DNA from: Nitrosospira sp.
GTDB taxonomy: Bacteria > Pseudomonadota > Gammaproteobacteria > Burkholderiales > Nitrosomonadaceae
NCBI GenBank assembly: GCA_013697655.1
Contig: JACCWK010000160.1
Span: 1-41,733, forward strand
DNA length: 41,733 bases
Direction: 5' to 3'
Made by a program: the position numbers and the translations under genes. Shown here piece by piece: positions 1 to 41,733 of the stretch. Each line of letters starts with the position of its first letter. Position 1 is the first letter of the stretch. The notes beneath the pieces were generated by a model, which was not told the origin of the DNA, did no database searches, and was given only the letters and a program-made list of their open reading frames with translations.

Positions 1-415
1 CCATGGGAGAGCGCGCTGTGGCGCGAGGCGTTGGCGTGAACCTTGGTGCCGTCCAGGCTGATCGTGCCCAGCTTCAACAGTTTCATCTCCTGCGCCAGTT
101 CCAGCACCTGCACAAAGATGCCCGCCATCTCGTCCAGAAAGCGCCGCCGGAACGCCACCGAATCAAAGGTCGCCTGCTCGATCTTCCGGGTGGAAAATAC
201 GCCGGTTGCGTAACCATAAACCAGCAGTGACAGCAGCAGCGCCGGATGGTACGCCGCACTGCCACGGCTCCCATAGGCTCACTCCAGTCGGCTCACGTCC
301 AGCCCATCCACCACCTCGACAATAAACCGTGCCAGGTGGTCCTCCGGCAGCCATTACTCCACCGACGGGGCAGAAGATAGGCAGTCTTGCGGTCGATCGG
401 GCGGAAATGGCTCAT
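1..415 (-). pseudogene. IS1182-family transposase, N-terminal fragment, degenerate
   Basis: Read on the minus strand, the fragment starts at an ATG at 415 and runs off the left edge of the window. Pieced across frames it gives recognisable IS1182-type segments: a start like MSHFRPIDRKTAYLLP, then EDHLARFIVEVVDGLDVS, AYGSRGSAAYHPALLLSL, YGYATGVFSTRKIEQAT and KLGTISLDGTKVHANAS. It is broken several ways. One base is missing near the LPPSV segment, in-frame TAA and TGA stops follow, and SVAF joins directly to RRRFLDE where the family normally has about 17 residues including an HPDHDT-like motif. It is therefore a dead insertion-sequence remnant at the outer edge of the accessory island. The rest of the element lies outside the window and its right end is not certain. 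Confidence 0.85.
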
Positions 416-710
416 GGCGAGTGGCAGTGTTTTGAATAACCAGTATTATCTCATTCCGCCGCTAAGTCCGACAGACTGCTAGAGGTTCGAGGCGAGAAGT
501 CAGCTTGGCCTGCTTGTTGATTCCCGCCAGCAGTCGTGCCATTGAGCAGCCTCGGAGTTCGTTCACGCTCCAACAGGATGACGGCCAGCAGTGCTACCGT
601 CTCACTGCATCGAACGTCACGTCTTCCCCGCTGGTAGTTTACCGTCTAATGTGGGAAAATTGGCTAAACTTGGCAACCGGAATCCACCGCAGGCCAACTT
701 GGCAGAAAAG
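416..710. other. Intergenic region between IS remnant and island; promoter region of the HTH gene
   Basis: About 295 bases hold no convincing gene. The short reading frames here have no family features. The stretch next to 430-490 may include the terminal sequence of the IS remnant, but I could not identify a terminal inverted repeat. The right part must contain the promoter for the first island gene at 711 and includes the direct repeat described separately. Confidence 0.4.
667..704 (+). repeat. Direct repeat AACTTGGCA x2 upstream of the HTH gene
   Basis: The 9-mer AACTTGGCA occurs at 667-675 and again at 696-704, 29 bp apart start to start, ending just before the ATG at 711. Small winged-helix excisionase/BldC-type proteins often bind direct repeats. 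An autoregulatory operator is therefore possible, but this is inference from position only. Confidence 0.35.
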
Positions 711-914
711 ATGATGACCGACACTGATGGCGAGATTCTGACGCTCGACGAAGTCGCTGCGTACCTAAAAGCTGGCAAGAGAACAGTTTATCGGCTTGCC
801 CAGAAGGGCGAGATTCCTGCGTTCAAGCTCGGCGGTACGTGGCGTTTCCGACGCTCGGAGCTGGACGCCTGGATTGCCGAGAGCATCCGCCAGAAGACGG
901 ACGAGGCAAAGTGA
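711..914 (+). CDS. Excisionase/MerR-like helix-turn-helix DNA-binding protein
   Basis: A 67-residue protein made of a single winged HTH of the excisionase/MerR type. It contains LTLDEVAAYLKAGKRTVYRL followed by GEIPAFKLGGTWRFRRSELDAWI, the usual 'helix-turn-helix, then wing with GGxWRF, then W' pattern of this family. The ATG at 711 (or 714) was chosen because the upstream in-frame extension to 591 shows no family features. It is the first gene of the island and runs straight into the SNF2 gene, so it is a likely regulator of the operon. A role as a recombination directionality factor is less likely because no integrase is visible. Family call is firm, role inferred. Confidence 0.8.
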   Translation: MMTDTDGEILTLDEVAAYLKAGKRTVYRLAQKGEIPAFKLGGTWRFRRSELDAWIAESIRQKTDEAK

Positions 915-981
915 ATACAAGCCGAGCCGCGCAAGTCAGGGCAATCGCATGCCTGAACAAGAACGAGGGGGATCTCCATTG

Positions 982-3852
982 GTGACACAACAGCTACTCA
1001 CGCCCTACCAAAGCCAATACTACGCGTGGCTGCTGACGCGTCGTGCGGCCAGCGACACGGTGGAATCGTTGGTGTCCACCCTGGTGGACTCGCAGGTGGA
1101 TCTCAATCCGCATCAGGTCGAGGCCGCGTTGTTCGCCTGCAAGAATCCCCTTTCTCGAGGCGTGATCCTGGCTGATGAGGTCGGACTTGGAAAGACGATT
1201 GAAGCTGGTCTTGTCATCTCTCAACGTTGGGCCGAGCGCCGTCGCCGCGTCCTGATCATCGTCCCAGCTAACTTGCGCAAGCAATGGCACCAAGAACTGC
1301 AGGACAAGTTCAATCTGCAAGGCCTGATTCTTGAGGCCAAAAAATACAACACGATCCGTAAACAGGAAAGCCAGAATCCATTCTTGATGCCGTCCGGGCC
1401 TGTCATCTGTTCCTACCAGTTTGCGAAGGCCAAAGCCAACGACATTAAAGACATCAAATGGGATCTGGTCGTGCTCGACGAGGCGCACCGCCTGCGCAAC
1501 GTTTACAAGACGAGCAACGTCATTGCCAAAACGCTCAAGGAAGCGCTGGCACACGTTCATTCAAAAGTGCTACTGACCGCAACGCCGCTGCAGAACTCGC
1601 TGCTAGAGCTCTACGGGTTGGTGAGCATGATCGACGACAGAGTTTTTGGAGATCTCGACAGCTTTCGCGCGCAGTTCATCCAGCAAAACAAGGAGCAGGC
1701 ATTCAATGCCCTGCGCACCCGCATCGCCCCAATCTGCAAGCGTACCTTGCGTCGGCAGGTGCAGCAGTACGTGTCATACACCGCGCGACGGGCCATCGTT
1801 GAAGAATTTACGCCGTCAACCGAGGAGCGAGAACTGTCCGCTCTCGTCGCCGATTATCTGCGCCGCCCGAATCTAAAAGCGCTGCCGGATGGCCAGCGGC
1901 AACTGATCTCGTTGGTGTTGTGGAAATTACTCGCGTCATCAACACACGCAATCGCTGGCGCATTGGAAACGATGGCCAAGCGCCTGCAGGGGCTGCTCGA
2001 TGAAGCTCCCGACGTTCCTGATCTCGCCGATGAGTTGGACGAGGACTATGAGTCGCTCGACGAAACCGCCGACGAGTGGAATGAACACGATGCCAGCGCC
2101 GAGTCGACAGCGAGAAGTGAGCGCGACGCAGTCACTCAGGAAATCGAAGAGCTTCGACACTTCAAGGCGCTCGCCACCAACATCCGTGACAACGCCAAGG
2201 GTAAGGCACTGCTGACTGCGCTGGAACGAGCGTTTGCCGAATTGGAACGTCTGGGTGCAGCCAAGAAGGCGATCATCTTCACAGAGTCCAAGCGAACTCA
2301 GGAGTACCTGCTGTCCTTGCTGGCGGATACCCACTATGGCGATGGCATCGTGCTGTTCAACGGCACGAACAGCGACGCGCGTGCTCAGACGGTCTACAAG
2401 GATTGGCTGGTGCGTCACAAGGGTACCGACAAAATCTCCGGCTCCAAGACGGCTGACACCCGTGCTGCCTTGGTCGAGCATTTTCAGGAACGCGGCACCG
2501 TCATGATCGCGACCGAGGCAGGCGCTGAAGGCATCAACCTGCAGTTCTGCTCCTTGGTCATTAACTACGATCTGCCCTGGAATCCACAGCGCATCGAGCA
2601 GCGCATTGGTCGCTGCCATCGATACGGGCAGAAGTTCGATGTGGTGGTGGTTAACTTTGTTGACCGTAGCAATGAAGCGGATGCCCGCGTCTACGAGTTG
2701 CTGGCGCAGAAATTCCAGCTCTTCGAAGGCGTGTTCGGTGCCAGCGACGAAGTGCTGGGTGCCATCGGCTCCGGCGTTGACTTCGAGCGGCGTATCGCCG
2801 ACATCTACCAGAACTGCCGCGACCCGGAAGCCATCAAGAGCAGTTTCGAGCAATTGCAGCTCGACCTGTCCGGTGAGATCAATGAGGCAATGATCAAGAC
2901 CCGCCAGCTTCTACTGGAGAATTTCGACGAGGAAGTGCAAGACAAACTTCGGATTCGAGCCGACGACAGCAGCAAAGCCCGAAACAGATACGAGCGAATG
3001 CTGATGGATTTGACCAGGGCCGAGCTTGGCGATCACGCTGAATTCGACGCCGATGGATTCAGACTGCTGCATTCGCCATGCGCAGACCTTGAGGGGATTG
3101 CTCTCGGGCGCTATGAATTGCCCCGCCGCAGCGGAGACTCCCATCTCTATCGAATCGGCCACCCGCTCGCCGAATGGGTTACTCAACAGGCAAAAGCACG
3201 ACAACTGGAGGGCGGCAGGCTCGTTTTCGATTACGACAGCTACGGCACACAGGTCAGCACCCTCAAAGCGCATCGGGGGCAAAGCGGATGGCTCGCGGTC
3301 AGCCTGATCTCCGTTGATGCGCTGGGCCAGCAAGAACAGCACCTGATCGTCTCGGCCATCACCGCCGAAGGCTTGCTACTTCCCGAGGACGATCCAGAAA
3401 AATTGCTGCGATTGCCTGCACAACAACAAGCGGAGAGTTTGTTTCCAGAGCCTAACGGCGCTCTGTCTACCGATATGGAAAATCGGAAGCTGCAAATCCT
3501 GCGCGAGATCAACCAACGCAATCTTGGTTACTTTGAGCAAGAAGTTGAAAAACTCGACGCGTGGGCCGACGACTTGAAACTGGGCTTGGAGCAGGAAATC
3601 AAGATCATCGACGGCGAGATCAAGGAGGTGCGTCGCACGGCGGCCGTCTCGCCCACGCTCGAAGAAAAGCTCGCTCATCAAAAGCGCCAGCGTGAACTGG
3701 AAGGCAAGCGCAGCAAACTACGCCGCGAACTGTTCAATCGGCAAGATGAGATCGAAGTACAGCGCAATGACGTCATCGCTCAACTTGAATTGCAGCTACA
3801 GCAGCAAGTCGATGAACAAACCTTATTTACGATTGAATGGGTGTTGCAATGA
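982..3852 (+). CDS. SNF2-family DEAD/DEAH helicase (DISARM DrmD/RapA-like)
   Basis: A 956-residue two-domain SNF2 ATPase. Visible motifs are Walker A DEVGLGKT (about residues 65-72), DEAH (166-169), TATP (199-202), a helicase C domain with the segment GAEGINLQ, and motif VI QRIGRCHRYGQ (about 539-549). The C-terminal third has long charged helices, probably coiled coil. The start is taken at GTG 982, which has a GAGGGGG Shine-Dalgarno about 10 bases upstream and begins MTQQLLTPYQ as I expect of relatives. ATG 949 is an alternative that adds 11 residues. Proteins of this kind translocate on double-stranded DNA and are found in phage-defence operons. Here it is followed by the KilA-N gene with an ATGA overlap. 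The precise role is inferred from context. Confidence 0.88.
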   Translation: MTQQLLTPYQSQYYAWLLTRRAASDTVESLVSTLVDSQVDLNPHQVEAALFACKNPLSRGVILADEVGLGKTIEAGLVISQRWAERRRRVLIIVPANLRKQWHQELQDKFNLQGLILEAKKYNTIRKQESQNPFLMPSGPVICSYQFAKAKANDIKDIKWDLVVLDEAHRLRNVYKTSNVIAKTLKEALAHVHSKVLLTATPLQNSLLELYGLVSMIDDRVFGDLDSFRAQFIQQNKEQAFNALRTRIAPICKRTLRRQVQQYVSYTARRAIVEEFTPSTEERELSALVADYLRRPNLKALPDGQRQLISLVLWKLLASSTHAIAGALETMAKRLQGLLDEAPDVPDLADELDEDYESLDETADEWNEHDASAESTARSERDAVTQEIEELRHFKALATNIRDNAKGKALLTALERAFAELERLGAAKKAIIFTESKRTQEYLLSLLADTHYGDGIVLFNGTNSDARAQTVYKDWLVRHKGTDKISGSKTADTRAALVEHFQERGTVMIATEAGAEGINLQFCSLVINYDLPWNPQRIEQRIGRCHRYGQKFDVVVVNFVDRSNEADARVYELLAQKFQLFEGVFGASDEVLGAIGSGVDFERRIADIYQNCRDPEAIKSSFEQLQLDLSGEINEAMIKTRQLLLENFDEEVQDKLRIRADDSSKARNRYERMLMDLTRAELGDHAEFDADGFRLLHSPCADLEGIALGRYELPRRSGDSHLYRIGHPLAEWVTQQAKARQLEGGRLVFDYDSYGTQVSTLKAHRGQSGWLAVSLISVDALGQQEQHLIVSAITAEGLLLPEDDPEKLLRLPAQQQAESLFPEPNGALSTDMENRKLQILREINQRNLGYFEQEVEKLDAWADDLKLGLEQEIKIIDGEIKEVRRTAAVSPTLEEKLAHQKRQRELEGKRSKLRRELFNRQDEIEVQRNDVIAQLELQLQQQVDEQTLFTIEWVLQ

Positions 3853-4688
3853 AAAACAAAAACATGGTGGTCCAGGGTGTCGAAATCAATGTCGCAACGC
3901 GGCATGAGCAGGACTACATCTCGTTGACCGACATGTTGAAAGCCAAGGACGGCGATTTTTTTATCTCAGATTGGCTGCGCAACAGGAACACGGTTGAGTT
4001 TCTGGGTATTTGGGAAAGTATTTACAACCCCAGTTTTAATTATGGCGAATTCGCCATAATTAAAAGCCAAGTTGGTCTAAACAGCTACAAAATCAGCGTT
4101 AAAGAAAGGGTGGAGAAAACCCATGCCATCGGACTACAAGCCACGGCGGGGCGGTATGGTGGCACCTACGCCCACAAAGACATTGCTTTTGAATTCGGTA
4201 TGTGGATCAGCGCCGAATTCAAGATTTACCTGATTAAAGAGTTTCAGCGTCTCAAGGACGAAGAGTCTCGCGCTACCGCGCTGGAGTGGAGTTTTCAGCG
4301 CACCTTATCCAAAGTTAACTATAAAATTCATACGGATGCCATCAAAGAGCGGCTGATCCCAGCACGCTTAACGAAGGCACAGACCAGTATTGTCTACGCC
4401 AGCGAGGCCGACTTACTCAATATCGCCTTGTTTGGCATCACGGCTGTCCAGTGACAAGCGAATCCCGAACAAAACGGCAATATGCGCGACGCGGCCACGC
4501 TAGAACAGCTCGTCGTGTTGTCGAATTTGGAAAGCATCAACGCGGTGCTGATTCATCAAGGCTTGGCTGCGTCGGAGCGTTTGGTGCAGTTGAATGCCAT
4601 CGCCATCACGCAGATGCGTTCGTTGGTTGGCATCAGCACGCTCAAACAGTTGAGCGATTCCGGCGCACAAAAAAGGATAGCGAAATAA
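3849..4688 (+). pseudogene. KilA-N domain protein, interrupted by an in-frame opal stop
   Basis: The ATG at 3849 overlaps the helicase stop (ATGA), showing translational coupling. The first 201 codons encode a KilA-N DNA-binding domain: ISLTDMLKAKDGD, ISDWLRNRNTVEFLGIWE, then GRYGGTYAHKDIAFEFGMWI and EFKIYLIKEFQRLK. A TGA at 4452-4454 ends this frame, yet the same frame continues with convincing family sequence (QANPEQNGNMRD, LEQLVVLSNLESINAVLI) to a TAA at 4686-4688. Relatives, as I recall them, have a tryptophan near this point, so TGG to TGA is the likely lesion. The product may be a truncated 201-aa protein that keeps the KilA-N domain, or a read-through product. KilA-N proteins are common in large DNA viruses, phages and defence islands. 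Confidence 0.8.
4034..4065. repeat. Perfect 32-bp palindrome inside the KilA-N gene
   Basis: The 16 bases TTTTAATTATGGCGAA (4034-4049) are followed without a spacer by their exact reverse complement (4050-4065). The sequence is translated as part of the KilA-N protein (FNYGEFAIIKS). A perfect 32-bp palindrome in coding DNA is not expected by chance. It could form a cruciform or mRNA hairpin, or serve as a dimeric protein-binding site. Confidence 0.95.
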
Positions 4689-5995
4689 CCGAGCCAACAA
4701 TTATTTACCCGAACTGCAAGACGGAAATTAAACTGACCGAATCACTGGCTGCACCGCTGATTGATGCGACACGAAAGCAGTACGAACAGCAACTGGCAAA
4801 GAAGAATAGCGACATTGCTCAACGCGAACAGGCGATGCGTGAGAAAGAAAAGCAGCTCGTTGAGGAAAAGCACAAACTGGATGAACAGATTGCAGATCAG
4901 GTAGCTGAACAACTGAAAAAAGATCGCACCCGGATTGCAGCGGAGGAGGCCAAAAAAGCTAAACAGGCTGCGGCATCAGACCTGGAGCAGAAATCGCAGG
5001 AGCTTGCCGAGCTTCAAGAGGTGTTGAAACGGAACAATGAGAAACTGGCTGAGGCGCAGAAGGCACAGGCTGAGCTAATCAAGAAACAGCGTGAACTGGA
5101 TGATGCCAAACGTGAACTGGAACTCACCGTTGAAAAACGCGTGCAGGAAGGACTCGACGCTACCCGCCAACAAGCCAAAAAAGAAGCCGAGGAAGAGCAG
5201 AAGCTCAAGGTAATGGAGAAAGAGCAGACCATTGCCGCGATGCAGAAGCAGATCGAAGAACTCAAGCGGCGCGCCGAGCAAGGCTCTCAACAGTTGCAGG
5301 GCGAAGTGCGGGAACTGGAACTTGAAAACCTGTTACGCACCAAATTCCCTTTCGATGCTATCGAGCCTGTAGCTAAGGGCGAATTCGGCGGCGACGTGCT
5401 GCACCGTGTTGTGGGCGCGGGCGGACAGTCCGGCGGCACCATTTTGTGGGAATCCAAGCGCACCAAGAACTGGAGCGATAGCTGGCTGGTAAAACTTCGC
5501 GATGATCAGCGGACTGCGAAGTCAGAAATCGCCGTGATCGTGAGCCATATATTGCCGAAAGGCGTTGAAACCTTCGAAATGGTAGAGGGCGTCTGGGTAA
5601 CACATCCTCGCGCTGCATTGCCGTTAGCTATGGTTTTGCGCCAGTCGTTGCTGGAACTTGCCCTGGCGCGGCAGTCGTCCGAAGGTCAGCAAACCAAAAC
5701 AGAAATGGTTTACCAGTACCTTACCGGCCCGCGTTTCCGCCAGCGCGTGGAAGCCATCGTCGAAGCATTCTCCACCATGCAGGAAGACCTCGACAAGGAA
5801 AGAAAGGTCATCATGAAGCAATGGGCTAAACGCGAAGAACAGATCGAGCGCGTGATGGGCGCGACGGTGGGGATGTATGGGGACTTGCAGGGGATTGCGG
5901 GGAAATCGTTGCAGGAGATTGACGTGCTTGAATTTCATACAATAGGCACTTCGGAAAGAATGCAACAGGCGCTTGTTCCGCCAACCAAGGAGTGA
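4685..5995 (+). CDS. DUF2130 coiled-coil protein with nuclease-like core; canonical start codon missing
   Basis: About 436 residues. The N-terminus TEPTIIYPNCKTEIKLTESL is followed by a very long Glu/Lys/Gln-rich coiled coil (roughly residues 30-210). A conserved DUF2130 core follows with FGGDVLHRV and TILWESKRTKNW, whose D and ExK spacing resembles a PD-(D/E)XK nuclease (inference). At the position where relatives start, 4685-4687 reads ATA, correctly placed after an AAAGGA ribosome-binding site and overlapping the KilA-N stop (ATAA instead of ATGA). This suggests ATG mutated to ATA. The only in-frame start upstream is GTG 4451, which would add 78 residues of non-family sequence. The first internal ATG lies near 4827, inside the coiled coil. 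Expression may be weak or absent. It sits between the KilA-N and DUF262 genes. Confidence 0.75.
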   Translation: MTEPTIIYPNCKTEIKLTESLAAPLIDATRKQYEQQLAKKNSDIAQREQAMREKEKQLVEEKHKLDEQIADQVAEQLKKDRTRIAAEEAKKAKQAAASDLEQKSQELAELQEVLKRNNEKLAEAQKAQAELIKKQRELDDAKRELELTVEKRVQEGLDATRQQAKKEAEEEQKLKVMEKEQTIAAMQKQIEELKRRAEQGSQQLQGEVRELELENLLRTKFPFDAIEPVAKGEFGGDVLHRVVGAGGQSGGTILWESKRTKNWSDSWLVKLRDDQRTAKSEIAVIVSHILPKGVETFEMVEGVWVTHPRAALPLAMVLRQSLLELALARQSSEGQQTKTEMVYQYLTGPRFRQRVEAIVEAFSTMQEDLDKERKVIMKQWAKREEQIERVMGATVGMYGDLQGIAGKSLQEIDVLEFHTIGTSERMQQALVPPTKE

Positions 5996-5997
5996 AT

Positions 5998-7725
5998 ATG
6001 TCAGCCACAAATTTCAAGACCGAAAACAATACCTATCGGAAGTTGATCGGCAACGGCCTCACTTACAGCATTCCTCGGTTCCAGCGTGATTACAGTTGGA
6101 CTGACGTTGAATGGGAAGATTTATGGACGGATATTCTTGGCACAATCCAAGAAGGTGGCGAGCCAGCCCACTATATGGGCTATCTCGTGCTTCAGTCACA
6201 AGATGAGAAGAGCTTTGATGTCATCGATGGACAACAGCGGTTAACAACGCTGACGTTGATTGTTTTAGCCGCACTAAAGAATCTGAACCGCTTGATAGAA
6301 GAAAAAAATCAACCTGAGCGCAATAAGCAACGGATGGACCAGATACGCCAAACCTATATTGGCTACCTTGATCCAGTTACCTTGGTGTCGCGCTCAAAAC
6401 TTACGCTTAATCGTAATAACGATGGCTATTTCCAGACCTATCTGGTTCCGATGGGTCATTTACCGCAAAGGGGGTTCCGGGCTTCTGAACACAGCTTGCG
6501 CAAAGCATTCGAGTGGTTTGAAAAACGTGTGCGCGAACATGCCAGGGATCGGGTAAAAAATGCAGGGGAAGACGAAGGGGTTGCGCTGGCCACTCTGGTC
6601 GAAACCATGAGCGACCGCTTGTTTTTTACCGTTATCAGCGTCACTGACGAATTAAATGCTTATAAGGTTTTTGAAACGCTCAATGCACGGGGTGTACGTC
6701 TTTCCTCTACTGACCTGCTAAAAAATTATCTCTTTTCCGTTCTGCATCGGGAAAACGAGCATCCTCACGAAATGAAGGTGTTGGAAGACCGTTGGGAGGC
6801 GATGGTCACTCGGCTGGGTAGCGAAAGTTTTCCTGATTTTTTGCGGGTTCACTGGATTAGTCGCCGAAGCTTTGTTCGGCAGTCTGAACTGTTTAAAACC
6901 ATTCGATCCAGGGTCGCCAGCCGTGAAGCCGTATTCGAGTTATTGCGCGGCATGGAAGAGGACATGGATACCTATCTCGCACTTACACAGCCGGAAGCAT
7001 CGCAATGGCCTGCTGATCTCAAAGGCTATGCGCGGGACTTGCGCATGTTCAGTGTGCGCCAGCCGTTCCCGTTGATTGTGGCGGCGCACCGTCGGTTTGC
7101 ATCTGGAGATTTTGAAAGTCTGTTACGCAGTTGCGTGATGATTTCATTTCGTTACAACGTCATCGGTAGTCAACCAACCAACGAGCAAGAACGCGTCTAT
7201 TACGCTGTGGCACAAAAAACTTCCAACGGGGAAATAGTGCAAGCTGCTGCGGCACTGGAAGCCATGAAAGCGATTTACCCAAGCGACGATGCTTTCAAGG
7301 CAGCCTTCTCCGAAAAAATCATACGCACCTCGAATTCCAGAAATTTGCGCATTGTTCGCTACATCCTGTGCGCCTTGGAGCGGCAGGCCGGTGGGCAGGA
7401 TTATGACTTCGAAAGCGATAGTTTCAATGTCGAACACATCCTGCCTCAGAATCCGGAAGATGGTTGGGAGACATTTGGCGACGAAGAGGTCGATGCGATG
7501 GCATACCGCTTGGGCAATATGTGCTTGCTGGCTAAAGGAGCTAACAAGGATATTGGCAATGCCAGTTTTTCCGTGAAAAAGCCTGTGTTAGCTGCCAGCG
7601 GTTTCGATCTGACCCGCAAAATTGCAGAAGATAACGCCGATTGGACGCCTGACCGCATCGCTGCCCGCCAGAAGTCATTAGCCAAATTTGCAACTACAGT
7701 CTGGCGGATAGCGCAGCTATCTTGA
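5998..7725 (+). CDS. DUF262/DUF1524 GmrSD-type restriction nuclease
   Basis: A 575-residue single-chain version of the modification-dependent GmrS-GmrD enzyme. The DUF262 half shows IPRFQRDYSW (25-34) and the nucleotide-handling motif IDGQQRLTT (from about 76). The C-terminal DUF1524 half has the HNH-like nuclease signature NVEHILPQ (H480) followed by YRLGNMCLL and a conserved asparagine region. Known members cleave phage DNA carrying modified, often glucosylated, cytosines in an NTP-dependent way. The ATG at 5998 has a strong AAGGAG at 5987-5992. The upstream DUF2130 stop lies between them, so the genes are closely coupled. No lesion is visible, so the gene appears intact. Confidence 0.9.
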   Translation: MSATNFKTENNTYRKLIGNGLTYSIPRFQRDYSWTDVEWEDLWTDILGTIQEGGEPAHYMGYLVLQSQDEKSFDVIDGQQRLTTLTLIVLAALKNLNRLIEEKNQPERNKQRMDQIRQTYIGYLDPVTLVSRSKLTLNRNNDGYFQTYLVPMGHLPQRGFRASEHSLRKAFEWFEKRVREHARDRVKNAGEDEGVALATLVETMSDRLFFTVISVTDELNAYKVFETLNARGVRLSSTDLLKNYLFSVLHRENEHPHEMKVLEDRWEAMVTRLGSESFPDFLRVHWISRRSFVRQSELFKTIRSRVASREAVFELLRGMEEDMDTYLALTQPEASQWPADLKGYARDLRMFSVRQPFPLIVAAHRRFASGDFESLLRSCVMISFRYNVIGSQPTNEQERVYYAVAQKTSNGEIVQAAAALEAMKAIYPSDDAFKAAFSEKIIRTSNSRNLRIVRYILCALERQAGGQDYDFESDSFNVEHILPQNPEDGWETFGDEEVDAMAYRLGNMCLLAKGANKDIGNASFSVKKPVLAASGFDLTRKIAEDNADWTPDRIAARQKSLAKFATTVWRIAQLS

Positions 7726-7741
7726 TGCGGTAAATAGCTCA

Positions 7742-9451
7742 ATGAAAAAACAAAAACTCGAACTCACCTGGATCGGCAAGGACGTGCGGCCTAAGCTGGA
7801 GCCGCGAATTTTGCTGGAAGACCCGGCGAGGAGTTATCACGCGAAGCATCGGGTGACGGACAACGACATCTTCGACAACCGACTGATCTTCGGTGACAAC
7901 CTGCTGACCTTGAAGGCGCTGGAGGCGGAGTTTGCGGGCAAGGTGAAGTGCGTGTTTATTGACCCCCCATACAACACGGGCAGCGCGTTCACGCATTACG
8001 ACGATGGGGTGGAGCACTCGATCTGGTTGGGGCTGATGCGCGACCGGCTGGAGATTATTCGACGGCTGTTAGCTGATGATGGATCGCTGTGGATCACCAT
8101 TGATGACAACGAGGCGCATTACTTGAAGGTGTTGTGCGATGAGGTGTTTGGACGCCTCAACTTTGTTGCCAATTGCTTTTGGCAGAAAGTTTATAGCGAG
8201 CGAATGGATGCTCGTGGCTTTAGCGTGTCTCATGATCATCTGATGGTTTATCAGAAGACGGACAAATTCTTTCCGCTCCAGCTCCCGAAAGATCAGAACG
8301 CAGCGCAGTTTGGATTCTTTGATGAATCCGTAAATAAATACTATCGACGCCGATCCTTGAGAAAGGAGGGTTCAGAGTCATTGCGGCAAGATCGTCCCAC
8401 TATGTGGTATTCGATTCTTGCACCAGATGGATCTGAAATTTTGCCTATCAAGCCTGATGGTACGGAAGGACGTTGGCGTTGGAAGAAAGAGAACGTGCCA
8501 GCGAATATGAGCGAGTTGGAGTTCATTCAAAAAGATGGACGCTGGGAAATATACGTTAAACAGTACATCGAAGAGAGTCCGACGAGACCCCCGGCCACCT
8601 TCTGGCCTAATGAAGAAGTCGGGCACAACCACGAGGCAAAACTAGAGGTCAGGGCTTTTAATAGTGCGGACGTATTTGACACACCTAAGCCAGAGCGCTT
8701 ATTGAAACGGGTTTTGGAAATTGCCACGACGCAGAATGACCTTGTCCTCGATTCCTTCGCTGGTTCTGGCACTACAGGCGCCGTCGCCCATAAAATGGGT
8801 CGCCGCTGGCTCATGGTCGAGCTGGGCGAGCACTGCAACACACACATCATCCCACGTCTACAGAAAGTCATCGATGGCGATGACAAGGGTGGTGTTACTG
8901 ATGCGATGAACTGGCAAGGGGGCGGCGGCTTCCGTTACTACAAGCTGGCGCCCAGCCTGATCGTCAACGACCGCTGGGGCAACCCGGTCATCAATCCCGA
9001 GTACAACGCCGCGCACCTGGCCGAAGCGCTGTGCAAGCTGGAAGGATTTAGCTACGCCCCGTCCGAGACGCAATGGTGGCAGCACGGCCATTCCAGCGAG
9101 CGCGATTTCATCTATGTCACCACGCAGAATTTTTCTGCCGATCAGCTACAGACGCTGTCTGACGAAATTGGCAGCGAGCAAAGTGTGCTCGTGTGTTGCG
9201 CAGCCTTTCACGGCGTGACCGCTGCCAAGGCGGCTGAGCGTTGGCCAAATCTAACGCTGAAGAAGATCCCCAAGATGGTGCTGGCACGTTGCGAGTGGGG
9301 CCATGACGACTACAGCCTGAACGTGGCCAATCTGCCGATGGCCAAGGTTGAGAAATCAGAGCCTGCGGCGGCCACCAGCGTCAACAAACCATCGAAAAAG
9401 AATAAGGCTGCACCTGGACAGGGCGGCTTGTTTGAGGGGGGTGAATCATGA
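7742..9451 (+). CDS. Beta-class N6/N4 DNA methyltransferase (type III Mod-like)
   Basis: A 569-residue site-specific DNA methyltransferase. Motif IV DPPYNTG (74-80) precedes the AdoMet-binding motif I DSFAGSGTTGA (about 337-347), the beta-class order of type III Mod subunits. DPPY predicts adenine-N6 methylation, although N4-cytosine cannot be excluded. The segment between the motifs is the likely target-recognition region, and a further domain follows the FxGxG motif. It lies 16 bases after the GmrSD gene and overlaps the next gene by ATGA. Together with the Res-like gene at 10695 it supplies both halves of a type III restriction-modification enzyme, with an unusual AlbA_2 gene inserted between them. 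The tail is Lys/Ala-rich and ends GQGGLFEGGES. Confidence 0.9.
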   Translation: MKKQKLELTWIGKDVRPKLEPRILLEDPARSYHAKHRVTDNDIFDNRLIFGDNLLTLKALEAEFAGKVKCVFIDPPYNTGSAFTHYDDGVEHSIWLGLMRDRLEIIRRLLADDGSLWITIDDNEAHYLKVLCDEVFGRLNFVANCFWQKVYSERMDARGFSVSHDHLMVYQKTDKFFPLQLPKDQNAAQFGFFDESVNKYYRRRSLRKEGSESLRQDRPTMWYSILAPDGSEILPIKPDGTEGRWRWKKENVPANMSELEFIQKDGRWEIYVKQYIEESPTRPPATFWPNEEVGHNHEAKLEVRAFNSADVFDTPKPERLLKRVLEIATTQNDLVLDSFAGSGTTGAVAHKMGRRWLMVELGEHCNTHIIPRLQKVIDGDDKGGVTDAMNWQGGGGFRYYKLAPSLIVNDRWGNPVINPEYNAAHLAEALCKLEGFSYAPSETQWWQHGHSSERDFIYVTTQNFSADQLQTLSDEIGSEQSVLVCCAAFHGVTAAKAAERWPNLTLKKIPKMVLARCEWGHDDYSLNVANLPMAKVEKSEPAAATSVNKPSKKNKAAPGQGGLFEGGES

Positions 9452-10698
9452 ACATAGAACACTTGCTACAACGCATTCGTTTGGGGGAAGACTCAAGCCT
9501 GGAGTTGAAGCGGCTTGTTTTGACGGACGGCGATAAAAATATCACACCTCATCCGGACAGTCTATCAGATGAGTTGGCGGCCATGGCGAATGCCAAAGGG
9601 GGTTTGTTGATTTTGGGGGTAGATGACCAAAGTCGGGATATTACGGGTATTGCACTTGCGCAAATTGATCGTGTTGAAAACTGGCTGACTGCTATTTGCA
9701 ATGATCGTATCAAGCCCCCCTTGGATATAGTGACGCGGCATGTTGAGCTGCCTGACGCACAAGGCGTGATGCAGCCGGTGATTGTGGTGGAGGTGCCGCA
9801 AAGTTTGTGGGTACATCAAAGTGCCAATGGCTGTTTTCGGCGCGTGGGCCATGCGAAACGTGAATTGCCGCCGGATGCACTGGCTCGATTATTTCAGCAG
9901 CGTAGCCAGGCGCGTCTTATCCGATTTGAGGAGCAAGCGGTTCCACGTTGTCATTTTGACGATCTTGACGCGTTGTTGCTTCGGCGCTTTATTAAGCCCG
10001 ATCAAGGCGAGGTGACGACACAGCTGAGCCGCTTGCACTTGTTGACCATAAGCGATGATCAGCTCACGCCGACGGTGGTCGGCGTATTGTTGTGTACGCT
10101 TAATCCGGCACGCTGGTTACCTAATGTAGAAATTCTGGCAGTGGCGCATTCGGGTACCCGTAACGACCCCAATGCCCAAGTCGATGCGCTTGAAATTCAA
10201 GGGCCGCTGGATCGCCAAATCATGGATGCTTTCCATTTCGTGCGCCGTAATATGCAAACGGTGGCCCGCAAGGCGTTGGGGCGGGTAGATTATCCACAAT
10301 ATCATCTAGGGGCAGTGTTTGAAGCGATAGTCAACGCGGTGGCTCATCGCGATTATTCGCAGCATGCCCAGCGCATTCGATTATTTATGTTTAGTGATCG
10401 TTTGGAAATTCATACGCCAGGTGCATTGCCGAACACTTTAGCGCTCGATTCCATGAGCCGCTTGTCGGTGCCTCGCAATGAAATACTAGCCAGCTTGCTA
10501 TCGCGATACTATCCGGTTGATGATCTTGCTTTGGGCAAGAGCTACCTGATGGATAGACGCGGTTTTGGTGTAGAAATGATTTTGCAAGAAAGCGAAAGGT
10601 TAGCGGGAATAAAGCCGATTTATGAGGTTGTCAGTGATTTAGAGCTGTGCCTCACTATTTATGCGGCGAAATTGCCTGGTGTTGAGGATGCAGTATGA
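9448..10698 (+). CDS. AlbA_2 (Schlafen-like) domain protein with C-terminal HATPase domain
   Basis: A 416-residue protein. The N-terminal AlbA_2/Schlafen-type domain has SSLELKR (17-22) and MANAKGGLLILGVDD (46-60). The C-terminal half has the HATPase_c_4 signature EAIVNAVAHRDY (about 292-303), LEIHTPGALPN and, near the end, a glycine-containing RRGFGVEMI. Family members are described as putative transcriptional regulators or nucleic-acid-acting proteins and are frequent in defence islands. The ATG overlaps the Mod stop (ATGA) and its own stop overlaps the Res start the same way, so it is translated as one unit with Mod and Res. The biochemical role here is unknown; regulation of, or a structural part in, the Mod-Res complex are the obvious options. 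Confidence 0.85.
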   Translation: MNIEHLLQRIRLGEDSSLELKRLVLTDGDKNITPHPDSLSDELAAMANAKGGLLILGVDDQSRDITGIALAQIDRVENWLTAICNDRIKPPLDIVTRHVELPDAQGVMQPVIVVEVPQSLWVHQSANGCFRRVGHAKRELPPDALARLFQQRSQARLIRFEEQAVPRCHFDDLDALLLRRFIKPDQGEVTTQLSRLHLLTISDDQLTPTVVGVLLCTLNPARWLPNVEILAVAHSGTRNDPNAQVDALEIQGPLDRQIMDAFHFVRRNMQTVARKALGRVDYPQYHLGAVFEAIVNAVAHRDYSQHAQRIRLFMFSDRLEIHTPGALPNTLALDSMSRLSVPRNEILASLLSRYYPVDDLALGKSYLMDRRGFGVEMILQESERLAGIKPIYEVVSDLELCLTIYAAKLPGVEDAV

Positions 10699-13436
10699 AT
10701 GCACGCGTACTGAACGCCGTCACCGGTCGCCTGTCTCTTCGCCCACCTCAGGCGGAATCTCTCTCCCGGCTGGTGCGGTCACTCGAAGCCTCACCTGAAA
10801 TGCTTGGGCATGAGCGGGATATTCCGTCAGTTCTGGCCAGCCTCAAAGCGGAGTTCCCGACGCTGGAAGACTTCGAGAGGGAGTTTCCGTCGCTGTGCTT
10901 TGCTCTAGCGACTGGCGTGGGCAAGACCCGCTTGATGGGGGCGTTCATCTCCTATCTGCATCTGGCGCACGGCATCAACAATTTCTTCGTGCTGGCCCCC
11001 AACCTGACGATCTACAACAAACTGATCGCCGATTTCACCCGCAATACACCCAAGTACGTATTCAAGGGCATCGCCGAGTTCGCCCAACAATCCCCCCTGA
11101 TCATCACGGGTGACAACTACGACCAGTCGGGTGCCGTGGTGGACGATCAGCCCAGAGGCTTCGCGCACGACGTGCGCATCAACATCTTCAATATTTCCAA
11201 GATCAATTCCGAAGTGCGTGGCGGCAAAGAGCCGCGCATCAAACGGATGAAGGAAGTGCTGGGCGATAGCTATTTCAACCATCTGGCAAATCTGCCCGAC
11301 CTCGTATTGCTGATGGACGAGTCGCACCGTTACCGAGCAAGCGCAGGTGTGCGGTCAATCAACGATCTGCAGCCACTGTTCGGTCTGGAACTGACTGCCA
11401 CACCGTTTGTGGAAGCAGGCAGCGGAAAGACCATTCCATTCAAAAACGTGGTGATGGATTACCCGCTGGCGCGGGCAATGGAAGATGGGTTTGTGAAGGA
11501 GCCCGCGGTCGTTACCCAGCGCAATTTCGATGCCAAGGCCCACACACCCGAGGAGATCGATAAGATCAAACTGGAAGACGGCGTGCGTCTGCACGAAACC
11601 ACCAAGGTAGAACTGCTGACCTACGCCCGCGAAAACGGCGTCAAGCTCGTGAAGCCCTTCATGCTGGTCATCGCGCGTGATACCACACACGCAGGGCAAC
11701 TGTTGGCACTGTTGGAATCGAACGCGTTCTACGAGGGGCGCTACCAGGGCAAAGTCATTCAGGTGGATTCCAGCCGCACCGGTGCGGAAGAAGAGGAAAT
11801 GATCACTCGTCTGCTGGCCGTGGAAAGCGTGGACGAGCCAACCGAGATCGTGATTCACGTCAACATGCTGAAAGAAGGCTGGGACGTGACCAACCTCTAC
11901 ACCATCGTACCGTTGCGCGCCGCGAATGCCCGCACGTTGATCGAGCAATCGATTGGTCGCGGCCTGCGTTTGCCGTATGGAAAACGCACCGGGGTGGCAG
12001 CGGTGGATCGCTTGAATATCGTCGCGCACGATAAATTCCAGGAAATCATCGACGACGCGAATCGCACGGATTCACCGATTCGGCTCAAACAGGTGATCCT
12101 CGATGCGCCGAGCGCCGACGACAAGAAGGTCAGCGTGCAGGTAGTCTCAGGTGCGATGACGCGGCTTGGTTTGACAGATGCACCGATGGTGGTGGTTGCA
12201 CCGACGGCGAATGGGGATGGGACAACATCACCTCCGGCGACTGCCACACCAGTTTTTGCAACGGACGCAGAACGCCAGGCAGCACGTGTTGTGATGGAGG
12301 TGATCGGCAAGTACGAGGTCAAGCGCGATCTGGTGCCGACCAGTAGTGCGTTGCTCAAGCCCGAGGTACAGAAGGAGATTTTGGCCGAGGTGGCCGAACG
12401 GCTGAAGCCGCTGCAAGGCAACTTGCTCGCCGGTGTTGATGATAGGGCGATGAAGTTCGATCTGGCGGCCGTGGTTGCCAAGACCACGGAGATCGTGGTT
12501 CAGCAGACCATCGACATCCCTCGCATTGCGGTCGTTCCAACAGGCGAAGTCACAACAGGCTTTCATCCATTCAAATTGGACGTTGCTCAGTTACACCTGC
12601 AGCCGGGCGAGCGCGAGATCGTCGGCCAAATGCTGCGCACCAACGAGCAGTTCACGTTGGCATCAGAGGTGGGGCTAAAGGAAGCGCGGCTGGAGGACTA
12701 CATCGTCCACGCGCTGGTCGACTTCGACGACATCGATTACTTCACGCACGCCGACCTGCTCTATGACCTCGCGGGTCAAATGGTGCAGCATCTACTGGGT
12801 TACCTGTCGGATGACGAGGCCCGCAGCGTGCTGGATCGGGATCGCCGTTTGATTGCGCGGGAAATTCATGCGCAGATGATGGCGCATTTCTGGGAGGAAG
12901 CGACCGAATATGCGGTTCAGGTGAGCCGTGGTTTCACCGAACTGAAGCCCTGCAATTACACCGCGACGGCAGGCCAGACGGCGCATCACTTCCGTGAAAC
13001 AGTAACCGAGACCAGCCGCATCAAGCAAATGCTGTTCGGCGGATTCACACGTTGCCTGTACCCACTTCAAAAATTTGACTCGGATACCGAACGGCGCTTC
13101 TCCATCATCCTGGAGCGCGATTGCCAGAAGTGGCTCAAGCCTGCCAAGGGCCAGTTCCAGATCTATTACAAATTGGGCACTGAGCAGCCAGAGTACATCC
13201 CTGACTTTGTCGCCGAAACAGATACGACCATCTACATGGTTGAAACCAAAGCTCGCACGGACGTGAATACCCAAGAGGTGCAGGCCAAAGCCAGCTCGGC
13301 AGCACGTTGGTGCAAACACGCGTCAGATCACGCCGCCGAAGTCGGAACCAAGGCGTGGAAATACCTGCTTGTGCCACACGACGAGGTGTCGGAGTCGAAG
13401 CGACTATCCGACTATCTGCGCTTTGAGGTGCTTTGA
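10695..13436 (+). CDS. Type III restriction enzyme Res-like helicase-nuclease
   Basis: A 913-residue superfamily 2 helicase fused to a nuclease. Walker A is ATGVGKTR (72-79), Walker B DESH (208-211) and motif III TATP (234-237). The C helicase domain includes LKEGWDV and SIGRGLRLPYG. The C-terminus has a PD-(D/E)XK nuclease: IPDF (D837), then YMVETKA (E850, K852). This is the domain order of type III Res subunits, which translocate or diffuse on DNA after ATP hydrolysis and cut when partnered by Mod. The start overlaps the AlbA_2 gene stop (ATGA). The 3' end lies in a 10-bp tandem duplication that changes the last residues (see the repeat). Intact by eye. Confidence 0.9.
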   Translation: MNARVLNAVTGRLSLRPPQAESLSRLVRSLEASPEMLGHERDIPSVLASLKAEFPTLEDFEREFPSLCFALATGVGKTRLMGAFISYLHLAHGINNFFVLAPNLTIYNKLIADFTRNTPKYVFKGIAEFAQQSPLIITGDNYDQSGAVVDDQPRGFAHDVRINIFNISKINSEVRGGKEPRIKRMKEVLGDSYFNHLANLPDLVLLMDESHRYRASAGVRSINDLQPLFGLELTATPFVEAGSGKTIPFKNVVMDYPLARAMEDGFVKEPAVVTQRNFDAKAHTPEEIDKIKLEDGVRLHETTKVELLTYARENGVKLVKPFMLVIARDTTHAGQLLALLESNAFYEGRYQGKVIQVDSSRTGAEEEEMITRLLAVESVDEPTEIVIHVNMLKEGWDVTNLYTIVPLRAANARTLIEQSIGRGLRLPYGKRTGVAAVDRLNIVAHDKFQEIIDDANRTDSPIRLKQVILDAPSADDKKVSVQVVSGAMTRLGLTDAPMVVVAPTANGDGTTSPPATATPVFATDAERQAARVVMEVIGKYEVKRDLVPTSSALLKPEVQKEILAEVAERLKPLQGNLLAGVDDRAMKFDLAAVVAKTTEIVVQQTIDIPRIAVVPTGEVTTGFHPFKLDVAQLHLQPGEREIVGQMLRTNEQFTLASEVGLKEARLEDYIVHALVDFDDIDYFTHADLLYDLAGQMVQHLLGYLSDDEARSVLDRDRRLIAREIHAQMMAHFWEEATEYAVQVSRGFTELKPCNYTATAGQTAHHFRETVTETSRIKQMLFGGFTRCLYPLQKFDSDTERRFSIILERDCQKWLKPAKGQFQIYYKLGTEQPEYIPDFVAETDTTIYMVETKARTDVNTQEVQAKASSAARWCKHASDHAAEVGTKAWKYLLVPHDEVSESKRLSDYLRFEVL

Positions 13437-13440
13437 GGTG
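13421..13440 (+). repeat. 10-bp tandem duplication at the Res stop codon
   Basis: CTTTGAGGTG occurs twice head to tail. The first copy encodes FEV in the Res frame. The second shifts the reading so that the gene stops at TGA 13434-13436. Removing one copy would let the frame continue as FEVKG and stop at TAG a few bases later, so the duplication replaces only the last two residues. Confidence 0.85.
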
Positions 13441-13484
13441 AAGGGGTAGCCCCTCGTCTGCAACAACCGGGGGAAGGAGAGCCG

Positions 13485-14315
13485 ATGGCATCACAAGTTG
13501 AACGCATATTGATTCTGGCCAAAACGTATCCGTCGCCTAGCGCGCAGCATGTCGAAACATCGTGTGTTGCGGGTATCAATGAGCACGGAGTGATGCGACG
13601 CTTGTACCCGGTGCCATTCCGGCTCATCGAAGAAGGCCAGAAGTTCAAGAAGTGGCAGTGGATTGAGGTGCGTGTCGAGAAGGCGAACAAGGATCATCGG
13701 GCGGAAAGCTACAAGCTGTTTGTCGACACGATCAACTGCGGCGACGTGATCGACACGAAGAGGCAGTGGGAAGCGCGGTGGCCTTGGATCGAGAAGCTGC
13801 CGACTTTCACGAGCTTTGATGATCTTGAAGCTAATCGTGTTGAGACGGGTTTGTCGCTGGCGCTGATGCGGCCGAAGCAGGTGTTGACGCTGGAGATCGT
13901 CGAGGCGAGAAATGCGGAGTGGACCGGCGAGGAGCGGGATAAGCTACTGAGCTACGAGATGCAAGGGCAGTTGTTCAGCGACACTGAGGTCAAGAAGATG
14001 ACACAAACGCTGAGGAAGGTACCGTTCGACTTCTACTACCGATACACCTGCGACACGCCCGAAGGCGAAAAGGTGTTTAAGCACAAGATCGTCGACTGGG
14101 AGGCGGGCATCCTGTTCTGGCACTGCCGCCAGAGTCACGGGGTCGATTGGGAAAAACCGTTTCGGGCCAAACTTGAAGAGGACTTGACGGGAAAGGACTT
14201 GATGTTCCTGATGGGCAATCAGCACCGGTTTCAAGACCAGTGGCTGATCATCAGTTTGATTTACCCACCTAAGCGAAAGCCAGCCGAAGTGACGCCGCAG
14301 GGCTCGCTGTTTTAG
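13485..14315 (+). CDS. Unrecognised 276-aa protein at the end of the restriction island
   Basis: I do not recognise a named domain. The protein is soluble, without signal peptide or membrane segment, and begins VERILILAKTYPSPSAQHVET. Several tryptophan-rich stretches are visible (KKWQWIEVRV, ARWPWIEKLP). The tail LMGNQHRFQDQWLIISLIYPP looks strongly conserved in character. A GGAAGGAG ribosome-binding site precedes the ATG, 48 bases after the Res stop, so it is likely the last gene of the operon. Its 3' end overlaps the convergent DUF488 gene by 47 bp. Pairing with DUF488 suggests that the two act together, but no function can be assigned. Confidence 0.75.
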   Translation: MASQVERILILAKTYPSPSAQHVETSCVAGINEHGVMRRLYPVPFRLIEEGQKFKKWQWIEVRVEKANKDHRAESYKLFVDTINCGDVIDTKRQWEARWPWIEKLPTFTSFDDLEANRVETGLSLALMRPKQVLTLEIVEARNAEWTGEERDKLLSYEMQGQLFSDTEVKKMTQTLRKVPFDFYYRYTCDTPEGEKVFKHKIVDWEAGILFWHCRQSHGVDWEKPFRAKLEEDLTGKDLMFLMGNQHRFQDQWLIISLIYPPKRKPAEVTPQGSLF

Positions 14316-14751
14316 CGACTGCCTTGATGTGCGTGACACGCGCACCGCAGTAATCTTTGACCGCATTCGCCACCATCGAGCGATGGCAGAAGTTCGAATC
14401 AGCCTCGTAGCAAAGCAGCGCGCAGTTCGACGATGTAGCAAGGGCTGAAAGCTCGGAGATGGCTTCGTCTTGTGATTTGAGGTGCTTCAGGAACTCTTCG
14501 GTATAGCGCTTCCAATTTCCATCCTCGCGATAGCGGTCGCGCACGGGTTTCGGGCAGCCCAAATTCACCATATGGACATAGTCCCGTCCAGAGAGGTTCA
14601 ATACATTTGCAAGCGCATTCTTCGAGAAACCAGGCTTGCGGGATAGGGGCAGCTCGCGGACGTCGACAACCATGTCGATATCGTTCTCAGCGAGCAGCGA
14701 CATGAATGCGTCAATGTTAAGTCCTTCGTAGCCGATGGTGAAAACAGTCAT
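14269..14751 (-). CDS. DUF488 family protein
   Basis: A 160-residue protein of the DUF488 family. It starts TVFTIGYEGLNIDAFMSLL, has the conserved VVDVRELPLSRKPGF segment (about 28-42), and a C-terminal CYEADSNFCHRS motif with paired Cys/His characteristic of the family. The biochemical activity of the family is not established to my knowledge. The gene is convergent with the 276-aa gene and their coding ends overlap by 47 bp, so each transcript would be antisense to the other's 3' end. A GAGG ribosome-binding site lies inside an inverted repeat upstream. Confidence 0.85.
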   Translation of the reverse strand: MTVFTIGYEGLNIDAFMSLLAENDIDMVVDVRELPLSRKPGFSKNALANVLNLSGRDYVHMVNLGCPKPVRDRYREDGNWKRYTEEFLKHLKSQDEAISELSALATSSNCALLCYEADSNFCHRSMVANAVKDYCGARVTHIKAVAKTASPAASLRLAFA

Positions 14752-14760
14752 TGTGGTAGT

Positions 14761-14785
14761 CCTCTAAAATTTGATTTTACCGGAG
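14761..14785 (-). promoter_or_regulatory. Interrupted inverted repeat over the DUF488 ribosome-binding site
   Basis: On the plus strand CCTC-TAAAAT, a 3-base centre and ATTTTA-CCG-GAGG form an inverted repeat with a 3-base bulge. Read with the gene, the GAGG that should be its Shine-Dalgarno is one arm of the repeat. It could be an operator or an mRNA hairpin that masks translation. No experimental basis; found by eye. Confidence 0.35.
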
Positions 14786-14886
14786 GATGGACGCGCTGAC
14801 GAGTCCCGATATTATTAAAAGTTTGCCTTATCCAACCTGTGTAGGTTGCCGCTATCAGGCGGTCGTCTGGTACGTGTCTGCTGCCG

Positions 14887-15348
14887 TCACCGTATCATTG
14901 CGGCTTCTGCTTTTCGTCTCGCCACCAATCCGGACACAACACTTTCCCGCCGCCATAGACCCACCGGCTCAGCTCCTGCGCCGCGCTCGTCCAGTCCCTG
15001 CTGATTGACCCGCCGCCGCAGGGTCGACGTCTGGAGTCGCCCTGCACCGAGGTTGAAAGTGAAGTCCACGATTGCCGCGAGTCGTCCCTCGGGCTCGCTA
15101 GCCAGCACCGGACAGTAGCGCAGTGTGGCGTTCAGCACCGTCATCAGGTCGCGAGCAAGATAGGCCTCGGCTTCGGCCACCGTGATCGGCGTGTGCTTTG
15201 GATCGCACAGGTGGCCGTAGCCAATGGTGTGGTATCCCGCGGGGCAGATGTACGGGTAAGCACGTCGCAGAGGGTCATCCTTCGGCACTCGATGAAACCC
15301 CTCGAAGCGCTTGGCCAGGGCAATCGCGACTGCCGGAACTTCGATCAC
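14887..15348 (-). pseudogene. Phage endolysin (GH24 lysozyme-like), probably frameshifted at the C-terminus
   Basis: The frame gives 153 residues of a phage muramidase. RFEGFHRVPKDDP contains the catalytic-type glutamate, then come GYHTIGYGHLCD, EAEAYLARDL and VDFTFNLGAGRLQTSTLRRRVN. After NQQ the frame reads GLDERGAGAEPVGLWRR, unlike the family, while the +1-displaced frame reads WTSAAQELSRWVYGGGKV, which is family-like. The original frame then ends with the expected GLVARRKAEAA. This pattern suggests two compensating small insertions that scramble about 18 residues. The GTG start at 15348 overlaps the holin stop (GTGA). It would cleave peptidoglycan at phage release; activity is doubtful. 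Confidence 0.65.
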
Positions 15349-15821
15349 GGCCGCACACGGTCAAACACGCGCCCAAGGAACCAGAAGTTCAGCACACCGG
15401 CCCACAGCGCTTGATCGGCTTCGGTCCATGTGTGCAAGATGGTGGTGCCCCAGCCTGCGCCTGCGGTGACGGCCACCACGAACGACGCCGTCTTGGCCGC
15501 GCAGTAGAGCGCCATGAACCAGTAGGTGATCACCGGACGCACGCTGGATGACAACGCATCGACCCATCGGACACCGGTTTTCTCGCCCTGGGTGCGAACG
15601 GCCTCGCGCAAGGTTTCGATGGCACCGACGTTCCATGCAGCATCTGCACTCGCGCCAATCTCGGCCATCCGCTGTGCGCCGCGCAGCTTCTCGAATTCCA
15701 GTGCCTTATCCTGCATTGCCAGCTCGTGGCCACGTTCACCTTTACGGTCGAGCCACTTGAGGATTTCGGGGGCGAGACGGAAGGCACCGCCCAGCAGGCC
15801 GCCCAGGAGTGTCTCGATCAT
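15345..15821 (-). CDS. Three-TM phage/GTA-type holin
   Basis: 158 residues beginning MIETLLGGLLGGAFRLAPEI, then KWLDRKGERGHELAMQ and a charged amphipathic middle. Two to three hydrophobic segments follow (VRPVITYWFMALYCAAK, ASFVVAVTAGAGW, LWAGVLNFWFLGRVF). This is the layout of the GTA_holin_3TM family, which permeabilises the inner membrane so the endolysin can reach the wall. The start at ATG 15821 overlaps the DUF6127 stop (ATGA); a longer reading frame up to 15914 only adds sequence antisense in character. The gene order DUF6127-holin-endolysin is a typical lysis cassette. Confidence 0.8.
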   Translation of the reverse strand: MIETLLGGLLGGAFRLAPEILKWLDRKGERGHELAMQDKALEFEKLRGAQRMAEIGASADAAWNVGAIETLREAVRTQGEKTGVRWVDALSSSVRPVITYWFMALYCAAKTASFVVAVTAGAGWGTTILHTWTEADQALWAGVLNFWFLGRVFDRVRP

Positions 15822-16120
15822 TGGCCACCCCCGAATACCTTGAGTTTGGTGATCGCGCTCGCAACCAGGGCAAGCAGGAAGCCGGTGGCGATCATCTTGA
15901 TAACGGTCTCCCATGCGGTATGCTTGGCGGTGTTGTAGGCGTCCAGCAGGCCGCGCAGATCGCGGATGTCGTGGGCAGCGTCATCGCCGTTCAGGCCGAC
16001 ATCGGTCAACGCGCGCTTGGCACCGCGCTCGGCACCGCGCTCGGCGGCCTGTTCGAGCAGGCGTTCGAACTCATCCCGTGGCATGACGACCGTGCCGTTT
16101 TGTAGATTAGGTGGGCTCAT
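15818..16120 (-). CDS. Phage DUF6127-like small membrane protein
   Basis: 100 residues. An N-terminal helix rich in Glu/Arg/Ala (DEFERLLEQAAERGAERGAK) is followed by ALTDVGLNGDDAAHDIRDLR and one membrane helix near the C-terminus (IATGFLLALVASAI). This matches the small phage protein family next to three-TM holins (DUF6127 as I recall). A 12-bp tandem repeat within the gene (about 16018-16041) duplicates the AERG unit. The ATG has a GGAG at good spacing. It probably assists lysis; its exact role is unknown. Confidence 0.7.
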   Translation of the reverse strand: MSPPNLQNGTVVMPRDEFERLLEQAAERGAERGAKRALTDVGLNGDDAAHDIRDLRGLLDAYNTAKHTAWETVIKMIATGFLLALVASAITKLKVFGGGQ

Positions 16121-16137
16121 TTGTGATCTCCAGAAAC

Positions 16138-16160
16138 AAAAAACCCGCCAGTGGCGGGTT
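16138..16160 (-). terminator. Rho-independent terminator upstream of the lysis cassette
   Basis: Read on the minus strand, AACCCGCC, a 3-base loop and GGCGGGTT form an 8-bp GC-rich stem followed directly by TTTTG. It lies only about 18 bases before the DUF6127 start. It would therefore end transcription coming from a phage gene to its right that is now lost or reduced to a remnant. Confidence 0.8.
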
Positions 16161-16717
16161 CGGGGGTGTGAGGGGGACGGATCAGATAATGATGCCGGGG
16201 CTCCAGCTATTGATTTTGAAAGCCCGGGCGCGAGTTGGGCCGGCCTTGAACAGGTCTAAGCATGAACCTGGCCGCTTCCTCTTTTCTTTATTATAGGAAC
16301 GACTTATTCAGAGGTTCCTCGGTACGTTGCATAGCTCCAATGCGGCTGTTCAGGCATCGACTACTAATGTCGCGTTGACGCGCAACCGGTTGAGTGATAG
16401 ATTTTCGACACAGAGAGGTTGTAAATTTTCCCGTCTTTTTATCGGACATGGTGTAGTTTTAGCTATTGCATTGATCGAATGTGGGCATGCGGGGAATATC
16501 AATTTCCGGCATCCTGCGCAGCCTCGCCGGTTTGAAATAATTAGGCATAGCAATCTCTGATAGATCGTCCGACGAAGTTTGCAGTAGAAGCGGAGCGTCA
16601 GCTGCGTATCCTTGGAATTGTAGACCGGGCATGATTTGCGTAGTGAGCCCTGTGGTCATCCGAGTTTTCCAGCAGCATGCCACGGAGGACTCATTCACAG
16701 GTTCCTTCAGACGACAT
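16161..16717. other. Prophage edge and non-coding region before the MutS-like gene
   Basis: On the minus strand the first 100 bases hold a short open stretch ending at 16172 with LFKAGPTRARAFKINSWSPG and a stop just before the terminator. It could be the C-terminal stub of a deleted phage structural gene, which is inference only. From about 16265 to 16717 I see no gene, RNA or repeat that I can support. The promoter of the MutS-like gene should be here. Confidence 0.4.
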
Positions 16718-18364
16718 ATGAACGATTCAACTATATCTGATTCATTCTGGAATCAGCCTCCTATCCTTTCCGTTGGCGAGCGACCCGCAGGCGTGCGAGA
16801 TACACGGCCAACTGAACTTGATACGGGCGTGCTGGACGCAAAGACCTTCGATGCGATTGAAGCCAATCAGTTATTTGATTCATTGAATCACGCGGTCACG
16901 CGCGTGGGGCAGTCAGTGATTTACCGCTCACTTTCGCGGCCGGTTTCCGATCCTGCTTTAGTTGAAAGGAAACAGGAGGCGTTACGCGAGCTGGAATCAA
17001 ATTCTGGTCTGCGGGAAGGGCTTCAGCATTTTATCGAAGCAATGGCGCCGGGAGAGGTTTCCCTTTACCAGTTACTCTACGGTACCTTTACCGGCGGTAT
17101 GGCTATCGATAATCCTAGAGGCGGAAAAGATGAGATGGAATTCAGCGGTTATGGTTACCATCAATTCATCGATGGTACCGCCTTTGCTGTTGATCTGGTA
17201 GAGGCGGCGCGTACCGTGCCACAGCCCCAAAGCGCATATCTGCGGAATTTATTTGATGCCATTAGCAGCTTCGGAAACTCTCGCACCTATGCACTGATGC
17301 GCGGGCCAGTCTACCCGATGGAAGGAAAATTCAAGACCGGGGACGAAAAGCCGCGTTATTTACCCATTGCTCGCTTCACGCCATCAATGATTAAGCCATT
17401 TCCGATGTTGCTAACATTGGCAATTGTTTGTGCAATCCTCTTTTTTTTCCAGAATGTTCTCTCCAGTTTTGGAATTTCTTATCTGGGATATGGGATACTC
17501 GTTCTGGCCGTGCCGGTTCTGCCCGTCCTTTTAATTGCAGTTGCTGCATCCGATCGCGATTCCGTAATCTATCCGCTGCGTAAGTTTTTCAAGCATAGCC
17601 CCGAGTTAGCGCGCGCACTGGATACGTTGGGCATGATCGACGAGATTCTATCTTTCCACCGCTATTCGCGGGTCTTTGGCGGCAAAATGGTGCTGCCGGA
17701 GATTCTGGAAAGCAAGCGGCATTTACTAAGCGTTACCGAAGCGAGAAATCCGCTACTTGGCAGAACCAATCTCGACTATGTTCCGAACGATATTTTACTC
17801 GATGATATTGGACGGCTACTGGTCATCACGGGACCGAATAGTGGTGGCAAGACCGCCTATTGCAAAACCGTGGTCCAGATTCAGTTATTGGGTCAGATCG
17901 GCTGTTATGTTCCCGCGACTGCGGCGTGCCTGGTACCGGCAGAACACATTTTTTACCAGGTCCCGGACCCGGGACGGTTGGATGAGGGGACGGGACGTTT
18001 CGGCCATGAATTGAAACGAACGCGCGAGGTTTTTTTCAACTCCACTCCTCGCAGTCTTGTTGTGCTGGACGAGCTTTCGGAGGGAACAACGTTCGAAGAG
18101 AAGATGGATCTGTCCGAGTATGTCCTCACTGGGTTCTATAAACTTGGAGCGAGCACATTGCTTGTTAGCCACAACCACGAATTGTGCGAGCGCTTGCACG
18201 AGAAGGGGATTGGTCATTATCTGCAAGGCGAGTTTTTGCCCCATGGTCCAACTTATCGTCTGATTCCGGGCATATCCCGAGTAAGTCATGCCGACCGTGT
18301 TGCTGCTGCCCTGGGTTTTAGCAAAGAAGATGTCGAGAAGCATCTTGCAAGACAGCCCACGTGA
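16718..18364 (+). CDS. MutS-related ATPase with internal membrane segments
   Basis: A 548-residue protein with the MutS core and ATPase domains but no mismatch-recognition N-terminus. The middle contains TFDAIEANQLFDSL and a MutS lever/clamp-like region. Two hydrophobic helices are inserted at about residues 227-275 (LLTLAIVCAILFFF and YGILVLAVPVLPVLLIAV). The ABC-type ATPase has Walker A GPNSGGKT (about 372-379), a signature-like region and Walker B LVVLDELSEGT. Membrane helices inside a MutS-like protein point to a role other than classical mismatch repair. The ATG at 16718 was preferred to an upstream in-frame ATG because sequence before it shows no conservation features. It is followed by hpnA on the same strand. 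Confidence 0.85.
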   Translation: MNDSTISDSFWNQPPILSVGERPAGVRDTRPTELDTGVLDAKTFDAIEANQLFDSLNHAVTRVGQSVIYRSLSRPVSDPALVERKQEALRELESNSGLREGLQHFIEAMAPGEVSLYQLLYGTFTGGMAIDNPRGGKDEMEFSGYGYHQFIDGTAFAVDLVEAARTVPQPQSAYLRNLFDAISSFGNSRTYALMRGPVYPMEGKFKTGDEKPRYLPIARFTPSMIKPFPMLLTLAIVCAILFFFQNVLSSFGISYLGYGILVLAVPVLPVLLIAVAASDRDSVIYPLRKFFKHSPELARALDTLGMIDEILSFHRYSRVFGGKMVLPEILESKRHLLSVTEARNPLLGRTNLDYVPNDILLDDIGRLLVITGPNSGGKTAYCKTVVQIQLLGQIGCYVPATAACLVPAEHIFYQVPDPGRLDEGTGRFGHELKRTREVFFNSTPRSLVVLDELSEGTTFEEKMDLSEYVLTGFYKLGASTLLVSHNHELCERLHEKGIGHYLQGEFLPHGPTYRLIPGISRVSHADRVAAALGFSKEDVEKHLARQPT

Positions 18365-18573
18365 TTGACGAAACAAATAACATTCTTATATGGCTTTATA
18401 TAGACAAGAACGAACACTTACTTTTGCTCTATTCCGCCTTCATATTTATCGTTTTGACTTACGCCTTCGATCGCCAATTTAAGAAGCCGCGGGGAGGGAA
18501 CAGGCGTCGGGCGTCATCTCACTGCGCGTTGCCACCGCAGCTTATAGGCTTCTTGCGTCAAGGAGCTAAATAA
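18361..18573 (+). CDS. Possible small single-pass membrane protein
   Basis: A GTG at 18361 overlaps the stop of the MutS-like gene (GTGA) and opens a 70-codon frame. It has one hydrophobic helix (LLLLYSAFIFIVLTYAF) followed by a basic tail. Position and the membrane helix make a short coupled protein plausible. The C-terminal half has no recognisable character, though, and no separate ribosome-binding site is evident. It could equally be chance reading before hpnA. Confidence 0.35.
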   Translation: MIDETNNILIWLYIDKNEHLLLLYSAFIFIVLTYAFDRQFKKPRGGNRRRASSHCALPPQLIGFLRQGAK

Positions 18574-18576
18574 GAA

Positions 18577-19602
18577 ATGAACATGATGAAATCACTGGTC
18601 ACGGGTGCGAACGGATTCATCGGTTCGGCGGTTGCACGCTGCTTATTGGATGCTGGGCACGAAGTGCGGTGCCTGGTCAGGCCGGGAAGTGATCGCAGAA
18701 ATCTTTATAAATTGCCGGTAGAAATTTCAGAAGGTGATTTACGTTCTCCCCAATCACTGAAGCGCGCAGTTACCGGTTGCGACAATTTATTTCATGTCGC
18801 CGCGGATTATCGCCTTTGGGTACCGAATCCGGAAACCATGTATGACATTAACGTACGGGGGACTCATGCGCTGATACTGGCCGCAGCTGAGGCTGGCATG
18901 AAACGCATGATATACACGAGCAGTGTGGCAACTTTGGGTGCGAATCAGGATGGCTCTCCTGTCAACGAAGAAACCCCTTCAAGTCTCGGCTCAATGACCG
19001 GGCACTATAAGCGATCAAAATTCATGGCGGAGCAAATTGTTCGGCAAATGACCGATGAACATAAGCTGCCTTTGGTGATAGTAAATCCATCTACACCGAT
19101 AGGGCCACGCGACATCAAACCCACCCCAACAGGACGTATAGTGGTGGACACCCTACGTGGACGCATGCCAGCCTATATAAATACTGGCTTGAACGTCGCG
19201 CATGCCGACGATATCGCCCATGGTCACTTGCTGGCTTATACGCATGGAAAAGCGGGAGAGCGTTATATCCTGGGGGGTGAAAACATGACTTTATTGCAGA
19301 TACTGCAGACAATAGATGAAATAAGCGGCAAGCGGATAAAGCGCTTCCACCTCCCTGTCAAATTGGTGCTACCCGCTGCCTGGCTAATGGAAAAAATGGC
19401 AATGGTGACCAACGTTGAGCCGCGTGCGACCGTGGACAGTGTACGTATGGCGAAGAAAAAGATGTTTTACTCTTGTGATAAGGCCGTACGTGACTTGGGT
19501 TATCAATATCGACCTGCGGTGGAAGCGCTTGAGGATGCGATGACCTGGTTTCAGGATAACGGTTATTGCGGCGAGTCTTCATGGGCCCGCTACAGAAAAT
19601 AA
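18577..19602 (+). CDS. hpnA: HpnA, hopanoid-associated sugar epimerase
   Basis: A 341-residue extended short-chain dehydrogenase/epimerase. The NAD-binding motif is TGANGFIG (8-15). Also visible are the DLFHVAADYRLW-type region (as NLFHVAADYRLWVPNP), the catalytic YTSS and YKRSK (Tyr-x3-Lys), and the VNPSTPIGPRDIKPTPTG segment that is highly typical of HpnA. It is thought to act on the sugar side chain of extended hopanoids, and its location in an apparent single gene away from other hpn genes is usual. AAGGAG lies about 11 bases before the ATG. Length fits the family. Confidence 0.9.
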   Translation: MNMMKSLVTGANGFIGSAVARCLLDAGHEVRCLVRPGSDRRNLYKLPVEISEGDLRSPQSLKRAVTGCDNLFHVAADYRLWVPNPETMYDINVRGTHALILAAAEAGMKRMIYTSSVATLGANQDGSPVNEETPSSLGSMTGHYKRSKFMAEQIVRQMTDEHKLPLVIVNPSTPIGPRDIKPTPTGRIVVDTLRGRMPAYINTGLNVAHADDIAHGHLLAYTHGKAGERYILGGENMTLLQILQTIDEISGKRIKRFHLPVKLVLPAAWLMEKMAMVTNVEPRATVDSVRMAKKKMFYSCDKAVRDLGYQYRPAVEALEDAMTWFQDNGYCGESSWARYRK

Positions 19603-19686
19603 GACTCTGGACTGCATCAGAAGATAGCCTGCTTAGCTGTATTCCGATTTTTCCTGGGAGGCGGCAAATCCCCACAAGCCCACACC

Positions 19687-19950
19687 TTACCGCGCGAATT
19701 TCCGTACTACTGTCATCAGCTCATCAATTGCTTCATCGCCTTTTCCTGATTTGATAGCGCCTTGCATGCAACCGTGGGTATGATTCTCCAATAACAGCAT
19801 GGCAACAGCGTCAAGCGCAGACTGCAGTGCGGATACCTGATTCAGGATGTCGACACAATAACGATCTTCCAGTATCATTTTGTTGACGCCGCGCACTTGG
19901 CCTTCAATACGGTTAAGGCGCCGTATCAGGGCTTCTTTGTCTGGCTGCAC
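19687..19950 (-). CDS. csoR: CsoR-type (DUF156) copper-sensing repressor
   Basis: About 87-95 residues of the CsoR/RcnR/FrmR family: [37 protein letters not shown], then [11 protein letters not shown]. The Cys of YCVDIL and the His and Cys of HTHGC give the C-H-C ligand set of Cu(I) sensors. The start is uncertain. Family-like residues ([12 protein letters not shown]) extend upstream of the GTG at 19950, but there is no ATG. A CTG at 19974 sits where the start is expected, 5 bases from the copZ stop. The gene ends the copA-copZ-csoR operon and would release the operon when copper rises. Confidence 0.85.
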
Positions 19951-19978
19951 TACTGTCTGAGGTGCATGACACAGAGCC

Positions 19979-20191
19979 TTACCAGGTGACGACTTCAAAA
20001 CCCGCCCCCGTAATCGCGTCCTTGAACTGATCAGCGTTAGTTGTGGCAGCATCGTACTGAATAGTGACCTGCTTCTGTTCGAGGGAAACATCTGCACTGC
20101 CCACCCCAGGTATCTTTTCCAGTACATTCTTCACACTATTGACGCATCCCATGCAGGTCATTCCCTTGATTTCTATGACTTTCGTTTGCAT
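19979..20191 (-). CDS. copZ: CopZ copper chaperone (HMA domain)
   Basis: A 70-residue single heavy-metal-associated domain with the Cu(I) motif MTCMGC near residue 11 and the family's [11 protein letters not shown] and VTIQYD segments. It would carry Cu(I) in the cytoplasm to CopA. A strong AGAAGGAG lies upstream of the ATG. It is transcribed between copA and csoR in one operon, 67 bases after copA. Confidence 0.93.
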
Positions 20192-20258
20192 TTTATGACT
20201 CCTTCTAGTAAGTTAATTTAATGAACAGCCTAGCAGACTCCTGCAGTTTCAGGAATTC

Positions 20259-22652
20259 CTAAGTACCCGGCCGCCACCGTTTCAGCAACAATGAATTGCT
20301 GATCACCGATACCGAACTCATCGCCATTGCTGCCCCTGCAATAACAGGATTAAGCATTCCTATTGCAGCCAGCGGTATACCCAGCACATTGTAGATAAAG
20401 GCAAAAAATAGATTCTGGCGGATTTTCTTCAGCGTGGCGTGTGAGAGCGAGATCGCGTCGGCAACACTCATCAAATCATTACGCATAAGGGTGATGTCGG
20501 CGGTTTCAATCGCCACGTCGGAGCCCGCACCGATGGCAAAGCTTACATCGGCTGCGGCCAATGCCGGGGCATCGTTGATGCCATCGCCTACCATGCCGGT
20601 AAATTTACCATTAGCCTTCATTTTTCGCACTTCGGTTGCCTTGTCTTGTGGCAGCACCTCGGCGCGATAAGTGGTAATGCCCACTTGCCTGGCAATGGCG
20701 GCTGCGGTGGCGGCGTTATCGCCGGTCAGCATCATTACTTCAATACCCATCGATTGCAGTCGCGCTACCGCTTTGGCGGACGTGCTGCGCAACCGGTCGG
20801 CGATAGCGAGATAGCCGAGCACTTTCGGCGTGCCATTGGATGCAATGGCTACACCTATGACGGTTTTGCCTTCGGCCTGGAGAGCAGCTACTGAACTATC
20901 ATCAATCAGAGCGCCATGTTCCCGCAGAAATTTGGGCGAACCGAGAATATATTCATCCCCATCAATGCGGGCAGTGATCCCGCTACCGGTGATGGCGGTG
21001 AAATCGCTCACGCCTTGCGGGCGGATATTCATGCCCTCAGCGCGCTCCATTACCGCCTTTGCAAGAGGATGTTCGGAGCCTTGCTCAAGTGTTGAAGCGG
21101 CTTGCATCAGGGCGTGCTCTGTAACTGATCCGGTTGGAACAATATCCGTAACTGCCGGTTTTCCCTCCGTGAGCGTGCCGGTTTTGTCCACGATCAGAAT
21201 CTGAATTTTTTCTGCCTGCTCCAGCGCGGTGGCATTTTTTACCAGCACGCCGGCTTGCGCGCCGCGTCCTGCTCCAACTGCGATTGCGGTTGGTGTCGCC
21301 AATCCCAATGCGCAGGGGCAGGCGATGACCAGTACCGCCACGGCGTTGATCAGCGCTGGAACAAATTCACCTGTCAGCCACCATGTGATGATCAGGGTCA
21401 TCATACTGATGATCACTACCACCGGTACAAATATGCCCGAAATGATGTCTGCCAATCGCTGGATCGGCGCCTTGGAGCCCTGCGCTTCCTCCACCAGATG
21501 AATGATTGCTGCTAGCTGCGTATGGGCGCCGACGCTGGTGGCGCGGCACTTGAGCAGGCCCTGCTGATTCGTGGTTGCCGCATAGACTTTGGCCCCCGGC
21601 TGTTTTGCGACAGGAAGGCTCTCGCCAGTCAGCATTGCCTCATTCACATCGGAGGCCCCTTCGATGACAATGCCGTCCACGGGCAGATTCTCACCCGGAC
21701 GCACGATAAAAATATCGCTCACCTTGATGGAGCCTGCGTCCACTTCGATGATCTCACCATCGCGCTCTATCCGGGCGGTTTTGGGCTGCAGTCTGATGAG
21801 TTCTTCAATGGCCGCCGAAGTTCTGCCCTTGGCACGGGCTTCCATCAGCTTGCCCAGCAGCACCAGGGTGATAATGGCGGCGCTTGCCTCGAAATAAACA
21901 TGCTGATCCAGCACCAGCAACGTTACGACCACGCTGAAAAAGTATGCCATGCTGGTACCCAGAGCGACCAGCACATCCATGTTGGCCCCACCCCCGCGTA
22001 ATGCATGCCATGCGGCAATATAGAAGCGCTTGCCCACCCAGAACTGTACCGGAGTTGCGAGCAGCCACTGCAGCCAGCGCGGCAGGAATTCTGCATGATC
22101 GCCCCAGAACATGGGCCCCATCTGTAACACCAGCGGCAGGGTTAGCGCGGCCGAAATCCAGAACATGCGAAGCTCTGCATGGTAAACGGCAAGCCTTCGG
22201 GTTTTCTCTTCGGCGCGCATGGTTTCGCTGATTTCGCTGGCACTATAGCCTGCCTTGGCGACGGCGGCGATCAGGGCATCCACCATTGTCATGCCGGGGC
22301 TCAAGTTGATGTGGGCTATTTCCGTGGCCAGATTGACGGTGGCAACGACACCAGGAAGCTTGTTCAGCACTTTCTCAATACGCCCGCTGCACGTCGCACA
22401 GGTCATTCCGCTGATTTGAAGTTGTACCGTTTTCGGAGTGACGTGAAACCCGGCTTTCTCGATGGAGCGAACCAATTCTTCGGGTAGAGTGGTGGCGTCA
22501 TCAAACTTCACGTGCGCCCTTTCGCTGGCAAAGTTGACCGCCGCATGGACGCCGGGTAGTTTATTCAGGTTCTTCTCGATGCGCGTCGCACAGGCTGAGC
22601 AGGTCATGCCTTCGATAGGCAGCTCTATGTGCTTGAGAGTCAATGAATGCAT
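20259..22652 (-). CDS. copA: CopA, Cu(I)-exporting P1B-type ATPase
   Basis: A 797-residue pump with two N-terminal HMA domains (MTCSAC with C18/C21 and MTCATC with C85/C88). Transmembrane helices follow, then the TGES actuator motif (MLTGESLPV), the intramembrane CPC metal site (445-447), the phosphorylation motif DKTGT (D489), the nucleotide-binding HP (SEHPLAKAV) and the hinge GDGINDAPAL. Full length for the family. It exports cytoplasmic Cu(I) to the periplasm with ATP. It is the first gene of copA-copZ-csoR. An imperfect ATACC-N9-GGTTA repeat at 22655-22673, directly before the start, may be the CsoR operator (weak inference). Confidence 0.95.
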   Translation of the reverse strand: MHSLTLKHIELPIEGMTCSACATRIEKNLNKLPGVHAAVNFASERAHVKFDDATTLPEELVRSIEKAGFHVTPKTVQLQISGMTCATCSGRIEKVLNKLPGVVATVNLATEIAHINLSPGMTMVDALIAAVAKAGYSASEISETMRAEEKTRRLAVYHAELRMFWISAALTLPLVLQMGPMFWGDHAEFLPRWLQWLLATPVQFWVGKRFYIAAWHALRGGGANMDVLVALGTSMAYFFSVVVTLLVLDQHVYFEASAAIITLVLLGKLMEARAKGRTSAAIEELIRLQPKTARIERDGEIIEVDAGSIKVSDIFIVRPGENLPVDGIVIEGASDVNEAMLTGESLPVAKQPGAKVYAATTNQQGLLKCRATSVGAHTQLAAIIHLVEEAQGSKAPIQRLADIISGIFVPVVVIISMMTLIITWWLTGEFVPALINAVAVLVIACPCALGLATPTAIAVGAGRGAQAGVLVKNATALEQAEKIQILIVDKTGTLTEGKPAVTDIVPTGSVTEHALMQAASTLEQGSEHPLAKAVMERAEGMNIRPQGVSDFTAITGSGITARIDGDEYILGSPKFLREHGALIDDSSVAALQAEGKTVIGVAIASNGTPKVLGYLAIADRLRSTSAKAVARLQSMGIEVMMLTGDNAATAAAIARQVGITTYRAEVLPQDKATEVRKMKANGKFTGMVGDGINDAPALAAADVSFAIGAGSDVAIETADITLMRNDLMSVADAISLSHATLKKIRQNLFFAFIYNVLGIPLAAIGMLNPVIAGAAMAMSSVSVISNSLLLKRWRPGT

Positions 22653-22807
22653 AAATACCTGGCGTCCTGGTTAGAAAACTAATGAAGGTCAACTTACTTG
22701 GCGGCTATCGGGAATATTCGCCCTCGCTATCGGCCACCCTTACTTGATTCAACTGATTCAATGTGACTATCCGCTGGGGTTACCTGCTGCCAGCGGGACG
22801 ACAAGAG

Positions 22808-23229
22808 TTAAAGTCGTAACCCCGACCCGGTCAGTTTGAGTCCCCGATTCGCTATCATCAAGCCCATGGCGATAACCAGAATTGCCGAAACGAGTACTAG
22901 CTGGTGCATGACGCTTCGTGATACGCTGCTGGCAATCAGGCCGAAGCTCAAGAGCGGCAACAGGGTGCCCAAGCCGAAGACAGCATCGTAGCGTCTTCTT
23001 CGGCACTTCCGGTGCCAGCAGCCATGATGTACATGGCCTGCAAGGGGCCGCAACCCAACATCAAACCGTTCAGCAGCCCGATCTTGAGTGGACTGCGCTG
23101 GCCTCTTAACTCATTCGCAACACCTTTCGTCACGAAGTGAGGCAAACAGAAGGTGAAGCCGCGCAGTACCGGAAACACGTTTAGCATTTTCAGGCCGTAA
23201 ATAATAACGAAAATGCTGGGAGCAAGGTG
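22808..23229 (-). pseudogene. TauE/SafE-like (UreH-type) permease, truncated and frameshifted
   Basis: Two frames join to give the C-terminal part of a sulfite exporter TauE/SafE-type membrane protein. The first has SIFVIIYGLKMLNVFPVLRG, then LLNGLMLGCGPLQAMYIMAA and GTGSAEEDATML. After a one-base loss near 22985 it continues as FGLGTLLPLLSFGLIASSV and VLVSAILVIAMGLMIANRGL to a TAA at 22808. Roughly the first 90 residues expected of the family are missing, although a promoter with operators lies only about 35 bases upstream of the remnant. The gene was therefore inactivated by an internal deletion plus a frameshift. The family transports sulfur oxyanions or assists metal and cytochrome assembly. 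Confidence 0.8.
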
Positions 23230-23262
23230 AACTTGAGATATCTCTCGATTCCAGACAGTCTC

Positions 23263-23291
23263 ACGATATACCTGATGGGGGTATAAGTCAA
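23263..23291 (-). promoter_or_regulatory. Sigma70-type promoter of the broken TauE/SafE gene
   Basis: Read on the minus strand, TTGACT (23291-23286) is followed after exactly 17 bases by TATCGT (23268-23263). The spacer is filled by one of the two operator-like palindromes, an arrangement typical of a repressor-controlled promoter. The match to the -35 box is strong and to the -10 box moderate. Confidence 0.55.
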
Positions 23292-23307
23292 TACCCTTAG
23301 TGGGTAT
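23268..23307. promoter_or_regulatory. Tandem CsoR/CstR-type operators (two 17-bp palindromes)
   Basis: ATACCTGATGGGGGTAT (23268-23284) and ATACCCTTAGTGGGTAT (23291-23307) are two inverted repeats of the form ATACCn...nGGTAT, 23 bp apart centre to centre. Operators of DUF156-family repressors (CsoR, CstR, RcnR, FrmR) have this character: G/C runs flanked by AT ends. One site fills the promoter spacer and the other abuts the -35 box. The regulator could be the csoR product 3 kb away or another DUF156 protein outside the window. Confidence 0.6.
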
Positions 23308-23381
23308 GTGGCGAATAGGATAATGCAGAAACAACCATATAAAGATCAAAGCTGACCTGACACTCAGAAAACCCGGTGCAA

Positions 23382-24911
23382 TCAGTCTTCCCGCCGTAAT
23401 TGCGGAAACAGAATGACATCGCGAATGCTTGGGCTGTCGGTGAAGAGCATAACCAAACGGTCTATCCCGATACCTTCGCCTGCGGTAGGGGGCAGGCCAT
23501 ATTCCAGAGCCCGTATATAATCGGCGTCATAGTGCATTGCCTCGGAATCGCCCGCTTCCTTGGCTTGGGCCTGTTCGAGGAAACGCGCCGCCTGATCCTC
23601 GGGGTCGTTCAATTCGGAAAAGCCATTGGCGATTTCACGGCCGGCAATGTAGAGTTCGAACCTGTCGGTTATTGCGGGATTGGCGTCGTTGCGTCGGGCA
23701 AGGGGGGAAACCTCCGCCGGATAATCAATGATAAAAGTCGGTTCAAACAGTAAATGCTCGGTAACTGCATCGAAAAGCGAAAGCTGTAATCCCCCAATGC
23801 CATCTTCTGGCTTGAAAGCAATATTTCCAAGTCGCATCGCTGTAATTAGCCACTCACGGCTGCCAAGTTGCGTATCGGTGTATTGCGGATGAAATTTTTG
23901 GATAGCCTGGGTAATGGTGAGCCGCTCGAATGGTTGTGCAAGATCGATTTCCCGGCCCTGGTAGGTGATTTTAGTAGAACCTAAAACTTTTAGGGCTACT
24001 TCCCGCAGCATGATTTCAGTGAAGTCCATCAGATAGGCATAATCTTGATAGGCTTCATAAAATTCCAGCATGGTAAATTCCGGATTATGCCGTGTGGAGA
24101 TTCCCTCATTTCTGAAATTTCGATTTACTTCAAATACTTTTTCCATGCCGCCTACTACCAGGCGTTTCAAATAAAGCTCAGGTGCTATGCGCAGATACAA
24201 GCCCATGTCGAGCGCATTGTGATGGGTGGTAAAAGGCCTTGCCGTCGCGCCCCCCGGGATAGGGTGCATCATCGGGGTTTCCACTTCCAGATAGCCGTGC
24301 GCGGTAAAGAATTCACGAATGGACTGGATGATTCCGGATCGGATTATAAATACCTTCCGGCTATCTTCGTTAGTGATCAGATCGAGATAACGCTGGCGGT
24401 ATTTCTGTTCCTGATCGGTCAGGCCGTGAAATTTTTCCGGAAGGGGTCGCAGGGACTTTGTCAGCAGCCGCAGATCTGTGACGCGTACCGATAGCTCCCC
24501 GGTTCTCGTTCGGAATAACGTACCTTGCGCGCCCAGGATATCGCCCAGGTCATAATGCTTGAATGCTTCGTGAGTCGCCGCACCGGCTATGTCGCTGGCG
24601 ATGTAGAGTTGTATGCGTCCGCCCATATCCTGGATGGTGGCGAAACTTGCTTTGCCCATCACACGCTTCAGCATCATGCGTCCCGCAACATTTACGTTCT
24701 TTGATGCCGCTTCCAGCATTTCGTTGGAATGCTCGCTATATTGCCGGTGAATATCCAGGGAATAATCTTTGCGGCGGAAGTCATTGGGAAATGCGTTGCC
24801 CGCTTTGCGCAGCACCTGCAACTTGGCACGTCGCTCGTCGACCAGCTTGGTTTCTGCGTGAAGCTGATCAGGGGTTTCGTCAAGGCTTCTTTCTAAAGTG
24901 TCATCCGTCAC
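23382..24911 (-). CDS. lysS: Lysyl-tRNA synthetase, class II
   Basis: A 509-residue class II synthetase. The N-terminal OB-fold tRNA-binding domain contains [19 protein letters not shown]. The catalytic domain has [41 protein letters not shown] (motif 2) and [13 protein letters not shown] (motif 3), ending in QLRRED. It charges tRNA-Lys in the cytoplasm. Translation starts at GTG 24911 with AAAGGAG upstream, 13 bases after the prfB stop. The prfB-lysS order matches the conserved arrangement in E. coli and many proteobacteria. Confidence 0.96.
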
Positions 24912-24924
24912 TATCCGCTCTCCT

Positions 24925-26029
24925 TTATATGCCTTGTTTCAGGCTGGCCTCGATAAACTCATCCAGCCCGCCATCGAGTATCGCCTGGGTGTTGCCACTT
25001 TCGACGCCGGTACGCAAATCCTTGATGCGCGACTGGTCCAGCACATAAGAGCGGATCTGGTGCCCCCATCCGATATCCGTTTTGCTGTCTTCTATTGCTT
25101 GTTTTTCATCATTGCGTTTTCTCAATTCTGCCTCGTATAAGCGGGATTTAAGCATGGCCATTGCGTCCGCGCGATTGCGGTGCTGGGAACGGCCACTTTG
25201 GCATTGAACCACGATACCGGTGGGATTGTGGGTGATGCGAATGGCTGAATCGGTTTTGTTAATGTGCTGCCCCCCCGCACCGGATGCACGAAAGGTGTCT
25301 ACACGCAAATCCGCCGGGTTGATTTCTATTTCGATGGTTTCATCTACCTCCGGATATACGAAAACGCTGGCAAATGAGGTATGGCGGCGGTTGCCGGAAT
25401 CGAAGGGAGATTTACGCACCAACCGGTGGACCCCACTCTCAGTGCGAAGATAGCCGTACGCGTAATCGCCTGATATTTTAAGACTTGCGCTCTTGATCCC
25501 CGCAACCTCTCCGGGTGACTCTTCCATTACTTCCACATTGTAACCGCGGCGTTCGCAATAGCGCAGGTACATGCGTTCCAGCATTTCCGCCCAGTCCTGC
25601 GCTTCGGTGCCGCCTGAACCAGCTTGAATATCCACGAAGCAATTATTGGGATCCATGGGATTGGAAAACATGCGGCGGAATTCCATTTTCGCCACGGTGT
25701 TTTCCAGTTGCCCGATGTCGTAGCCAATGCTCTCCAGCGTGGCTTCGTCTTCCTCTTCTTTTGCCATCTGGAACAGATCCCGGGCATCGTCCAAGTGGCG
25801 CTCAACTGTTTTCAGGGTGATAACAATGCTTTCCAGCATTTTTTTCTCCCTCCCCAATTCCTGTGCGCGCTTATTGTCGTCCCAGATCGCGGGATCCTCA
25901 GTTAGCCGGGTGAGTTCATTCAGACGTGTCTGCTTGGCATCGTAGTCAAAGATACCTCCGCAATTCTGTCGCCCGGCTAGCGAGATCGGTGAGTTGATAG
26001 GCAATAATGTTAAGTTGTTCCGCTTCCAT
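24925..26029 (-). CDS. prfB: Peptide chain release factor 2, with programmed +1 frameshift
   Basis: RF2 of about 367 residues, read in two frames. Frame zero starts at ATG 26029 ([20 protein letters not shown]) and meets an in-frame TGA at 25948-25946 after RRYL. A +1 slip on CTT continues as [15 protein letters not shown] to the stop at 24925. The functional motifs are present: SPFDSG (stop-codon recognition SPF) and [13 protein letters not shown] (catalytic GGQ). RF2 reads UGA and UAA. Frameshifting at its own UGA autoregulates RF2 levels. A single-frame reading with an upstream start near 26115 would give a false N-terminus. Confidence 0.96.
25945..25960 (-). promoter_or_regulatory. prfB programmed +1 frameshift site
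   Basis: On the minus strand the site reads CGGAGGTATCTTTGAC. It contains a GGAGG Shine-Dalgarno-like element, the TAT CTT slippery codon, then the in-frame TGA followed by C, the poor termination context. This is essentially the E. coli prfB signal (AGGGGGTATCTTTGAC). Confidence 0.95.
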
Positions 26030-26056
26030 AGGAGAGCCGTTTCCAGAAAAGGATGA

Positions 26057-26062
26057 ATTATA
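26057..26062 (-). promoter_or_regulatory. Possible -10 element for prfB-lysS
   Basis: On the minus strand a perfect TATAAT, preceded by TG, sits 27 bases upstream of the prfB start. No good -35 box is visible at 17 bases, so the assignment rests on the -10 match and position. Confidence 0.4.
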
Positions 26063-26209
26063 CAGGAAGCAGAAAGGACGTTTGCTGCCGAACCTCCAAT
26101 ATGCAGCGGCAACACAGCGCGCCGCGACAGGACTTACAAAGATCAGGATAAAGCGCGAACCACCGGCCGATCATCGGACTATCGACAAGCTTTCCGTGCC
26201 AGAGGCCGA

Positions 26210-27070
26210 TCATGGATAACGAAGCGCTTTAGCGTGAAAACGCAGGTGGTTTTCGATAAATGTACTGATAAAAAAATAACTGTGATCGTAACCTGCGCGC
26301 ATGTTGATTTGAGCAGGATAGCCCGCCGCTTTACAGGCGGTGACGAGGCGCTCGGTTTTTAGCTGTTCCGTTAAGAATTCATCCGCATCACCCTGGTCGA
26401 CCAGCATCGGTGGTTGTTTTGATGCGATCGATGCCGATGCCTCAATCAGCAATGTTGCATCATAGTCCCGCCAGCCCGTCACGTCATCGCCCAGGTAACG
26501 GCTGAACGCTTTTTTACCCCAGGGGCTGTCAGTCGGGTTGGCGATAGGTGAAAAGGCGGATACCGATTGATAGCGCTGCGGATTCCGCAATGCAATGATA
26601 AGTGCGCCGTGGCCTCCCATCGAATGTCCGCAGATCGAGCGTCGGTCGCTTACCGGGAAATATCGTTCAATCAGGGACGGTAGCTCATCGACAACATAGT
26701 CATACATCTGGAAGTGTTGATTCCAGGGTGTTTGGGTGGCGTTCACGTAAAAGCCGGCCCCCACCCCCAGGTCGTAGGCATCCGGCGCATCGGCAACATC
26801 TTCTCCCCGGGGACTCGTATCCGGCATAACCAGCGCAATGCCCAGTTCTGCCGCAACGCGTTGAGCACCGGCTTTAAGCGTGAAATTTTCATCGGTACAG
26901 GTTAACCCCGACAGCCAGTAAACTACTGGTGGTTTTTCTTTATTGGTTGTCTCGGGGGGAAGGTAAATGGAGAAATTCATGTCGCAGTTCAGCGATTTTG
27001 AACGATGAGTGCAACGTCTTTGAGATCCATCGAACAAACGATGGGATGAGAGGAGCTTCAATTGCAACAT
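26210..27070 (-). CDS. fghA: S-formylglutathione hydrolase
   Basis: A 286-residue esterase-D family alpha/beta hydrolase. It begins [14 protein letters not shown] like other FghA/FrmB proteins, then shows [13 protein letters not shown], the nucleophile elbow [10 protein letters not shown] (S150), an aspartate in VDQGDADEF and the histidine in GYDHSYFF (about 263). It hydrolyses S-formylglutathione to formate and glutathione in the cytoplasm. GAGGA precedes the ATG. It follows the glutathione-dependent formaldehyde dehydrogenase gene on the same strand by 125 bases; together they complete formaldehyde detoxification. Confidence 0.95.
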
Positions 27071-27195
27071 GCTAAATCCTCAACATTTAATTTGGATCTG
27101 GGCAAAAAGACATGGATTGGCAATTTATGCATCCTCTGAATATATTTCCGGGTTCGCCTGTGACGAGTTCTATAGCGAGCTGATTTACACATTCT

Positions 27196-28663
<1,468 letters not shown>

Positions 28664-29176
28664 ATGATGCGACGAATCTACTTTCTTGTCCCCGACGTTG
28701 CTATCGCCAAGCGTATCGTCGACGATTTGCTTCTGGCACGGATTGACGAGCGGCACCTTCACGTAATTGCAAAGCGTGGCACTGAGCTTGAGGACCTGCC
28801 CGAAGCCAATATGATGCAGAAAAGTGATTTCGTTCCTGCGGTGGAACGTGGACTGGCGCTGGGGGGGTCAGCTGGCGCCCTTGCTGGATTGGTCGCGATC
28901 GCGCTTCCTCCTGCTTCAACTGTAATTGCAGGAGGCATTTTGCTGGCAAGCACGCTGGCAGGGGCGGGGGTTGGTGCATGGGCCGGGAGCATGATCGGCG
29001 TGAGCACCAGCAATTCCAGAATCAAGCAGTTTGAGGCGGCGATTGAGGCAGGCCAGCTATTGGTTTTGGCTGACGTGCCAACGAATCGCGTTGAGGAAAT
29101 TGAAGCCCGTATCAAGGCGCATTTGCCTGAGGTGGAAATTGAAGGAACAGAACCGATAATACCGGCGTTCCCTTAG
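28664..29176 (+). CDS. DUF1269-type small membrane protein
   Basis: A 170-residue protein. A cytoplasmic N-terminal part (RRIYFLVPDVAIAKRIVDDL, HLHVIAKRGTELEDLPEA) is followed by a glycine/alanine-rich hydrophobic hairpin (about 65-108), then a soluble tail (LVLADVPTNRVEEIEARI). This pattern matches the DUF1269 family often annotated as integral membrane or magnesium-transport-like stress proteins. AGGAGATA precedes the ATG. It is a single gene divergent from frmA. Function unknown. Confidence 0.75.
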   Translation: MMRRIYFLVPDVAIAKRIVDDLLLARIDERHLHVIAKRGTELEDLPEANMMQKSDFVPAVERGLALGGSAGALAGLVAIALPPASTVIAGGILLASTLAGAGVGAWAGSMIGVSTSNSRIKQFEAAIEAGQLLVLADVPTNRVEEIEARIKAHLPEVEIEGTEPIIPAFP

Positions 29177-29542
29177 TTTGTAGATGATTTGCACATTGCG
29201 GCAGACTAGGCCTTCGACGCCACGGTTTTTCATCCAGCGACTTGCCGTGCGTGGCGAAGACTTTACTTGACATTTTAGCAGTCGATAGTGAATTCGCCCT
29301 CGACTACGCCGCCGCTCCCAAAAACATTTTGCGTTACTTTAGCCCTTCACTTATCCAGCGGTTTGGCTTTTGCGCTGTGTCATTGTTTCCGGGAGGGTAT
29401 TTTCTAGCCGCGCGTCGGTGTGCCTTCCACCTTGTGGCGCCTGTCTCTGGATGAACGTTAAAATGATGGGTCCTTGCATCGAGGTTATAGTTTTGCCCAG
29501 GCTGGTTTATCATTCATGGCTTTCAAACCGAAGAGTGTCACC
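29177..29542. other. Intergenic region before the DUF971 gene
   Basis: About 366 bases in which I support no gene. A 70-codon plus-strand frame (29242-29454) lacks a ribosome-binding site and family features. A TTGACA-like hexamer occurs near 29269 but no convincing -10 follows at the right distance. Confidence 0.35.
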
Positions 29543-29971
29543 ATGGCAGGACTCAGTAAAAATACGCCCAACCCCATTGAAGTAAAACTCCATAAGAAGT
29601 CCAGATTACTGGAAATTTCTTTTGGAGACGGCAAAACCTTCCGGCTCCCTTGCGAATTTCTCCGCGTCTATTCCCCCTCGGCAGAGGTGCGCGGTCATAG
29701 CCCAGGACAGGAAGTGCTACAAGTGGGGAAAATAGAAGTAAATATCAACCATATCGAGCCAGTAGGCAGTTATGCCATTCAGTTGAATTTTTCGGATGGC
29801 CATAATACCGGCCTGTATTCGTGGGACTTGCTCTATGACTATGGTCTGCATCAGGATGAAATGTGGAAACGGTACTTGAATAGGATGGAAGAAGCGGGTA
29901 TGAGCCGCGAGCCACCTGCTGGCTCGTCGACATCCAATGGGCAACCCACGCGGCAACCCACGTCGAAATGA
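29543..29971 (+). CDS. DUF971 (gamma-butyrobetaine hydroxylase N-terminal-like) protein
   Basis: 142 residues with the DUF971 fold. PNPIEVKLHKKSRLLEISF, then RLPCEFLRVYSPSAEVRGH, QEVLQVGKIEVNINHIEPVG and NTGLYSWDLLYDYG are all typical. The stand-alone domain is commonly found just upstream of ubiE in betaproteobacteria, as here. It may bind a metal or iron-sulfur cluster, but its function is not established. ATG 29543 was chosen for its GAAGAG upstream and for the family's length. ATG 29516 is possible. The C-terminus is a low-complexity Ser/Thr/Gln/Pro tail. Confidence 0.85.
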   Translation: MAGLSKNTPNPIEVKLHKKSRLLEISFGDGKTFRLPCEFLRVYSPSAEVRGHSPGQEVLQVGKIEVNINHIEPVGSYAIQLNFSDGHNTGLYSWDLLYDYGLHQDEMWKRYLNRMEEAGMSREPPAGSSTSNGQPTRQPTSK

Positions 29972-30024
29972 TTTAACCTTTCGTATGATTTAGAAGCATA
30001 CATATCTATATAAGCTGAACATTC

Positions 30025-30759
30025 ATGAATAAAACTACCCATTTTGGTTTCAACCTCGTTCCTGAAACTGAGAAAGCGCGCAAGGTGGCGGGCGTTTTCG
30101 ATTCAGTGGCTGAACGCTATGACTTGATGAATGACCTCATGTCGGCGGGGTTGCATCGGTTGTGGAAGCGTTTTGCCGTGGAAACCAGCAGCATCAGGAA
30201 GGGTAGTCGCGTACTTGACATTGCCGGTGGCACTGCTGACTTGAGTGCATTGTTCGTGGAGCAGGTAGGAGGAAATGGCGAGGTCTGGCTTACCGATATT
30301 AATAATTCCATGCTCACGATAGGCCGCGACCGACTGCTGGACCAGGGCGCAACTGTGTCGGTAGCGCAGTGCGACGCTGAGAAGTTGCCGTTTCCAGATG
30401 ATTATTTTGATTGCGTGAGCGTTGCTTTCGGTCTCAGAAACATGACCCACAAAGATGCAGCGTTGAAAGAAATGCTGCGTGTGCTCCGCCCCGGCGGTTC
30501 TGTTATCGTGCTTGAATTTTCAAAAGTATGGAAACCGCTGCAACGCCTTTACGATATTTACTCATTCAAGATGCTGCCAGCAATGGGCAAATTTATTGCA
30601 AAGGATCAGGATAGCTATCGTTACCTTGCCGAATCCATCCGTGTCCACCCTTCGCAGGAAGAGCTGAAGAAATTGATGCAGCAAGCCGGGTTCGAGCGCG
30701 TTGAGTATTTTAATCTGGCCGCCAATGTGGTTGCACTGCATCGAGGCTACAAATTCTAG
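30025..30759 (+). CDS. ubiE: UbiE, demethylmenaquinol/2-methoxy-6-polyprenyl-benzoquinol methylase
   Basis: A 244-residue AdoMet-dependent methyltransferase. [24 protein letters not shown] is the UbiE family signature start, followed by the AdoMet motif [32 protein letters not shown], and [17 protein letters not shown]. It performs the C-methylation in ubiquinone biosynthesis. It follows DUF971 by 53 bases. The usual companions ubiJ and ubiB do not follow here; the sucrose operon comes next. Confidence 0.95.
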
Positions 30760-31026
30760 TATTCTGTTTCATAAATATGGCCGCTATAAACGCTCGATCG
30801 CCGAGTGGTGCGGTATTGCAGGGATAGCATATATCTTCTTACGTTGACTCGATACCAAGCTAATGTCGATTGAACGTCTCGCTCACAGTCTATTAATTAA
30901 ATCTGTTATAAAAATACTTCCTACGCTCTTTAGATACATATCGGCGAATATTCGCGCACGGCCTGCGAGTCTGAACTGCGCGATTAATGATTTAATGAGA
31001 TCAAGTCTTTTCCATGGGCTCCGAGG

Positions 31027-31938
31027 ATGACCGCCATCCGACACCTCGTACTCTTGTTTGGTGAAATTTTGATAGACCGGTTTCCCGACCAGGAAGTATT
31101 GGGGGGCGCACCGTTCAATGTTGCCATGCATTTGGGTGCTTTCGGTTGTGTGCCGGTTCTGGTTACCAGAATAGGGCAGGACAACGCCGGTTCGCGTTTA
31201 CTGCAGGCTCTGGAGAGATCGGGGTTACCTATACATGGGGTGCAGCTCGATTCCATGCATCCCACCGGAGTGGTAGAGGTGCGTCTCACGGCTGAAGGTC
31301 ATCGATTTGATATTCTTCCCGATAGAGCCTATGACCATATTCATCCACGCTTGTCCCGAATGACTGCCCTTGCAGTAAACCCCGAACTGGTCTATTTTGG
31401 GACGCTGGCCCAGCGCGCTCATTCTCATCGAGCCTTGCGCCATACGTTGCGTGCGGTTGGCGGACAGCGTTTTTTTGATGTCAATTTGCGTGATCCGTGG
31501 GTATCCGCCGAGCGGCTGCACTGGTCATTGCAACACGCAGATATCGTTAAAGCCAATGACACTGAGCTTGAGCGTATAGCCGGCCTGCTCGATTTGGACG
31601 CGACGTCCGCGGAAGAGCAGGCGAGGGCGCTGGTTCTGCGATATCAGTTACATGGATTGCTCATTACCTGCGGCGCAGCGGGTGTGTGGTGGCTGGACAG
31701 CACCGGGCAGCAGACATCAATGGCGACTGATGCCATAGCGGGTATCCGTGACACGGTAGGTGCTGGCGACGCGTTCTCGGCTGTTTTCATACTCGGAATG
31801 CTGTATGGATGGGCGGTGCCGGTTGCCTTGCAACGAGCGCACCATTTTGCTGGGGCAATTTGCCGGATACGTGGCGCGATTCCAGAGCATAACGATTTCT
31901 ACAAGCCGTTCCTTGAAGAATGGTTGGAGCATAGATGA
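31027..31938 (+). CDS. PfkB-family sugar kinase, probable fructokinase
   Basis: A 303-residue ribokinase/PfkB kinase. It has LFGEILIDRFPD and GGAPFNVAMHLGAFG (PfkB motif 1), and the anion-hole/catalytic motif DTVGAGDAFSA with catalytic Asp (about residues 242-252). Its position as the first gene of an operon with sucrose-phosphate synthase and sucrose synthase suggests fructose as substrate, recycling fructose released when sucrose synthase cleaves sucrose. The stop overlaps the next start (ATGA). The ribosome-binding site is weak (GAGG too close to ATG), so another nearby start is possible. Confidence 0.88.
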   Translation: MTAIRHLVLLFGEILIDRFPDQEVLGGAPFNVAMHLGAFGCVPVLVTRIGQDNAGSRLLQALERSGLPIHGVQLDSMHPTGVVEVRLTAEGHRFDILPDRAYDHIHPRLSRMTALAVNPELVYFGTLAQRAHSHRALRHTLRAVGGQRFFDVNLRDPWVSAERLHWSLQHADIVKANDTELERIAGLLDLDATSAEEQARALVLRYQLHGLLITCGAAGVWWLDSTGQQTSMATDAIAGIRDTVGAGDAFSAVFILGMLYGWAVPVALQRAHHFAGAICRIRGAIPEHNDFYKPFLEEWLEHR

Positions 31939-34100
31939 AAGAGTTATATGTGCTGATGCTAAGCCTGCACGGGTTGATTCGAGGGAATAATCTGGAACTT
32001 GGGCGCGATGCTGATACCGGCGGCCAAATCTTATACGTCGTGGAACTGGCCCGGACACTTGCGCGTCAACGACAAGTAGGCAAGGTGGATTTGCTAACCC
32101 GCCGAGTAGAAGATTCAGCTATCTCGGCGGACTACGCCTGTCCGGAGGAGATTCTTGGCGATCACGCCCGGATTATTCGCCTTCGATGCGGACCCCGCCG
32201 CTACCTGCGTAAGGAAAGCCTTTGGCCTTATCTAGACCAGCTGGTGGATCGCGTATTGCTTTTTCTGCGCGAGCAGAAGCGCTTGCCTGATGTCATCCAC
32301 AGCCATTATGCCGATGCCGGATATGTCGGGATGCAGCTCTCCCAGCTACTGGGTATTCCGCAGATCCACACCGGGCACTCGCTTGGACGCAGCAAACAGC
32401 AACATCTCCTGGCGCAAGGCCGCAAACCACAGGCGCTGGAACGTCAGTTCAATTTTCACCGGCGCATCGCTGCCGAGGAAGCCATATTGCAACAGGCCAG
32501 TCTGATCATAACCAGCACGCCTCAGGAGAGCGCCGAGCAGTATGGTTTGTATACTAATTATCAGGCCGAGCGTGCAGTTGTTATCCCGCCTGGAACTGAT
32601 ATATCGCGTTTTGCTCCGCCCAGCCGCCGGACTCCGCCGGAACCGGAGGTCGCGAGACTGATTGACCGCTTCCTGGTTCAGCCGAGAAAGCCTCTGATAT
32701 TGACAATTTGCCGTCCGGAAATGCGAAAAAATCTTGGTGCTTTGGTTGCTGCGTTCGGTAGTTCACCTTCGCTTCATGAAAGGGCCAATCTTGCCATCGT
32801 GGCTGGCAACCGCGAGGACATCCGCAAACTTGAGACCGCTCAGACTGAGGTTATGACCAGTCTATTACTCGATATTGATCAATACGATTTGTGGGGTAAG
32901 GTTGCCCTGCCAAAGCAGCATAAACCAATCGATGTCGCTGGATTTTACCGGCTTGCGGCCCAGCGTCGAGGCGTATTTGTCAATCCGGCGCTCACTGAGC
33001 CGTTCGGCCTGACCCTGCTTGAAGCGGCTGCCAGCGGTCTTCCGATCGTGGCTACCGAAGACGGTGGGCCACGAGATATCGTCGGCCATTGCAAAAATGG
33101 GATGCTGGTTAATCCCTTGGATATTCATGCGATAGCGGAGGCCATTGAATACGTACTGGCTGAGCCGCGTCGTTGGCAGCGCTGGGCGCGCAATGGCATT
33201 GCAGGGGTAAAGAATCACTATACCTGGGATGCACACGTCAAGAAATACCTGCATGTTCTATCCCGTTTGCTGCATCACGAGCGAAAGCAAATCCGGCGGG
33301 ACATGGCGATATACCGGCCGCAACGGCATCCGCTCCCATTGGTCTCGCAGATGTTGATAAGCGACATCGATAATACCCTGCTTGGTGATCGCGCTGCCTT
33401 GCGCCGTTTTCTTGCCACGCTGCGCGCCACGCCGCCAAACCTGGGTTTTGGTATCGCGACCGGCCGTACATTGGAAAGTACATTGAAGATATTGAAGGAA
33501 TGGGGGGTGCCATTACCGGACGTACTTATTACCGCGGTCGGCAGCGAGATAAATTATGGTGTGGAGCTCCGGCCTGATATTGGATGGCAAAATCTGATCA
33601 AGTACTCGTGGCGCCGCGACGCAGTGGAAGAGGCGTTGCGCGAAGTACCGGGGCTCATCCTGCAATCCCCAGAAAATCAGCGTGAATTCAAGCTCAGTTA
33701 CAATGTCGACCCCGAGGCGTTGCCGCCAATTTCTAAAATCCGTGCCTTGCTGCGCGAGCAGAAACTGTCTGCTAACTTGATCTACTCTCGCCAGGCATTT
33801 CTCGACATTTTACCTCTGCGTGCCTCCAAAGGACGAGCAATACGCTATCTTGCTTACAAATGGGGATTGCCATTACGTGCTTTTCTGGTAGCAGGTGATT
33901 CCGGTAACGACCATGAAATGCTGATCGGAGATACGCTCGGTGTCGTGGTTGCCAATCACAGCCCTGAACTCGCGAGTTTGAGGGGAAACGAACAAATTTA
34001 TTTCGCTAATACCCGTTATGCGGATGGTATTGCAGAGGGCATGGCACACTACGCATTTGGTATTTCCACACCGGAGACCACGAATGATTTCAAAATTTGA
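31935..34100 (+). CDS. Sucrose-phosphate synthase with C-terminal sucrose-phosphatase-like domain
   Basis: A 721-residue bidomain enzyme. The N-terminal GT-B glycosyltransferase has the SPS sequence [20 protein letters not shown] (from about 22), [22 protein letters not shown], and the donor-site [19 protein letters not shown] (E-x7-E). From about residue 470 a HAD domain begins with [12 protein letters not shown] (DxDxT) and includes [12 protein letters not shown]. It makes sucrose-6-phosphate from UDP/ADP-glucose and fructose-6-phosphate, and the HAD domain probably removes the phosphate. It overlaps the kinase by ATGA and sucrose synthase by 17 bp. Fused enzymes of this kind are known in Nitrosomonas-type bacteria. 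Confidence 0.93.
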
Positions 34101-36474
34101 TGCCTGGGCCGTAGACCATCGAGATGAGCTGCATGCACTGTTGCGTAAATGGTTCGAGCTGGAGCGCCCGCTTCTCCTGCGCTCGGATTTGCTTGAGGCT
34201 TTTGACGTGGTGCGCGATTGTCACCCGCAGCCTCTTGTCAACACCCCCTTGCACGAGTTGGTCAAGTCGCTGCAAGAAGCGGTTTGCCGCCCTCCATTGA
34301 CATATCTGGCGTTACGCGAAGGTGCGGGGCGTTGGTCCTTTTTACGTATTCATCAGCAACAACTTATACCGGAGATTATCAGCGTTTCCGATTATCTTGC
34401 TTTCAAGGAGTTGCTGGTGCGTCCAGAAGGGTCGCATGAACCGGTACTGGAGCTGGACTTTAGCCCTTTTAATCGCGAGTTTCCGAGACTTACGGAAACT
34501 CGGTCGATTGGCCAGGGAGTAATGTTTCTCAACAGGCAGCTGTCGGGTACGCTGTTTACTCAATCGGGTATTGGAGCAGCCAAACTATTACATTTCTTAA
34601 CCGTACACAACATGGATGGCCAGCAGTTGATGCTCCATGGCAACTTTGCCAATGTTGCGGCGCTACGCACCGGTTTGCGTCACGCACTTGGTTTGCTCGA
34701 CAGCTTTCCTGAAGACGCTCCGTGGCAGACGATTGCTGAACCGCTGAGCGGTCTAGGTTTTGCGCCCGGCTGGGGTAATCATGTCAAGCGGGTGATCGAC
34801 ACCATGAGTCTATTGGTAGATATTCTGGAGGCCGCCTCGCCGCAAATTCTCGAGAACTTTCTGGCGCGTATTCCCATGATCTCAAAATTACTGATTCTGT
34901 CGCCACATGGTTATTTTGGGCAGGATAATGTACTGGGAATGCCTGATACGGGTGGTCAGGTAGTCTATATCCTCGATCAGGTACGTGCACTTGAACGGGA
35001 AATGAGCGAGCGTCTCATTTTGCAGGGAATCGTGGCACAACCAAAAATTCTGATATGCACACGCCTGATTCCCGATGCGGGAGAAACATTATGCAACCAG
35101 CCGCTGGAAAAAGTCCACGGTACCCAAAATTCCTGGATCGTGCGGGTACCATTTCGAAAAGAAAATGGAGAAATTATTCGACATTGGATATCTCGTTTCG
35201 AGATCTGGCCCTACCTTGAGAATTTCGCCCGCGACATCGAACGTGAAGCGCTGGCGCAGCTGAGCGGCCGCCCCGATCTCGTTATCGGCAATTACTCGGA
35301 TGGCAATTTGGTGGCTTCCCTGATTTCGAAACGGATGGGGATAACTCAATGCAATATCGCACATGCGCTGGAACAGAGTAAATATCTTCATTCTGCTTTG
35401 CACTGGCAGGAGAATGAGGCTCAATACCATTTTAACTGCCAGTACACTGCTGATCTTATCGCGATGAATAGCGCAGATTTCATTATTACCAGTACCTATC
35501 AGGAAATCGCCGGCACTCCTTACACGGTCGGGCAATATGAAACCTACCAGAACTACACGATGCCAGGGTTATATCGGGTAGTGAACGGTATAGACCTTTT
35601 CGACCCAAAATTTAATATCGTCTCGCCAGGTGCGGATGCCGATGTGTATTTCTCATACCTTGATCGCGAGCGCCGGCTGCAGTCCTTGCTTCCCGACATT
35701 GAACGTCTGTTGTATGCGAGCGATCCTGGCGTACCGTCGCGCGGTTATTTCGATGACCCTTCCAAGCCCCTGATTTTCACGATGGCCCGTCTGGACGTGG
35801 TCAAGAATCTGACTTCGCTGGCAGCGTGGTTTGCGCAGTGCCCTCAGCTATCGGAGGCCGCTAATCTGTTGATAATTGGAGGGTATATTGATCCGGCTGC
35901 TTCAAATGATAGTGAAGAACGTGCCGAAATAGATCATATGCATGCCATCATGAATGAATATAAATTGGAAGGACGGATGCGCTGGCTCGGAACGAGGCTG
36001 GAGAAGAATCTGGCCGGGGAGTTATATCGTCATGTGGCTGACCGGCGCGGGATTTTCGTTCAGCCTGCTAGATTTGAGGCATTCGGATTGACGATTATCG
36101 AGGCTATGGCGTCCGGCCTGCCCGTGTTTGCCACTTGTTATGGAGGTCCTCGGGAGATCATCCAGCATGGCATTTCGGGATATCACTTTGACCCTAACGA
36201 CGGTTCGGCGGCAGCCTCAGCCATGGTGGATTTTTTTGCACGCTCAGCGGTCGATCCAATTTTTTGGGACAAGGTGTCCGAAATGGCGCTAAAAAGGGTT
36301 GAATCACGTTACACATGGGGACTTTACGCAGAGCGGATGATGACATTGTCCCGCATTTACGGTTTTTGGAAATTTGTCAGCAACCTCGAACATGAGGAAA
36401 CCATACGGTATCTCAACATGTTTTACCATTTGCAGTTTCGTCCCATGGCGAAGTCGTTGCTGCCCGATCAATAA
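34084..36474 (+). CDS. Sucrose synthase
   Basis: A 796-residue GT-B enzyme. The N-terminal part is the sucrose-synthase regulatory region (from [19 protein letters not shown]). The catalytic part has [61 protein letters not shown] and the donor-site [19 protein letters not shown] (E-x7-E). It reversibly converts sucrose and a nucleoside diphosphate into NDP-glucose and fructose, feeding glycogen or other glucan synthesis. The ATG at 34084 has GGAG upstream and lies inside the SPS gene, so translation is coupled. The extra 22 residues of the longer frame are SPS coding sequence in another phase. Confidence 0.95.
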
Positions 36475-36510
36475 TACCGATCCGATATAAAAGCGTTAGC
36501 CGGGCTTGAT

Positions 36511-37335
36511 TTACCTATCTGCGGGTATTTGCGCAACTTTGGAAACGGCTTGAATACGGTTGTAAACGTCTAATTTCTTGAAGATATTCTGAAGATGATT
36601 TTTAACGGTAAAGATGCTAATTCCCAGAACGGCGGCGATTTCGAAGTTGGTTTTGCCTATCCGGACACAATTTAGTATCTCGATTTCCCGATTGCTTAAT
36701 CCAAAGTCGTCGATATTTTGTGAAGATGGGATAGGTTGACCGCTGTGGGGGAGAGGCGTAATCTGACCTAATGCGCTATCAATATATGGCAGCAGAACTT
36801 CAATTGCATTAATGGTCGAAGGGGCGAGCTTTTTTTCCGAACTAAAGATCAGGTAGAGACAGTCATGATGCCCGCGCTCATCGCTGATCCCGTGTACCAA
36901 TAAAGATTGCATGCCTTGCAACGCGATGCCCAGGGAGCGCTTCAGGTCACGCTCTTCGTATTCAAGCAGGAGGAACCCGGATTCGCCGATACTCAACGCA
37001 TAGGGTGTCTTATCAAGTTCGATCCAGCGATTAAAAAGCCCTTGGAGCAGAGGAGATAGACTCTCCACATTGGCATGATCGGTTCTTACATCCAGCAGAG
37101 CGGATACGATGTCATAGTGGATAAGATTCGAAGGGAAGTTTCCCCATGCCGCAAGCATGATTTCGTGAGGTAAATAATGCTGGATTTCACCCTGCAGCCA
37201 TAGTAAAAAGTCGTAGTGTCGTCGCACGGCTATCCCCTCCTGGATTATCCGGGAGTACCGTCCTGCATCTTCAGCAGAGAGAGAAAAGGAAAAAGCCATA
37301 TTTACACGCTGCGGGCTGGCATTTAAGAAGGACAT
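36511..37335 (-). CDS. epsA: EpsA-like LuxR-type regulator (PEP-CTERM/XrtB associated)
   Basis: A 274-residue protein. The C-terminal LuxR HTH reads LSNREIEILNCVRIGKTNFE, then VKNHLQNIFKKLDVYNR (about 212-264). The N-terminal half (YSRIIQEGIAVRRHYDFLLW, FNRWIELDKTPY) matches the sensory region of EpsA, the activator associated with exosortase B/PEP-CTERM exopolysaccharide loci. No eps gene is visible in the window, so it acts on genes elsewhere or regulates the neighbouring secreted protein. It is convergent with the sucrose synthase gene. Confidence 0.82.
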   Translation of the reverse strand: MSFLNASPQRVNMAFSFSLSAEDAGRYSRIIQEGIAVRRHYDFLLWLQGEIQHYLPHEIMLAAWGNFPSNLIHYDIVSALLDVRTDHANVESLSPLLQGLFNRWIELDKTPYALSIGESGFLLLEYEERDLKRSLGIALQGMQSLLVHGISDERGHHDCLYLIFSSEKKLAPSTINAIEVLLPYIDSALGQITPLPHSGQPIPSSQNIDDFGLSNREIEILNCVRIGKTNFEIAAVLGISIFTVKNHLQNIFKKLDVYNRIQAVSKVAQIPADR

Positions 37336-37930
37336 TTTTTCTTGCAGTCGCGGGAGACTTGGTCAGATCGCGCTGGCTGTGCCATATTCATTAGGGCACT
37401 TTCTATATAAGCAATAATCATGCCCCATATAACACGCTGATTATTAATATTTTAAAAATATTCATTCGTGAACTGTAAATAATCTCGACGCGTTTGCGAA
37501 GCCTTTTCTTCGCTTCTGAATCTCTCACTTCCAACGGGGTTTTTTAATCTCGGAGGAGATGAGTTTATGAGCACCTCAGGGATTTCCAGCATGAGCAATG
37601 TGCGTGGCCCCGTCTTCTTGCAAGCAATATGATTACCTTGTTGGCCCCATTCTTTATTGATAGAATTCACGTTAACAGTTATTGTGTGCAGTTGTCTTTC
37701 GTGCCTATTTACTGCAAGAGCAGTTCCCGGTCGCATGGAGAAACCGCCAGAGAGAAGTTTTATATAGAGATAGTGAGCGTCCTCGGGGTGCGCTTTCGTT
37801 GAACGTGTATTCGTTCTGAGCTAAGGCGACATACGTTGCTCGACCAGTTGCCGCTGATTAATTACCCGATAGGGACTTTATTGTCGGCCGATGCATCTAT
37901 GGCTAGGGAAGATTTAGCCAAGGAGTAATT
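37336..37930. other. Regulatory-looking intergenic region between epsA and the secreted protein
   Basis: 595 bases, AT-rich at the left. It contains the AT palindrome AATATTTT-A-AAAATATT near 37445, an inverted repeat GCGAAG-CCTTTT-CTTCGC near 37495-37515, the small ORF at 37567 and an AAGGAG before the gene at 37931. A 94-codon minus-strand frame (37452-37736) has no family features and is not called. Confidence 0.45.
37567..37632 (+). CDS. Possible small ORF of 21 codons with strong ribosome-binding site
   Basis: An ATG at 37567 follows GGAGGAG (37552-37558) at an ideal spacing of 8 bases. It encodes a 21-residue peptide beginning MSTSGISSMSNVRGP, with a TGA at 37630-37632. The ribosome-binding site is stronger than that of most real genes in the window. 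It may be a leader peptide or a small protein; there is no homology evidence. Confidence 0.35.
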   Translation: MSTSGISSMSNVRGPVFLQAI

Positions 37931-38380
37931 GTGAATAATAGAATTATTGGTATTGGGCTAATCGCCCTGGTTTCGTCATGGCCGGTTTCTGCCGCGTCGA
38001 CGCAGGCGGATCCGCAACAACGTTCAGCGGTACAGTTACAATCGCACCCTTTGGTTCATGGTGATGGCTGGCGGCTTGTCCGCTCCATTGAGCTTGGAAA
38101 TTCGGGGAATTATGTCCATATGGTCCTCATAGATAGTAAGCGGGATATGGACACGGCCGTTTATGGTGCGGCGCTGAGCAAAATATGCAGGTCGGAACCT
38201 GACTTCTGCAGGGTAAGATTCTGGAACGAGGAACGCCATGTAGCCCGGTCAATTTCTTTTACTGATGCGCAGTTTAAAGCGCTGAGAGCCGAATATGTGT
38301 TCAATCGGGCGGGTTCTGTCCAAGAGATGCGATATGCTTGCACAGTTGTGTCGGACAAGAACCAGTGTTTTTCGCACTGA
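37931..38380 (+). CDS. Secreted hypothetical protein
   Basis: 149 residues with a clear Sec signal peptide (NNRIIGIGLIALVSSWPVSA, cleavage likely after AAS/ASA at about 22). The mature part is small and polar with three cysteines (ICRSEPDFC and YACTVV) that could form disulfides. It starts at GTG 37931 with AAGGAG. I do not recognise a family. It probably acts in the periplasm. Confidence 0.75.
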   Translation: MNNRIIGIGLIALVSSWPVSAASTQADPQQRSAVQLQSHPLVHGDGWRLVRSIELGNSGNYVHMVLIDSKRDMDTAVYGAALSKICRSEPDFCRVRFWNEERHVARSISFTDAQFKALRAEYVFNRAGSVQEMRYACTVVSDKNQCFSH

Positions 38381-38482
38381 TCAATGGGAATGCACTTGTT
38401 AGCATGCTTTCTCTGATCCTGTTTGGTTTGTAGGTATATCACAATAATTGGGTTTGGTAACATTCTGGTCAAGGGGGATTTC

Positions 38483-38872
38483 ATGTCACGCCGATTAATA
38501 AGCTCAGGCTCTGCATTCGAGCGGGATATTGGCTACTCCCGGGCCGTAGTTGATGGTGAATGGATTTTTATCTCAGGCACGACTGGCTTCGACTATAGCA
38601 AAATGACGATTTCTGATGATTTAGTGGAGCAAGCCGAACAATGTCTTAAGAATATTGACGCAGCTCTTAACGAGGCCGGGGCAAGTATGCGAGATATCGT
38701 CCGGGTAACGTACGTACTACCAAGCGCTGCGGACTTCCCCAAGTGCTGGCCGACGCTGGCCAAATATTTCGGAGAAATCAGGCCTGCGGCGATGATGATC
38801 TCCGCCGGACTGTCCGATCCTCGGATGCGTATAGAAATTCAGGCTACGGCCCGCCGAGGCTCCGGTGATTGA
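38483..38872 (+). CDS. Rid/YjgF-family protein lacking the canonical arginine
   Basis: 129 residues of the RidA/YER057c fold: WIFISGTTGFDY, DLVEQAEQCLKNIDAALNEA, DIVRVTYVLPSAADFP and IEIQATA. RidA enamine/imine deaminases carry an arginine in a PARS-type motif; here the region reads IRPAAMMIS with alanine at that place, so classical deaminase activity is doubtful. The ATG at 38483 has AAGGGGG upstream. An 83-base gap separates it from the TIR-like gene on the same strand. Confidence 0.88.
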   Translation: MSRRLISSGSAFERDIGYSRAVVDGEWIFISGTTGFDYSKMTISDDLVEQAEQCLKNIDAALNEAGASMRDIVRVTYVLPSAADFPKCWPTLAKYFGEIRPAAMMISAGLSDPRMRIEIQATARRGSGD

Positions 38873-38955
38873 CGTGATGAAACAAATGCGAACTGATGAA
38901 TGACCTTACGTTTGAGCGTTGCTAACAATAAATTGATTCCAAGGGGAGGTATTGA

Positions 38956-39345
38956 ATGGCTTCAAAAACGAACACAGTCTTTATCAGCTTCGCGCTCAGA
39001 GATATTAAGCTGCGTGATCAACTGCTCGAGCAACTGAATAAGGAGCAGACCGGTTTCTCGTTTGTGGATATGCCTGTCAAGCAGTCATGGGAGCCCGCGT
39101 GGAAGGAAGAGTGCAGAACTAAAGTTACCGGCTGTGACGGGGTGATTGCGCTCATCACCAAAAATGTCATCAGGGCAGATGGTCAGTTATGGGAAATACG
39201 CTGCGCTTACGAAAGTAGAATGCCTGTGTTAATGCTTCACGGAGATGCCGAAAAACTGCCATCAAAAATGCCCGACCCTGTCGGTGACCGCGAGATCGAC
39301 GCCTGGACCTGGCCCACCATATCAGCTTTCCTGAACAGACTGTAG
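38956..39345 (+). CDS. Stand-alone TIR-like (DUF1863/ThsB-like) domain protein
   Basis: 129 residues forming one TIR-like domain. TVFISFALRDIKLRDQLLEQ is the first strand and helix, then FVDMPVKQSWEPAWKEECRT, the strand GVIALITKNVI, and QLWEIRCAYE, where the WE (E80) matches the conserved WEI motif of the MTH538/DUF1863 group. That group includes the ThsB sensors of the Thoeris phage-defence system. No ThsA-like NADase/effector is visible nearby, so it is an orphan here. A GGGGAGG ribosome-binding site precedes the ATG. Enzyme activity is inferred only. Confidence 0.8.
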   Translation: MASKTNTVFISFALRDIKLRDQLLEQLNKEQTGFSFVDMPVKQSWEPAWKEECRTKVTGCDGVIALITKNVIRADGQLWEIRCAYESRMPVLMLHGDAEKLPSKMPDPVGDREIDAWTWPTISAFLNRL

Positions 39346-39478
39346 AGCGAAGCGGATACGTCCCCTTCGCTGACTGTCGGTTAATCGTATAAAAGGTCAA
39401 GTTTACCAATAAAAGATTTTTACCATAAATTCAAAAGGATACGTGGAGGGGCGCATAACGCCCGCTTGGTTAGCATTT

Positions 39479-40729
39479 TCAATGCAGCACATGCAGAACA
39501 GCGACCCGCTTCTCGATCTGCCGCATCATGTTCCGGTAAGCTGGTGCATCAATTCCGCCAAAGCGTCGTTTGAATTCGGCTTCGGCCATGAATTCGGGCA
39601 GGTCGGACCATACCGGCATCAAATCGGAATCTTTTAGCCCTGACGCAACCCGCTGCTGGAGCTGTTTTGCCGAAACTTCATTTGCGACAGCCTTTTCCCC
39701 AAATTTTGTACCCGCTCGATCAGCGGCAATGTCGTTGAACGAAAAACCACTTCCAAAGCGGGAATCGTCAATCTCCTTATATAAGCCAATGGCATCGGAT
39801 AAGGCAGTGTCGGCATAGGCAGAGATAGTGGCCGATACCATAAAATGTTTTGCGAAGTCGTCACGCCCATCGAGGGTAACTGACTGGAGTTTGGGGTGGG
39901 GCCACCCTACTGCTTCTGGAACGATTTGTTCGAGAGAAATGCCCAGCACATAAAATGTCGCAACCAAAATTGCCGCCCGATTTTCCGCCAATGCATCTCC
40001 ATTTATAGAGCGTTCTCTTGCAAGACGCACTAATGGCGGTAGAATTTGCGCGAGAGATACTACAGGTTCATATAGTTTGCTGTTCGCGGCTAGCAGGGAT
40101 TGATAGCGAAGCAATCGCTTACGTTCATGTTTGTCAATGACTGACGCCCGAACTTCGTGGTGGAGACCATTGTCCCAACGGTAGAAGATGCTCAATCCGT
40201 CTGGTGACATTTTGACGAGCCTCAGGGCATCAAATCCAGTTCGGTACTCGGGACTGCGCCGTAACCATTGCACAAACTGAGGTACAAGCATGTCGGTAAG
40301 CGCGTCAGGCAGCGAGAGTTTTCCGACATGCAGCGACTGAAGTTGCGGAAGCGTGGCTGTCTCGACGAGCGTTGCTTGAAGGTTCAGATAGCCGCTTAGC
40401 GGAAATCCATGTAAGGGGAGGCTTACGCGGATAATCGCATTGCGGTCGGCCAGCGTTACATGTGCGCTGCCTTTTCCGAAACGGTTCGCCAGATAATTTG
40501 CGGCAAAATCTGCATCTTCCGGCATCACTTTGGCCGCGGCAAGCATACCCGGACGGACCCAATGACGATGCGCGTCGACGATCTGCTTTGCACGCTCTAT
40601 GTGTTCCGGAGTAAAGACTATCTGACGTTCGATGCTAGGGTGGTTCTCGATGGCCAGAAACAATATTGCAATTAGCGCTAACGGGACACCGCACAGAAGA
40701 CCTATGATAGCAAGCGGAAGTTTGTGCAT
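39479..40729 (-). CDS. Unrecognised membrane-anchored protein
   Basis: 416 residues. The N-terminus is one hydrophobic helix (LPLAIIGLLCGVPLALIAIL) that anchors or exports the protein, so the bulk is periplasmic. The body shows HIERAKQIVDAHRHWVRPG, an LNLQATLVETATLPQLQSL-type beta-rich segment and a C-terminal half with FSFNDIAADRAGTKFGEKA. I recognise no named family. It is followed downstream on the minus strand by non-coding sequence and preceded by the Slp lipoprotein gene, which may be co-transcribed. Confidence 0.75.
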   Translation of the reverse strand: MHKLPLAIIGLLCGVPLALIAILFLAIENHPSIERQIVFTPEHIERAKQIVDAHRHWVRPGMLAAAKVMPEDADFAANYLANRFGKGSAHVTLADRNAIIRVSLPLHGFPLSGYLNLQATLVETATLPQLQSLHVGKLSLPDALTDMLVPQFVQWLRRSPEYRTGFDALRLVKMSPDGLSIFYRWDNGLHHEVRASVIDKHERKRLLRYQSLLAANSKLYEPVVSLAQILPPLVRLARERSINGDALAENRAAILVATFYVLGISLEQIVPEAVGWPHPKLQSVTLDGRDDFAKHFMVSATISAYADTALSDAIGLYKEIDDSRFGSGFSFNDIAADRAGTKFGEKAVANEVSAKQLQQRVASGLKDSDLMPVWSDLPEFMAEAEFKRRFGGIDAPAYRNMMRQIEKRVAVLHVLH

Positions 40730-40821
40730 GAGTTAATTGACGTCCTGTTCGGGCTTGCCCGGTAGGGACGGACTGCGCAAGAACCGCTGCGGGAGCGGCA
40801 TCGGCTACGATAGAGCGAAGA

Positions 40822-41376
40822 TTACCAATAGGGTCTATTGTACCCGCCCCAAAACGGATTGCCATAATATCCATATCCAAAGTATGGGTTCATGCCGTAT
40901 CCCCCATATCCAAAGCCTGGATAACCATATCCATAATAAGGATTATTCTGAAAGACTGGCCACAAATAAATAGCTGTAGAGAAGAGCAACGGCAACCGGA
41001 TGGTTTTTTTACCTATAGTACGTTCGATATCGCCTTTAAGTGTTCCCGCCACGGTGATTTCCTTATCTTTCGCATAAACGGCAGGATCTAGAAACTCAGA
41101 GCTTCTTATGACAAAGCGCCCTTCGCTCGGTTTGCTCAACTGCGGGCGGCCATAGTAGTTTAGAGGATGCGATAGGACCTGCACGAGAGTGAAGTTTTCT
41201 TCGTTCTCGACCTCGATAATGACCCCGCCCCATCGTACAGAGGTATCTTTATAACTGTTCAGGTTTTGGTTGGCCTGGCTGTAAGTTATGTCCGCAACGG
41301 GGACATTTCTGATTGTTGCGGGCAGGCCCGCGCAAGCGCTCAGCAATAAACAGCTCAATAACAAGTAGCCTCTCAT
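40822..41376 (-). CDS. Slp-family outer-membrane lipoprotein
   Basis: 184 residues with a lipoprotein signal (LLLSCLLLSAC, lipobox LSAC with Cys15). An Slp-like domain follows: VPVADITYSQANQNLNSYKD, VRWGGVIIEVENEENFTLVQ, VLSHPLNYYGRPQLS and SEGRFVIRSSEFLDP. The C-terminal third is a Gly/Tyr/Pro-rich low-complexity tail (GYGYPGFGYGGYG). Slp in E. coli is an outer-membrane lipoprotein induced by starvation and acid. The tail is encoded by imperfect TAT-CCA repeats, visible on the plus strand between about 40840 and 40940. Confidence 0.87.
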   Translation of the reverse strand: MRGYLLLSCLLLSACAGLPATIRNVPVADITYSQANQNLNSYKDTSVRWGGVIIEVENEENFTLVQVLSHPLNYYGRPQLSKPSEGRFVIRSSEFLDPAVYAKDKEITVAGTLKGDIERTIGKKTIRLPLLFSTAIYLWPVFQNNPYYGYGYPGFGYGGYGMNPYFGYGYYGNPFWGGYNRPYW

Positions 41377-41733
41377 GCCTTTCCCTTTTAATTATGAAAT
41401 ACCCGCACTAGGGTTTCGCCCCGCTTTAGCATCGAATTTCACATGCAAACCTGACGAGCATGATCTGGAACAAAAGCGTTAACAAACATCTAACCATAAG
41501 ACAGTTATAGCAGGTGATGATTCCGGCGTTCGATAAAAACGCGTATGGCGGTGCAATTTCAGTTTTTTAAAAAATCGATAAGTACTTGATGTTCTTGCAA
41601 AATGGGCAGGCTAAGCGGAATTATTTTCATCTGACTGATAAAAATTGAGTTGGGCGCTGCCATTGCTGGCAAGATGGAGGTTCCAAAGACTACATCAACG
41701 CCCAAGATGGATACTACGCAACGGATTAAATTA
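41377..41733. other. Right-hand edge, mostly non-coding
   Basis: 357 bases in which I see no supported gene. The last 60 bases contain an open plus-strand frame from ATG 41674 to the window edge. It could be the start of a gene but is too short to judge, and its ribosome-binding site is poor. Confidence 0.3.

Follow-up and report, generated by a model that had tools for sequence, protein, structure and literature searches.

Does the run of overlapping defence genes near one end of a Nitrosospira contig encode a single machine, a set of independent systems that happen to be adjacent, or a constant system that carries exchangeable parts? The window analysed here (41,733 nucleotides) is the entire contig C39, one of the 258 contigs of a 3.03 Mb assembly, with the reading beginning at base 1, and by open reading frame map and domain scans it contains nine plus-strand genes at 711-14315 and one minus-strand gene at 14269-14751 (Table 1). 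A preliminary description of this DNA took the stretch to be a defence operon, which its gene content and domain scans bear out, and proposed that the whole might be a single multi-layer system. The evidence below favours another reading, to which we give a probability of about three in four: that a modular restriction-modification operon, with a constant SNF2-Mod-Res core and two slots for exchangeable defence cassettes, is present here in one copy.

Layout of the operon

Table 1. Features of the operon and its neighbours in the window. L072 is a Nitrosomonas mobilis locus; loci in other records are numbered L046 and upward.
Feature	Positions	Strand	Basis
HTH_17 (excisionase-type) small protein, optional part	711-914	+	Pfam HTH_17, 72.3 bits
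SNF2, core 1, RapA-like Swi2/Snf2 translocase	949-3852	+	Pfam SNF2-rel_dom, Helicase_C
Slot A (SNF2-Mod interval)	3853-7741		no DNA similarity to L072; flanks 79-83% identical
KilA-N cargo (PADLOC PDC-S22), interrupted	3849 (or 3837)-4689	+	PADLOC profile match
DUF2130 cargo	4691-5995	+	Pfam DUF2130, 269 bits
GmrSD-family endonuclease cargo (PADLOC HEC-06)	5998 (or 5992)-7725	+	GmrSD_N 129.9, GmrSD_C 101, HEC-06 777 bits
Mod, core 2, type III-like DNA methyltransferase	7742-9451	+	N6_N4_Mtase 149 bits; PADLOC MTase_III 706 bits
Exchangeable target-recognition segment of Mod	8186-8743	+	no DNA match to L072
AlbA_2 (Schlafen-type) + HATPase_c_4, slot B cargo	9448-10698	+	Pfam
Res, core 3, SF2 helicase + PD-ExK nuclease	10695-13436	+	Pfam ResIII; PADLOC REase_III 710 bits
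Ninth gene, PDC-M19B, neighbour outside core, no Pfam match	13485-14315	+	PADLOC, 194 bits
DUF488 protein, PDC-M19A, neighbour outside core	14269-14751	-	Pfam DUF488; PADLOC, 121 bits

ATGA overlaps can be read in the sequence at the SNF2/KilA-N (3849-3852), Mod/AlbA_2 (9448-9451) and AlbA_2/Res (10695-10698) junctions, and a GTGA overlap joins DUF2130 and GmrSD at 5992-5995. The coupling of Mod, AlbA_2 and Res through 4-nt overlaps, put forward in the preliminary description, thus stands; nine genes do share the plus strand, but DUF488 is on the minus strand, and the KilA-N/DUF2130 overlap is spurious (below). The core and the exchanged parts differ in base composition: GC is 56% in SNF2, 55 and 58% in the two ends of Mod and 57% in Res, against 49% in KilA-N, 53% in DUF2130, 49% in GmrSD, 51% in AlbA_2 and 47% in the Mod segment, and these steps in GC coincide with the slot and Mod-segment borders.

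The HTH_17 protein is probably a regulator, and a relative lies immediately upstream of SNF2 in 6 of the 35 core loci for which 600 bp or more of upstream sequence is available (best 80 of 526 set). A tandem-repeat scan returned a single short array, at 16012-16045, beyond the operon. Two further observations concern the rest of the contig. An open frame without a Pfam match occupies 3-158 on the minus strand at the contig edge; by eye it resembles what we take to be the end of an IS1182-type transposase, and the left contig break may lie inside an insertion sequence. At 16631-18364, near the defence genes, a short MutS-like protein (577 aa) is encoded, whose MutS domain V scores above the cut-off and domain III below it.

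The core proteins

RapA is the best match of SNF2 among solved sequences, and the predicted SNF2 structure aligns with RapA over residues 16-967 (Z 21.1, rmsd 10.3, 696 aligned). The structure matches listed for SNF2 cover mostly the helicase part (34-617), over which other Swi2/Snf2 motors score slightly above RapA; the RapA rows alone reach the C-terminus, at high rmsd values of 10.3 and 10.6, and the model is of middling quality (mean pLDDT 75.3, pTM 0.58).

Mod is nearest to type III Mod subunits among solved structures. It is an N6_N4-family amino-methyltransferase with a central target-recognition segment, the combination by which a type III Mod is recognised, and the motifs read in the protein, DPPY and then FAGSGTT, have the order that we take to mark the beta class of amino-methyltransferases. 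Mean identity to 15 relatives is 80-91% over residues 1-120 and 321-520 and falls to 20-26% over residues 161-280; the tail (521-569) is 44-51% identical. Res likewise has the make-up of a type III Res, an SF2 helicase with a C-terminal PD-(D/E)XK nuclease, and its ATGVGKT motif and P836-D837...E850-x-K852 are invariant across 15 aligned sequences; its matches to solved chains are weak (29 bits for EcoP15I Res).

L072 lacks the AlbA_2 gene between Mod and Res, and these two core genes share 1 nt there. A search with AlbA_2 gave matches in 13 of 61 genomes, one other above 100 bits at 51% identity over nearly the full length and two more at 106-116 bits. It also matched 76 plasmid records, all at less than 60% identity, and many of the 40 matches listed adjoin a TrlF-family ATPase.

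Conservation of the SNF2, Mod and Res order

The scan of named genomes confirmed 526 Res loci, of which the best 80 were analysed, so close relatives are over-represented among them. Gene order was counted in the 52 loci whose sequence extends 8 kb or more upstream of Res (28 of the 80 have less and were left out). SNF2, Mod and Res all occur in this order on the same strand in 43 of these 52 (best 80 of 526 loci), and Mod is found in 50. Of the nine left over, L138 has its SNF2 immediately outside the stored edge, and L102 has SNF2 with no Mod detected. By their record names the 43 include Nitrospira (L122), Opitutaceae (L137), Verrucomicrobia (L140) and Phycisphaerales (L144) as well as Proteobacteria, although several records are metagenome bins and individual taxon assignments may therefore be wrong. 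The preliminary description had placed SNF2 with Mod-Res and had made its case depend on a gene order conserved elsewhere; for these three genes the order is kept in many genomes. Of the four genes whose co-occurrence it had named as a check (SNF2, Mod, AlbA_2/HATPase and Res), AlbA_2/HATPase is exchangeable.

A sample of class genomes was kept apart from the 80 loci (L046-L065 and L146-L156; some are perhaps the same records, as with L053 and L127, whose contigs both measure 14041). Here Res relatives were found in 22 of 369 genomes (E <= 1e-60) and SNF2 relatives in 22 of 369 (E <= 1e-100), and the two co-occur in 13 genomes versus about 1.3 expected by chance, a figure of our own arithmetic that treats the two 369-genome samples as identical. 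Of the 22 genomes with SNF2 relatives, 17 have a same-strand methyltransferase gene after SNF2; in four of the remainder (G137, G170, G223, G314) the sequence stops at a contig edge, and the fifth (G370, locus L062) is decayed, with SNF2 and Res remnants fused and Mod gone. SNF2 is not obligatory, since 9 of the 22 class genomes that contain Res gave no SNF2 match, and three loci (L049, L056, L063) have other genes, but not SNF2, in the neighbourhood of Mod-Res.

SNF2 relatives also occur outside this Res clade (L148, L149, L152), where they head sets with another N6_N4 methyltransferase and a ResIII-type helicase; between these genes lie a GmrSD-type and a RhuM-type gene in L149, and KilA-N and RhuM-type genes in L152. 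In L148 and L152 the methyltransferase is 1119-1139 aa long and the ResIII-type protein 1079-1114 aa, with genes in between. One of the two Thauera sp. 2A1 copies (L102/L166) consists of SNF2, a shortened slot A gene, a RhuM-type gene and Res, with no Mod found. The window's own genome carries, on contig C244 (L163), a further type III-like Mod-Res pair that is unrelated to the first; after it come a second AlbA_2/HATPase-like gene, a gene that by eye is ParA-like, and a MutS of full length.

Cargo of the two slots

What lies between the core genes differs from locus to locus. Slot A, the SNF2-Mod interval, was read in the 43 loci that have both genes, and slot B, the Mod-Res interval, in the 65 of 80 that have both. 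Leaving out ORFs shorter than 110 aa and, in slot A, ORFs on the opposite strand, the cargo amounts to 115 ORFs (77 in slot A and 38 in slot B) in 38 clusters (best 80 of 526 loci), some of which hold split ORFs, the 19 AIPR ORFs coming from 17 loci. Cluster representatives include AIPR/AbiU (19 ORFs), IetA, IetS, PtuA (Septu), KwaB (Kiwa), HEC-01A and HEC-01B; further cargo comprises SMC-like ATPases, HerA, a Zeta-toxin-like protein, Fic, Abi_2, RhuM (PDC-S05, 11 ORFs), YhcG (PDC-S02, 7 ORFs) and GmrSD and AlbA_2 types. Four representatives have no Pfam match (L106:6291-7031, L106:8616-9998, L115:5703-6269 and L053:5034-6113), which makes them good candidates for new anti-phage genes and the slots a route of discovery.

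Slot A is filled in all 43 complete named loci (best 80 of 526); in the class sample, the distant locus L061, whose Mod frame is split, has nothing in slot A. Of the 43, 20 have an empty slot B, with Mod and Res overlapping by 1 or 4 nt in 16 of these 20. The preference of families for a slot is loose: AlbA_2 occupies slot A in L060 and L065, and ORFs of the RhuM cluster occur in slot A at two loci. Genes of this kind, lying between the core genes of another defence system and recurring there, are embedded cargo.

All four cargo families of the window recur as cargo elsewhere: KilA-N in L070, L107, L108 and L152, DUF2130 in L107, L108, L122, L133 and L138, GmrSD in L063, L094 and L100, and AlbA_2 in L060, L065, L069, L070, L105, L114 and L130. 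This recurrence, like the overlap of the genes on one strand, would suit one integrated multi-layer system in which everything from SNF2 to DUF488 acts as a unit, as the preliminary description had envisaged. However, each of the four occurs elsewhere without the others, their combinations differ, and the window's full set is carried by no other locus examined; in addition the distribution of slot content over the Res tree is close to random (below), KilA-N is interrupted, and DUF488 is on the opposite strand as part of a neighbouring pair. We therefore regard a single integrated system as very improbable. The core stays constant while cargo swaps at two fixed places, and this marks a modular system and not a fixed nine-gene machine.

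Edges of the exchanged parts

How sharply are the slots bounded? DNA matches between the window and L072 cover 979-3846, 7742-8185, 8744-9453 and 10684-13385, with none between, so that similarity ends 6 nt before the SNF2 stop, restarts at the Mod start, is lost over the Mod segment (8186-8743) and AlbA_2, and is back 11 nt before Res. In a closer pair, L093 and L094, SNF2 DNA is 95.7% identical up to 11 nt before its stop, slot A is without similarity, and the match restarts 12 nt into Mod. Among 30 pairs of loci that share no slot A family (the pairs share loci and hence are not independent), 28 have a left slot A edge no further than 30 nt from the SNF2 stop, and 28 have a right edge no further than 30 nt from the Mod start; the L076/L080 pair is an outlier at both edges. 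At slot B the match restarts within 30 nt of the Res start in 12 of 13 pairs (which again share loci), while the left edge has a median position 105 nt before the Mod stop and is within 60 nt of it in just 2 of 13; since this edge lies well before the Mod stop, the Mod tail varies too.

Slot content was also compared with a quick Res tree of 44 rows, made without bootstrap, in which two long branches meet. Slot A content (24 states) requires 33 changes on this tree versus a shuffled mean of 34.9, and 15 of 200 shuffles needed no more changes than the real data; slot B content (12 states) requires 21 versus 23.2 (2 of 200), and RhuM 6 versus 8.3 (6 of 200). These values are near the shuffled means, so slot content is spread over the tree almost at random, with slight inheritance that is strongest for RhuM. 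The second Thauera sp. 2A1 copy (L165) and Solimonas fluminis L090 are 98.4% identical in DNA from SNF2 through slot A into Mod, differ in the Mod segment, and are 92.7% identical beyond it; this pattern fits recombination between copies, being such as recombination would leave.

Because the order is conserved and the breakpoints are sharp, the gene arrangement appears to be more than chance. An ordinary defence island, a chance grouping of independent systems about a plain type III Mod-Res with SNF2 incidental, would account for the Mod-Res genes that lack SNF2 (L049, L056, L063 and the nine class genomes), and the PDC-M19 pair beside Res is just such a neighbour. We nevertheless consider this explanation unlikely for the operon itself, where cargo sits inside, with the SNF2 stop and the Mod start each no more than 30 nt from the slot A edge in 28 of 30 pairs, and where the same-strand methyltransferase after SNF2 is missing from the class sample only at the four contig edges and the decayed locus.

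The slot A genes of the window

The KilA-N frame contains an in-frame TGA at 4452-4454 (codon 206 of 283); the PDC-S22 match covers only profile positions 1-205 of 281, and the frame runs on to 4689. KilA-N is free of internal stops in L070, L107 and L152 and has one in L108, and the stop in the window may be an assembly error instead of a mutation. Near 4688, the position homologous to the DUF2130 N-terminus, no ATG, GTG or TTG is present, which leaves the start and activity of DUF2130 uncertain; its apparent GTG start at 4451, and with it the overlap with KilA-N, arises from the 3' part of KilA-N read out of frame. The KilA-N/DUF2130 pair is probably decaying, unless the assembly is wrong at that place. 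In GmrSD, both the GmrSD_N and GmrSD_C domains score over the Pfam cut-off.

A neighbouring PDC-M19 pair

Downstream of Res, DUF488 (M19A) adjoins the ninth gene (M19B) with overlapping 3' ends, the arrangement that defines PDC-M19. Beside this chassis the pair is otherwise found only in the decayed locus L062 (L062:1601-2870), at 80-84% identity (84% for DUF488). DUF488 and the ninth gene are a separate candidate pair, a neighbour and not part of the core.

A model for the operon

Starting from the computed gene content, conserved order, exchange and sharp edges, we infer biochemical activities, a role for SNF2, a recombination route and co-transcription as follows. The central target-recognition segment would let Mod recognise a short site, and Mod would methylate host DNA, probably at adenine; Mod and Res together would survey DNA, and Res would cut unmodified invader DNA. 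The RapA-like SNF2 would be an ATP-driven translocase, most likely serving the complex by clearing or remodelling DNA to which proteins are bound. The SNF2/Mod and Mod/Res borders would serve as docking slots for unrelated defence cassettes, presumably co-transcribed with the core and exchanged, most simply, by recombination within the conserved core genes, and the Mod target-recognition segment would be a third exchangeable cassette.

For the window's own cargo we reason by analogy with BREX, where the available parts of PMC12839542 report that GmrSD complements the system and that Schlafen-family proteins carrying a minimal histidine kinase are auxiliary or back-up effectors. GmrSD would cut DNA whose modified bases evade Mod-Res, making a division of labour between Mod-Res against unmodified and GmrSD against modified DNA plausible, and AlbA_2/HATPase would serve as a Schlafen-type back-up effector. 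A more ambitious and rather doubtful extension is that SNF2-Mod-Res is a dedicated docking chassis that also triggers the plugged-in effector (hence a slot A that is filled in all 43 complete named loci), with unrelated nucleases and toxins as interchangeable outputs and the Mod segment as input; the empty slot A of L061 speaks against a strict need for a slot A effector.

Near-identical cores with different cassettes at the same place, such as those headed by the SNF2 genes of L093 and L094, are a natural experiment, which opens to direct test the question whether embedded defences need the operon that houses them or simply lie in it. The module edges are exact enough for cloning, and the recurrent addition of a RapA-like translocase to type III-like restriction is of interest in itself.

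Comparison with known systems

The window system resembles type III restriction-modification in its Mod, a relative of the solved type III Mod subunits, and in its Res, which matches type III Res models; it differs in its conserved SNF2 gene and two cargo slots, and its Res is remote from EcoP15I Res. A type III system proper has two genes and no further constant subunit, whereas SNF2 lies upstream in 43 of the 52 loci, though not in all.

The helicase also recalls DISARM, SNF2 scoring 659 bits against PADLOC DrmD and 667.5 bits against NCBIfam DrmD_b (NF038318), and it matches the PADLOC BrxHI and BrxHII models at 245.6 and 175.8 bits. Derivation from a DISARM-type system, or a relation to BREX, with a DrmD/BrxHII-like helicase at the head, could be read into these scores. 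The DrmD_b score, however, falls below the cut-off of 950, so SNF2 does not qualify as DrmD; among the matches listed for the ten window proteins there is no DrmA, DrmB or DrmC gene (the DrmA model appears solely as a lower-scoring SNF2 match, 143.5 bits) and no PglZ, BrxC or DUF499 ATPase, and we give such an origin hardly any credence. Nor are mad models of MADS among the matches listed for these ten proteins; mad3 is matched only by ATPase cargo of relatives. DISARM, BREX, BR/Hma and MADS were accordingly rejected as a home for the locus, their marker genes being missing among the matches listed, and the preliminary description was right that it fits none of DISARM, BREX, MADS and plain type III, SNF2 being an extra constant part relative to the last.

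With BREX and BR (Hma), as presented in the available parts of PMC12839542, the window system shares a RapA-architecture Swi2/Snf2 helicase that occurs with a methyltransferase; a RapA-like layout is reported there for BrxHII and a related one for the BR helicases. It differs from them in having no DUF499 ATPase, PglZ or BrxC and in a separate type III-like Res as the predicted cutter.

Our literature search found no account of a two-slot SNF2-Mod-Res chassis; Payne et al. 2024 and most subscription papers were outside its scope, and we claim no priority. SNF2-Mod-Res with cargo slots is not described in the available parts of PMC12839542, PMC10853773, PMC8565338, PMC12988326, PMC12255303, PMC12458937, PMC13092281, PMC7251935, PMC7641849 and PMC11090510.

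The embedding of defence genes in other systems is an already established principle, of which BREX and BR, with their auxiliary effectors (PMC12839542), are one example. A close parallel is DarTG2 in a type I restriction system, which in the available parts of PMC12255303 is a defence cassette between restriction subunit genes with a small regulator gene first, at a site called a potential recombination hotspot; that chassis is type I, and one slot is described. The HEC and PDC embedded candidates (Payne et al. 2024 preprint), as treated in the available parts of PMC12988326 and PMC12255303, which cite that work, are likewise defence genes inside another multi-gene defence system, and the window shares members with them: its GmrSD is HEC-06 and its KilA-N PDC-S22, and in its relatives RhuM is PDC-S05 and YhcG PDC-S02. 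The window differs from those embedded defences in its chassis, which is SNF2-Mod-Res and not Hma, and in combining two slots with an exchangeable target-recognition segment.
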